From: Posidonia oceanica
Taxonomy: Eukaryota; Streptophyta; Magnoliopsida; Alismatales; Posidoniaceae
Reading direction: 5' to 3'
DNA: 64,000 nucleotides
NCBI GenBank assembly: GCA_037176725.1
Contig: JAZBRS010000049.1
Span: 37,130,001 to 37,194,000 of the forward strand
Within the stretch, counting starts at the first letter, position 1. Each line of letters starts with the position of its first letter. A model generated the notes under the pieces. That model did no database searches. It was not told the DNA's origin and was given only the letters and a program-made list of their open reading frames with translations. Below are positions 1 to 64,000 of this stretch, piece after piece. Made by a program: the position numbers and the translations under genes.

Positions 1-240
1 CTTCTCTGCCGACCACGTTGGCTCGATTCAACACAATTAGGTGTCCTTTCATCTAATGTTGCCTACATTCTCAACAGAGACCGTCATCCCGTGACCCGGA
101 ATCAATGAACAATGAGTCTATCGATACCGTTAGCGTTATTCGTCAGAATCAAGTGTCCTTTCATTGAATGTTGCCTACATTCTCGGTGGGGACCATCATC
201 TTCTGACCCGGGAGTTAGTGAACAGGGGGTTCACTAATAC
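1..240. repeat. Direct repeat, about 112-bp unit, two copies
   Basis: Two diverged copies of a roughly 112-bp unit. The shared stretch GTGTCCTTTCAT begins at 41 and again at 153 and is followed in both by AATGTTGCCTACATTCTC. It lies in the 3' region of E1 next to two further arrays. No coding potential is seen. Confidence 0.7.
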
Positions 241-261
241 CGTTGGCTTTGCTTTGTTGAC

Positions 262-810
262 CCGGTCATGCTTCGAGGTTCTTTGTGTTGATTGATTTTG
301 CTTTGTTTGTCTGGTTGTGCTCCGGGGTTGCTTTGTTTGTCCAGTCATGCTTCGGGGTTTGCTTTGTTGTCCGGTTGTGCTCTGGGGTACCTGCTTTTGA
401 TCGACTTGCTTTGTTTGTCCAGTTGTGCTTCGGGGTTTGCTTTGTTAGTCCGGTTGTGCTCTGGAGCTTGCTTTGTTTGTCCGGTTGTGCTCCGAGGCTT
501 GCTTTGTTTGTCTGGTTGTGCTCCGAGACTTGCTTTGTTGTTTCGGTTACGCTCCGGGGATCTTTGTATGTCCGGTCATGCTCCGAGGTTTGCTTTGGTG
601 TCCCAGTTATGCTCTGGGGCTTTTTGCTTTGGTGTCTCGGTTATGCTCTAGGGATCTTTCCTTGGTAGGTTTGCTTTGTTATCCCGGTTATGCTCCGGGG
701 ATCTTTGCTTTGGTGTCCCGGTTATGCTCCGGGGATCTTTCTGATTGATTTGCTTTGTTGTCCCGGTTATGCTCCGAGGATCTTTCTGATTTGCTTTGCC
801 GAGGGGATTA
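262..810. repeat. Degenerate 30-38-bp minisatellite in the E1 3' region
   Basis: A run of degenerate units with the core CCGGTTRTGCTCCGGGG, spaced about 30-38 bp apart. Many units form a short inverted repeat such as CCCGG-N7-CCGGG; one unit near 602-617 has CCCAG-N7-CTGGG, where both arms have changed. The leucine, cysteine and phenylalanine-rich open frames here are by-products of the repeat, not genes. Confidence 0.75.
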
Positions 811-819
811 CCCAAGGGA

Positions 820-1888
820 GGCGGAAAATTAAAAACCTGACATGCCTAAGGGAAGACCCAAGGGAGTCGAAAATAAAAACTTGACGCACCTAGGGGAAGA
901 TCTGAGGGAGTCGAAAATAAAAACTTGACGCGCCTAGGGGAAGACCCGAGGGAGTCGAAAATAAAAACTTGACGTGCCTAGGGCAAGACCCTGGGGAGTC
1001 AAAAATAAAAACTTGACGTGCCTAGGGGAAGACCTTAGGGAGTCGAAAATAACAGCATGACATGCCTAGGGGAAGACCCTAGGGAGTCGAAAATAAAAAC
1101 TTGACGTGCCTGGGGGAAGACCCTAAGGAGTCGAAAATAAAAACTTGATGTGCCTAGAGGAAGACCCGAGGGAGTCGAAAATAAAAACTTGACGTGCCTA
1201 GGGAAAGACCCTGGGGAGTCAAAAATAAAAACTTGACGTGCCTAGGGGAAGACCCTAGGGAGTCAAAAATAAAACTTGACGCGCCTAGGGGAAGACCCTA
1301 GGGAGTCGAAAATAACAGCATGACATGCCTAGGGGAAGACCCTAGGGAGTTGAAAATAAAAACTTGACGTGCCTGGGGGAAGACCCTAGGGAGTCGAAAA
1401 TAACAGCATGACGTACCTGGGGGAAGACCCTAGGGAGTCGAAAATAAAAACTTGACGTGCCTGCGGGAAGACCCTAGGGAGTCGAAAATAAAAACTTGAC
1501 GTGCCTAGGGGAAGACCCGAGGGAGTCGAAAAATAAAAACTTGACGTGCCTAGAGGAAGACCCTGGGGAGTCGAAAATAAAAACTTGACGTGCTTGGGGG
1601 AAGACCCTAGGGAGTCGAAAATAAAACTTGACGCACCTAAGGGAAGACCCGAGGGAGTCGAAAATAAAAACTTGACGTGCCTAGGGGAAGACCCTGGGGA
1701 GTCGAAAATAAAAACTTGACGTGCCTAGGGGAAGACCCTAGGGGGTCGAAAATAACAGCATGATGTGCCTAGGGGAAGACCCTAGGGAGTGGAAAATAAA
1801 AACATGACATGCCTAGGGGAAGACCCGAGGGAGTCGAAAATAAAAACTTGACGTGCCTAAGGGAAGACCCTAGGGAGTCGAAAAGGAT
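820..1888. repeat. 44-bp tandem satellite, about 24 copies
   Basis: Near-identical 44-bp units read GACGTGCCTAGGGGAAGACC, then CTAGGGAGTCGAAAATAAAA, then ACTT. Units vary at a few positions (CTAGGG, CGAGGG, CTGGGG) and some carry AATAACAGCATGAC instead of AATAAAAACTTGAC. The core contains the self-complementary words CCTAGG and CCCTAGGG, which give a 7-bp stem around GAAGA in the consensus. It lies between the antisense genes and the missing 3' LTR of E1, the position where Ogre/Tat elements are known to carry satellite-founding repeats. Confidence 0.9.
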
Positions 1889-1966
1889 ACACTTTGGCTT
1901 AGCTTGCTTTGTTGACCCGGTGTGCTCCGGGTTCATCTTTTCTGCTCTCAATTCTGCTTTGCCTCA

Positions 1967-2156
1967 TTGGACGCTTGATTCTCAGTGTTCAACGTTGGAC
2001 GCTTAAAACATCGCGGCTAACGTTGGACGGCATTACGGCCGCGTATAACGTCGCGAGACAGGCTGCTGTCCTTCCTGTTTGGGCATCACCGTTTTGGCAG
2101 TAAATTCCCAATCTTCCCTGGATTTCCATTCTAATGATGCTCCACGGCCTATATTA
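1967..2156 (+). promoter_or_regulatory. Promoter of P1: AACGTT motif cluster plus TATA box
   Basis: AACGTTGGACGC at 1991-2002, AACGTTGGACGG at 2019-2030 and GCGTATAACGT at 2041-2051 are followed by TATATTA at 2150-2156. If E2 and one copy of its target duplication are removed, this TATA box lies about 95 bp before the P1 start codon, matching the spacing in P2 and P3. E2 has pushed the promoter almost 6 kb from its gene. That this is the promoter is inferred from the matching layout. Confidence 0.6.
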
Positions 2157-2199
2157 GACCTCCTCTTGGCTTGGATCTCGTAGTTCGAACATTTATCTT

Positions 2200-2204
2200 C
2201 CTTC
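2200..2204. other. Target-site duplication of E2, left copy
   Basis: CCTTC directly precedes the TGTAGT end of the solo LTR and is repeated exactly at 8056-8060. Five-base duplications are typical of Ty3/gypsy integrases. Confidence 0.9.
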
Positions 2205-2879
2205 TGTAGTAATCCCAATTAGAATCAGGTTTACTATTAGCAGCGATGTCCGAGGAGGAGGGCTCAACTCGAAAACACTTAAAACAGGGGAGAAAAGATA
2301 AGAAAAGAAGAAGATAAGACAATTTAGAATCGCCACCGTGTCTATTATCGGGAGACAAGGAAAATCGAGAGAAATGCGTGAGTTAACACGCAAAACCAAG
2401 CAAAAGATGCAATGCAAAGAAAAACAAATGCAAATGAATGCAAATGAGATGACTCATGCCTAGGATAAGGGCAATATGGTCATTACGGGCCAAAAGACTG
2501 GGCAAGGACTCCTGTTACGTACGGGGAAGGTGTTAGGCATCCCCGACACGTCTGAGAATCGGTCTTTCTAGGCTTACGCTCGCATACGCAGGGAAATGCA
2601 GGTTTGAATGCCTAAATGCCAATGAATGCCTGAATGAATGCTCATAGGTGTGCTCTAAGTGGTGGGATGCAATGTAGGAAAGTAAACATGCAGTCTAAGT
2701 GCTCAGCAACACTGTCTGTGTTCCGAACCGGTCGAAACCTGGCTCGTGAGAACTCCAGGCAGTAAGCATCACTGCCCTACATGCGAATGCAAGCGAAAAA
2801 GCAAAACGGCGATAAAACCAAGCAATGCAGGCGACATGCAAGAGGAAACGGCATAAAACACGCGAAATAATGCAAGAAA

Positions 2880-3643
2880 CGAGAGCGGCACGCGAAACGG
2901 TGCAAGAGAACAAGATCGGCATACAAAACGGTGCCAAAAGCAAAGTGGGCACGCAAAACGGTGCCAAAAGCAAAGCGAGCACGTAAAACGGTGCCAAAGA
3001 CGAAGCGAGCACGTGAAAAAGTGCTAAAAGCAAAGCGGGCACGCAAAACGGTGGCAAAGACAGAGCGGGCACGCGAAACGGTGCCAAAAGCAAAGCGGGC
3101 ATGCAAAACGGTGCTAAAGACGAAGCGGCCACGCGAAACGGTGCCAAAAGCAAAGCGGGCATGCAAAACGGCACCAAAGACAGAGCGGGCACATGAAACG
3201 GTGGCAAAGACAGAGCGGGCACGCGAAACGGTGCCAAAAGCAAAGCGAGCACGCAAAACGGTGCCAAAGACGAAGTGGGCATTCGAAACTGTGTCAAAAG
3301 AAAAGCGGGCATGCAAAACGATGCCAAAGAAAGAGCGGACGCGCGAAACGGTGCCAAAGACAGAGTGGGCACGCGAAACGGTGCCAAAACCAAAGTGGGC
3401 ACGCAAAACGGTGCTAAAGACGGAGTGGGCACGCAAAACGGTGCCAAAAGCAAAGCGAGCACGCAAAACGGTGCCAAAGACAGAGCGGGCACACGAAACG
3501 GTGCCAAAGAAAAAGCGGGCACGCGAAACAGTGCCAAAAGCAAAGCGGGCACGCAAAACGGTGCCAAAGACAGAGTGGGCACGCGAAACAGTGCTAAAAG
3601 CAAAGCGGGCACGCAAAACGGTGCCAAAAGCAAAGTGAAATAA
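2880..3643. repeat. 30-bp minisatellite expanded inside the E2 LTR, about 24 copies
   Basis: The consensus is GGGCACGCAAAACGGTGCCA followed by AAAGCAAAGC, with CAAAGACAGAGC as an alternative tail. Most units contain the inverted pair GGCAC/GTGCC around GCAAAACG. Because 30 is a multiple of three, long open frames occur on both strands (for example a lysine- and arginine-rich repeat peptide on the plus strand). They are artefacts. The same LTR segment is only weakly repeated in E3 and E5. Confidence 0.9.
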
Positions 3644-4379
3644 AACAACGATAAAGCCATGCAAATGCAAATGCTAAGAAAAAGAGCAGGAGAAGCAAAG
3701 GAGAGGTAAACAGCGCAAGTGTGAGAACGAGCGTTGTTTAAAGACCACGCAAAGTAGGTGTGAAGACCTACAAAGTGGAAGAGAAGCAAGCAGAAGGATC
3801 ACCACCGTTTTGTAACAGTTTCCCACTAAACCGTTCCACGATATGTCTCGCATGCTGTCCAAAGCTCGCAGTGCGATCGGATCGTGGAAAAGGGGGAAGA
3901 AAGTCGTAATTAGTGGTGAATCCATGGGAAACGCAACACAAAGCACTTGGGAATACGCGAAAAGGGGGGCAAAGTTGATAGATAAGAAGAGGAAGTCCTA
4001 TTCTACATGCTCGAGGAAACAGAAAGCAAAAACGATGCATGCAATGCAAATGGTGTGCAAATGAATGCTGTGCAGGGGTTCAGGAGGACTTACCTAGGAA
4101 ATCTGAAGCCTGATCTAAGATCTGCTTAGTCCATGCTGAAGAGCACTCCGCCGGGGTCGTCCAGGTAGCTTGGTCGAGAAGATCCAACGGTCGGATCCGA
4201 AGATATCCCAGCTTCAAGGCAGAGGGGCCAAAACAGGGGAGAAGAATGGATCTAGGTGTACGGGAGGTCCTAAGGGTGTGCAAAACAGGTCCTCCCATGT
4301 AAATGGGAGCTAGGCGTGCTTGTGTGTGCAAGGAATGCCAAATGCAAGAATGTATGGGTGCAAATGCATGCAAGAACGC

Positions 4380-5210
4380 GAGAAGGAACCTAAGAATGAC
4401 TTTTCAGAAGACTTAGGAACCTATATGCAAGTTTTGAAAAAAACGGGGGCCTAAATGCAAAGATTTTGAAAAATTAGGAGTCTAAATGCAAGATTTTTGA
4501 AAACTTGGGGGTCTGATGCAATTTTGCAAGATGCAGGGTTTAAAATGCAATCTAATAAGGTAAACATGCATTGGAATAAGTTTTGCAATCAAATGAAGGA
4601 CCTATATGCAATTTTAAAACATGCAGGGGTTGAAATGCAATTTTTGTAAGAAAAATGCAAGCTAAATGCATGCTGTACATTATGCAGAGGACCTAGGTGC
4701 AAAAATCAGGAAACAAGGGCTAAAAACGCAATGGAGTAAAGAAAAGATGAAAATTGAATGCTTGATAACAGATCAGAGGACCACATTGCAAATAAGGTAA
4801 AGATCAGGACTTAACAGCAATTTAATAAGATAACAGCAAACATTTAGATGGTATTTAACAACTAAAGGACCTAACTGCAAAAATGAAAAGATGCTGGGGC
4901 AGACAGTAAAGCACAGCAAGCTATGTTGAACTAAGATTGGACTGATATGCAAATAGAGCAAGTAACTGGACTAGATCTAAAGAAATAAAGTTAGAACCAC
5001 AACAGCAGAGGACCAACATGAAATAAAAGAAACATGCAGGACTTAATTTAAAAGATACTTTAAGGAAATGAACTGCAGCTGGATGAGAGTGTAAATAAGC
5101 AAAACTATAGATTTTAACCACAATTCAGTATGATTTTAAATCAAAACTAAATAGATCTTAAACTGAGCAGGACCTAAGTGTAATATTAAAAAACTTAAAA
5201 GACAACAATG
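4380..5210. repeat. Degenerate ATGCAA-rich array in the E2 LTR
   Basis: An A-rich segment in which ATGCAA recurs irregularly, often as GGACCTAAATGCAATTTT or close variants. The same kind of segment lies at 31080-32340 in E3, 40140-41130 in E5 left and 62270-63260 in E5 right. No coding potential. Confidence 0.6.
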
Positions 5211-6389
5211 CAATGTGGGGCAAATTACTAAGTTAACAAAAAATGAAAAAAAGGCAAACCTGTTGCTTACCTGCTACAGGAGCTACGGCCGGAGCTCACC
5301 GGCGAGCTCTGCTGGAACGGCAGGGGAGGACGCGGCTTGGCCCGGGCGGAGCGTGGGGGAGGCCGACGCGCGGGGCGGAGCGGCAGGCGGCCTTCGGCGA
5401 CGCGTGGGGGCGCCGAACGACGACGTCGGCTGCTGCTGGTGTGCCCAGCGCCGGAGAAGACAGCAAGTCCGGCGAGGTCGTGCAGGCGACGTGGTCGACG
5501 AAACGCCTCGGGGAAAGGCTGAGGAGCTAAAGGGGGAAGAAGGGAAGCCGGAGGAGAGTTGTTTCACCTGCTTCGCATGCTGGAGAAGGCCACCCACCTA
5601 GGTGGTTTTCAGCCGGCCGGGAGGAGGTTGTGACAGCGTGCGGCGGCGTGCTGGGTGGTTGGGGCGGCTCGGGGGAGTTCCTTGGCCTCTAGGGAAGGTG
5701 ACGACACTTCCAGAAGGGAGTTCTACAGCTCAGAGGGAGATCTGGTCCGGCCGAGCTCTTACTGCGAAGGTTGAGGTGCGTACGGCGTGTGGCGGTGTTC
5801 CAAGCCGAAGCAAGGGCACAGGCAGCTAGGTGGTTGTTTGAGGAACGCGTAGGAAGAAACCGAAGTGGATTGTACTGGGTGTGGAGAGGGTTATGGGTGT
5901 TTGAAGTTTTTGAAAAAAAAGGGCCCGAAGGTGTTTGTAGTGAAGTGTAGGGGCTGTAGGGTGTTTCGTGGTGAGACGTCGGGTGAGTTGTGAAGGTGGG
6001 AGCTTGGTGAGTACGATGGTGGAGTTTGGGAATTTTTTTATGCTTGTAGTAGTAGATTTTCAGTGATGAAGGTGGTTCTGGAAGTGTTTGGGTGCTGGCC
6101 ACTTTGGGGGAGGATTCCGGGAAGGATAGGGGGTGTTTTTGGGTTCTGGAAGAAGGGTGAGAGAGCTGGAGATCTGGTGTTTGTAGGTGTGTAAGCCAAA
6201 ATCCTTTCTGGATCCAAATTCTTTGGTTTTGTTCTCCTCAAAGTCTGCTGGTTTCAATGGTCAATGGGAGGAGGAATGGGTCTTTGTCCTTGGTTTCAGG
6301 CCACAGGGCAAGGTGGTGATAGAGGTCGTGGGTAGTGGGGAGTGTTGGGAAGTCATGGTGGCTGTCAGGTGAAGGTTTAAAAAAATCAA

Positions 6390-7400
6390 AGGAGGAGAGG
6401 TCACGGGAGAGGAGAGGAGTTGTCTGGTTATTTGCTGTGAGAGGAGGAGAAGAAGAGAAGAAAAAGAAGAAGAGAAGGAAGAAGTTGGGCTGGGCTGTGA
6501 GCACAGTAAAAAGGAAGAAAGAAAAAAAAGAAAAAGAAGGAAGAGGAAGAAGAGGAGGGAGAAAATTAAAATAAAATAGAAAAGATTTGAAAATACTTTT
6601 AAAGTAGTTGTTTTCAAGTTAGGATTTTTAATTAGCTTTTCAAAAGACTGTTTTTTTTTAATTAGTTAATTAAGGTTAGACGGAGTTTTAGTCTTTGATT
6701 TAAGTTTTTAGGATTTTCTTTAAGTTTTCCTTAAATTGTTTTTTTTTTGTTTAAATGTTTGTTAAGTTTTTTAATTGTATTTCTTTTTAGTTAGGTTTTT
6801 CTTGTTAAGTTTTTTTCCTTTTTCTTTTCAATTAAGTTTTTAAAATTTTTTTTTTTTTTTTGAAGTTTTCTAATTGCTTCTTTTAGACTTGTTAAGTGTT
6901 TTTTAATTTAGTGCTTTTAATTGTTTTCTTCTTTTTAGGATTTGTTTTTTTATTTTTTTAGTAGGGTTTTTACTCGAGCTTGTTTTGATTATATCTTGGT
7001 TTTTTCTTTGATTTTATAGCATTTTCTTTTTGTTTGTTTTGCATTTTTTAGCTTACCTTCTTGGTTTTTGGTTTTAGTTAGATTTAGTTAGGTTTTTGTT
7101 TTTAAATGTTTGTTTAAGTTTTTTAATTACTTTTCTTAGGGTTCTGATTTGATTTTCTTTTATTTTAGAGTTTTGAAGGTTTTTAAGGGTTTTTTGAAGA
7201 CTTATCAGAAGGGAGAAAGGAAAAGAAAAAGGAGCATGAAAAAGGAGAAAAGTAGGAATAAAGAAGAAAGGGAGGAGTTGAAAGAAAACAATTTTTAGAA
7301 AATAAAAGAAAATGTTAAAAATAGGATAAAAATAGAAATAATATTGAGAAGAGATAGATGCACATGGAGGGCCCACAGCCAAGCAAGAAGAAGAGAGAGA
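6390..7400. repeat. Purine- and T-rich low-complexity part of the E2 LTR
   Basis: A GAA/AAG-rich stretch (about 6390-6580), a long T-rich stretch (6600-7100) and a second purine stretch. Matching stretches occur in the E3 LTR (34100-34870) and the E5 LTR (42660-43900). Open frames here are compositional. Confidence 0.6.
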
Positions 7401-8055
7401 AGCGAGCGAAAAGAAGGAGGATAATCAGGAGAGAGAGAGGAGAGAGAAAAGAATAATCTAGGAGAGAGAAAATGATAATTTGGGTAAATGAAGGGGTTAG
7501 AGGTTTAGAAAAGAGGTGAAATGTGGTGGGTGCATAGCCTGCGGTCTCTAGTGTGCGACCTAGGGTTTGGGTTTGGTTTTGGGAAAGTTTTGGAAGGATT
7601 TTGAGGTGTAGAAAAAGGGTAGTTTTACCTAGGTTTTCTAGGGTTTTTAGGAGTGGTTTTGGTTTGAAAATTTCTAGGATTTTTGGTGGGTTAGCTAAGT
7701 CAAGGATGGTGAGTTCTCCTATGGTTTTTGGTTAGTTTTTGGGCTTGGGAAAGGGGTGTGATTCTAGGTTAAGTTTAGGCTGGTTTTGGAGGAAAAGAGG
7801 AAGGGAGAGGTGTAGGTTTGGACCTAGATTTGGGTGGTTTTAGGGTAAGGTTTTGGATGATTTTAGGGTAAGGTTTTGAGAGGGTTTTGGAGTGGTTTTT
7901 GGATTCGAAAATGGGTGTAGTTCTAGATTTGGTTTTGGGGTTTGAGTTGGAGTTTTGATTTGAAAAGAAGGGTGAAGAGAAAGGTGTAGTTTTGGGATTT
8001 TCCTAGCCGCCAGAGAGATCCGCCAATTCAGCCCTGTCGAAATGGGGTGTCAACA

Positions 8056-8060
8056 CCTTC
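8056..8060. other. Target-site duplication of E2, right copy
   Basis: CCTTC follows the LTR terminus and repeats the bases at 2200-2204. Confidence 0.9.
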
Positions 8061-8099
8061 CCTTATTGATTTTGCTTGCTAGGGCTTGTGCTTCTCCTC

Positions 8100-9454
8100 A
8101 TGGATTTGTGTGATATCCCACGACATGCTTTCTAGGTGGTCATCTTCTCCTCTCCTTCTAACATGGTGCAGCTCTAGCTGGAGGCCATACCCAACCATTT
8201 GGCGAACCTGTTGGTGCATGAGAAGGTACTCCCCGTTTGCATCTTTTCTGCATATTCCCATTCTCGTACTTCTGCTGATTTTTTTTCTTTACTTCATAGC
8301 CTCTATCTTCTGCCAACAATGACCGGGACTCGAAAGCCTATCAGTTGGACTGGGTTCAATAATTCCGCTCATGGGCTTTGAAGAAGCACTGGGAACGCTT
8401 GGAGGAGGCTGGTCTTTGTCAGGCCCTTCGCCAGTTGCGGCAGCCTGTTGACTGGAAGGCACTCTTCGGCCTCTACGGGCTGTGGAATTCCTTGACCCAT
8501 ACATTCTTTTCTTCTGCTGGGGAATTGACCATTCTTTTGGAGGAGGTGAGCGCCCTCCTAGGTACTCGGCATTCCGACCCATCCATTTACTGTAGGGATG
8601 CCTACCTTCTACCGATCGGGGTGGTGGGCTCTTTCTCTCTCTTAAAGCGCATCTTTGGTTCCATTGTTGTGCCAGAGGATCTGGTGCTGGATGGCTGTAT
8701 CAAACTCTCCTCTTTGTGGAAATTTTTCTGGAAACAGCGCGACAGCATCCGCTCTGAGGCTTCTTGCTTAGAATGCGTCTTCATTCTGATCGAGGGATTG
8801 GTGCTCTTTCCAAATGAAGCTTTGACTATTAGTGCCTACCACGCCGAACTCATGTGCATCTGCGTGCGCAACCCAGAGAAGTGTTTGAGTCAGTCTGTTT
8901 TGGTTTTTACCATCCAGGGCCTATCCAGTGCCTGCCTCGGGGGGCCATTCTTTGGCTCGCCGTTCCTTATTCTGCGTTGGCTAGAGGAGCACTTTCTTCT
9001 GCCTGCTTTTGATGCTAGCCTTCCCTTGGAGGAGCTTGTTCACCGTTTTTGCGCTTGCGAGGTCAAGTCCCAGATGGACTCCTTCAATCCCCCCTCGTCT
9101 TTTAGGACAGTATCTGACCTGGAGTATTTCTTGACACTGACTGGGGCGACCGAATTTGTGAGGTACAACCCTCAGCGTTGCTTCTCGATGCTGGGGACTC
9201 CTCGGGCTATACCTCCCTTGCCACGCTTCTCTGATATGATTCTTCTGCGTTTGAGGGACACTCCTGGGGACATCATCCAGGTCTTCTATCAAGCTGGTAT
9301 TTGGGATGGGAAGGGGCGAAACCGAGTCCTTTCTACATGGGAGAACTTGAATGTGGATCGTGAAGCCATCTCTCTTGCAACTTATGACGCTTGGTACGAG
9401 GGCGTGCGTCCTAAATTGTTCATTGAATTTCCTTCAAAAAAACAGAAGATGTAG
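8100..9454 (+). pseudogene. P1: plant-mobile-domain protein, antisense gene of E1
   Basis: Two exons are visible: 8100-8225 and 8300-9454, joined by a GT-AG intron in phase 0. The protein of about 425 residues has the plant mobile domain signature: WNSLTHTF followed by GELTILLEEVSALLG, then a long alpha-helical region ending in a basic tail KKQKM. PMD proteins occur as host MAIN/MAIL factors and as extra ORFs of Tat retrotransposons; the role in the element is unknown. The gene reads against gag-pol. It is broken by TAG at 8133 and 8175 and by TAA at 8360, and its promoter was displaced by E2. The second exon is otherwise open for 364 codons. P3 is a diverged paralogue. The exon 1 start is less certain than exon 2. 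Confidence 0.75.
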
Positions 9455-9477
9455 TTAGAAATGTATCCCTTATCATC

Positions 9478-9483
9478 AATAAA
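9478..9483 (+). terminator. Polyadenylation signal of P1
   Basis: AATAAA lies 24 bp after the P1 stop codon and is followed by a T-rich stretch. This is a plausible plant poly(A) signal in the P1 direction. Confidence 0.5.
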
Positions 9484-9561
9484 ATTTATTTCGTCTCTTT
9501 GGTCCATATTGAATGAATTTGTATGAGAATATTAGAATTCAGAACACTTCCCTGAACTTAA

Positions 9562-9727
9562 AACGTTATACGTCCAAAATCGAGCGTCCAACGTTATACG
9601 TTGGAAATCCAGTGCCTAACGTTTTAACTCACAAAACGTTGGACGCCAGCATTCACGCGTATAACGCCTTTTCTTCCCGAGGCGTTAGATGCTAGGATTC
9701 ACTCGTATAACGTTAAAAGGTATAAAA
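9562..9727 (+). promoter_or_regulatory. Promoter of P2: AACGTT motif cluster plus TATA box
   Basis: AACGTTATACGT at 9562-9573, GCGTCCAACGTT at 9584-9595 overlapping AACGTTATACGT at 9590-9601, AACGTTGGACGC at 9635-9646, GCGTATAACGC at 9658-9668 and CGTATAACGTT at 9704-9714. TATAAAA follows at 9721-9727, 105 bp before the ATG of P2. This is the densest cluster of the motif in the window. Confidence 0.7.
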
Positions 9728-9825
9728 CCCTCGTCCTACGCCACGGGCGACTATCAGACCTTCCTCTTCTCTTCTTCTCCGGCGACGGTGGGCTGTCGGC
9801 GAGCTTTTCCCTCACTCCGGCGATC

Positions 9826-12800
9826 ATGGAGCAGCGGATTGACCATTTCTACACGAGAGCGGCGAAACGGGCGAGGATTGGACCTTCCCCCTTCGACGAA
9901 CCGGCGGTGGAGGCAACAGCTAAGGCTGCTGCCACGCGTAGGACGGCGGCGGGAGCGGCGGGAGACGCCGGCGTGGACGTGGCAGGCAGCGGGATGGCCG
10001 AGGTGGCTATTCCGATGGCTGCGGGGACTGTTCCAGTGGCCGTGAGGGTTGGGCCGGTGGCTCTGGTGGCCGTGGAGGCCGAGGTGGGTGTGGCAGACGT
10101 GGTGGGGGCTGGTGGTGTCGCGGCGATGCCCAGGGCGACGTCTGGTGGCGATCCCACAGCTGCGGGGGTGGAGACGGGAAGCGTCGTGGGCAGTTCTGCG
10201 GAAACCGAGGCGGTGGTCGGCGATGACGCCGTGGCGGTGGAGGTGATGGCCAGTGAGGCCACCGTGGGGGAGAGTTCTAGCTCCGGGGAGGCCGAAGAGT
10301 CAATGGCAGAGGCGGTCCATAGTACGAGTACGTCCTTTAGCTTGGGGGATTCTGAAGAGACGGTCTCAGAGGCGAGACCTGAGGTCGGTCCAGATGAGGC
10401 GGGGCCCTCGGAGGTGCCCGAGGTGCGGCCGGTCGACCCCCTCCTTGCACAGTTTGGGGAGGACTGCAGTTGGTGGCGAAACATAGTGGATTTCGTCCGG
10501 TGGGAGGCGGAGGGCGTCACGAGGGATCCCCCGGACTACTAGCAAGAGGCGATCCCCAGAGACGAGGTGCAGGAGTCGGGACCGTGCAGGGACGCATCCC
10601 GATCAGAGTACGCCACTGCCACACTGGCCTCCAGGGGACAGGTATACATTTTCCATTCTTTTTTCCTTTATTTTGGTAAATTATTTCATCCGGACTGATA
10701 ATTTTCCTGTTTACTTGTAGAGTCGAGCATCGGCTGTGACTCGCTGCTACTGGGGTCAGGTCTGCCGGTCCTACGCCTTGTTGGCTTCTTTCCAGCAGGA
10801 GCGTCTGGATCGGATGGGGTTTGGGCGTTTCTTGTCCATCCCGGACTTTCCCCTCCGTCCGATGTTTCTGGAGGCGGTGGCAGAGCGGTGGAGCTTTCGG
10901 ACGAGCTTGATCGTGACCCGGGCAAGCGAGTTTGTCCTCTCACTTGAGGACATGGCACGGTTGACTAGTCTCCGGGTTACGAGTAGGCCAGTGACAGGGA
11001 GAGTGCACCCGAGCTACTCAGTTTTGGCGCAGGAGCTCGTAGGGCGCCAGTTAGCCATGAGCAGGGAGCAGCTCGTGGTGATTACCTCTGCGATCTGCTG
11101 GGTGAGTGAGCTGGCGAAGACAGTTGAGGGACCAGGCGTGGAGGCTGACCAGCAGCTGTGGGCCTTCCTCTTGGTGCTGTTCGGGGAGGTGCTCTTCTCG
11201 CACTCCTCCTCGAAGCTCTCGGCGTGGTTTCTTCCCCTTCTGGCGGACCTGGGGCGTGTGGAAGAGTACACTTGGGGTGCGGCGAGCTTGGCACACCTGT
11301 ACTCCACCTTGTTCCGCTTCACCAATGGCAGTTCTCGCCAGCTGGGCGGGAACCTGCCTTTCCTTCAAGTAAATCTGCATATTTAAGCTTGTATTGAATA
11401 TTATATTCTTGCTAACAGCTTTCTTGTTTCGCATGCAGATGTGGGCGTGGGACCATTTTTCTTTTCTGCGCCCTGCCCCTCCTCCGGTTCCTCCTTCCGG
11501 TGTCCCCTTTCCCCGGGGACTATTTTGGGCTGCTGCTGAACAGGCCCTCGAGCCTGCTGATGACAACCGCTATGTCAGTCGTCTACTTTTTGAGCTTCTT
11601 GTCCCGGCTCAGGTAACTTTTAATTTCAGCTTTTGTTTATTTGTTTATGCTGCTTACTGACATGTATTGCTCTTTTCAGGTGGCTTGGCGTCCCCGAGAT
11701 TGCCTGTGATCGGGCCATTTTCGACCAGGACGTATGGATCCACTGCTGGAACCACTGCCATTTCCAGCAAATCAGTAGGGCAGTACGGCAGCTAGGGCAT
11801 CTGCAGGCTTGGCCTTCTCCTCCTCCTCACCGGGTTTGGCGAGAGACATGTGGCGGGGGCAGCCGTGCTCGCCACTGGGTAGACGTCTACGGCCCACAGC
11901 TTCTGGACTGGGCCCGTCATGGTTCTCCTGCTCCGACGGACACTTTAGAGGAGGATGAGGTGGACTGGGCTGCGTGGATAGACCGGGAGTTTTCCTCTCT
12001 GATGATCTTCCACCGGTCCCACTTCCTTAGGCGCGGGAACCTTCCTTTAGGGGACACCGATCCCGGGGAGGCAGTGGTTTCTCGTGCAGCCCTATTGGAG
12101 GAGGTTCAGTCTTCTCGCGCCTAGCTAAAGATAGCGGTGAGCTTTTGAATTGCATTTTGTATATTGTTAATTCAATTTGGCTAATTGGCTTTCTTTCCTT
12201 TGCAGCTCAAGACAGCCGATGAGCGGGCTCAGCAGGAGTGCCATTTGACCCAGCAGCTCTTCGCTCTAACCGGGGTGATTGACCGTCTACGGGCCTCCGC
12301 TTCTCAGGTATATTTTCACAAATAGCTTTTGTAGTTTGGATATGAATCATGATTTGACTTGGATCTTCCTTTTCAACCTTCGACCAGCAGTGCTCCACCT
12401 CCGGACCGCTCAGAGGAGATTTCCCACCTCCAAGAGAAGGTAAATATGCTTTCATTTCCTTTCTGCTTTTGAAAACCCCTTGGTACTGACGCCATTACTT
12501 GCAGGTCGCTTATCTAGAGGGTGAGCTGAGGGAGCGGGCTGGTGACTTCATAGCCGCCAGCTCGGTCGGGAGGTTAGAGGAGCTTGAGGGGACAGTCACT
12601 GCTAGGAGTGCTCGGGTCCAGGAGCTGGAGCAGTAGGTGGCTGATAGGGATGCTGAGATTGCCCAGTCTCAAGCGGTATAATTTAGTTTGATGCTTCTTT
12701 ATGTCCTTTATGTCCTTGCTCGTATCTGACATTTGGATTGTTTCCCTCCTCAGAGCATGGCAGAGACTATTTCCCAGCTTGAGTTCAAGCTGGGGCACTA

Positions 12801-13011
12801 CCGGAGGTTCGCCTTTACTGCCGATGTTAGGCTCGAGGTGTCTGTTCCTCCTGTGTCGAGCCGCCGGTCGGGTAGCCACTCCCGGTCTGTTTCCAGGGCC
12901 CTGTTAGGTGTTTTAGTTCGACAGTCGCCTCGTCCCCCTACTGCCCATTCTCCGGCTCCTGCTCCAATTTCTGCTCCGGCTCCTGAGGGTGAGGGAGAGA
13001 GTGCTCCCTAG
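9826..13011 (+). pseudogene. P2: plant-mobile-domain protein with coiled-coil tail, eight exons, antisense gene of E1
   Basis: Exons with GT-AG borders: 9826-10641, 10721-11368, 11439-11612, 11680-12136, 12206-12307, about 12388-12439, 12505-12675 and 12754-13011. Exon 1 codes for a basic start (MEQRIDHFYTRAAKRARIG) and an alanine-, valine- and glutamate-rich spacer. Exons 2-4 hold the PMD: MGFGRFLSIPDFPLRP, then a helix with LSLEDMARLTSLRV, then VWIHCWNHCHFQQISRAVRQLG. Exons 5-8 code for a heptad-rich, probably coiled-coil segment and a serine/proline tail. TAG stops fall at 10540, 12122 and 12634, and a frameshift is needed near 11690, so it is inactive. Introns antisense to the genomic RNA would survive retrotransposition, which fits a gene expressed from its own promoter. 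Exon 6 borders are the least certain. Confidence 0.72.
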
Positions 13012-13489
13012 CTTTTTGTACTTCAGGGGTATGCCCCGGTGACTTTGTAGAACAATTGTACATTTTGAAATAATATAAATTTCTGTACACTTAGTAAACT
13101 TGTCAAATACTTCTTTTAAATTACCTTTCCCAAAGCTAAAGTGAACTTAAGTGACCAATATGGTAAAATAATGGCCCTTAATTCAAATTAACTTGAAACC
13201 AGCATATTCAAGTGAAATAGTATGTAAATGACATAGTTATATGGAAAGATTTCACCTGGGAGCTTAAGAACTGAATTTTGAAGTCGTCGTCGCCTTAACG
13301 AGCTGTTAACTTGATGAAACGAGCAACCGGCGATTCCGACTAGCCCAGATGTCCGAAAAATATGAAACCAACGCTCGCACGTGTATTTCAACTTAGTTAA
13401 GCCTCTGGAATGGGCAAATCGGGCGAATGCAACTCAATCACGGATCAGAGGGCGATCCAGCCAAGTTCAGTGACTTAAGTCACTGATAA

Positions 13490-13742
13490 AACGTTATACG
13501 CCTCAAATGGAGCGGCCAACGTTATCCGCTTCAACTTCTGTGTCCAACGTCGGTAGCTGCTCTAAACGTTATACGCCTCAGATGGCACGGCTAACGTTGG
13601 ACGCGCAGAGTCTCGCGTACAACGAAGCGAGCCCAGAAAATTTTCTTTCCTTTCCTGTTCTTGGCTAATCTTTCGGAATGCTTGCGAAATTTTCTCAATG
13701 TCCGTGTGAAAGATTTCCGATGATCCTCCTGTGCTTATAAAG
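13490..13742 (+). promoter_or_regulatory. Promoter of P3: AACGTT motif cluster plus TATA box
   Basis: AACGTTATACGC at 13490-13501 and 13565-13576, GCGGCCAACGTTATCCGC near 13512-13529, AACGTTGGACGC at 13593-13604 and GCGTACAACG at 13615-13624. TATAAAG follows at 13736-13742, 94 bp before the ATG of P3. Confidence 0.68.
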
Positions 13743-13829
13743 ACTTGGCCACCCCTTTGATTGCTCTTTTTCCTTTCCACTGATTTCTTCCTTATTTTCG
13801 CTTCTTCCTTCCTTCTCTCTTTTGCTTTC

Positions 13830-15170
13830 ATGGCTTCTAGCTCAGTCCCCAATGTCTTCATGCACAACAAGAAGGGGGTTGTAAAACCTTTGGAAGAGAT
13901 TGAAGGGCATATGATGTCCCTTATCAAGACGGGAAAGGTATGATCTTCTTCATTGGTCCCTTCACACTCCTTTTGTTCCTCATGCTTCTGAACTTCTTTG
14001 CAGGAAATCCTCAACTTCACCAAGACACCTTGCTTTGACAATGATTTCCCCTACTACTCCACTTGGGTGAAGGATTTTGTGCTCTGGGCTTGGGAGAAGA
14101 AATCTGCTTTAGCCCGTACGTGCTTTGATGGACTTCTGGATTTGTTGGGCACAAACTTGGATTGGCCCCTGCTTCACGCCTCATGCGCCTTCTAGAGTCC
14201 TGAGACTCATACTTTCTTCTTTGGGGGTTGTGAGGCAACAATCCTAGTGGAGGATGTTCACAGCTTGCTTGGTGTAACTCAGATTGGAGCGGCCCGACCA
14301 GATATTGACTTCCCATTGCCGTGTGGAACAGCGGATATGCAAACATATGTAGTCTGCATCTTCACCCTTCCGCCTACCTTCCCAGTGATCAGAAGTCGTA
14401 GACTCAACTTGGTGCATTTGTACTTCAGCTTCCGACGGATTGAGGAATCTGCCTCTCAGGATCAGCTGTTGGTGTGTCTGCATTTACTAATTGGAGGCCT
14501 CACTTTATTTGTCACCAAGGATTTCTCCTTGGATGTCTACCATACTGAGTTCTTGATAAGCCTTACTGAGCATTTCTAGCGCTCTCCTTCAGTGGCCATT
14601 CTTGCTGCCACATATCTTGGCCTGACCAGCGTTTCCACTGGAGGGGATTTTGTAGGCTCTCCTTTCCTTCTTTCCAAGTGACTGCAGGTCCATTTCCCGA
14701 GGCTTAGGCCCGTGAAGACAGATTTGATTGAGGAAAGGGTTTGCACTTTGTCTGCTGCCCCTATTGATATTTCTGTGCCTTCCACGTCCCTTTCTCATAA
14801 GCAACAGGCACGAGGCTCTTCAGTTGAGTTGGAGCTGATAGGGCCTACCCACTTTGTAGTGTACAACTCCCATCGTTGCTTTGAGATGTTGGGGTAGAAG
14901 AAAGGGGTGCCGCCTCGGCTGAGCTTTATTCCTCGTATTCGGGTTCGGGAGCGCAGTCTTCCATCTGATGCAGTAATGGTGTACTACATTCGGGCTATCT
15001 GGTCGTCTCTAGACCGCCATGATGATTCAGAGGGGCCATCAACTGCTCCTTGCTGCCTACCACGGGAGGATGCGCATTGGAAGTGATATTCAAAGCTACT
15101 GCCCAAACCCGAGGAGTGGGTCAAAGCGACAGGCGTGCTGCGCAGAAAAAGGAAGAAGATGGTTAGATAG
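13830..15170 (+). pseudogene. P3: plant-mobile-domain protein, paralogue of P1, antisense gene of E1
   Basis: Exon 1 is 13830-13937 (MASSSVPNVFMHNKKG start) and exon 2 is 14004-15170, with a GT-AG intron in phase 0. The PMD core reads PETHTFFFGG then ATILVEDVHSLLGV, aligning with P1. It shares with P1 the later motif YNSHRCFEMLG (YNPQRCFSMLG in P1) and a basic end, RRKRKKMVR. In-frame stops are TAG 14193, TAG 14577, TGA 14679, TAG 14895 and TGA 15084. The first follows CAF where PMD relatives have an aromatic residue, and TGA 14679 aligns with the W of RWLEEHF in P1, so these look like TGG-to-stop changes. No frameshift is needed across exon 2. Dead in this copy; function unknown. Confidence 0.72.
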
Positions 15171-15337
15171 GCAATTTTTATTTTTGGGGACCATGTATCT
15201 TCTTCAGGGAATATATATTTCATTTTCATCCTTGTTCATGTGTTTTGAATTGTTCTGAGTTTAGAAATACTCCCTGGTGACTTCGATGTTTGCTCAAAAG
15301 CCTTCTGCCCAAAAATCTGCAGTTAAGTCACAGCTAA

Positions 15338-15442
15338 AACGTAAGACGCGGAAGATCAGGCGTCCAACATCACTCTGTTGATCGTTATACGCTTCAGATG
15401 GCGCGTCTAACGTTAGACGCTGATATTTGCTCGTTTAACGCT
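15338..15442. promoter_or_regulatory. AACGTT motif cluster between P3 and integrase
   Basis: AACGTAAGACGC at 15338-15349, TCGTTATACGC at 15382-15392 and a perfect 18-bp palindrome GCGTCTAACGTTAGACGC at 15403-15420. No TATA box is seen nearby on either strand, so this may be a terminator-side or boundary copy of the motif, or a remnant of a lost promoter. Confidence 0.55.
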
Positions 15443-16780
15443 CCTGGGCTGTTTTCCTGCATTACCTTAGCAAATTTGTTAGTCCATCTAGGGGTATGAT
15501 TGCCCCTAGTCCAAAGTGCCTCCTGGAAACTCAAAAACATTTTTAACATTGTGAAATTAGCATGGTCACAAAACACTTGGTAACAATCTATATATAATGC
15601 ATACTTTAAGCAAACCTAATGCTATGACTGGGAAAGAAATTAAGAGAAACTTAGGTTTTGAATAACAAGCATTGGCCTCAGCTTTGTTGTCTAAAGATGA
15701 TATGCCAAACGAGGGACTGTCTCTTCTTAAGATCCCAGTCTTAGCTCGTAGGCGAATACCAAGCGACCATCCTGAATAGGAGGGGTTGGGTACGACGCGG
15801 AGTCGTAAAATGTCTTAGATTTCGCATCACTGGCCTGTACTTGTTATCAATTTCATGAGATGATGTTGATTGGGTAAATTTTACCCTATTCATTATTTTT
15901 GGATTTTTTTTATTTTATCATTTTTTGGATTTTTGGCTTTATCATTTTTTGGATTTTTGATTTTATCATTTTTTTGGATTTTTGGCTTTATCATTTTTTT
16001 GGATTTTCGATTTTATCATTTTTTTGGATTTTTTATTATATGGGAGATGAAGAATTCTCCGGGAAGTTGGGAAAACTGGGAACCTCATGGTTGGAAAACC
16101 TTGACAGTTTGGTCCCTTGTGCATCCTAGAGTTAGAAAATACCACGAGCTTATTTTGGCACCTAACTGCCCCTAGACCTAGGCTTCTGCCCTTTGCCTCT
16201 AAGTGTTCAGTGCAGGATGTAGGTAGAAGGAAAGTCCATGCCCTATCCTGGTTCAAGGTTGATTCCTACTGCGCTTAGTATTCCCCAGCTTTTCAGCTTT
16301 TTTTTTTTTTTTTGACTCTTGGACAGCTTCTTTGCTGCCGTCTTTCCCACACTCTTTCTTTTCCTTGCTCATGGATAGCTTCTTTGCTGCCTTCTTTTCT
16401 GACCCTTTTCGCTTTCTTTTCTGGGTACTTTGGCAAGTAGTCTCACCCCTTCTGAGTGCTCGCCCAATAGATACTTGTTCTTTGACGAACCGAGACACTC
16501 TTTCATTTGGTACACTCCCCTTTTTTCTGCACTTCTAAGTTTTGGCCTTATATGCCTACCCAATTTGTACTAGGGTAACACGCCTGACTCGAAGGTTGTG
16601 TGTGGACTTGTTATTCATGAACTGGGAGGGGGCTCATTATGATTTGCCTCTATCTCAGTGTGGGACCATTTCCTTTCCTTCTCCCACAAGGTGTTTGTGG
16701 GGTGAGGCCAGGGTGAGATTCCTAGGCCTCAACAGCAGAGGGCCCTCGAGCACGGGTAGTCTAATGGCTCAGTGTGCATA
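15443..16780. other. Non-coding spacer of E1 between P3 and integrase
   Basis: No gene is supported. At 15893-16035 a T-rich unit of about 25 bp (ATCATTTTTTTGGATTTT, alternating with GGCTTT or GATTTT) repeats about six times. At 16253-16498 a lysine-rich open frame lies on the minus strand with no recognisable domain. The rest shows nothing I can name. Confidence 0.6.
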
Positions 16781-18169
16781 TCAAGGGTAGTACCTTTTGA
16801 GGTGCAGTGCATTCTAGGGGTATTCAAGCCTAGTGCCATCCTCTTTGGCCAAACAATAGGCATTGCCCGGATATACCTCAACTACCAAGTATGGTCCTTC
16901 CCAATTTGGTCTCAGTTTCCCATGCTTGCGAGGAAGGATTTCTTTAAGCACCCATTCACCAATATTGAATTTACGTTCAATTACTCTCTTCTTATATGCT
17001 CTTGCAAGTCATTCTTGGTAGAGGCGTGCATGCTCAGCTGCTTGCAACCGTGTCTCATCTAGCAAATCTAACTATAGACTTAATAATTGCCTCTTATCCT
17101 CGGCAGTTATCTCAATGTCGAGTTGTATCCTGGATGAGGGAACCATGACCTCAAATGGGACTACCGTCTCTATACCATAAGTAAGCGCAAACGGGGTTTG
17201 GCCCGTAGGCATTCTTATGAAGGTTCGATAGGCCCACAAGGTATCAATTAGCTTATCTGTCCAGTCATGTCCCTTGGCCCCTACCATTTTCTTAAGGATT
17301 CGAATTAATGTTTTATTAGTAGCTTCAGCTTGCCCATTACCTTGGGGCTAATATGGCGATGAATGATGCAAATCGATCTTAAACTTTTTACAGAGCTTTT
17401 TGAAGTCTTGGGATACGAAGATTGCGCCATTGTCTGCTACCAATTTCTTTGGGATCCCGAACCTTGAGATGATATTCTTCCGCACGAACTTGCAAAGATT
17501 TGAAGCTTTGATTTCAGTGAACGCTTCCGCTTCAGCCCATTTAGTGAAGTACTCAGTGGCTGTGAGGATGAACCTATTCTGCTTTTTAGTGTCGAATGGT
17601 CCGGCGACATCAAATGCCCACATAGAGAAGGGCCACACTGCTTGGGTCGGATTCAATTCTGATGCTGGTGCATGTATTCTGTCTGCATGGATCTGGCACA
17701 GCCTACACCTTCTCACTTTGTTTGCGCAATCTGCCTCCATTGTGGGCCAGTAGTATCCTCTGCACAATATCATTTTTGCCATGAATTGAGAACTGATGTG
17801 TCCTCCACATATGCCTTCATGCATTTCTCCGATGATAACTTCGACCTCCTCATAAGTGACACAGCGCAGCTCTATTCTGCTGAAGGACCTTTTGAAAAGG
17901 ACCCCGGCTCTCATGAAGTATCTTGTAGCCATCCTCCGGACTGCCTCCTTGTCTTGTGAAGTTGCGTAGTCGGGGAAGATCCCGTCTTGAATGTAGTTCT
18001 AGATGTCAAAGAACCATGGGTACCTGTCATCCTCTATGTTGTAGCAAACATCAAACATGCCTACTCTTGGTTCCCCAACTTTTTGTCTAAGCTCCACGGC
18101 CCATGGCTCAGTTGAGTCAATGGCAGGTGTCCTATGTTGCTGAACCATTATGGTTTGCTCCCGGATGTT
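16781..18169 (-). pseudogene. int: E1 integrase
   Basis: Joins element cDNA to target DNA in the nucleus. The zinc-binding HHCC module is visible as HEGICGGH followed by RRCRLCQ. The core shows the catalytic D in WAFDVAGPF, D in VADNGAIF and E in NGQAEATN. The C-terminal GPY/F-like motif is LRPNWEGPYLVVEV, and the protein ends ALHLKRYYP at 16781. TAG, TGA and TAA stops interrupt it, including at 17348 and 17072, but all pieces stay in one reading frame. The catalytic residues survive although the ORF does not. Confidence 0.88.
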
Positions 18170-18634
18170 GATGGGGAACTCGATCGAGGAAGCCCACGAA
18201 GCGAGAGCATCCGCTAGTAGGTTATGACTTCAGAGGGTGTAGACGTACACCACTTGCTGAAATCGTGCCAATAGGAGGCGTGCGATGCCTTTGTATTCTT
18301 CTAGCCTTGGGTTGAGGGTTCTATACTTGTTCAGAATTTGTCTTAGAACCAACTGGGAGTCTCCGATGAGTTTCAACCGCCTTGCCCCTAACTCCAGTGC
18401 TAGGCGTAGTCCAAGGATCAAGGCCTCCTATTCTGCGACATTGTTGGTATTTGCGGCGAAGTTTAACTGTACAGCTCGAGGAATGAGAACTCCCTCCAGA
18501 GTGAGAAGTGCTACCCCGATGCCTGCCCCTTGTCTGTTGAGTGCTCCATCAAAGTAGAGAGTCCATTGTTGAGTGGGAGACTCGGTGGCCTGTATTTCCA
18601 GTATCTCCTCATCGGGGAAGTTTATTCAGACTGG
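18170..18634 (-). pseudogene. E1 second RNase H (aRH type)
   Basis: The segment WTLYFDGALN, then an acidic EALILGL helix, then LIGDSQLV and LLADALA matches the additional, archaeal-like RNase H known in Tat-clade elements. It lies between the RT/connection domain and integrase as expected. Stops occur inside it, one at 18422 within VAE-EALILGL and one at 18230. It would degrade the RNA strand of the RNA-DNA hybrid during reverse transcription. Confidence 0.8.
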
Positions 18635-20314
18635 TTAATAATCTTCTATTGGTAGTTCTGCTAGGTGATCTGCAATGGCCTGCCCCTTGACTGCCTTCTG
18701 AGACACATATTGCAAGTTGAATTTAGTGAGGAGAAGTTGCCACCTTGCCAACCTTCCAGAGAGGGCTGGCTTTTCGAACATATACCTGATTGGGTCCATC
18801 TTGGCAATGTAACAGACTTTACGGGCTAGGAAGTAGTGTCTCAACTTTTGAGATGCCCATACCAAGGCCAAGCAGTGCTTTTTTATGGATGTATATTTCT
18901 CTTCATAACCAAGGAAAGTTCTACTCAGATAGTAGATAGCCTTTTCCTTCTATCCATCCTCATCATGCTGAGCTAGCACTACCCCTATTAATGATGCAGT
19001 GGCTGCCACATAGAGTAGCAAAGGCTTCCCTGGCACAGGCGCTGATAAGACTGGGGGAGCCATGAGATATGCTTTGAGTACATCGAAAGCTTTCTGGCAT
19101 TTCTCATCCCAGGTGAATTCCTTTCCTCCTTTCAATAATTCATAAAATGGCTTACATCGATCTGCATGTTGTGAGATGAATCTCCTGATGAATTGTAAGT
19201 AGCCAATAAGTCCTCTGAGTTCCTTGATGTTTCTGGGCGGAGGCATCTGTGCTATTGCTCTGGCCTTCTGTGGGTCCACCTCGATTCCTCTTTTGCTGAT
19301 GATGAAGCCCAGTAGCTTCCCGACAATTACCCCAAACACGCATTTCTTTGGGTTCATTTTCAGCTGATATTGCCTTGCTCTATTCAGTACCCTTCTCAGT
19401 GCCTCAAAGTGTGCCTCTCTTGTTCTTGATTTGACCAAGATGTCGTCAACATACATTTCCATGCAATCGTGCATCATGTCGTGGAAGATGGCCATCATTG
19501 CTCTCTGATATGTTGCGCCGGCGTTCTTGAGACCGAATGGCATGACTACGTAGCAGTAGGTCTCCCATGGTGTGATGAACGACGTCTTCTCTTAGTCTTC
19601 CTCTGCTAGCTTAATCTGGTTGTAGCCGGAGAAACCATCTATGAAAGAAAGCATCTCAAATCCTGCTGTATTTTCCACTAGTAAATCAATATGTGGCAAA
19701 GGGAAGTCATCTTTGGGACAGGCGGCGTTGAGGTTGCGATAGTCAATGCAAACCCGAACTTTCCCGTCCTTTTTGGCCACTGGTACTATATTTGAGACCC
19801 AGCTGGGGTACACAACCACTCTGATGAATTTTACTTTGTGGAGCTTGTCAATCTCTTCTTTGACTTTGAGGGCGAGTTCCGGCCTTAGTCGTCTCAGCTT
19901 CTGCTTGACAGGCTTGGTTCCAGAGTTTAGTGGAAGCAGGTGTTCCACTATGGCTGATTGCAGTCCAGGCATATCCTCGTATTTGAAGGCCAGCACATCC
20001 ACAAACACTTTCAAGATTTGGATCATTTCCTCCCGCTCTTCTGGGCTCAGGCTTGCACTTATGAGTATTGGTTTTGGCTCTTCGGTGGTTCCCAAGTTGA
20101 CCTCCACAGTCTCCTCTTCGGCTGCCTTGGTTTACTCATCATATTTGTCCATGAGGTGCTTAAGGAGGTCGGAATCTGCCTCTTGATCTTCTTCCTCATC
20201 ACTGCAGCTCACCAGCTCATATGCTTCTATTCCTGCACACTTCCCAAACTGATCAAATTCTTCTACCAGGAAGACCATGTTAGCAGTAGCCAGTTCCTGA
20301 GGCAATGCCTCCAT
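18635..20314 (-). pseudogene. E1 reverse transcriptase with connection RNase H
   Basis: It begins with an acidic N-terminal segment (MEALPQELATANMVFLVEEF; then SDEEEDQEAD). RT follows with KPVKQKLRRLRPE, VRVCIDYRNLN, DGFSGYNQI, MPFGLKNAGATYQRAM and the catalytic YVDDILVK. Then come the thumb and connection, ending with ALVWASQKLRHYF and GQAIADHLAELP. Ty3/gypsy RTs copy genomic RNA in virus-like particles. In-frame stops include 19592 (TAA, where E5 has a methionine: EED-M-EKTSF) and 18950 (TAG). No frameshift is needed. Confidence 0.88.
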
Positions 20315-20527
20315 GTATTAACACACACGCACAGTTTTGGAAGCAGTGATCGAAGTTGACCGTGAGCTGCTAGAACTAACAAGGTGATCCTCTCCCTCAT
20401 TGAAAACAAAAAGCAAATTAGTTTTATTCCTAAGAAATGAAAACAATGCAGAATTAAACAAAGTTTTATTTACAACATCTAGGGGGATGCCCCTGAGTTA
20501 CCTCCATCAGTAGAGGTAGGCGCCTCT
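20315..20527 (-). other. Gap between protease/G-patch and RT of E1, possible intron
   Basis: The protease ORF ends at 20528 and the next coding segment starts near 20314 in the same frame. The sequence between is richer in A/T and has several stops. On the minus strand a good donor AG|GTAACT lies at 20502/20501 and a CTAGCAG acceptor at 20367. Ogre elements are known to have an intron between gag-pro and RT, so an intron here is plausible, but the exact borders are a guess. E5 lacks this gap. Confidence 0.4.
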
Positions 20528-22573
20528 CTAGGCGGGCTCGTCAAAATTGACATTCCCGTCATCTTCGAGAAGCTCATAGTTGGCCCCTGCATCGGGGTCA
20601 ACTTCAGGTCTCTGAGGTTGCAGCCCTTCAGAGAGATCAGCCGTGATGCGGCGAACCTTGGCTACGAGTCGTTGTGACTTTTGTAGAACTTGTCCCGGCC
20701 TTTGCTCCAAGGAAGAAGAGATATCCGGAGCTGGAGGAGGCGGAGGCTTGGAAGCGGTAGTGCCGGAAGAAGAGGGAGAAGCAGAAAGAGGCGGCCAATC
20801 CGGAGGTTCGAGGACCACGGCGCCAGAAGAAGAGGGCAAAGAAGAAAGAAGTGGCCGATCCGGAGGTTCGGGGCCCGGTGCACCTAACAGCGGTGGCGAT
20901 GATGTTGCAGTCTGACCTTCGTGAGGTTTTGCTGGCAACTCTTTTGCAGTCTGACCCTCGTGGGGTTTTGCTGCGACAGTCTGGCCTTCATGTGGCTTTG
21001 CTATCAACTCTCTTGCAGTTTGACCTTCGTGAGGTTTTGCTGGCAATTCAAGTGTTTGGAATAAGCTGGAAATGTTTACGTCGGCTGTGTCCTCTTCACT
21101 TTGGAGAGTATGTTTGGTTGATTGCGCCAAAATAATATTTGCTAGGGGGGATGAATTCGGATCGAATATCCCTACGTTGGTAAAATGTCCTTGTAGATTC
21201 CACTGTAACGGTCGTCCGTCGGGGAATTGGTCGAAACCAGGTCCTCCCCTTCCTTCTCTGTCACAAGCCTTCACTGGCTCCTTCATTCCCTTCCCTTCTG
21301 GGCCTAAGCCCTGGCCCTTCTTGTAGCCAATTCTTCTCATGATTTCCCACCCTACATTCATGGATGGTCCTTTGTTTTTGGAGGGTTCCTTCTTCTTGTG
21401 GAATAGCCTAGGCCTAGCCCACTTGTCCCTTAGCTCGACCATAGATACTATATTCTTGCCTTTTTCAGCTCGGATCAGCTTTTCTCGCACACTGAACTGG
21501 TGCGGCAGGTATATCACATTTGCCTCTGCTTCTTGGCCTAGTATGTCTCCTGCTATCTTGATGATTTTCCCATTGTGTGGGAATTTCAGACATTGGTGCC
21601 GAGGAGATGATACTCCTTTTAGACTGTCCAGCCATTGTCTCCCCAAGATGATCTGATATGGAACATTAACGTCTATGACGATTAATTGGGTTAGAACCTG
21701 AGCTGGTCCTATCCCTATCTTTGTGGTCCACTTGCCGTGCACTTTTCTTTTGCTGTCATCATACCCGGCAATCATCATGTCAATGGGGGTTAAGGAGGCC
21801 TCATTCACGCCCAAGGCTCGTATTGTATTCAACGAGCATATGTTCATTGATGCACCAATATCTATGAGCACTTCAGAAATTAAGTGATTGTTTATAGAAT
21901 TGGTTACATTCAATGGAGCTTTTCTCCTCTCTATTGGTGCCAACTCGCTATCAACAAAAGTAGTGATTGGTTCTACAAAGGCTGCTGTAGCTATGATGTG
22001 GAGTTCCTCCGCTGGCATGTCCGGGGCAACTTGGGCCTTCTCTAGCACTTCTAGCAGAGCTTTCTGGTGTTCATTGGAGCTGTTTATGAGGTCGTAGATC
22101 GAGATCTTGGCCTGCGTCTTCTTTAATTGCTCTAGGATGTCATATTCCGCCGACCCGGGTCCTTCTTCAGGTCTAACCGGCTCTACTTGTTCTACTGGTG
22201 GCATGATTCGATTTGACAGCCTCCCTCCTCTGGTGATGAGCACAGCAGCCTCATTCTCTTTAGATGCTCCCTTCTTGAGTGGCCAAGCGAAGATGGACTC
22301 CTTCCGTATGGATCCGCCAAACTCTAATGGCTTTGTAGTCCTAGCTCGCTGTTCTGTTGGCACTCGGAAGATTGGGGAGGATGGAGTAGTAGTGCTCCGG
22401 AGTATTGAGGTGCTGAGGGCCGGCAATTGGCTTGATGGTGGCCTTGCAGCTCTGAAGATTGGGGAGACTGCTGGCGATAGCAACTTGGGTTCCCATAGTG
22501 GTGATTTTCGCCATGGCAGACGTTGTGACTCCTCCTCCTCCTCCTGAAGGGTTGCGATTTGTGGCTCTGGCAT
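20528..22573 (-). pseudogene. E1 second retropepsin domain plus G-patch
   Basis: 681 residues. A retropepsin-like domain has the active-site triad as D-I-G (238-240, in LIDIGAS) and the later IILGRQWL (308-315). A G-patch follows at about 407-435 (GWEIMRRIGYKKGQGLG). Next come four copies of the peptide AKPHEGQT (21045-20915) and two proline-rich copies of EPPDRPLLSSLPSSSGA/EPPDWPPLSASPSSSGT. G-patch after protease is known in several retroelements and may bind RNA. The D-T-G threonine is replaced by isoleucine, so activity is doubtful. It joins in frame to the first protease domain through a TGA at 22598. Confidence 0.75.
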
Positions 22574-22597
22574 CTTGAATGTGCATAGAATCCCTGG

Positions 22598-23281
22598 TCA
22601 GTTGGCTGGAATACTGACAACCGCTCCTTCGTATTTAAATTTTAGCAATTGGTGAGCTGAAGATGCCATAGCCCCGACCTCTGCTAGCCAAGACCTTCCT
22701 AGGATGAGTGGCTCCAGGACTTCCGCTTTCATGATGATCACCGAAGTGATACTGGTCAAAGGACCAACTGTAATTTCCATGGGGATTGTCCCTAGTGCCA
22801 GTTTTTCTTTCTGATCAAACCCCATGCACATAAAGGGTGTTCTATCCAGCTCGCCCTCATTTAACCCCAAGCCCCGAAGTGTGGAGAGAGAACTGAGGCT
22901 TCGGCTTGCTCCAGTGTCAACCAGTACTCCTTGCAGCACGTTATCATTAATTCCCACTGTGATGACCAGTGGCAGCTCCTGCTTGTGCGGGGGTGGAAGC
23001 TCTGAATCCTTGAAGACTATGTTTTCTCGTTCAAATTGCTGATTGGCTTTTTGAACCTGGCTTTCTTCCTCTGTGTCTTCTTGTAGTTCCTCCACTACTG
23101 CTGTGAGGTTGAACTGGCTAAGGAGCTCCTTTACTGTTAATCCTTCATCCGCCTCACTGTCCCAGTCATCATCTGAGATTGTCTCCCATTGTTCGGCTTG
23201 ATTATCCCAGTCTTCTTTTAATTCAACATGGCTGTCCCAGTCCTCTGATGGATTAGGGAGCTGTTCGTCCTGGAATGCCAT
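22598..23281 (-). pseudogene. E1 first retropepsin domain
   Basis: 227 residues. An acidic start (SEDWDSHVELKEDWDNQAEQ) precedes an aspartic protease domain with a canonical triad D-T-G at 122-124 (LVDTGAS) and LILGRSWL near 192. It lies just after the gag zinc knuckle, the expected place for protease. A second retropepsin domain follows in the same frame, which is unusual. It is separated from gag by TAG 23315 and from the next part by TGA 22598. Confidence 0.75.
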
Positions 23282-23314
23282 AACTTGATGCTTAGGGAGA
23301 GGGTTGCTGTAGAC

Positions 23315-23608
23315 CTACTGGGGCGTCCCTGCCTGCTTTCTTTGTTTGGCTCTTTTGACTAGGACATCCCATTCAAGCACATCTGCCTCCACCATGTCAT
23401 AGACTACGTCCTGGAAAGTCCAGCAGTCATTAATGTTGTGACCATGCATTCTATGGAACGGGCAGTATTTGTTCCGGTCACAATTTGACAATTCAGGCCT
23501 GACTGGCGGGAATTCGAGCGCTTTTGCTTCCTCCAGTTCTATGAACATGTCGGCCAGTGTGACCGGTAGAGGAGGGTAATGGTCTCTTTTCCCCTTTCTG
23601 CGTGGCAA
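23315..23608 (-). pseudogene. E1 gag zinc-knuckle segment
   Basis: Contains CPFHRMHGHNINDC, a C-x2-H-x4-H-x4-C finger typical of Tat/Ogre gag, where the knuckle is not the usual CCHC. It is in frame with the gag core upstream through the TGA at 23663. It would bind RNA in the nucleocapsid. Confidence 0.8.
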
Positions 23609-23662
23609 TGGAGGGGGAACATTATGATAACCGCTCCCATTCCCAATGTTGTTGGGGGGATT

Positions 23663-24740
23663 TCAGTTGTTGGCTTGGCTGTTTTGATTGCCCCTGGTCC
23701 ATTGCGGCCGGGGAGTGTTCCACATTGGGCGGATCTGTTGCTGAGGAGGAGGATTATTCCATGCTGGCTGCTGCTGAGGAGGGCGGCTCCATGTTTGCTG
23801 TTGCTGAGCAGGAGGGTGGCTCCATGTTGGCTGCTGAGGAGGAGGGTGGCTCCACACTTGCTGCTGAGGGTGGCTCCACGCTTGCTGCTGAGGAGGAGGG
23901 TGGTTCCATGTCGGTTGCTGTGAAGCCAATATAGCCCTTTGATCGAATGGCCTGGGGGCAGGGCTCATCTTGTTGACGACCCCGATCACTCCCTCTATTA
24001 CTTGTGCTTTCCGGCTTTTCTTTGGCTCCTCCATGAATTCATGCAAGTTTTCTTTAACGAAGGCTACCACTTCATATAAAGCCGTAACATTGGGGCAATA
24101 AGCATTCACTAGCCCCTTCTTCATTGGTTCAGTTGTGTTTGCAATGAGGGTTTGAACCACTTGTCTCTCTGGAATGGTCAGTCCTGATCTGGCTGCCATT
24201 TCCCACCATCTGTTGGCGAATGTAACCCAGCTTTCGCCTTGCTTCATGACCTCCTTGCTTAGGTCGTGGAAGGTTGGCTTTGGATCTATCTTGTGCTGGT
24301 ACTTTGTAAGGAAGCTCTTTCTGATCTTATCAAAGCTGCTGAGGTCTTCCTTGGAGAAAGTGAGAAACCAATCCATTGGCTCTCCTTCGAGTGAATAGAA
24401 GAACAGGTGTACCACGAGCCCCAAATCAAGGAAATAGGGGGCCGACTCCATTTGGAACCGCACCAAGTGACTGAGTGGGTTGGTGGTTCCATTGAACTTG
24501 GGAGTCTTAGGGTACTTGAAACCTGGAGGTAATCTAAATGGGGGGAACCGGCTCATGTCAAAGTTTACCAGAGCCTGGGTATGCACCCCTAATGCACTAA
24601 GCATTTTCCTCATCTCATCCACATTTGTTATCCCGGCTGATGGGGTCGGGACATGTGAATTGAAGGACGGATGGTTCTGCTGCTGATGGAGGTAGCTGTT
24701 GCAGAAATGATGAGGCGCGACTTGCTCGTATCGCGGGGGG
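23663..24740 (-). pseudogene. gag: E1 gag core (Retrotrans_gag) with W/Q/P repeats
   Basis: Capsid-like segment: FKYPKTPKFNGTTNPLSHLV, then LEGEPMDWFLTF, then FLTKYQHKIDP and KQGESWVTFANRWWEMA, the standard Retrotrans_gag pattern. The C-terminal third is built of about eight short repeats with the pattern Q2-4-x-(T/A/V)-W-(S/N)-x-P-P, for example QQPTWSHPPAQQQQTW. The start of this frame near 24740 follows a run of eight C where a frameshift joins it to the N-terminal segment. A TGA ends the segment at 23663. Confidence 0.85.
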
Positions 24741-25219
24741 GGATGCCTGGTGATAATGATGATCCGGTCGAGGCTGATTGTCTGCCGGGGGTGGTCGGGG
24801 ATGTCTCAGATAGACTCCTTCCTTGTACTCGCCATGTGGCATGTAATTATGTTCCTGAATCAAGGGGTTGGCCCTTGAGTTATATGCTCCGTTGAGCGCT
24901 GTGCCCTGTACTGAGTGGTTTGTGTCTGGCGGTGGGTTGCCATCTAGTCCCTGGTATAGATCTTCAAGGGGATGGTCCGCAACTGGCCTTCGTTGTCCTT
25001 CACCAAGGTGGGTGGCTGCTGGAGATTGTTTAGACATGGCCTCGTTTGGGCAGATGTCTCTTCGTTTAAGAACTGGTACATGACTCTGTACTGAATTGAA
25101 TCCAGGTCTAAAACTTCTCCGGTGATTGGATGATAGATTGTAGGCTCCTCTCCCATGGTACTTGCAGAGTCTGACCTCTCTCTTTCTAGCTGATCAGCTT
25201 CGTGTATTTGGTTCATCAT
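24741..25219 (-). pseudogene. E1 gag N-terminal segment, frameshifted
   Basis: The likely start MMNQIHEADQLERERSDSAS at 25219 is open to a TAG at 24944. The sequence then continues in another frame (NPPPDTNHSVQGT, then YMPHGEYKEGVYLRHPRPPP) and returns to the gag-core frame at a poly-C run near 24735. At least two indels and one stop are needed to explain it. The domain is not recognised; it is rich in proline and charged residues. Confidence 0.55.
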
Positions 25220-25258
25220 CGCTGCAGCTTTTGATATTGAGATGGAATTGGCTTCAGG

Positions 25259-25319
25259 GCGTAATACGCCACAGTATAAGGCGTATAACGTTAGACGCAC
25301 TAAATCAAGCGTTCAACGT
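25259..25319. promoter_or_regulatory. AACGTT motif cluster at the start of E1 gag
   Basis: GCGTATAACGTTAGACGC (18-bp near-palindrome) at 25281-25298, GCGTTCAACGT at 25309-25319 and GGCGTAATACGCC at 25259. It lies 40-100 bp upstream of the probable gag start. Confidence 0.55.
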
Positions 25320-25339
25320 CCCCGGTTATGTTCCTCCAA

Positions 25340-25530
25340 CACTTCCTGTCTTCTTTTCTTTCTTTTCAGCTTTTCACTCTCTCTCTTTTTTTTTATTTTT
25401 GCTTTTCTTTTTTTCTTTTTTTGTTCTTTTTTTTTTTGATGATTTTTCTTTTTTTTTTTGTTCTTTTTCTGCTTTTTCTCTTTTTGCTTTTCTTCTTTTC
25501 CTTTTTTTTTGTTTTTTTTTGAAGGATTAC
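25340..25530. repeat. CT-rich low-complexity tract in the E1 leader
   Basis: Nearly pure C/T on the plus strand (purine-rich on the coding strand) for about 190 bp. Open frames here are phenylalanine-rich artefacts. Confidence 0.7.
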
Positions 25531-25698
25531 AAGTGTGAGGAAAGGGAAATTACAAGAATTTTAATACAGGTTCCTAAAAAAAGAGTAAAAATAAATAGAG
25601 TTTCCCCTAACTGATACTGTTACTATTTGGGTTTTTCAAAGTTTTCCCTGCCAAACAAATCACACCAAGGATCTAGAATATAATAGCCACACGAAGAA

Positions 25699-25738
25699 TA
25701 CGTTAGACGCTTAATCTTCTGCGTACAACGTTATACGC
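25699..25738. promoter_or_regulatory. AACGTT palindromic motifs in the E1 leader
   Basis: TACGTTAGACGC at 25699-25710 and GCGTACAACGTTATACGC at 25721-25738, a full dyad with one mismatched pair. Confidence 0.5.
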
Positions 25739-26470
25739 AAGGATGTGAGCGGCCAATGCCCTGTTTCAGAGAACTACACAGAAACACTTTCAAACAGCGA
25801 TTTAAGATTTTAATTTTGGTTTTTGCTTTGAGATTAGTGTTTTAAACCTGCTGTAGCTCTCTGGGTTTCTTAAGGCTTAGGTATGGCTTTTTTTTTAGAT
25901 TTTCTAAGGCTCCTCACAGGATAGGTGAATATGATTGGTACTACCCCCTACCTCAACTCCTAAGGATGCTAGGGGAAGCCTGAATACACTTAGGTCCCTA
26001 CCCCGTAGAGGTAGAGCCCAGCGTACTAGGGATTGATCGGATCACTCACGTATGTATTCACAGAAGAAATAAATAAACCACCGAAAGGGGGAGGGAGGAA
26101 TACAAGTCAAGGCTTGAGGTTCTAATTATCTTTCACTAAAAGGCCAAGGAAGAGGGAGGGCCCCTAGCAAAAGACAATGACAATACAAGTACCTTTTCTA
26201 AGCCCCTTGCAACAGAGGTGCTTGGGACCTAGATGGTTACTTATATAACCCAAGAAATGACACAAGTAATTTAGTTCGCAATGAGGGCCAGGCAAGTCAT
26301 AAAAAGAAAGATGTGATTTTTTTTTTATATTTTTTTTTGCAAAGCACCCACAGAAACTGAAGTTCCGGATCTTACAGCAGAGCCGATCACCTCACACCTC
26401 AGTTCTTTGGGCCAGTTATAATAGGGAAAACTAAAAGAAGTTTGAAAACAGAAGGGTTCCTGTTCAGTAA

Positions 26471-26530
26471 TCGTTGGATGCGGATATTGCAGCGTCCAAC
26501 GTTAGACGCTCCAGGTCACGCGTATAATGT
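26471..26530. promoter_or_regulatory. AACGTT palindromic motifs in the E1 leader, LTR-proximal
   Basis: GCGTCCAACGTTAGACGC at 26492-26509, flanked by TCGTTGGATGCG at 26471 and GCGTATAATGT at 26520. Confidence 0.5.
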
Positions 26531-26803
26531 ACTGACAGTATTTTTCAGAAAAAAATAGTTATTTTTTTACAGATCACCCCCACGCCCGAGAATCCAGAGA
26601 GAAGGGGGAGGTGATTTCAGTTAATGACACGAAGAAAACAAACAAAAAGAGAATCACGACGCCTCAAAACACTACGAGGAATTTCGTCGCTTTTCTAAAT
26701 TATACGAGAAAATAAGAAACTAAAATTAAACTAAGAATGTTTGTTAGTGAAGGAGGAAAAAGAAAGAAAGGATTACAAACCTTGCACGGGGGCACTTTTA
26801 GCC

Positions 26804-26821
26804 GTCCCACCATGATCGCCA
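26804..26821 (-). promoter_or_regulatory. E1 primer-binding site
   Basis: On the minus strand TGGCGATCATGGTGGGAC lies three bases after the LTR end CATATCCACA. The TGG start, matching a tRNA CCA end, and the position identify it as PBS. I could not assign the primer tRNA; it is not the tRNA-Arg site of E3 and E5. Confidence 0.6.
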
Positions 26822-26824
26822 GAC

Positions 26825-28238
26825 TGTGGATATGGGGTTTTTGGTGAGGGAGGAGAAGATGGTGATGAAAGTGATGGCGAGATGGATGGTTCCTGGGGAC
26901 GAAGAATGCCTCTTTTGGCTCCCTCTTTCGCTCGCCCTATCTTCTCTTCCTCGAGGTTCCCCTTCTTTGTATCCGACTCCGTCGCTCCACGTGTGATGGA
27001 ATCGGTGTGATCGCCACTCTCGGTTCGCTTTCGCCGGCCCTCGAGACGCCTTTAGGGAGATGTAATGTGGTTGCGGGTTCAGCTACCTTGGGACAACGCC
27101 AGCATTGCCCAAGGGTGCCCGTACTTGGTAAGTTCTTTCTTCCTTCTTCCTCCTTGTATGACAAACGTTAGCAAAGCAAAAAAAAGACAATACAGGAGTG
27201 GATTAATATGTGTAGCAATCTATCCAGAATTAGTAAAAAAAGAAAGTAAAGGAAACATGGTGAAATACGTACCTGAGGGGTTTGATCCCCCCGATTGCAA
27301 ATGAAAGAGATGTATGCCTAGTTAACAGTACATGATCTTGGAATTAAAAAAAAATGCTTGACTATGCTATGGAATTAAACAAAATAATGACAGAAATAAA
27401 GAAAGAAATGTATGAAACAGAGTTCCCTTTGTCTATGCACAAGGTGCAAACCATGTCAGCATGAAGCCAACAACGACAAAAGGATCCTCTAGCTAGCTCT
27501 CAGACTCTTTTCTTTCAAAAAACTTCTCTTTTCGCTCTAAGTTCTTGAGGAACTCACTTCTCTAAGATTTTTAATCTTAAGAGTATGTGAATTCCAAAAG
27601 CTTCTTAGCTCTTTTCCTCTCTCCAAAATCCGGTCCTGAACACTGTGGGGGTACCCATGCTTTTATAGAAGCAAGGGAGGAACAAAAAAGGACACGAATG
27701 CCAAGTCAGCAGAGTTTCCTGTTTCAGATGTGTTATACGCTGGAAAACCAGCATATAACGTTATAAGCAAGAGAACTCGCGTATAACGACCTCCGAGGCA
27801 TAACTGCCAGGATCAGAGAAGATTCTCCAATTAAGGAGTCCGTAAGTGCGATTAAACTCGACTTTGATGGCTTTGACCGGTCAACAGGTTCTAAAGATGG
27901 CAAAAACACAATTTTTGGATTAGGCCAAATATGGAAAGCTTTGGCTGACTGGGTTGCCACGTTGGACGCTGCAAAGCCAGCGGCCAACGTTAGCCGCTGG
28001 TTTTTGTACACAGACAATTCAGCAGACAACACCCTTAATCAGTTTGCCTTTCAAATTTGGTCAAGACGTGAAGAACACTCAGGTTGCCAACATTTGGAGC
28101 TTAAAAGGTATAGCATTTTGAACTTGAGAGGGACAGTTAGCTCAAACGAGATTCAGAAATGGATGGAGGGCCTCTAAGAGCGATCTAATGCAAGGGACTA
28201 TCCTAACATGAAGGGAGTGCCAAAATGGGGTATCTACA
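26825..28238 (-). repeat. E1 5' LTR (1414 bp)
   Basis: On the minus strand it starts TGTAGATACCCCATTTTGGC at 28238 and ends CCCATATCCACA at 26825. It abuts a PBS on one side and the interrupted gag of E3 on the other. A TATA box and AACGTT motifs lie inside. It is much shorter than, and not visibly related to, the LTRs of E2, E3 and E5. The target duplication on this side should be GGTGT (28239-28243); the partner is outside the window. Confidence 0.8.
27661..27997 (-). promoter_or_regulatory. E1 LTR promoter: TATA box with upstream AACGTT motifs
   Basis: On the minus strand TATAAAA lies at 27667-27661, about 570 bp into the LTR. Upstream of it are GCGTATAACG (27779-27788), GCATATAACGTTATAAGC (27751-27768), CACGTTGGACGC (27958-27969) and GCGGCCAACGTTAGCCGC (27980-27997). 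The same arrangement stands before P1, P2 and P3 on the other strand. Confidence 0.65.
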
Positions 28239-28491
28239 GGTGTCAAAAGTGACATTACCCTGGAAGGAGGAGTCAGGAGCACCCCAAGAGAACAAACAAC
28301 AGATGCCAAGAGGGACTCAGCAATCGGGTCCGGCGGAGCCTACCAGTGCCCCCACAAAATAGAGGGGAGACAACTGTACCAGAGAAGGAGACGCTGGCAC
28401 AGAGGGGGTCAATACGGGAGCCGGAGGGACCGAAACGGGAACCACCTCCAGGGCAACAGGGACCTAGGAATCACCAACAAACTGGGCCATC
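28239..28491 (-). pseudogene. gag: E3 gag N-terminal fragment
   Basis: Starts MAQFVGDS at 28491, matching MAQYVSES of the E5 gag, with the upstream context RSPVITRSRSA also shared. It runs for about 84 codons to FQGNVTFDT, where E5 has SQGYVAFDI, and is then cut by E1. TAG at 28465 and a later TGA break the frame. Confidence 0.75.
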
Positions 28492-29845
28492 GCTGACCGA
28501 GAACGGGTGATCACAGGGCTACGACAGGGGGCAAGAGGACGAATCCTAGGAGGAGCTATTATCGCAAAGGCGAAGTAGCTCAGAAGAGGATGGACGAAAG
28601 CAAGTGTCGCGACAGGGGCGTCAGTAAGAGAAAGAACTCGAGCTCCGGCTAAGGAACTCGCTCACTGACCTCTACGCGAAAGGCAAGCAAAAACAAGGGT
28701 TAGAACCCGAAAGTAAAATGCAAATGCTTTGATGTATGTTTTGAATGCGAATGTATGCTTTCTAGCATGCTCTCTCTCACCAATCTAGGGTGTCCTAGTA
28801 GGTAGTCTACTTCGGACGCTCATGGGTGTACGGGTCGCCGACTCAAGCTAGAAAAAGTAGGTCCCACGTCTCTAGCCTAGCCAGAGCTCAAGAATAACGT
28901 GGTGGTGCTTTGGGAGCCTCAACCCTGCCAAAAGCATGGGTGGTACCCTCTACTAACACCAACGTGACCCCCTGACAAGGGGGGACAGACCGATCTACTC
29001 ACACCACACCAAAGCGTTGGGGGCAAGAGACCAGGACTATCCTTCTCAGACTGTAGGAGGACTCAGATGAGAAGAATGCATGCCCTATATGATACTTTAT
29101 GCAAATGCTTCGCGTTTTATCTTGTGCATTTTATTAACTCAAAGAGGGGGTGCAGGTGTGTTGCAGTCTCTAGTTGCTCCTAGAGATTCTTTTTACTTGC
29201 CGTTTTTAATTAGCCGTGGGGGAGCAATCAGTCTCTAATTGTCCTTAGGCTAAGTACAAAAAAGGGGAAGAAAATCACCCAAACATGACAAGCAAGCAGC
29301 ACAAATCATTGCAAAAGGCATGCGCATGGTATGTGCTAGTGCTGTGAGCATGATAGTGAAGGAAAAACACTTATCATAGCAAAAGGCAAGTATGCATAGT
29401 ATGTGCAGGTGCAGTGGCATTGCATTGGTGTAAAAGAAAGCATTCATCATTCAAAAGGCATGCATGGTGTGCCAAGCAAATATTTAGACATGCATAATGC
29501 TGGAAATAAAGCAAGGAAAAAAAGCAGGTAAATAAAGCGAGTAAATGCAGGTAAGCATGTAATAAAGCATGTAAAGGAGCAAAGCAGGTAATAAAGCATG
29601 TAAACAAGTAAAGCAAGCAAACAGACATGCAAGCAAAGGCAAAAGGCAGGCAAAGGAGCAAAATGCAAGTGGCGAGAAAGCCAAGCGAAAGCCAGAGTAC
29701 AAGCCGACACAGGCAAGCCGGCACACAGACAAGGTAAGCAGGGGCACGAGGCAAGCAAGGGAATGCAGAATGCAAGCGGCAAGAGAGCCAAAGCGAAAGC
29801 CGGAGTCTGGAATCTTCAGCGGAATATCCGCTAGTGATTCCCATC
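28492..29845 (-). other. E3 untranslated leader
   Basis: No ORF is supported. It is similar to the E5 leader (59359-60671), for example at GAAAAAGTAGGTCCC and GGGTGGTACCCTCTACTAAC. Near the PBS it is rich in AAGCA words. Confidence 0.7.
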
Positions 29846-29863
29846 TCCCCAGCGGAGTCGCCA
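29846..29863 (-). promoter_or_regulatory. E3 primer-binding site, tRNA-Arg
   Basis: On the minus strand TGGCGACTCCGCTGGGGA follows the LTR after one base. Its complement, TCCCCAGCGGAGTCG plus CCA, is the 3' end of plant tRNA-Arg as I know it, and tRNA-Arg is the known primer of Ogre elements. Confidence 0.85.
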
Positions 29864-29864
29864 C

Positions 29865-32800
29865 TGTAGTAATCCTGAAATATCAAATCCATGTACGATG
29901 CCAAAGTTCTCGTGCACTGATCGACATTAGGGTCATTATATGTGGCTGAATCCGAGGAAGAAAACTAGACTCGGAAACACTGGCAAAAAGAAGAAAAAGA
30001 AGTGATAAGACAAATTAGAGTCGCCACCACGTCCATTAGATTGGGAGACAAGGAAAACCGAGGGTAATGCATGAAGAGACATGCAAAACAAGATGCAAAG
30101 AGGGTGCAAAGAGATGCAATGCAATGCTATGCTATGCTATGCTATGACTCGTGCCTAGGCTGAAGGAATGGTCATTGCGGGCCAAGAGAAAGGGCAAGGA
30201 CTCCTGTTACGCAAGGGGAAGGTGTTAGGCACCCCGATACGTCCGAGAATCGGTCTTTCTAAGGCAATCTCGCTCGCAAATGCAGGGAAATGCTTGCCTA
30301 ATGCCTAAATGCAATGAATGTCCGAATGCATGCTCTAAGTGCTGAAATGCTTGTAGGGAATTAAACGTGCAAGCTATGTGCTCAGGAACGCTGCTAGTGT
30401 TCCGAACTGGGCGAACCCTGGCTCGTGAGAACTCCTAGGCAGTAAGCATCATTGTCCTAATGCAAATGCAGGCGATAAAACAAAACAGCGGCGAAAACAA
30501 CGCAATGCAAGCGACATGCAAGGGAAAACCAGGACGGGTGCGGAAAACGGTGCAATGCAGGAGAAAATGCAAGCAGGCACGCAAAACTGTGCAAATGCAA
30601 GCAAGAATGGATGCAGGCACGCAAAACGATGCAAAAATGCAAGTAGTATGCAAATAGAACAAAACGGCACGCAAAATGATGCAGAATGCAAAAGAAAACA
30701 AGATGGGCATGCAAAACGATGTAAAAATGCAAGCGATATAGAAATAAAACAAAGTGGCAGGCAAAACGATGCAAAAATGCAAGCGATATGCAAATAAAAC
30801 AAAGCAGCACGCAAAACGATACGGAATGCAAGGGAAAACAAGGCAGGCACGCAAAACGATGCAAATGCGATGCAAAACAGATACATGCACGCAAAACGAT
30901 GCAAATGCAATGCAAAAGGGAATGCAATGGATGCTATGCAGTGCTTCAGATGGGATAAGCAGGGGTCTAAGTGCAACTAGCCCCTAAATACGTGTAATGC
31001 GTGGGTGGCTTACATGCTAAAAGGCTAGCAATGTCCAAATGGATGCATGTGACCATGTGCAAAATGTTCCTAGGGGTGTGCAAAGCTAAGCTAATGCATG
31101 CAAGAATGCTAATGCGATGATGCATGGGCTAAATGCAATGCTAACAGCAAGATATGCATGCAAAAATGCAAGAAATGACCTAAATGCAATTTTAAAAACG
31201 CATGGGACTTAAGTGCAATGCATGGAAAGCAAACAAGCATGCAAAAACTAAAAGCAAGGACTGACATGCAATTTCAGAAAAACAGTGGACTTTAATGCAA
31301 TGCAATATGGTTAAAAATGCCATTTAAATGAAATCAATTGATGCAAGGACTTAAGTGCAATTATTAAAAAGCTCTAGATGCAACTGAAATGAAAAAATGC
31401 AAAAAAACAGAAGACATGCATGCTGTGCTTGGACCTATGTGTAAATAAAATAAGTTGCAGGGGTTTTATGCAATGCAAACAAGTTCAAAAAGACTACTAC
31501 TTCACAACAGATGGACTTAAATGCAATTTTGCAAACATGCAGATGTTTAATGCAATGCAATATGGTTTTTAAATGCATTTAAATGATTTTTAAACCATGC
31601 AGATGGACTGAAATGCAAATAAACATATTTTTTGGATTTTTTAGCAATGCAATATAGTTTAAATGCTGATTAAATGAAAATGCAAACCAACAGAGGACTT
31701 ATATGCAAATAGAACATTTTCAGGATTTTTTATGCAATGCAATATGATAAAATACCAGATTAAATGCATGATTTGCAATTGCAGGACCTACATGCAATTA
31801 AAGTATTTTTCAGATTTTTTAATGTAATGCAATAAGGTAAACATGGCATTTAAATGATGTTAATACATGCTCTGGGCTAAAATGCAATAAAAACAAAACA
31901 GAGGATAAAAAATACAATGCAATATGGCAAATATGCAATTTAAATGATTCTGATAACATGCAGAGGACCCATATGCAAATAGAACAAAATGCATGATTTT
32001 AAATGCAATGTAATAAGGTAAAAAAGCAAATTAAATGCAATCTTAAACAGGCAGAGGACCTATGTGCAAAATAACAGATGCAATGCAATATGGTAAAATT
32101 TACATTTAAATAAAATACATGAACTGCAGATGGACTCACTTGCAATTTTAACAAAACAGAAGATTTAAATGTAATGCAATAGAATTTAAATGCACATTAA
32201 ATGATTTTCAAACCAAATACAGGACTGAAATGCAATTTAAACAAATATGAAGGCTAAAATGCAATGCATGCATTAAACTAAACATTCATATGCATTTAAA
32301 AACTATACGAAGGACCTGCATGCAAATATTTAAAAACTAAGAACTTTACAGTAATGCATGCATGCAAACCATTTGGATTTTTTAAAAAATAGAAAAAATA
32401 AATAAACAGTGCTTCCTTCCCGCGCGAACTGGCTGTGAGCTGCTGGAGGCACGAACTGCCTTCGGCGACAGCGTGGGAGGCCTGAGGATGGTCCAGCGAG
32501 GCTGTGCAAGCGGGAGGGAGGGCGGTTGCATGTGCTGTGTTGCTGCTTTGCTGAAGAGAAGTTGCAAACCATTAGAGCTGGAGAAGAAGGCTGACAGAGG
32601 CCACGACCGGCGCTAGAACGGAGCTCTAATGCTGCGGAGAGAAAGAGGAGAGGAGGAGAGACCGGAGGGAGGTCGCCGATTGCCCTCGGAGGCCAAGTGG
32701 CCTCGCACAGCGGCGAGACCATCTCCAGAAGGGTAGGAAGGCCGGCGTGAGGTCGCTGCGGCGATCTAGAGGTTCCACAGCCCAGGAGAGGGACCTGGAA

Positions 32801-34321
32801 GCAAGAGAGGAGGGTCCTAGAGGTGAGGGGAACCTCACCCAGGCGCGGCGCTGCCCGAGACGTGCCACCGACCTCGGACTGGACAGAGCGGAGGAACTGC
32901 GAGCCGAGGAGACGCTGGAGGCGGCGCAGGAGGCTCGGCGGGGCTCGGACGAGATGCTGGACGTCTGGAGAAGGTTGCGGGCTGATCCAGAGGATCGGAG
33001 CTGCTGCATCGCAACGAAACAAAGCATCAGGAGGCGAGCCGTCGCTGGAGAAGACGACAAAAACGGCGGAGGGAACCTAGGTCTCTAGGCCTCTAACCCT
33101 ATGCCTAAATAGCTAGTAAGCAGTGTAAACATGCATGGAGTTAGGGTAGGATGGCAGTTACTTTCGAAGCGAGCCGAAGAGTCCCAACAACGTCGGGTTG
33201 GGTTGCTGTCGCCGGCGGAGGTTGCTGCGGAGCTGGGTGGAGCAGAAGCGTCGCGCGGCTATCGAAGTCCACTCCAGGTGCTACAAGGAAGCTTCTCGAA
33301 CGCTCAGCGGTGAGCTGCGGTGCCCGGAGCTCAGATTGGAATTTTTGGGTGGAGCTACTGTGGATTTTAGCTCGATTGGTGCTGGTGGCTCTCTGGGGCT
33401 CGCAGGTGGTTGCTCTGGGTTGGTGGGGATCTGGTGAGTGTGGAAGAGGGGTTTGGATGGGGTGATTTGGTGTATGAAGTGCGGTGGAGTCTTGGGTTGC
33501 TTCTGGACAGAGGTGGTGCGAAGGTGTTTGCGGTGGGGGAAATGGTCTATGGGGCGTGTGCGAGTGATCGGGGAATTAGGTGAGGAAGCTGGGGGTGCGG
33601 TGAGTGGATTGGAGGAGTTTGGATGGATTTTGGATGCTGTGTGCGGGTGTGGGAAGTTTTGAGTTGCGGGTGGAAGCTAATGGCGCTCTCTGGTTTTTTT
33701 GCTTGCACAGGTGTGGTGAATCGTGGAGGAAGAAGACGGAGTGGTTTTGTTTGGAGGAGAGCACTCGATTGAGGCTGGCAGGGAGCATGGGTTGCTGGGC
33801 AATTAGCAGGGATCTGCTGGCAATGCAGAGGGCTAGCAAGTCTTGGCAGTGACCGGGAGAGGCCAGCGGGTAGGTGGCTCTGTGAGGCTGGCATCGCCGA
33901 AAGGTGGAGTGGAGGCAGGAGGAGGAGTGTGCGGCGGCGAGGCTGTGCTGTGAGTGCTCGTGAGTGCAAAGGAAGCGTGTTGACCAGAATTGAACAGCGA
34001 GGGAAAGAGGAGAAGGCAGTGAGGGCTTGGGCCGTGGGCTGGTCGTGGGCTGCAGGCCGGGCCGAGGGAGAAGAGAAGGAAGGTCTGGGTCGGGGTTTTG
34101 CTGCTGAGAGGGGCTAAGGTCGTGAGGATGCAGAGGAGATGCTGCAGGAGAAGGAGGAAGGAGAGGAGGAAGGGAGAAGACCTGGCCCACGCACGAGAAG
34201 GAAAAAAGAAAAAGAAAGAAGGAAGATGGAGGGCTTTGGGCAGAAATGGGCTGGGCCCGGGCGGAGAAAAAGAAAAGGAAAATTGAAAGGCCTGGTGGGC
34301 TGGGTTAAAAGGAAAGAAGAA

Positions 34322-34353
<32 letters not shown>

Positions 34354-35152
34354 AGGAAAGAGAAAAGAGAAATAAAAATCTAATAAGATGGAATAAAATA
34401 AAATAGAAGACAGAAAGGGGTAGAAGTGAGGAAATGGGCTTTGATGTTGGGTGAGGAATAAAAGGGGAGGAAAACGAAATGAGAAGATAAGAAAGAAAGA
34501 AAGAAAGAAGAAAGGAGGAAAGAGAGGGAAAGAGGAAATTAAAAATCAAATAATATGGAATAAAATAAAATAAAAATAGAAATAAAATAGAAGGAAGGAA
34601 GGGAAAGAAGTGAGCAAATGGGCTTTGGCGTTGGGTGAGGAATAAAAGGGGAGAAAAAAGAAATGGGAAGATAGGAAAGGAAGAAAGAAAGAAGAAAGGA
34701 GGAAAGAAAGGGGAAGAGGAAATAGAAATCAAATAAAATGGGATAAAATAAAAATAAAAATAGAAATAAAATAGCAGGAAGGAAGGAAAAGAAGTGAGGA
34801 GGAGCAAGAGTGGGCTGGGCCCACCAAGGAATAAGAAAAGAAGGGGAAAGAGAGAGAGGATAAAGAGGAGAGAGAAAAGGATAATCAGGAGAGAGAAAAA
34901 GATAATGGCTTGGGTTTGGGCTTACATGGGAGTGTCCTGTGCTAACCTAGGGTTTAATTGCTGACCTAGGTTTCAAGAGATGCTAACCTAGAATTTTCTA
35001 GGATTTTAGGAGGGCTTTACCTAGAGTTTTTCTAGGGTTTTTGGGAGTGCAGACCTAGAGTTTATCTAGGGTTTTTTAGAGTGATTTTGGAGGTCAAAAA
35101 ATGGGTTTCAAAGAGAACCACTAAATTGGCAAGCCAAAATGGGGTGTCTACA
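29865..35152 (-). repeat. E3 5' LTR (5288 bp)
   Basis: On the minus strand it starts TGTAGACACCCCATTTTGGC at 35152 and ends in GGATTACTACA at 29865. It contains the Ogre LTR box at 30195-30261, a short GCACGCAAAACGATGCA minisatellite at 30470-30910, an ATGCAA-rich array at 31080-32340, a GC-rich block at 32410-33080 and GAAA microsatellites at 34310-34760. It is related to, but clearly diverged from, the E2 and E5 LTRs. Open frames inside it are not supported as genes. Confidence 0.88.
31080..32340. repeat. ATGCAA-rich degenerate array in the E3 LTR
   Basis: Dozens of ATGCAA words at irregular 15-40-bp spacing, many within GGACTTAAATGCAATTTT-like or ATGCAATGCAATATGG-like contexts. Homologous to the arrays of E2 and E5. 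Confidence 0.65.
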
Positions 35153-36447
35153 GCAGCCTGCGTATTGCATGAGCATAGAGGAGGCAGATCCAACAGAAGA
35201 GCAGCCTTGGTACCATGATATCAAAACCTTCCTAGAGTCTGGCAGCCACCCGCTTGGCACCTCAGTAGTAGATAAAAGAACTTTGACGCTTCTGGCGTCG
35301 AAGTATGTGTTAGGAGCAGGGCAGCTATATAGAAGATCATATAGTCAGATGCTCCTGCGCTGTTTGAGCAAACCAGAGGCTGACACTCTAATGCTCCAGG
35401 TTCATGCTGGGACTTGTGGCCTGCATATGAATGGCGCGTTGCTGGCCAAGAAGATCATGCTCCAAGGCTACTTCTGGTCAACCATGGAGGCAGACTGCTG
35501 CCAGTTTGTGTATAGATGCCACAACTGCCAGATCCATGGTAATCTCATACACGCTCCCCTGCAGCAACTGCACAGCATGTCCTCGCCATGACTCTTCTCC
35601 ACTTAAGGGATTGATGTCATCGATGCTATACACCCTGCTGCTCCGAATGGTCATCGCTTCATCCTGGTAGCAATAGACTACTTCACTAAATAGGTGGAAG
35701 CAACCTCCTACAAAGCAGTCATAGCCGTGGCGATAGAGAAGTTTACCAGAAACAACATTGTCGCCCGGTATAGGGTCCCGCATGCAATCATCTCTGACAA
35801 CGGCTCGAACTTCATTGCAAAGAGGATCGAGGAGTACCTGCAAAACCTCAAGATCAAGCATCACAGATTCTCACCCTATCGGCCGCAGATGAATGGAGCA
35901 GTGGAGTTTGCCAACAAAAACATTGTGAAAATAATGAAAAAGATGGCAGAAACCCACAAAGATTGGCATGACAAGCTTCCGTACGCACTCTGGGCGTACA
36001 AGACATCAGTGCGGACCTCGACAGGAGCCACCCCGTACTCGCTGGCATACGGCATGGAGGCAGTGCTACCCGTCGAAGTAGAGATCCCTTGGCTGTGGGT
36101 CCTACGGGAAGCTGAGCTGGAAGAAGCAGAGTGGGTTGAGGACCGCTGTGTCCAACTCAACCTGATTGACAAGTGCAGATTGTAAGCAATGCACAACGCT
36201 CGCTGCTACCAGAAGCGAATGGCCAAAGCATACTGAAGAAAGTGCGGCCCAGAAGCTTCCAACCAGGGGATCTCGTACTGCGAGCTATCCACTGCCAGAT
36301 GGTCGAGGCAAATTCCGACCCAACTGGCGTGGTCCCTTTGTGGTCAAGCAGGCATTTTCTAGCGGCACAGCAATTCTTGAGGACATGGACCAGGTTGGGC
36401 AGTCTGAACCGGTCAATGCATGCTACCTCAAGAAGTACTATCAGTAG
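35153..36447 (+). pseudogene. int: E4 integrase fragment
   Basis: Plus-strand relative of the E5 integrase (first residues QPAYCMSIEEADP in both). HHCC: HAGTCGLH and RCHNCQ. Catalytic residues: D in GIDVID, D in SDNGSNF, E in MNGAVEF. The C-terminus RSFQPGDLVLRAIH, then RPNWRGPFVVKQ, ends CYLKKYYQ at 36447. Stops at 35589, 35604 and 35691; the first and third replace tryptophans of E5 (SPW and TKW). TAA at 36183 and at least one frameshift near 36295 affect the C-terminus. The 5' end is cut by the E3 LTR. Confidence 0.88.
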
Positions 36448-37494
36448 TTCGGCCCTCGCCTTGCAAATCTCTTGATTCCTGCCTTGCCCCCTTTGCATCT
36501 CCACCTTCTGCACGTCCTCATGCATCCCTTCTTGTTCTACTCCTTGCATTCGCACCCCCGCATTCGTACATCTCCATGCACTTCTCTCTTTTCAAGCATA
36601 CCCCATTCCAAAAAGCAAAAAATCATGCATTGCATTCGGCCCGATCATGAAATCGGAAGTGCTTGCCTATTCTGGAGGGAGTCTACCCTGTCTCACCTGA
36701 CACTACTTAGATGTCTTAGCTAGTGAGGGAGCCACCACTCAGTGAGAACAGGCGAAATACCAAACCCCCTAGGACTTGCACCTCCCGAGGGAGATAAAAT
36801 GCTAGGGTGTGAGCAAGAGTGTGAGCAAATAGAATATATGCCTAAGCATAGGCATAAAAGAAAAGAGCAAATAGAAGGCGAAGGCAGAAGTAGGCCTTAG
36901 AGATAGAGGCATGCAGCGTAACCTCGTCCCTCCAACTTACCTTGGAGAGGAGTCGATGTTCGCACCTGGCCAATCTACAAATCCCGCAGGGTCTAGCCAC
37001 CCCTACCTAGCAAGCAGCTCCCCAGCTTCCAACCAGGTGCCCGTTACCTCCAAGTTAGGGATAAGGGAAACCTACGTGCCTATAAGGGAGCAAAGCAAAA
37101 AAATGAATGAAAAGAGTAGGTGTAGGTCCTGGAGGGTTTGGCCTAGAGCCTGTCGTCACTACCCACCACCCAAGCACTGCAATAACCCTTTCCAGAGCAC
37201 CACCAGCAAGTTAGGAGTTTGAGTAGAGTCCAGTGAGTCAGGGACCCCTCTCTTCCTCTGCAGCAGGCGCACCGACCAGCCATTCCCCTGTGCAAGCAAA
37301 ACTGCCTTTGTTTGAATATGCTTAACGCCTGCGTTTTGAATGCTAACAGTTGAACATGCTAAACTGCTTTGCTAGCTTCGAAATCTGCTTCTTTATCAAC
37401 TAGTGGTTACATGCTTGTATCTGATCTGATGAACTGCAACCTTGGTTATAGGTACCTGAAAGTTCTGCACCAATCGCCTACATCCTCTACTGCA
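36448..37494 (+). other. E4 spacer between integrase and DUF7745 ORF
   Basis: No gene is supported. Parts match the corresponding spacer of E5 on the other strand, for example the stretch around TGCCTATTCTGGAGGGAGTC at 36664. Confidence 0.55.
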
Positions 37495-38563
37495 ATGGGT
37501 TTCCCCACCTTGGTTACCCCAATGCATTGTTCGAATGCCCTACGAGAGTGGATCGGCAAGCTCACCGAGGGTGATCGCGAGAAGTTGCGCACATGGGGCA
37601 TTCCATCCAAGCTTCTAAAAGCAGCTGATGTCGAAGTAAGCTGGCATCTCCTCTGCGCTGCAGCAAGGTTTTGGAAACCAGCATATCATGTCTTCCGCTT
37701 CGGGAGAACAGAGCTAATGCCCACACTGGAAGAAACGCGCCTGATCTGCGGCTTCTCCAATATCATGGGACCGACTGTGTTCATGAGGTGTGACGGCTAT
37801 GCAGCAACTCTGAGCAAGCTAACTGGGCTCACCACGGTAGAATGCCAGCAAAGATTAATCTGCACCAGTGGACCCGCACCCATGCTTCGCCTAACACACT
37901 TCGACAAAGCTGCCAACAAGCGTGCTGAACTAGGAGACGAGCTTTGGCTCCGGGGATTTGTCACCCACTTCCTAGACGAGCTGATCTTCAGCCTCGGCCG
38001 GATGACAGTCGCAATGGAGGTCACCGAGATTGCACTCGCTGTGACAACCTAGCAGCTTGACTTAGCACCGGTTGTTCTAGCAGAGACCTACCATGCACTG
38101 GACCGCATCTCGCACTACTGCCGCCACTTCTACGGCTGCAGGGTACTCGTGCAGATCTGGCTAGCTGCACACCTAGAGATGAATATTCTGTGCCCCCAGA
38201 GGCATGCCATCAAAACATACTGCAGCAGCGACCATGCAAGGACTATCAAGAGCGTCCCAGAAGAATACAAGAAGCTGTCTGAGCTGACGGACGATGTAGT
38301 AACTTGGCATATCATCCCGTCCACAGTTGAGCCTTCCACTGTCTTCTTTAGTGCCCGCGACATGCGACTCGTGGTGCTGCCAGGCTTCACAGGAGGTATG
38401 GAATACCACCCCATCCGGGTCATGCGGCAATTCGGCTTCCGGCAAGGCGCCTTTGTTGATAGTACAACGCCTAGGCTCCTGCAGCCCTATCTGCTCAATT
38501 CAAAAACCGCAATAGCAGAGTTAGCAGATCTGATGCATCATGGAGTGCAGTTAATGGACATAG
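37495..38563 (+). pseudogene. E4 DUF7745-type protein, 3' truncated
   Basis: Starts MGFPTLVTPMHC, as in E5. The core ADVEVSWHLLCAAARFWKPA, then VFRFGRTELMPTLEETRLIC matches the DUF7745/plant-mobile-like proteins found near plant retrotransposons. A TAG at 38050 replaces the glutamine seen in E5 (VVTQHIDL). After the stop it is open to 38563, where the E5 LTR cuts it. It is in the same direction as integrase. Confidence 0.72.
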
Positions 38564-41500
38564 TGTAGCGATCCCGATCGGAATCAGGCTCGCTGATTCA
38601 GCGGCGATTGAGATCCGAGGAAGAGGCTCAACTCGAAAACACTTGGAATCGAGGAGAAAAAAGAAAGATAAGACAAATCAGAGTCGCCACCATGTCTATT
38701 AACGGGAGACAAGGAAAACCGGGGAAATGCGTGAATTAACACGCAAAACCGAGCAAGAAATGCAAAGCAAAGCAATGCAAAGGAAAACAAATGCAAACAA
38801 ATGCAAATGAGATGACTCTAGCCTAGGATAAAGGCAGTATGGTCATTGCAGGCCAAAAGACAGGGTAAGGACTCCTGTTACGCGGGGAAGGTGTTAGGCA
38901 CCCCCGACACGCCCGAGAATCGGTCTTTCTAGGCTTACGCTCGCATACGCAGAAAAATGCAGGATTGAATGCCTATGTGCCTATAAATGCCTAAATGAAT
39001 ACTCAAGGTGTGCTCTAAGTGGGAAGGAACAAAGCAAGGAAGTAAACGTGCTTTCTAAGTGCTCAGCTGCGCTGTCCGTGTTCCGAATTAGGCGAAACCT
39101 AGCTCGTGAGAACTCCAGACAGTAAGCATCACAGCCCTATATGCAAATGCAGGCGAAAAAGCGAAACAGCGAGAAAACCATTCAATGCAATCGACATGCA
39201 AGAGAAAAACGGCGTAAAACACGCAAAACAAGGCGAGAAATGAGCAAGGCACGCAGAACGGAGCAAAAGAGCGAAACCGGCACGCAAAAACAAGCGAAAA
39301 AGCAAGGCAGCACGCAAAATGAGACAAGGAAGCAAAGAAGCACGCAAAACGGTGCAAGGAAGCAAAGAGGCAGGCAAAACGGTGCAAAAGCGAGAGCGGG
39401 CACGCGAAACGGTGCCAAAACAGCGAAGCAAAAACCTCGGAAAAACCATGCGAATGCAAGAATGCAGAAAAGATCAGAAGAGGCCAAAGGGGAGGTAAAA
39501 CAACGTGTGTGTAAGAACAGACGTTGTTCAGGACCACTCAAAGTAGGTGTGAAGACCTACAGAGGGGAAAATGAGCAAACGGAGGGATCACCACCTCTTA
39601 GCGACTGTTTCCCACTAAACCGTTCCACGGTGTGTCTCGCATGCTGCCCAAAGCTCGCGATGCGATCGGATCATGGAAAAGGGGGAAGAAAGTCACATTA
39701 AGTGGTAAATCCAAGGAAAACTCAACACAAAACACATAGGGGTACGCGAAACGGGGATTTGGAGATAGAAGCAGAAAGGGGAGGCCCTATTCTACATGCT
39801 CAAAGAGACAGAAAACGAAAACAAGGAAAACTATGCAAATGGCATGCAAATGCAATGCAGGGGTTTAGGAGGACATACCTGGAAATCCGGGAGCCTGATC
39901 TGAAATCTGTCTGGTCCATGCTGAAGAGCGCCTCGTCGCGGTCTCCTGGGCAGCTTACTTGAGAAGATCCAACGGCCGGATTGGAAGATATCGCAGCTTC
40001 AAGGCAGAAGGGCCAGAACAGGGGAGAAGAACAGATCTAGGTGTTCAGGAGGTCCTAGGGATGTGCAAAAAGGTCCTCCCAAGTGAAAGGGAGCTAAAAG
40101 TGCTTAGTGTGTGCAAGAGGATGCTAGAATGCAAGACTAGATGAGTGCAGGATGCATGCAAAAGCAAGAAAAAGCAATGATAAGAAACTGGGAAAAGCCA
40201 GGAGTTCAGAAAGCATTTTGAAAAAGAAGGGGGCTAAAAATGCAAATTTTCCAGAAAACAGGGGTTCATAGGAAAGGGTTTTGAAAACAGGAAAGGGCTG
40301 GGCTTCATTTTGCAAAAACTAGGCTCAGGAAAGTTGTTTTAAAAAGAGGGTATGCTTTAGGAGAAGTTTTGAAAGCAAAAAGAAGTCAGAAAGCAATTTT
40401 AAGAAAACTAGGGTCTAAAATGCAAATTTTCCGGAAAACAGGGTTCTGGGGAGTCTGAGAATACTAGTGGAGGGTCTGCATGCAATTTGGTGAACATAGG
40501 AGCTAAGATGCAACCTAGGGGCAAAATGGTCTTTTCACATGATTTTTGAAAGATGCAAGGACCTATGTGTGATTTTGAAATCATGCAGGGGCTAAAAATG
40601 CAATTTAGTATGGAAAACATGCTCTGAAAATCAGGGAACAGGACCACAGTGCAATTTTTAAAAAGAACAGGGTCAAAAATGCAATACAATAAGCTAAAAA
40701 TGCATGCAAGAGTTACTGTCCATTTAAAATGGACCTAAATGCAAATATGCAAAAGCAGAAGGTAAAAAATGCAATGCAGTATGCAAAATAAGAAATAACA
40801 GCTAAGTTCCTACAGTGCATGGACTTACATGCAAAAACAGAAACATGCAGGGACCTAGAATGCAATGCAGTATGGTAAAATGCCAGCAAATAAATGAACT
40901 GATTCAAGACAGGACTTACATGCAAAAATCAAAAACAGAGGGGCTAAACTGCAAAATATTATAACAGCACAGCACAGTAACAGGACTAAAAGGCAAATAG
41001 TGAAAAGTAAGAACAAAAGTTGCAATTTAGCATGGTATTTAATTAAAAACTAAGCATGTTAAATGAACAGAGGACTGAAGTGCAAAAATTGAAAAACTTA
41101 AGGCAGATATGCAATATTTGCAAAGAAACCATATAACCAGAAAAATAATTGAACAGTGGTTGGCCGGCGGTGGTTGGCACTGTAGCAGGATTCCACCGGA
41201 GCTCACCACCACCGGCACAGGGAGCTTGGGGAGGCGTGACATGGCGGAGGCCACTGACGGCGACTGTGCGGAGCTTCGGAGACCGTCGGAGCGGCGTTCT
41301 GTTGGCCGGAGCATCAGGAGGAACAGCAGCCGGCGCCAGAGAAGAAGCATCATCCGGCGAGTCGAGGACGGCGCTGGAAGATTGGGAACTGGCTTCTGAT
41401 GGGCGGAAAAGCAGCAGGGGGAAGAGAGAGAGCGGGGGAGGTAAGAAAGTACCTGTGTTCGCGTCTGGAGTGCGCTCCCGACCTCAGCAGGATCGGAGGT

Positions 41501-44353
41501 GGCCGGCGGTCGTCGTCTGGTAGCAGCGGAGACTTCCAGCGACTCGCGGAGGTTGGGATCCTCTCAGGGGGTGCTCCTGGTGCTTCTTGAGCGATCGGAC
41601 GCGAGCTTCGAAGCTTGGAGAGGAATCTGGTGCTTTTGGGTGCAGAGGATACTGCCGGAGGTGGGGGGAGGTTGTTGCTGCTCGTCTGGTGGAGTGAAGC
41701 CCTCCGGGAGGTTGCTGGAAGTCTGGCGAGTGAGGTTGGATGCTCGAAGAGGGTTTCTGGAAGGTGTGGAAGGAGATAGCTGACTGGGACGATTTTGGGT
41801 CTGTGGTGAAGCTAAGTGTTTGTTGTGTTGTTTGGGATCTGTGGTGAGAGTTAGGGCCGGAGGTCTGGGGCTCTGGAAAGGTGGGATGCAGGTGAATGTC
41901 TGGGTGGATTTTGGTGGGATCTGGTGGACGGGAGCGAAGGGAATTCTGGAGGGACCTGTGTTGGGTTTGCAGTTGGAGTGTCGGGTGATCAGGGGTGGTT
42001 TCAGTGGGTGATTAGGTGGTGAAAAGGCAATGGGAAATCGGGGGATGAAGGCTGGCTGTTGGGTGAAGTTGGAGGAGGAATTGGGAGAAGGATGAAGGCT
42101 TGGACGGGGCTTGGTTTGCTAGGAAAGAAAGAGGAAGTTTTGCTGAATTCAGAGGAAGAAATTGGAGGAGGTTCTGATGTGGAGACTGGGCTCAGACGGG
42201 GGCTTCTCTCCGGGATGTCAAGGACTCCCTTCCGCTCTCTCTTCTCTCCGGAATTGGAAGGTGAAGAGGAGAAGGAGGAGGGTCGCACAGGATGGGGAAG
42301 GGGCCGGAATTCTTCTTGGGTGTTGCTCTCTCACTCTCTGGTTCGCTCTTACACAGGCTCTGGCTCTCTGGCTTACTCACACTGGCACTGGCAACTGAAG
42401 GACTACTGAACTCGGGACGAACGGGAAGCTTATATGGGGAGAGACCGGCTGCTGGCGCGCTGCTGAATTTCAAACTTCATCGGCGGCCACTGCAGCAGAC
42501 AGGAGACGGCGAGGCGACCGGCATTCAATGCCTCCCGGAAAAGGTGCTGAGAGATGAGAGAGCGGCGGGCTGCTGTCGCATGATCTGATGGAGAGGGAGA
42601 GCTTGAAATTCAAATGAGGGAGGGAGTACTGCAGCAGCTCGAGCTCGCGGGAAGAAAATCCGATGGAAACGCTGAGGAAGGAGGAAGAAGAAGGAGGAGA
42701 AGGAAGCGGGCCGGACTGCTGCGGGCCGAGAAAAAAGAAAGAAAAAAAGAGAAAAAAAAAAAAAAAAAAAGAAGAAACGGGCCGGATTGAGCCCAGTAAG
42801 GAAAGAAAGAAAGAAAGAAAGAAAGAAGGAAGAAAGAAAGAGAGGGTAGAATGGGGAAATAAAATAGGTAAAAATAAATAAAAATATTAGAAGAGTTTTG
42901 CTGTAGGTTAGGATTTTAATTAAGATTTTTAATGGTCATTTTGAGTTGATTAATGTGTTTTGGGCTTGATTAGGATTTTAGGATTTTGGTTTTGTTTTTA
43001 ATTGGTTTTCACTTGATTAAATGTTTGTTAAACCTTTTTTAAATTGTTTTAAAAATTGTATTTCCCTTGTTGGACACTTAGGATATTGATTAGGATTTTT
43101 TAGGATTTAATTTCGTATTAATCAGGGTTGGTTTTAGATTTTTAAGTTGTAGTCTTCTTAGGGTTTTTCCTTCTTAAGTCTTTTAAGTTATGTTTTGATT
43201 TTTATTTGTTGATTTTTCTTGAAGTTTTTGGTTGGGTTTTTCTGGTTTGATAGGATGTTTTTAAGTCTTCCAGATGTGTTTTCATTTTCTTTTTTAATTA
43301 AGTTTTTAACTTGTTTTTTCTTATGTTTATTAGGTTAAGTCTTTTGCCTTCTTTAATTACTTGTTTTAGTGTTTGATTTTTAATTCTTCTTTTTAGGGTT
43401 TGTTTTTTAATTCTTTTAGTGGGGTTTTTACTTTTGCTGGGTTTAGATCTCATTTTAGTTTTTTCCTAGATTTTTCAGTGTTTTCTTTTGATTTGTTTTG
43501 CATTTTTTAGTTTGCATGTTTGGTTTTCCTTTTAGCTTGCTTTAGTTAAGTTTAAGTTGTTAATTGCTTGTTTAACATTTTTAATTGTTTTTCTTAGGGT
43601 TCTGATTTGCTTCTTTTGTGTTTTGAGGTTTTACAGATTTTTATGGGTTTTTGTGGATTTTTGCAAAATGGAGAAAAGGAAAAGAGAAGGAGGAAAGAAA
43701 TGGAAAAAAGAGGGAGATAAGAGGAAAAGGGATAGGTTGGAGGAAAACGATTTTTAAAAATTCAGAAAAAGTGTTAAAAATAAAGTAAAAATAGGGATAA
43801 GATAGAGGAAGGATAGAAGCACAGAGGGGGCCCACAGCCAGACCAGAAAAAGGATGAGAAGGGGATGAAAGGAGAGATGATAATCAGGAGAGAGAGAGAG
43901 GAGAGAGAAAATAATAATCCCGGAGAGAGGAAAGGATAATTTGGGTGAAAGAGGGTCTTAATGGTCTCGGAATGGGATGAAAATTGGTGAGTGGGTAGTC
44001 TAGGGTTTGAAGTCTTGGGTCTGAAGTTTTGGTTTGATTCTAAGGAGGTTTTGGAGGGGTTTCAAGGTGTAGAAAAAGGATAGTTTTACCTAAGTTTTCT
44101 AGGGTTTTTGGGAATGGGTTAGGTTTGGAAATTTCTAAGTTTTTGGGTAGGTTTGTTGGGTGGATAGTGGTGGATTTTCCTATGGATTTTGGTTAGGTTT
44201 TGAGGTTGGGAAGGGGGGTAAAGGTCTGGGCCAAGACAGGCTGATTTTGAAGGGTAGAGAGGAGGATTAGGGCTAGGGTTTGGTTGGGGGTTTGATCCAG
44301 CAATCACCAAGAGGGCTCCAAGGGTCCGGGCCTGCCAAGATGGGGTGTCAACA
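38564..44353 (-). repeat. E5 3' LTR (5790 bp)
   Basis: On the plus strand it begins TGTAGCGATCCC and ends GGGGTGTCAACA. It matches 60691-64000 with an offset of 22127, becoming 22129 after a 2-bp indel near 38882. It contains the Ogre LTR box (38866-38931), a short GGCACGCAAAAC repeat (39240-39420), an ATGCAA-rich array (40140-41130), a GC-rich block (41150-42600) and a T-rich tract (42890-43660). No gene inside is supported. Confidence 0.95.
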
Positions 44354-44402
44354 GATGCCCCTCCCTGAGCGAGGGCAAGCGGAGCGCGGCCGCTGCTCAG
44401 GG
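44354..44402 (-). promoter_or_regulatory. E5 polypurine tract with adjacent hairpin
   Basis: On the minus strand GGGAGGGGCATC directly precedes the LTR start TGTTGACACC, so it is the polypurine tract that primes plus-strand DNA. Just upstream, CCCTGAGC (44363-44370) and GCTCAGGG (44395-44402) form an 8-bp inverted repeat around a GC-rich loop that overlaps the tract. Confidence 0.75.
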
Positions 44403-44898
44403 TTGACAAGACGCCCCATCTGACCGGCGGAAGCAGCGGGTTGCTATGGGCGTGAGCTACTTATTCGGCGGATGCACCGAAGATCGTAGCCCGTTGCCGC
44501 AATGCAAAATATCAGTGCAGATGGATGCTGTGCTGTGTGTATGCATGCTGATGCAAATGCAATGCAAGAGTTAGTATAACAGTTAGTGCAGCTATAAGAA
44601 AATGCTGATGCTGTGCAAGTGATACTGAAGTAATATGCAGTGCTAGCTAAGAAAGTGCAGAGATGATGCAGGAAAAATGATAAAAAGGTGCGATGTGGCA
44701 CGAATATCTGGCAGGGAGGCCAGACTTGCGCGACAAAGCAAGGGAAAGCAGGGTGCAGCTGGTCCCCGCCCGGGGAGCAAGCTAGCAGAGAGAAGAGAAA
44801 GGGGCGCGAGGGGAGAGAGGGCAACTCTCCTATCACAGAAAGGGGGTGCGTGACTTCGTCTTCCTGGGACAAGGCCACACCGAAAAGGAGAAAAAAAT
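44403..44898. other. E5 3' region between polypurine tract and hairpin array
   Basis: No ORF is supported. Part is rich in GATGCTGTGCAG-like words (44500-44670) and part is GC-rich. Nothing else recognised. Confidence 0.5.
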
Positions 44899-45955
44899 GA
44901 TAAGGTGACGGGCTTATCGTCCGGATAGTTTACGGTCCTATCAACCGGGAGTGACAGTTTACGGTCCTGTCAACCGGAGGCAGTTGTGAGTGATAGTTAC
45001 TGGATATCAGCCGTATAACATGGTTGTGGGTGATAGTTTAGGAGTATCAGCCTAACGACAGTTTACGGTCCTGTCAACCGGTGGATAGTTTACAGACCTA
45101 TCAACTGGAGGATAGTTTATAGACCTATCAACTGGAAACCACAAACCATGAGGGATAGTTACTGGATATCAGCCGTATAACGCAATGCCGGATAGTTTAC
45201 AGTCTATCATCTGGAGCGACAGTTTACGGTCCTGTCAACCGGCGGATAGTTTACAGACCTATCAACTGGAGGATAGTTTACAGTCCTATCAACTGGAAAC
45301 GGCATTGCAAGGGACAGTTACTGGATGTCAGCCGTATAACATGATTGCGCGTGGTAGTTTACAGTCCTACCAACTGGCGGATAGTTTACAGACCTATCAA
45401 CTGGAGCGACAGTTTACGGTCCTGTCAACCGGTGGATAGTCTACAGACCTATCAACTGGAAACGCGCAATGATGAGGGATAGTTACTGGATATCAGCCGT
45501 ATAATGCAATTGCGGGTGATAGTTTAGGAGTATCAGCCTAACGACAGTTTACGGTCCTGTCAACCGGTGGATAGTTTACAGACCTATCAACTGGAGGATA
45601 GTTTACAGTCCTATCAACTGGAAACCGCAATTGCAAGGGACAGTTACTGGATGTCAGCCGTATAACGTAATTGCACGCGATAGTTTACAGTCTATCATCT
45701 GGAGCGACAGTTTACGGTCCTGTCAACCGGTGGATAGTTTACAGACCTATCAACTGGAAAAGTGCAATTACGAGGGACAGTTACTGGATGTCAGCCGTAT
45801 AACACAACTGCGGGCCGACCATGGATCGACCAGAAGATAGTTTAGGAATATCAGCCTGAGATAGTTTCGGATATCAGCCTAGCACGAGTGATTGATAGAT
45901 GATAGTTTAGGAATATCAGCCTGAGATAGTTTCGGATATCAGCCTAGCACGAGTG
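44899..45955. repeat. Array of covarying hairpins in multi-branch units of about 162 bp
   Basis: Five units, each enclosed by its own closing stem: 45019-45029 with 45139-45150; 45182-45190 with 45300-45308 (9 bp); 45344-45351 with 45463-45470 (8 bp); 45505-45515 with 45625-45635 (11 bp); 45666-45676 with 45762-45772 (11 bp). Inside are four (last unit three) small hairpins of the type GATAG-N8/9-CTATC, GACAG-N9-CTGTC or GGTAG-N9-CTACC. Units are joined by a hairpin GATA-N9-TATC or GACA-N9-TGTC followed by AGCCGTATAA. The array starts with GATAAG-N8-CTTATC at 44899-44918 and decays after 45840. It lies in the 3' region of E5. Confidence 0.9.
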
Positions 45956-46009
45956 ATTGATTGATTGATAAGAGGGGGCAAGATCATGATGAGAATGATA
46001 AGATATCGA

Positions 46010-46560
46010 ACTTATCGGCCGGCAAAGAGGGGATGAGAGAATGATGAGAAGTTGAGCTAAAGAGGGGGATGAGATCATGATGAGAAACTAAGCTAAAGAG
46101 GGAGATGAGATCATGATGAGAAACTAAGCTAAAGAGGGAGATGAGATCATGATGAGAAACTAAGCTAAAGAGGGGGATGAGATCATGATGAGAAATTAAG
46201 CTAAAGAGGGGGATGAGATCATGATGAGAAACTAAGCTAAAGAGGGAGATGAGATCATGATGAGAAATTAAGCTAAAGAGGGGGATGAGGTCTTGATGAG
46301 AAGTTAAAGCTAAAGAGGGGGATGAGATCATGATGAGAAGCTAAGCTAAAGAGGGGGATGAGATCATGATGAGAAGCTAAGCTAAAGAGGGGGATGAGAT
46401 CATGATGAGAAGTTAAAGCTAAAGAGGGGGATGAGATCATGATGAGAAGCTAAGCTAAAGAGGGGGATGAGATCATGATGAGAAGCTAAGCTAAAGAGGG
46501 GGATGAGATCATGATGAGAAACTAAGCTAAAGAGGGAGATGAGATCATGATGAGAAAGGT
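46010..46560. repeat. 36-bp tandem array, about 14 copies
   Basis: Consensus GATGAGAAACTAAGCTAAAG followed by AGGGGGATGAGATCAT; some units are 37 bp. Each unit contains the palindrome ATCATGAT. The borders are GATAAGATATCGGACTTATC-like hairpins (45998, 46568, 46621). The leucine- and serine-rich open frames on the minus strand are artefacts of a repeat whose unit is a multiple of three. Confidence 0.88.
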
Positions 46561-46814
46561 TGATTGATAAGATATCGGACTTATCAGCCGGCAAAGAGGG
46601 GATGAGGGAATGATGAGAATGATAAGATATCGGACTTATCGGCCGGCAAAGAAGGGATAAGGGAATGATGAGAAGAAGTCATCCCATGACGCCAGGAACG
46701 TCATAGGGGAAAGGGGGAAAGAATGATACCAAGGGGCGATCAAAAGATGCCCCTGGTGTCGGAATGACACCAGGGGTTGGCCAGCGCGTCCTTGGCATCG
46801 AAAGCAGAGAGTGA

Positions 46815-47640
46815 TGACAAGTGTGTCGTGCTTGTCAGACGAGTAGTTTGGGGTACCAGCCCACAAGGGACTCAGCTGAGGGCGATCAGCTGGGGACTCA
46901 GCTGGGGATGACCAGTCGAGAAGAGTGTCAGGTTGACGGACCTTTCGCCGAGCAATTTGGGGTGCCAGCCTGCAGAGACAATGATCCAGCTAGGGGCGAC
47001 CAACTGGGGACTCGACTGGGATGACCAGCCGAGAAGAGTGTCAGGTTGACGGACCTTTCGCCGAGCAGTTTGGGGTGCCAGCCCGCAGAGATAAGGATCC
47101 AGCTGGGGGCGACCAACTGGGGACTCGACTGAGATGACCAGCCGAGAGGAGTGTCAGGTTGACGGACCTTTCGCCGAGCAGTTTGGGGTGCCAGCCCGCA
47201 GAGATAAGGATCCAGCTGGGGGCGACCAACTGGGGACTCGACTGAGATGACCAGCCGAGAGGAGTGTCAGGTTGACGGACCTTTCGCCGGGCAGTTTGGG
47301 GTGCCAGCCCGCAGAGAACTCAGTTGGGGAGGATCAGCTGGGGATGATACCACAGGGTGGCCAAACGACGCCCCTGGTATCAGGATGGTACCAGGGGATG
47401 GCCGATGCGCCCCTGGCATCAGGATGCAAGGATAGATAAGCGAGTGGATGGATGATAGGTTGACGAACCCATCGCCGAGCAGTTTGGGGTGCCAGCCCGC
47501 AAGGGACTCAGCTGAGGATGAACAGCTGAGGAGGATGACAGGTTGACGGACCTTTCGCCGGGCAGTTTGGGGTGCCAGCCCGCAAGGGACTGCGGTCCAG
47601 TCGGGGATGACCAGCTGGGGACGCCGGACGGCGGAGCTTA
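46815..47640. repeat. 113-bp tandem array
   Basis: Four clear copies from about 46850 to 47330 (the 113-bp period is seen at 46928, 47041, 47154 and 47267) and partial copies at 47455-47640. The unit includes GTCAGGTTGACGGACCTTTC and GCAGTTTGGGGTGCCAGCCC. The second segment holds a small inverted repeat that varies with both arms (GTA/TAC, GCA/TGC, GGCA/TGCC). The array begins with GACAAG-N9-CTTGTC. Confidence 0.85.
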
Positions 47641-47895
47641 GTGTCGCGGGCCTGCAGATGCTCTAGGCTCCGGATTGGGTGCTGAGGACTTCGCCGCGTT
47701 GGGATGTCTGCAAGTCTGATTAGAGGGCCCAAGATAATGATGATGATGATATGCAATGCAGCAAGGAGTCTTGATGTGCAAGCAGAAAGCAGAAATAGTT
47801 TCCATTGATATGATCTTGATAAGTACAATGCCTGCGGCAGGCCAGAAATGTACAGCACAATTTGAAAGAAGACCACATGATGATCGCACAAGGGC
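47641..47895. other. E5 spacer between 113-bp array and DUF7745 ORF
   Basis: No gene or repeat recognised apart from a short GATGATGATGAT run near 47738. Confidence 0.5.
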
Positions 47896-49098
47896 CTAGT
47901 CAACCCGGGCCTTCTTCGGCTGCCTGGAGTCGGGGAATAAGGGGCCGCCTGGCGGAACTTCAGTGATTGGCCAGAGCTGTCGGACTTCTGCTTCATAATC
48001 AGGAGTGCATCCTGTACCTCTCACAGCTGCAACATCTGTAGATCGGACCCCATGCTGCATCAGACTAGCAAGCTTCTTGGTTGGGGCAGTGGTGCTGAGA
48101 GGATAAGTCTATAGAAGCTCGGGCGCTGTGCTGTCAATGAAGGCGCCCTGCTGGAAGCCGAACTGGCGCATGACCCTGATTGGATGGTACTCTACGCCTG
48201 CTGTGAAGCCCGGAAGAATGATCAGCCGCGTGTCACACGCGCTGAAGAAAATTGTGAATGGCTCTGCTGCAGAGGGAACGATGCGCCAGATCACAGCGTC
48301 GTCAGTTAGTGCTGACAGCCTCTCGTATTCGTCTTTGACGCTCTTGTCTGCTCTGGTATGGGCGCTGCTGCAGTAGGCTTCGAAAGCATGCACTTGAGGG
48401 CGCAGAAGGTCCATCTCTAAGTGCGCGGTCAGCCAGACTTGTATAAGTGCTCCGCAACCATGGAAGTGGCGGCAGCGATGAGAAATGCGGTCCAGCCCGC
48501 GATAAGTCTCTGCTAAGACAACTGGTGCCAGATCTATGTGCTGGGTCACCACAGCTAATGCAATCTCTGCGACCTCGATGGCCACTGTCAGTCGGCCATG
48601 AGTAAAGATTAGTTCGCCCAAAAAGCGGATGACGAATCCCCGGAGCCACAGCTCATCTCCGAGGTCAGCACGCTTGTTCAAGATATCATCAAAGTGTGCA
48701 AGGCGAAGCATAGGCTCTGGTCCACTGGTGCAGATTAGCTTTTGTTGGCAGTCTTGAGTGGAGAGCCCAGTCAGTTGGTTCAGGACCCGGAGATATCCGT
48801 CGCGCCTCATGAAAACGGGCGGTCCCAAGATCTTTGAAAAGCCGCAGATCCGACGCACCTCTTCCAGTGTAGGTGTCAGCTCAGTCTTGTTGAAGCGGAA
48901 GACATGATGCGCCGGCTTCCAGAATCTCGCGGCGGCACACAGAAGGTGGCGGCTGACCTCCACATCAGCAGCCTTTAGCAGCTTGGTTGGTATACCCCAC
49001 AGGCGCAACTTTTCACAGTCCTGTTGAGTGAGCCTGCCGATCCATTCTCGCAGGGTTTCCGAGCAATGTGCGGGAGTCAGCAGAGTAGGAAAACCCAT
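47896..49098 (-). pseudogene. E5 DUF7745-type protein with one internal TAG
   Basis: Starts MGFPTLLTPAHC at 49098, chosen because the E4 copy starts the same way; the open frame upstream is not conserved. The core ADVEVSRHLLCAAARFWKPA then VFRFNKTELTPTLEEVRRIC resembles DUF7745 proteins, a plant family related to the plant mobile domain. TAG at 48109-48111 is a glutamine CAG in E4 (LLQPYLL). Beyond it the frame stays open for 70 more codons, ending PDSRQPKKARVD at 47896, about 400 residues in all. It lies in sense after integrase, unlike the antisense PMD genes of E1. Function unknown. Confidence 0.72.
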
Positions 49099-50578
49099 TA
49101 TACTGGTTGCAGAAGACAGGCTGATTACTGCAAGGCTTGAGGTACCTGCTATCAATAAACAGTCAGATCTCGCAGGTATGTAATCACTGACAACAAGCAG
49201 AAACTGAGACTGAAAATGTAGTTCCAATATGCATCTAGGCAAAGTGATAACAGAACATAACAATTAAGCACTGATAAGCAGGGGGATTCTGCAGCAGTCT
49301 TGCGGACACGGGGGCGAGGGTTGGCAGGGAATCTAGACCAACGCAGCTTGAGTGTCGTCGATGTGCCTCTGCTGGGGAGAAGTACTGCCTCAGGACCTGA
49401 GCGTGTTGCAGAGCGGAGAGATTGGCGGAAGGGGAAAGGAAAGAAGGAAGATGCATGAATGCAAGATGCTAGTGATATGCTTATGAGGATGAATATTATT
49501 GGATGAATAAGTATGCTTGAATGGATGAGTATGCTTGGGTGGATGGGTATGCTAGGGTGCCCTCAGCATACGGAGTGCTTTGGTGCCTGCTGCAGAGGAA
49601 GGGAGTGGTCCTTGACTCACTGGGCCCAACTCAGACTCTCGGCTTATCGGTGGCGCTCCGGAACAGGTTGTTGGCATTATACAGGTGGTGATGTGGTGAG
49701 GACAGGCTACTGGCTGCACTCTCAGGACCTACACCTATTCTTTCAGCTCTCTTTTTTTTGAAAGGTTTCTCCCTCATAGGTATGCAGTCTTTCTCTGTCC
49801 CTAGCTAGGAGAAGGTATGTGTTTGCTTTTGGGAGGATGTGGTAGACCCCTTTTCCAGGCTTGACATGCTGGGGATCTCTAGTAAAGTATGGGGGATAAC
49901 GGTGCCTGTGTTTTTTGGGCTACCTTTGCCTTTTTCTTCTTTTTTTTTTTTTTTTTTTGCTTGCTTTTCTCCTTTTTTTGTTTTTGTTTTTGTTCGATCT
50001 CTTTTTTCTTCTTCTTTTTTTTTGCTTGATCTTTTTCCTCTTTTTTTTTCAGGCTTTTGCTATCCCCATTCTGGTGGCAAAAGAAGGGTGCTTGAAATGT
50101 AATGGATTCAGGTTTTGGGTCTGCTGTGTGATGGGTAGAAGGAGCAGGGTTAGACTGCACACCCCTATCTCTAGGGCCGGCTTCTGTCTTCGTCTTCTGT
50201 TCCTTGGAGGTGCCCAAACCTAGATGTCTATTCTTACTTTTTTCAAGCTCACAACCTAACATTTTTTCTCCCTCAGAGGTGTATGTCCTTGTGAGATTGG
50301 GCAGTTCGCCTGTCCTTATTGGTGGTGGCTCCCTCACTCGCCAAGACATCTAAGTAGTGCCAGGTGAGGCAGGGTGACTCTTTCCAGAGCAGGCAAGCAC
50401 TTTCGGTTGTCATCACCGGGCAAAAGATGTGATGTTTGAGAGGATGACGATGATGATGAAAAGAAAGAATGCAAGAGTTGAAAGGATGACGATGATGATT
50501 TGAAAGGAGATGAAGTAAGAAGGCGAGAATGCAAGTATGCAAGCGGGAGAAGGGCATCTGCAACGGGGACGCTTTCGG
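49099..50578 (-). other. E5 spacer between DUF7745 ORF and integrase
   Basis: No gene is supported. A C/T-rich tract lies at 49930-50050, purine-rich on the coding strand. Parts resemble the E4 spacer. A GATGATGATG-type repeat lies near 50440-50500. Confidence 0.55.
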
Positions 50579-51139
50579 CTACTGATAGTATTTCTTCAGA
50601 TAGCAGAGGTTGACGGGCTCAGACTGCTCGACCTGGTCCATATCCTCAAGAGCTACAACGCCTCCCGAAAAGATCTGCTTGACCACAAAGGGGCCACGCC
50701 AATTGGGTCGGAATTTCCCTCGACCGTCAGGTAAATGAATGGCGCGCAAGACAAGGTCCCCTGGCTGGAAGCTTCTGGGCTGGACCTTCTTCAAGAATGC
50801 TCTGGCCATCCGCTTCTGATAGCAGTGAGCGTTGTGCATGACTTGCAATCTGCGCTCATCAATCAAGTTCAGTTGGACGCAGCGGTCTTCGACCCATTCT
50901 GCTTCTTCCAACTCAGCTTCCCGCAGGATCCGCAGGGAGGGGATCTCCACTTCAACAGGTAACACCGCTTCCATGCCGTACACCAGAGAGTATGGGGTGG
51001 CTCCTGTAGAGGTCCGGATTGATGTCCTGTACGCCCAGAGCGCGTACGGGAGCTTGTCGTGCCAATCCTTGTGGATTTCTGCCATGTTCTTTAGAATCTT
51101 GACAATGTTCTTGTTTGCAGATTCCACTGCTCCGTTCAT
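50579..51139 (-). pseudogene. int: E5 integrase, C-terminal part
   Basis: Continues the integrase frame after TAG 51140. It contains the catalytic E (MNGAVESANKN), LPYALWAYRTSIRTSTGATP, and the C-terminal RSFQPGDLVLRAIHLPDGRG, then RPNWRGPFVVKQ, ending CYLKKYYQ at 50579. The TAG replaces a CAG glutamine that is intact in E4 (PYRPQMNGAVE). Otherwise it is undamaged. Confidence 0.9.
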
Positions 51140-52345
51140 CTAAGGCCGATAGGGCGAGGATCGATGGTGCTTGATCTTGAGACTATGCAGGTATTCTTCG
51201 ATCCTTTTGGCAATAAAGTTTGAGCCGTTATCAGAGATGACAGAGTGCGGGACCCCATATCGGGCAACAATATAGTTTCTGATAAATTTTTCTGTTGCCG
51301 CAGCGGTGACTGTCTTGTAAGAAGCTGCTTCCACCCACTTGGTAAAGTAATCGATCGCTACCAGAATGTAACGATGACCATTCGAAGCAGCAGGGTGGAT
51401 GGCGCCGATGACATCGATCCCCCAGGTGGAGAAAGGCCATGGCGAAGACATGTTGTGCAGCTGATGTGGAGGGGCCTTGATGAAGTTACCATGGATTTGA
51501 CAGTTGTGGCATCTGCGCACGAACCGACAGCAGTCGGCTTCCATGGTCTGCCAGAAATAACCTTGCAGCATGATCTTCTTGGCTAGGAGGACGCCGTTCA
51601 TGTGCGGGCCACAGGTCCCCGCATACACTTGAAGCATCAGCGTGTCAGCCTTCGATTTGTTCAGGCAGCGTAGTAGCATCTGATTGTATGACCTTCTGTA
51701 CAGCTGCCCGGCCCCTAACACATATTTTGACGCCAGACGCGCCAAAGTTCTCTTATCTATTGCTGTGGTATCAGGAGGAAAGCTATCAGATTCCAGGAAA
51801 GATTTTATGTCTTGATACCAGGGCTGCTCCTCTGCGGGATCCGCTTCCTCTATGCTCATGCAGTATGCAGGCTGTTCAATGCGAGTGACTGATACATCCA
51901 CAGTGCTGTCTTCTGAAATGGTGAGCCAGGATGCCAGAGTTGCTAGTGCGTCTGCATACGCGTTCTTTGCTCTGTTCAGGTACGTGAAGCGGATGCTCTT
52001 GAATTTTTCCATCAGCCTCAGCAGGTGTTCGTGATACGGCACAAGCTTGGGATCTTTTGTCTTCCATTCGCCGTTCACTTGAGAAATTACCAGCATGGCA
52101 TCGCCGTGCACATGCAGCTTCTGCGCCTCATGCTCGAGGGCGACTTTCAACCCCAGGATGCACGCTTCGTATTCTGCTTCGTTGTTTGTGCAGGTGAAAG
52201 TTAGCTTCCTTGCAAAAGGAGTCATCTGTCCTTGGGGCGTGGTCAGCACTGCGCCTACGCCTCGGCCCTTCTTGTTGACTGCACCATCAAAGTAGAGCTG
52301 CCATTCCTCTGCTTCTTCAGGATCTTTCTGCTCAGAGTCCTCCAT
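51140..52345 (-). pseudogene. int: E5 second RNase H and integrase N-terminal and core part
   Basis: 401 codons. The first 140 residues form the aRH-type RNase H (WQLYFDGAVN, NNEAEYEACILGL, VHGDAMLV, YADALATLASW). The integrase follows: AGTCGPH and RCHNCQIHGN of the zinc module, D in WGIDVIGAIH and D in SDNGSNF. The first zinc-binding histidine is a tyrosine (VYAGTCGPH; VHAGTCGLH in E4), a C-to-T change that probably weakens the fold. It is joined in frame to RT through TAG 52373 and to the C-terminus through TAG 51140. Confidence 0.88.
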
Positions 52346-52372
52346 CGCAAAAAGAATGTCTTCATCAGGGAA

Positions 52373-55300
52373 CTACGTCTGGAGGGGCTGGTATTCAGGC
52401 AGAGGGAGGTCAGCAAGATGGTCTGCCATTGCTTGACCCTTCATGGACTTCTGTGTGACAAAGGTGATGTCGTACTGGGACAATAACACCTGCCACTTAG
52501 CACATCTGCCCACCATGACCGGCTTCTGAAAGAGGAACTTGATAGGATCATGCCGGCATAAGAGCTGCACTGGGTATGCCATCAGGTAGTGCCTCAGCTT
52601 CTGTGCAGCCCAGACAAGTGACAAGCAGGTCTTCTCTAGTGTTGTGTACCTGGCTTCGCATTCATTAAACTTCTTGCTCAGGTAGTAGATGGCGCGCTCC
52701 TTCCTACCAGATTCGTCATGTTGGCCCAAGACGGCGCCCATGGAATGCTGCGTGGTAGAAAGGTAGAGAAGTAAAGGTCTCCCCAGCGTAGGCGGGACCA
52801 GGACAGGAGGCTTGATCAGCAGCTGCTTGATCTTGGCAAATGCAGCCTGACACTCCTCGCTCCAGTGAATCTGCGCATTCTTCTTCAAGAGCTTGAATAT
52901 GAGTTCGCAGATGGGCGTAAGCTGTGCAATGAAGTGACTGATATATTGTAAACGCCCAAGCAGACTTCTGACTTCTTTTTCAATCCTAGGGGGTGGCATG
53001 TCCACGATGGCTTGTGCTTTCAACGGGTCCACCTCAATCCCCCTTTGGCTAACAATGTAGCCGAGCAATTTGCCAGAAGATACCCCGAATACGCACTTCT
53101 TGGGATTCAGGCGCAGCTTGTACTTCCGTAGACGGTCAAAGAGCTTTCTGAGACAGGCAAGATGATCCTCGGGCTCTTTGGTTTTGGCAATCATATCGTC
53201 TACGTAGACCTCCACTTCTTGGTGCATGAGGTCGTGGAATAGCGCAGTCATGGCCCTCTGATAGGTTGCACCAGCATTCTTCAGGCCGAACGGCATGACT
53301 TGGTAGCAGAAGACTCCCCAAGGGGTGATGAATGAAGTCTTTTCCATGTCCTCTTCTGCCATTTTGATCTGATTGTATCCAGAAAAGCCGTCCATGAAGG
53401 AGAGCATTTTGTGGCCTGCTGTATTGTCGACTAGGACGTCAATGTGGGGCAGTGGAAAGTCGTCCTTGGGACTCACCTTGTTCAGGTCCCTATAGTCGAT
53501 GCAGATTCGGATTCGGCCATCCTTCTTGGGCACAGGTACAATGTTTGCCAGCCATTTAGGATAAAGAACGACCTTCAGAAAGTTGCCTCCAAGCTGCTTC
53601 ATTATCTCTTCTTTGATCATGAGCAGCCACTGCGGTCGCCATCTTCTTAGTTTCTGCTTTACTGGCTTGGCATCCGGATTTAAGGGCAGATTGTGCACCA
53701 CTATCTCTATGTCGAGGCCGACCATATCTTCATAACTCCAGGCGAAGACATCCACATATTCCCTCAGGAATGCAATGAATTCTGCTCGAGCCTGGGCGGA
53801 CAGCTGGGCACTGATGCAAACTTCTCTGACTTCCTCAGCCGTGCCGATGTTAACAACCTCCGTTTCTTCTTCAACATGGAGGTTGGGGCCTTCTGGGTCG
53901 TCGTCATAGGGCCGGAACTCGGGCAAAGGTTCGTCAGTCTCATCCATGCCCGTATCATCCTCTTCTCCATAAGCAACAAGTTCTGAGAGGATCTCTTTCT
54001 CAAAAGAAGGACTTGTGATGTCGAAAGAGTGCATGTGTTCTGCTGCTTGGCCCTGGTGACACTTCAGGATGGTCATGCTCACTCGAGTATTCTTGTAGCC
54101 TCGGTGCGCGACCTCCGTCCCAACAACTCCTTCTACTGCTTGCTCTGACCTGACTGATTCTGCTGAGTGCTCTGCTGATTCTGCTGAGGGCTCAACTGAC
54201 TCTGCTGCTGATACTGCTGACTGCTCTACTGACTGTGCTGCTGAGGCTGCTGAGGTATTCTGCTCTGCTGCTGCTGCATCTACTGCTGATGCTCCCCCCT
54301 CTGGGTCTTCTAGTGTGCTAGTGGAGGATATGCCGGACTGGCGGCTGATCTGGTCATTGCCGCTCGATGCCTTGCTTAGGTGAGGCATGGGTTGCACAAA
54401 CCACCTAGACCCGCCTTCTGGTTGAAGAGTGATGAGCTCATCTGGTCTAGGGGAGTCCGGCGCTGCTGAGTCTTCTAGGACCATGATAGAAGCATGGTCC
54501 TCTTGCAGAGGAGGATCCGTGACTACGGCTTTTCCTTTCCTTTCTGCAGCTTGATGGTCTGCCAGGTCTTCTGTTATCGACTTGATCTGTTCTTGATAGA
54601 GTAGCTCTAAGTCGGACATCCAAGAATCGACCTGGGCTTCTATTGCCACTCCTTCTTCCTCGTCTGAGGGGGAGTCGACGTAGTAGGCGCCGGGGGCCTG
54701 CGGCACTGGCCCGGCTGCAAGATGGATCGCCGCCCTTGGAGTCTGCATGATCTGGTTCACGGGCGCGTCTGCTGATGGCAGTTCAGATGTAGAAGGCCCA
54801 AATAGACAGGCCAGCGGTGCTGCTGATGGATAAGCTTCCAGGGTCACTGTGGGAGAGTAAGCAGGGGTACTCTTTGGAGGGCTCAAGGGCCCGGAGAATG
54901 TAGTGCTCAGTTGGCCTTTTGTATCGGGCCGTAACTGAGAGAGCGCAGCCTCTGACGCCATAGGGTCTTGCCATGAGAGCTGCTGCAGGTCGTCAGGAGA
55001 ATGCGGAGCGGACTGCGCCAGCTGCATTCCTGAAGATGATGCTGAGGGAGCGGGCTGGGCCACGCTGCCGACTGAGTTGATGGACTGCCCCTCCAGAGAT
55101 GGGGGCAGTGGCACTGATGTTGCTGTGACCGCTGGTAGCATGCTTGGTTCTGCCAAGAGGAGTGTCTGTGTCTCCTGCACTGCTGCTGTCTGATCTTGAG
55201 AAACTGATGTGGCTGCTGAAGGATAGGAACTTGAGTCTGCCACAGGGCCTGCTGAGCTGCCTACTGTTTCTGCCAGAGGATGAGCTAAATAAACTGACTG

Positions 55301-56941
55301 TGGGGCCTCTGCTCTGACCACTGTTTCTGCTGAGTTGATTGGGACTGCCTCTGTTGCATCAGACTGCTCCTCATCCGAGTAGTAGTCCTCAATACACACC
55401 CAATCCTCTGCCGGCGCTGTGGCTTGGTAATCGGTTGATCCCAGAATTCCTGCACTGGTAAAGTTAGTGAGGTCTCTGGGAATGGCTGGTGCACGATCTC
55501 TGAGCTGGGAGCAGTGATCTTCGTTGAGCTTTGGCTCGTAGCCGAGACCTTCAGACTTTCTTCGCTCCACTGCTACGATCGGCTCCGCGATCCCTTGGCC
55601 GTGACGCCCGAGCGGCGTACCCTTTGTGTAACCCCACCTGTGACATACGTTCTCGACCATTCGAAAGGGGTTATTGTGAACGGTCAAGGAGTTGACACGT
55701 TCAAGATCAGGAACGAAGTTAACTGGCTCGCACCGGTTAACGCGATAGAGGGCTTCAGAAGTCTCGGGGTCAAACGGGATAGATTGCGAAGACACGGGAG
55801 AGACTGCTTCAATCCGCTCCTTCTCAAAGTTCTCCGCCATGACGACAATGACATCATCGCCACGACGGTACTTTATCATTCGATGGAGGGTCGAAGGAAG
55901 GACCTGATGCTTGTGGAGCCAAGGGCGCCCAAGCAGAAGATTGAAGTTAGGCTTCAAGTCGACGACATAGAATTCTACGTCGAAGACGACCGGACCGATA
56001 GCCAGAGGGATAATCAGAATCCCTAGAGTGTCATGGTGAGTGTTGTCAAAAGCAGTCATTCCCTTCACGGCTGGTGTGATATCCTCGGCTTTGAATCCGA
56101 GCTTGGTTGCTGTACGCAAGGGGCAGACATTAAGGCCTGACCCGTTATCAACCAGCGTTAGGGGAATGCGAAAGCTTTTGAACTGCACCGTGACGAATAG
56201 GGGCTGGTTGTGATTAATCCCTGCCGGAGGCAGCTCATCACTCGTGAAAGAGATGACCTGCGGCTCCGCGATTAACCCAACCATGCCCTCCAAGGCAGAA
56301 GGCTCAATGGACTGGGACACACGAGCAGCCTGGAACACGCGAAGGAAAGCCTCGCGGTGCTCGGCAGAAGTGTGGATCAAATCCCAGATGGAGATGTCGG
56401 CTTTAACCTTCTTAAGCTGGGAAGTTAGGTCTGCTTTAGGTTGGCTTCTCCTAGCAGCTGGAGGGGTGATTCTAGCAGGTTCTAAAGGGGTAGTGGCAGG
56501 AAGCTGGGTTACTACAGGCTGGCTAGGGGCTTGGCTAGCTACGGGCTGATCTGGGGCTGGATCTGCTAAGGGTTGACCTGAGGGTGGGGGTAAAACAGGT
56601 TCAGGGCGAGTTGGCCTAGTTGCCGGTATTTGGGGCCTGTAAACCCTCCCCGACCGCGTTACTTCCGCGCACATTTCTGTGGCGTAGCTGTAAGGGACGC
56701 GATGGGTGTCCAGGGTCAAATCAATGACGACTGGAGCATGTGCTGCAAGCACAGGAGGGGTTACAGGGGGACCTATAGGATGTTGAGGTCTATCTAGTGG
56801 GTATGGTTGTTGGGGTGGGAAGGCTGGGGCAGGTCGAGGTCTGCCTAGAAGGTGTAGCTGAGGCTGCCCTAAAAGGTGAATGGGAGAACTAGGCTGGGCT
56901 CTAGCTAAGAGGTGTACTGGGGATTGAGCCTGAGGGAGCAC
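52373..56941 (-). pseudogene. pol: E5 protease, G-patch, RT and connection RNase H
   Basis: 1522 codons without a stop. Residues about 255-345: retropepsin with LVDNGSG (D-N-G where D-T-G is common; D-N/G-G variants are usual in Tat proteases) and LLLGRPWL. About 428-455: G-patch-like WGYTKGTPLGRHGQG. About 450-1040: long low-complexity linker with SAESVE-type repeats. About 1100-1330: RT with VRICIDYRDLN-like (IRICIDYRDLN), DGFSGYNQI, MPFGLKNAGATYQRAM and the catalytic YVDDM. Then the connection RNase H to GQAMADHLADLP. It starts in the -1 frame relative to gag with a 37-base overlap. The frame goes on into the second RNase H after TAG 52373. Confidence 0.88.
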
Positions 56942-59358
56942 GGTGGGGGCGCGAGAGGGCGCTCCGGCCTGGCACGCGGTCGGATCAAATGGATTCCCGA
57001 CTCGGAGCCGGCAACTGCCGCAAGATAGAGACTGACCGGGAAAGGCTCAGAGATGTCAGAGATAAGATCAGAAGGGTCTACTACAGAAGTAGCAGGCCCA
57101 GAAGGAAAGACAGAGTGGACGCCTGAGGTTCCCGCCCCTCCCGGATAAGAGTGCTTCGGTAAAGGTTGGCGGACGATGCCAGAATGCGGGGGAACAGCTG
57201 GAGATGCAGATGCATGAGTGCGCGCTTGAGTGGAAGCCTCGTGCGTGTCGATCACAATCGTTCCCGATTCGATCAGGTCCTGAATTGCATTCCGTAAGGA
57301 GAAGCAATTATCCGTCGAATGCCCGACGCTTCGATGGAAATTGCAGAAGAGGTCCGGCCTAAACCAATGCGGCAGAGGGCTTGGTGGCGGACGGACCTCC
57401 GGGAACTTCAGGAGCGATGCCACCTTCGGCAAGATGTCCGTGAGTGGTTCCACCAGTGGGGTGAAATTCCTCCTCTCAGCGGGTGGTCTTCTTTGCCTTG
57501 GGTGTGAGCCTTGCTGAACCGGTGCAGCAGGATAGACCGGTCTAGCGGTGGTAGTGATGTGCGGTGTGTACGGGTTCCTAGGTGCAGGAGCGTACACCAT
57601 CTGAGCTGGAGCAGGCCGAGACGGCAAGCGAACAGGCACAGCAGGAGAATCGACGAATGCAACAGCGGGTTTCTGCGAGTCCTTCCTCTTCGGGCAGTTG
57701 TTGTTGCTGCCGCTGTTGTTGTTGTTGAAGGTGCTGTTGTTGACACTGTTGCTGCTAATCACTGCCTGCTTAGCGAACGCAGAGAGAGCCGGGAAGTTGC
57801 CACTCCGCAAAGAACTCTCTACGCGCGCTCCAGCTCTGATGAGTGCCGCGAAAGTAGTGACTGGTTGAATGCTAAGCAGAGCCCCGAGAGACGGCTGCGC
57901 CCCTTTGATGACGATCTTGATAGATTCCTCGTTAGAGGGTCTATCTCGAACCTGAGAGGCAAGGGCGCGCCAGCGGCCGACGTACTCCCCGAACGGCTCG
58001 CCAGAGTTCTGCTTGATGGCGATCAAGTCCGCCCTCTTTGGGACAAGATCGAGGTTGAAGGAGTATTGCTCCAGGAACGCCCGACTGAGGTCGTTCCAAG
58101 TCTTGATGGCTGACATATCGAGTGATGTGAACCACTTGAGTGCCGGCCCGGTCAAACTCTTCTGGAACAAGCGGATCAGCAACCTCTCGTCAGCCTAAAG
58201 CTGAGCGAGATCACCGTAATACGCCTTCAGGTGTGCTACGGGGCAGCCCCTACCATTATACTTCTCGAAGTCCGGGATTTTGAACTTCGGAGGGAGTACT
58301 GCCTCTGGAAAACAACACAGGTCCCGGAATTGGTAGGTCTGGTGCTCGGTACCCTGCACTAGTCGTAGTGCCTTCTCCAAGACGTCCATCCGGTTATTGA
58401 TGGGGTCTGGGATTGCTGCTGTAGGAGAGGGATCAGCAGGGGTAGTGAGCACATACGCCGAATGGGTCGCACCTAAGTGCTCCTCCGGATCTACCATAGC
58501 GTCGCCTGGTGGAGCAACGGGATGGCCGGCGTATCCGTGCTGGGGGATAGTGTATGCAGGAGTGTATGCAGGATGCTGGACCTGGTGAAGAGGAGAAGAA
58601 TAAATGCCATGCTGTGCTGGGATAGGGGGAGGATGACGGAGCACCAGTTGCTGTACAGGCGGAGTGCCAGACAGCGAGCCAGTGAGGTACTGGGCTCCAG
58701 CCGGTCCAAAGGGTTGACCACCAGAAGGAAGTGGAGCATGCTGTGCCAAGTGTTGTGCACGAGGAGGCGGTAAACGAGCCCCCATCGCCGGAACCGTGAG
58801 CAGTTGCGACGATGGTCGAGGCGGAGGTGCAGAGGTTGATGCATGAAATGCAGGAACTGGCCTCGGAGGAACCTCAGGGACGACAGAGACAGAAGGAGGA
58901 CGAACTGATAGAGCCATGCCCTGCAATCTCTGGGCAAGCTCCATCAGGTGCTGGTACTGCGCTTCGGGCGTCTCGGCAGTGGGGACGCTGAAGTGCAGTG
59001 TCGGCAGGGATTGAGAAGCAAGGGGCACGGACACAGATGGTCCGGGAAGGAAGGTTTCTACAAAAAAGGTCGCAGCAGCGGTGGAAGGGATGTCGAAAGC
59101 GACGTATCCCTGGGACGGAGGGGGCAGTGGCGTCTCCGGAACGCAGGTAACGGCCGTCAAGATAGACTCGGCGACCGGATCCGGAGGAAGGGAGGCTTGC
59201 CACTGTCCCGGGGTGTACTGAGAACCTAGAGACGTCAGAGGAGGAAACCCTGGCGTCGGAGGGGGAACAAGGGGGATAGAAAGAGCAACCGGAGGGGCCA
59301 GAACGGAAACACCCTCCATGACAGGAGTAAAAGAGGACTCACTAACGTACTGGGCCAT
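56905..59358 (-). pseudogene. gag: E5 gag with one internal TAG
   Basis: Start at MAQYVSESSF (59358), the only early ATG and shared with E3. It has a proline-rich N-terminal half, then Retrotrans_gag: RLFQKSLTGPALKWFTSLD, FLEQYSFNLDL, RADLIAIKQNSGEPFGEYVG. An asparagine-rich stretch follows, then the zinc knuckle CNFHRSVGHSTDNC (C-x2-H-x4-H-x4-C). It ends at 56905, overlapping pol. TAG at 58195 interrupts just before the capsid core; the frame is open on both sides. Forms the virus-like particle and binds genomic RNA. Confidence 0.88.
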
Positions 59359-60671
59359 CGCTGACCTAGAGCGTGTGAGAACAGGGCTGCGACGAGTATT
59401 CAATCGGTGCTTCCTAAGAGGAGCTATCGTCGCAAGTGCGGATAGCTCGGAAGGGGAATGATTGCGAACTAAGTCTCAAAAGGGCGTCAACGAGGGTCGA
59501 TACTCGAGCTCTGGCAAAGGGAAACTCGCTTACCGATCACGCTGACACAACAGAAGAAAATTAGGGTTAGAAACTAAAAGATGAATGCAAATGAGTTAGT
59601 TAAGTGGCATGAATGATGTGCATGCTTTCTAGTATGCCCCCCTTACCTAACTAGTGTTTCCTAGCAAGGCTGTCTACTCCGGGTATCCCTTGATGTACGG
59701 GTCACCGACTCAGGTCAGAAAAAGTAGGTCCCCTGTCTAACTCCCGGCCCAAAGCTCAGGTAATGATAGGGTGGTGCGTTGGTGGCCTCTACCCCGCCAA
59801 AGCGTGGGTGGTACCCTCTACTAACACCGACACGACCCCCGGACAAGGAGGGGACGGACCGACCAACTTATGCCACGCCCAAAGCAGTGGAACAAGAGGC
59901 CGGAACCGTCCTTCGCAGACTAGTAGGTGGACTCAGAGGAGAAGAATGCATGCCCTATATGATGCTTATGCAAAATGATTAGAGTTTTTTATCTTGCACA
60001 TTTTATTAACCAAAGGGAGTGAAGGATTGTTTATAGTCTCTAGTTACCCCTAGAAGTTCTTTTTACTTGCATTTTTTAGTTAACCATGGGGGAAGCAGAC
60101 AAGTCTCTACTATCCTAAGCATGGCAAGTGCAAAAGGCAAGAAAATCAGTCAAAATGGCAAGCAACCATCATACAACACAACAAAAGGCATGTTTATGGC
60201 ATGTGCGGGTGTCTGTGAATATGATGGTGAAAAAGAAACATTCATCAAGTCAAAAGGCATGTAAGCATAGTATGTGCGTGCGTAGTGACATAGCAAGGGT
60301 GTAAAAGAAGCATTCAACGTCCAAAAAGCATGTATTTTAGCCAAACAAAGTATGTAGACATGTAATGCGCAAGAATTAAAGCAGTAATAAGCAAGTAAGG
60401 TAAAGCAAGGTAAAAGTAAGCAGACTGTAAAGGAAATAAGAGCATAAGCAAGGCAAGAAGTAAATAAACAATCAAAGGAGCAAAGCCAGGCAAAAGAAAG
60501 CGCAAACCGAGGCAAAAGAGGTGCAAAAACCTAAGCAAAGTAGCCACGAAGCGACTTGCTAGGAGTTTGCACAGAAAAGCGAGCAAAACAGGCGAGGAAG
60601 GCACACAAGGCAGACAAAGCTGCAAAACAAGCGAGCGAAAAGCCGAGAACGAAAGCTGGAGTCTAGTCTAA
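59359..60671 (-). other. E5 untranslated leader
   Basis: No ORF is supported. Related to the E3 leader. The half next to the PBS is rich in AAGCA and AAAGGCA words. Confidence 0.7.
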
Positions 60672-60689
60672 TCCCCAGCAGAGTCGCCA
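60672..60689 (-). promoter_or_regulatory. E5 primer-binding site, tRNA-Arg
   Basis: On the minus strand TGGCGACTCTGCTGGGGA lies one base from the LTR. It differs from the E3 site by one transition (CCG to CTG), which leaves 17 of 18 matches to tRNA-Arg. Confidence 0.82.
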
Positions 60690-60690
60690 C

Positions 60691-63600
60691 TGTAGCGATC
60701 CCGATCGGAATCAGGCTCGCTGATTCAGCGGCGATTGAGATCCGAGGAAGAGGCTCAACTCGAAAACACTTGGAATCGAGGAGAAAAAAGAAAGATAAGA
60801 CAAATCAGAGTCGCCACCATGTCTATTAACGGGAGACAAGGAAAACCGGGGAAATGCGTGAATTAACACGCAAAACCGAGCAAGAAATGCAAAGCAAAGC
60901 AATGCAAAGGAAAACAAATGCAAACAAATGCAAATGAGATGACTCTAGCCTAGGATAAAGGCAGTATGGTCATTGCGGGCCAAAAGACAGGGTAAGGACT
61001 CCTGTTACGCGCGGGGAAGGTGTTAGGCACCCCCGACACGCCCGAGAATCGGTCTTTCTAGGCTTACGCTCGCATACGCAGAAAAATGCAGGATTGAATG
61101 CCTATGTGCCTATAAATGCCTAAATGAATACTCAAGGTGTGCTCTAAGTGGGAAGGAACAAAGCAAGGAAGTAAACGTGCTTTCTAAGTGCTCAGCTGCG
61201 CTGTCCGTGTTCCGAATTAGGCGAAACCTAGCTCGTGAGAACTCCAGACAGTAAGCATCACAGCCCTATATGCAAATGCAGGCGAAAAAGCGAAACAGCA
61301 AGAAAACCATGCAATGCAATCGACATGCAAGGGAAAAACGGCGTAAAACACGCAAAACAAGGCGAGAAATGAGCAAGGCACGCAGAACGGAGCAAAAGAG
61401 CGAAACCGGCACGCAAAAACAAGCGAAAAAGCAAGGCAGCACGCAAAATGAGACAAGGAAGCAAAGAAGCATGCAAAACGGTGCAAGGAAGCAAAGAGGC
61501 ACGCAAAATGGTGCAAAAACGAGAGCGGGCACGCGAAACGGTGCCAAAACAGCGAAGCAAAAACCTCGGAAAAGCCATGCGAATGCAAGAATGCAGAAAA
61601 GATCAGAAGAGGCCAAAGGGGAGGCAAAACAACGTGTGTGTAAGAACAGACGTTGTTCAGGACCACTCAAAGTAGGTGTGAAGACCTACAGAGGGGAAAA
61701 TGAGCAAACAGAGGGATCACCACCTCTTAGCGACTGTTTCCCACTAAACCGTTCCACGGTGTGTCTCGCATGCTGCCCAAAGCTCGTGATGCGATCGGAT
61801 CGTGGAAAAGGGGGAAGAAAGTCACATTAAGTGGTAAATCCAAGGAAAACTCAACACAAAACACACAGGGGTACGCGAAACGGGGATTTGGAGATAGAAG
61901 CAGAAAGGGGAGGCCCTATTCTACATGCTCAAAGAGACAGAAAGCGAAAACAAGGAAAACTATGCAAATGGCATGCAAATGCAATGCAGGGGTTTAGGAG
62001 GACATACCTGGAAATCCGGGAGCCTGATCTGAAATCTGTCTGGTCCATGCTGAAGAGCGCCTCGCCGCGGTCGCCTGGGCAGCTTACTTGAGAAGATCCA
62101 ACGGCCGGATTGGAAGATATCGCAGCTTCAAGGCAGAAGGGCCAGAACAGGGGAGAAGAACAGATCTAGGTGTTCAGGAGGTCCTAGGGATGTGCAAAAA
62201 GGTCCTCCCAAGTGAAAGGGAGCTAAAAGTGCTTAGTGTGTGCAAGAGGATGCTAGAATGCAAGACTAGATGAGTGCAGGATGCATGCAAAAGCAAGAAA
62301 AAGCAATGATAAGAAACTGGGAAAAGCCAGGAGTTCAGAAAGCATTTTGAAAAAGAAGGGGGCTAAAAATGCAAATTTTCCAGAAAACAGGGGTTCACAG
62401 GAAAGGGTTTTGAAAACAGGAGAGGGCTGGGCTTCATTTTGCAAAAACTAGGCTCAGGAAAGTTGTTTTAAAAAGAGGGTATGCTTTAGGAGAAGTTTTG
62501 AAAGCAAAAAGAAGTCAGAAAGCAATTTTAAGAAAACTAGGGTCTAAAATGCAAATTTTCCAGAAAACAGGGTTCTGGGGAGTCTGAGAATACTAGTGGA
62601 GGGTCTGCATGCAATTTGGTGAACATAGGAGCTAAGATGCAACCTAGGGGCAAAATGGTCTTTTCACATGATTTTTGAAAGATGCAAGGACCTATGTGTG
62701 ATTTTGAAATCATGCAGGGGCTAAAAATGCAATTTAGTATGGAAAACATGCTCTGAAAATCAGGGAACAGGACCACAGTGCAATTTTTAAAAAGAACAGG
62801 GTCAAAAATGCAATACAATAAGCTAAAAATGCATGCAAGAGTTACTGTCCATTTAAAATGGACCTAAATGCAAATATGCAAAAGCAGAAGGTAAAAAATG
62901 CAATGCAGTATGCAAAATAAGAAATAACAGCTAAGTTCCTACAGTGCATGGACTTACATGCAAAAACAGAAACATGCAGGGACCTAGAATGCAATGCAGT
63001 ATGGTAAAATGCCAGCAAATAAATGAACTGATTCAAGACAGGACTTACATGCAAAAATCAAAAACAGAGGGGCTAAACTGCAAAATATTATAACAGCACA
63101 GCACAGTAACAGGACTAAAAGGCAAATAGTGAAAAGTAAGAACAAAAGTTGCAATTTAGCATGGTATTTAATTAAAAACTAAGCATGTTAAATGAACAGA
63201 GGACTGAAGTGCAAAAATTGAAAAACTTAAGGCAGATATGCAATATTTGCAAAGAAACCATATAACCAGAAAAATAATTGAACAGTGGTTGGCCGGCGGT
63301 GGTTGGCACTGTAGCAGGATTCCACCGGAGCTCACCACCACCGGCATAGGGAGCTTGGGGAGGCGTGACATGGCGGAGGCCACTGACGGCGACTGTGCGG
63401 AGCTTCGAAGACCGTCGGAGCGGCGTTCTGTTGGCCGGAGCATCAGGAGGAACAGCAGCCGGCGCCAGAGAAGAAGCATCATCCGGCGAGTCGAGGACGG
63501 CACTGGAAAATTGGGAACTGGCTTCTGATGGACGGAAAAGCAGCAGGGGGAAGAGAGAGAGCGGGGGAGGTAAGAAAGTACCTGTGTTCGCGTCTGGAGT

Positions 63601-64000
63601 GCGCTCCCGACCTCAGCAGGATCGGAGGTGGCCGGCGGTCGTCGTCTGGTAGCAGCGGAGACTTCCAGCGACTCGCGGAGGTTGGGATCCTCTCAGGGGG
63701 TGCTCCTGGTGCTTCCTGAGCGATCGGACGCGAGCTTCGAAGCTTGGAGAGGAATCTGGTGCTTTTGGGTGCAGAGGATACTGCCGGAGGTGGGGGGAGG
63801 TTGTTGCTGCTCGTCTGGTGGAGTGAAGCCCTCCGGGAGGTTGCTGGAAGTCTGGCGAGTGAGGTTGGATGCTCGGAGAGGGTTTCTGGAAGGTGTGGAA
63901 GGAGATAGCTGACTGGGACGATTTTGGGTCTGTGGTGAAGCTAAGTGTTTGTTGTGTTGTTTGGGATCTGTGGTGAGAGTTAGGGCCGGAGGTCTGGGGC
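60691..64000 (-). repeat. E5 5' LTR, cut by the window edge
   Basis: Matches 38564-41871 closely; differences are almost all transitions. If it has the length of the left LTR it ends near 66480. It contains the LTR box at 60993-61060, the ATGCAA array at 62270-63260 and the start of the GC-rich block at 63290. Confidence 0.95.

Follow-up and report, generated by a model that had tools for sequence, protein, structure and literature searches.

Tandem repeats in the 3' regions of Ogre elements are already known, as was stated in the original prediction for this locus, made from the letters of the DNA, and the origin of those of Tat elements has been proposed to be recombination or strand transfer (PMC7004042). 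The Tat/Ogre repeats of the 3' untranslated region, a source of plant satellites, share with the repeats of E5, the Posidonia oceanica element described here, the lineage, the place downstream of gag-pol, and the tandem organisation (PMC7004042, PMC6317226). The E5 repeats differ from them by internal covarying pairing, and the terms 'pseudoknot' and 'secondary structure' have 0 occurrences in the main texts of PMC7004042 and PMC6317226. Among the open-licence papers listed in searches for pseudoknots of plant LTR retrotransposons or Ogre, covariation in LTR elements, and pseudoknot arrays, none showed an array like that of E5; the tandem repeats of Tat/Ogre 3' regions are known, and a putative pseudoknot array in this place was not found in that literature.

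In TMV, three consecutive pseudoknots stand upstream of the tRNA-like 3' end, bind eEF1A/GTP, and stimulate translation, for which a poly(A) tail can substitute (PMC4683447, PMC5382211). The case of STMV, in which three predicted pseudoknots are mostly unsupported by SHAPE, calls for caution (PMC3551766). By comparison of pairing, consecutive 3' UTR pseudoknots are predicted in the E5 array as well, but it contains 23 of them, within closing-stem domains, as compared to the three units of TMV (PMC4683447). The host is a retrotransposon and not a virus, and no tRNA-like structure was found by Rfam directly downstream of the array (41800-48200, E up to 1).

Another likeness, also by comparison only, is that to elements of the CTE/MTE type, since E5 has a predicted structured RNA between its last ORF (48109) and its 3' LTR (44353). 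The CTE is retroviral, IAP is a host of RTE, and transport elements of this kind stand before the 3' LTR. Structured RNAs of LTR elements, RTE and MTE, the latter (of musD) with a pseudoknot, export full-length element RNA, and Ogre is named among the plant elements that, as exceptions, have an intron (PMC12786077); introns are reported for Ogre elements of pea and Medicago (PMC6317226). The described transport elements differ from the E5 array in belonging to animal elements and in that export was shown there experimentally, and the E5 array has no Rfam match.

The coremin xrRNAs of benyviruses and cucumoviruses consist of a short hairpin and a spacer with TAAACTAC, followed by another hairpin, and this order is found in the E5 array too. 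According to the coremin rule, the loop of the first hairpin is YGAD or YGNNAD, heptaloops being less thoroughly studied (PMC10520033), whereas the E5 loops, as read directly, are of 7 nt (UGAUAGG) or 8-9 nt and depart from this rule.

Host element E5 and the layout of its 3' noncoding region

The window, i.e., the whole analysed stretch of 64,000 nucleotides, comes from a genome of 2.96 Gb in 80 contigs. The host of the array is a 27.9-kb LTR retrotransposon, E5, on the minus strand (Table 1). Its LTRs, the ends of which were placed by eye at TG/CA, are 99.03% alike across 5795 columns (BLAST of the window against the window plus its right flank, L048), and the 5-bp target duplication CATAG at 38559-38563 is repeated outside the right LTR. 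Directly after the 5' LTR stands the PBS TGGCGACTCTGCTGGGG, the partner of which is presumably tRNA-Arg. The protease-like and RT matches share one ORF of 1522 aa and are about 800 aa apart; a G-patch (PF01585) is located between them at 55535-55633 on the minus strand (residues 437-469 of the ORF at 52373-56941). The extra RNase H (aRH), which is a mark of Tat, and the plant mobile domain, encoded by an extra ORF in 57% of Ogre elements (PMC6317226), are both present in E5, the former as RVT_3 besides the RT-linked RNase H, and so are the LTRs, 5-bp target duplication, PBS, and PPT of the Ogre lineage (Ty3/gypsy, OTA/Tat). The domain set of E5 agrees with that given for the Ogre lineage in PMC6317226, the intron excepted.

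Because the genes of E5 are on the minus strand, its sense RNA is the minus strand of the window, and the original prediction had therefore read the array in antisense. The array lies downstream of the last recognised ORF and about 0.5 kb (~0.53) upstream of the polypurine-tract-like GGGAGGGG. Over 1,057 nt, its three sense frames are interrupted by 31, 25, and 22 stops, which rules out a protein-coding repeat, and an origin from the LTR is ruled out by the end of the 3' LTR at 44353.

Table 1. Features of E5 and of its 3' noncoding region, in positions of the window.
Feature	Position	Strand	Details and basis
3' LTR of E5, 5.79 kb	38564-44353	-	sense start TGTTGACACC at 44353; BLAST, window vs. 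itself and right flank L048
Polypurine-tract-like GGGAGGGG	44358-44365	-	adjoins 3' LTR; sequence
Pseudoknot array	44899-45922	-	23 strict H-type units and six joining elements; strict finder, direct reading
Domain 1 (sense order)	45666-45772	-	closing arms 45762-45772 with 45666-45676; three pseudoknots
Domain 2	45505-45635	-	closing arms 45625-45635 with 45505-45515; four pseudoknots
Domain 3	45340-45474	-	closing arms 45463-45474 with 45340-45351, one C.C mismatch; four pseudoknots
Domain 4	45182-45308	-	closing arms 45300-45308 with 45182-45190; four pseudoknots
Domain 5	45019-45150	-	closing arms 45139-45150 with 45019-45029, one bulge
Joining element J, GACA/TGTC form	45776-45802	-	
Other J copies	45639-45665, 45478-45504, 45313-45339, 45154-45180, 44992-45018	-	
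Further single pseudoknots	46565-46590, 46621-46645, 46815-46842	-	strict finder
113-bp repeats with type-2 units	46840-47317	-	GGG ct GGYA CCC aaac TRCY
Plant mobile domain ORF (PF10536)	48109-49263	-	E 7.4e-21; last recognised gene ahead of 3' noncoding region
Second RNase H (RVT_3), then integrase	51140-52345	-	domain match
RT, RNase H, G-patch, protease-like match	52373-56941	-	domain match; protease-like match below Pfam cut-off
gag ORF (PF03732)	56905-58182	-	protein domain match
5' LTR of E5	60691-64000, beyond window end to about 66467	-	BLAST

The six copies of J, each of 27 nt and with a weak S1, stand between pseudoknots. The five closing stems, of 9-11 pairs each, were regained by nested folding of the five single domains, for which energy folding limited to nested pairs was used, and domain 5 contains three strict pseudoknots and a fourth whose S1 is weakened (CAG/CTA). 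All five closing pairs named in the original prediction are present at their places, as are GATAG/CTATC, GACAG/CTGTC, and GGTAG/CTACC. The joining hairpin has the GATA/TATC form at 44992, 45154, and 45478 and the GACA/TGTC form at 45313 and 45776, as proposed, the remaining copy being located at 45639 instead of 45637. The proposed unit length of 159-164 bp holds for a part of the array, the spacing of joining elements being 137, 161, 165, 159, and 162 bp.

Upstream of the array in the sense direction, the region 45956-47400 as a whole does not exceed shuffled sequences in strict pseudoknots (5 vs. a mean of 2.65 and a maximum of 6). About fifteen 36-bp tandem repeats at 46024-46557, in the noncoding region, are free of strict pseudoknot matches, and about 25 tandem copies of a 44-bp repeat at 797-1884 contain few pseudoknot matches. 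Pieces of a second, related element in plus orientation occupy 35154-38497, reaching the E5 insertion at 38564; two stretches of them resemble the pol and mobile-domain parts of E5 (77% and 73% in DNA).

Predicted pseudoknot fold of the units and its covariation

In the sense strand, each unit can be read as an H-type pseudoknot in the order short S1 (CGG/CCG, CAG/CTG), loop of 1-2 nt, S2 (GACAG/CTGTC), and A-rich TAAA loop; in CGGT-T-GACAG-G-ACCG-TAAA-CTGTC, for instance, S1 is CGGT/ACCG and S2 is GACAG/CTGTC. The five-way junction of hairpins proposed in the original prediction gives way to this reading, with 3-4 sense H-type pseudoknots per closing stem. The grouping of three or four small hairpins by each closing pair stands, although each of these hairpins is one stem of a crossing pseudoknot. 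In classical H-type pseudoknots, a short loop crosses the longer stem and an A-rich loop crosses the shorter one. The sense geometry of the units is of this kind, with L1 of 1-2 nt over S2 of 4-6 bp and L3, mostly TAAA, over S1 of 3-4 bp, and the antisense geometry is its mirror image (1-2 nt across 5 bp). The assignment to the sense strand is based on this loop geometry, on the orientation of the element, and on the presence of G.U in 35/55 type-2 rows.

The strict finder gave 24 sense and 9 antisense matches in 44899-45955, as compared to a mean of 3.05 and a maximum of 6 in 60 dinucleotide shuffles; 23 of the 24 are units, the match at 44981 being an accidental overlap with a joining element. 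With a stricter geometry (L1 1-2, L3 3-5 nt), 22 sense and 5 antisense matches remained, and the rest of the window gave a mean of 0.6 and a maximum of 4 across 114 strand-segments. Among 4,000 random 28-mers of equal composition, pseudoknots of at least 9 pairs arose in 0.075% and those of at least 7 pairs in 2.1%. Since shuffling breaks repeats, these counts overstate the independence of the matches, and the weight is carried by covariation tests. Nested folding of the whole stretch is mildly unusual and alike on both strands (z of -2.38 for sense and -2.34 for antisense, 20 shuffles each). Rfam contains no family matching 41800-48200 at E up to 1, and none at gathering score in four loci, which rules out a known RNA family; viral contigs gave 0 exact matches to the joining motif. 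The spacing of units varies by locus (27, 28, or 29 bp). The sequence TAAACTAC is present behind the first hairpin in type-1 units with GGTAG/CTACC, e.g., at 45353-45376, and also in the coremin motif of plant viruses, which may be due to chance.

Type-1 units were collected from the window and from loci L009-L081 by means of a profile built on sequence alone, for which 16 units of the window served as the seed. Of 985 matches, 935 were kept, 50 being dropped because of insertions or more than two gaps; a further 73 had a gap in the core, and the 862 gap-free cores gave an alignment of 84 distinct rows. Twelve type-C units from a seed misregistered in its first and last rows were left out, and loci L082 and L083 are absent from the unit and closing-arm counts. 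In the 84 distinct cores, 92.4% of cells are paired, as compared to 18-40% with slid arms, and the cells that differ on both sides number 39, as compared to 14.3 in shuffles. Changes on both sides concern S1 pair 2 (G-C/A-U), S2 pair 2 (A-U/G-C), and S2 pair 3 (U-A/C-G). Pairing with the own unit is Watson-Crick in 901/935 cases (96.4%) for S1 pair 2 and in 926/935 (99.0%) for S2 pair 3, whereas with the next unit it is so in 314/612 (51%) and 291/612 (48%), respectively; S2 pair 2 is nearly invariant (931/935 vs. 572/612). As pairing stays within the unit, the pseudoknot can be told apart from nested pairing of neighbouring units. Of the 30 cores shared by at least two loci, 57% are fully paired, and of the 54 confined to a single locus, 37%.

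Type-2 units were taken from the 113-bp repeats and from other loci, those of family C (see below) among them; 55 of 63 distinct units were used, the remaining 8 having one-base length differences or another sequence. Their cells are paired in 94.5%, as compared to 28-54% when slid, and both-sided changes affect two S2 pairs (18 and 22 rows), with all four combinations present. Since S1 pairs 2-3 and the first G of S2 were set by the search pattern, these positions carry no information; S1 pair 1 is unpaired in 14/55 rows. Among the 32 variants of 307 copies of the joining element, 19 have U-A, 12 have C-G, and one is broken.

Closing arms pair with their own partner over at least 8 consecutive pairs in 231/254 domains and with the arm of a neighbouring domain in 104/402 cases, in counts limited to stretches between joining elements of 51 to 259 nt; the latter number is raised by the palindrome GCAATTGC, which is common to several arms. 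The covariation of units, joining elements, and closing stems bears out the original claim that the pairs differ between units with both arms changing. An excess of paired changes over chance, on which that claim depends, was found for both-sided cells, but not for the number of both-sided pairs per alignment (type-1, 3 vs. 3.0; type-2, 3 vs. 2.1; joining element, 1 vs. 1.3), since few columns vary.

Exact counts in the whole genome, in which copies of sequences and not events are counted and linked states can be co-inherited, gave joining elements with U-A in 67,537, C-G in 45,303, C.A in 920, and U.G in 227 copies, i.e., paired in 112,840/113,987. In exact type-1 units with S2 held as GATAG/CTATC, S1 pair 2, which overlaps a mutation-prone CpG site, is A-U in 179,439, G-C in 109,493, A.C in 10,257, and G.U in 8,076 copies, i.e., A-U or G-C in 288,932/307,265. 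The one-sided intermediates, a search for which had been proposed originally, thus make up 1,147/113,987 joining elements and 18,333/307,265 type-1 units. All reversed-pattern controls of these counts gave 0.

Results of these comparisons make it very probable that the sense RNA of the E5 array folds, as predicted, into about two dozen H-type pseudoknots grouped by closing stems, the base pairs of which would form in the cell. It is also probable, with less confidence, that selection sees the sense RNA, and not the DNA or the antisense RNA.

Related families and the course of paired changes

Families A, B, and C, as well as L082 and L083, are candidate separate subfamilies. Family B, with a likeness of 74-80% in the DNA around the array, shows the same succession of domains and joining elements, though some of its closing arms differ; in L056, L062, and L066, the three loci that extend far enough, its array again comes after the mobile-domain ORF. 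In L082 and L083, the arms differ and yet stay paired, e.g., CATAATTGCA/TGCAATTATG next to CGTAATTGCA/TGCAATTACG. Family C contains type-2 and other pseudoknots. A search with the start of an LTR, at 6813-8055 of the window, from which 19 loci were fetched, revealed the type-1 array in L056, L059, L060, L062, and L066, and a long match to the family C array in L051 and L063. Long nested hairpins (GATACCAGGGGC...GCCCCTGGTATC) occur in the sense strand of 46723-47426, and similar ones stand beside type-2 pseudoknots in family C (L079).

The fourth pair of domain 3 (45471/45343) is G-C in 13/13 family B rows with the arm CATGATT, while in family A it is C.C in 30/40 copies and C-G in 10/40; the change, the mismatch, and the compensation thus coexist. 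Between families A and B, domain 4 differs by a paired insertion of one base per arm, and bulged domain-5 arms occur in at least 37/254 domains. The persistence of such flaws in closing stems (the domain-5 bulge and the C.C mismatch), together with crossing stems of 3-5 bp, would make repair by template switching ill-suited as an explanation of the pairing; selection on folded RNA, which the original prediction had offered beside it, fits better.

Counted over families, about eight double changes appear to be independent: three in type-1 units, two in type-2 units, one in the joining element, and one each in domain 3 (a pair of substitutions) and domain 4 (a paired insertion). The U-A/C-G switch of S2 in three unit types might have one old origin, which would leave about six. 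When wobble pairs were used to tell the strands apart, the two families pointed in opposite directions. Variants present in at least three family A copies include 9 of the G.U and 1 of the A.C kind (Fisher p 0.038 against rarer ones), which speaks for the sense strand, the columns of two replaced blocks having been left out of this comparison; in family B, the numbers for variants in at least two copies are 5 and 10, which speaks against it, in a poor alignment with many gaps. Mutations found in single copies of family A often break stems, as is expected of dead insertions, and the comparison of private and shared mutations in 40 copies gave no clean signal.

The array could also be a neutral by-product, in which a unit that folds by chance was duplicated by strand transfer in the course of reverse transcription and paired states spread by descent and unit exchange, with no function of the RNA. 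Replacements of whole units, observed in 14/40 and 6/40 family A copies, agree with such a course, and related sequences by themselves can exceed shuffles. The commonest swapped-in units are, however, again pseudoknots, the paired changes concern three unit types as well as closing stems, one series of them leading through a mismatch, and the design is kept by family B and two further loci; we consider a neutral origin rather unlikely. The observed position of the array, the strand of the genes, the make-up of units, the covariation within them, and the design shared with other groups support the retention of a folded sense RNA that would have been kept while its sequence changed.

Possible functions of the array and their significance

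An array between the last ORF and the 3' LTR is expected in both spliced and unspliced RNA, which makes packaging less, and export, translation, or stability more, probable as its role. Export is favoured here because of the precedents in LTR elements of animals (PMC12786077), the introns of Ogre elements (PMC6317226), and the equality of units, which suits multivalent binding. Our preferred but tentative reading is that the E5 array is a sense-RNA pseudoknot array that likely serves as a multivalent docking site for the export of full-length RNA from the nucleus. An export or adaptor protein would be bound side by side at many equivalent knots, and this binding would carry the full-length E5 RNA out of the nucleus in a CTE-like manner. 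We know of no protein that binds the array units. As the protease-like match and RT of E5 are in one ORF, the intron that would make export a need may be lacking from E5 itself. Taken alone, the export role, which is drawn by analogy, is possible and rather doubtful.

A translation enhancer resembling the upstream pseudoknot domain of tobamoviruses, which would bind eEF1A and replace the poly(A) tail or add to its action, is suggested by the same kind of unit in the 3' untranslated region of TMV. The array stands, however, ahead of a 5.8-kb LTR and is probably far from the RNA end, and an Rfam match such as a tRNA-like structure is absent from 41800-48200; this makes such a role unlikely. Improbable, too, is a stack that would block exonuclease and guard the downstream RNA from 5'-3' decay by XRN4, in loose likeness to coremin xrRNAs. 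Each type-1 unit has TAAACTATC or TAAACTACC immediately downstream of its short hairpin; in the coremin query motif, TAAACTAC stands behind the first hairpin, and in the array the second hairpin could be supplied by the following unit. Repeated coremin motifs have been reported as well (PMC10520033). The 4-bp units, however, have loops of 7 nt and the 3-bp units loops of 8-9 nt, which does not agree with YGAD or YGNNAD, and the eight-base match to TAAACTAC may be accidental. Upkeep at the level of DNA, by template switching at quasi-palindromes or through cruciform or protein-bound DNA sites that keep the arms complementary, would suit the 9-11-bp closing arms with their palindrome GCAATTGC in places and the 104/402 swapped arms that pair, but it is most improbable in view of crossing pseudoknot stems of 3-5 bp, of bulges and C.C mismatches that last in many copies, and of G.U in 35/55 type-2 rows.

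The preferred reading, i.e., an export-related array of pseudoknots in the sense RNA, may be extended beyond E5: the hypervariable repeats of Tat/Ogre elements would then not be junk but a novel class of RNA machine, namely a self-copying pseudoknot array that is under selection of the sense RNA in spite of its sequence turnover and acts as a plant constitutive transport element, which we regard as somewhat unlikely. To our knowledge, it is unexplained why giant Tat/Ogre elements keep fast-changing repeats ahead of the 3' LTR, from which plant satellites are seeded. If these repeats are selected RNA pseudoknots, this would give a reason for their being kept, a test by compensatory mutations, and a lead to a host factor, one that would be used by elements that make up a large share of plant genomes. 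One form of the unit alone has about 290,000 exact paired copies in this genome, which, if these are real pseudoknots, would place it among the most numerous known; for structural studies of RNA, the array would be a natural library in which a single pseudoknot is present in hundreds of thousands of copies and variants.
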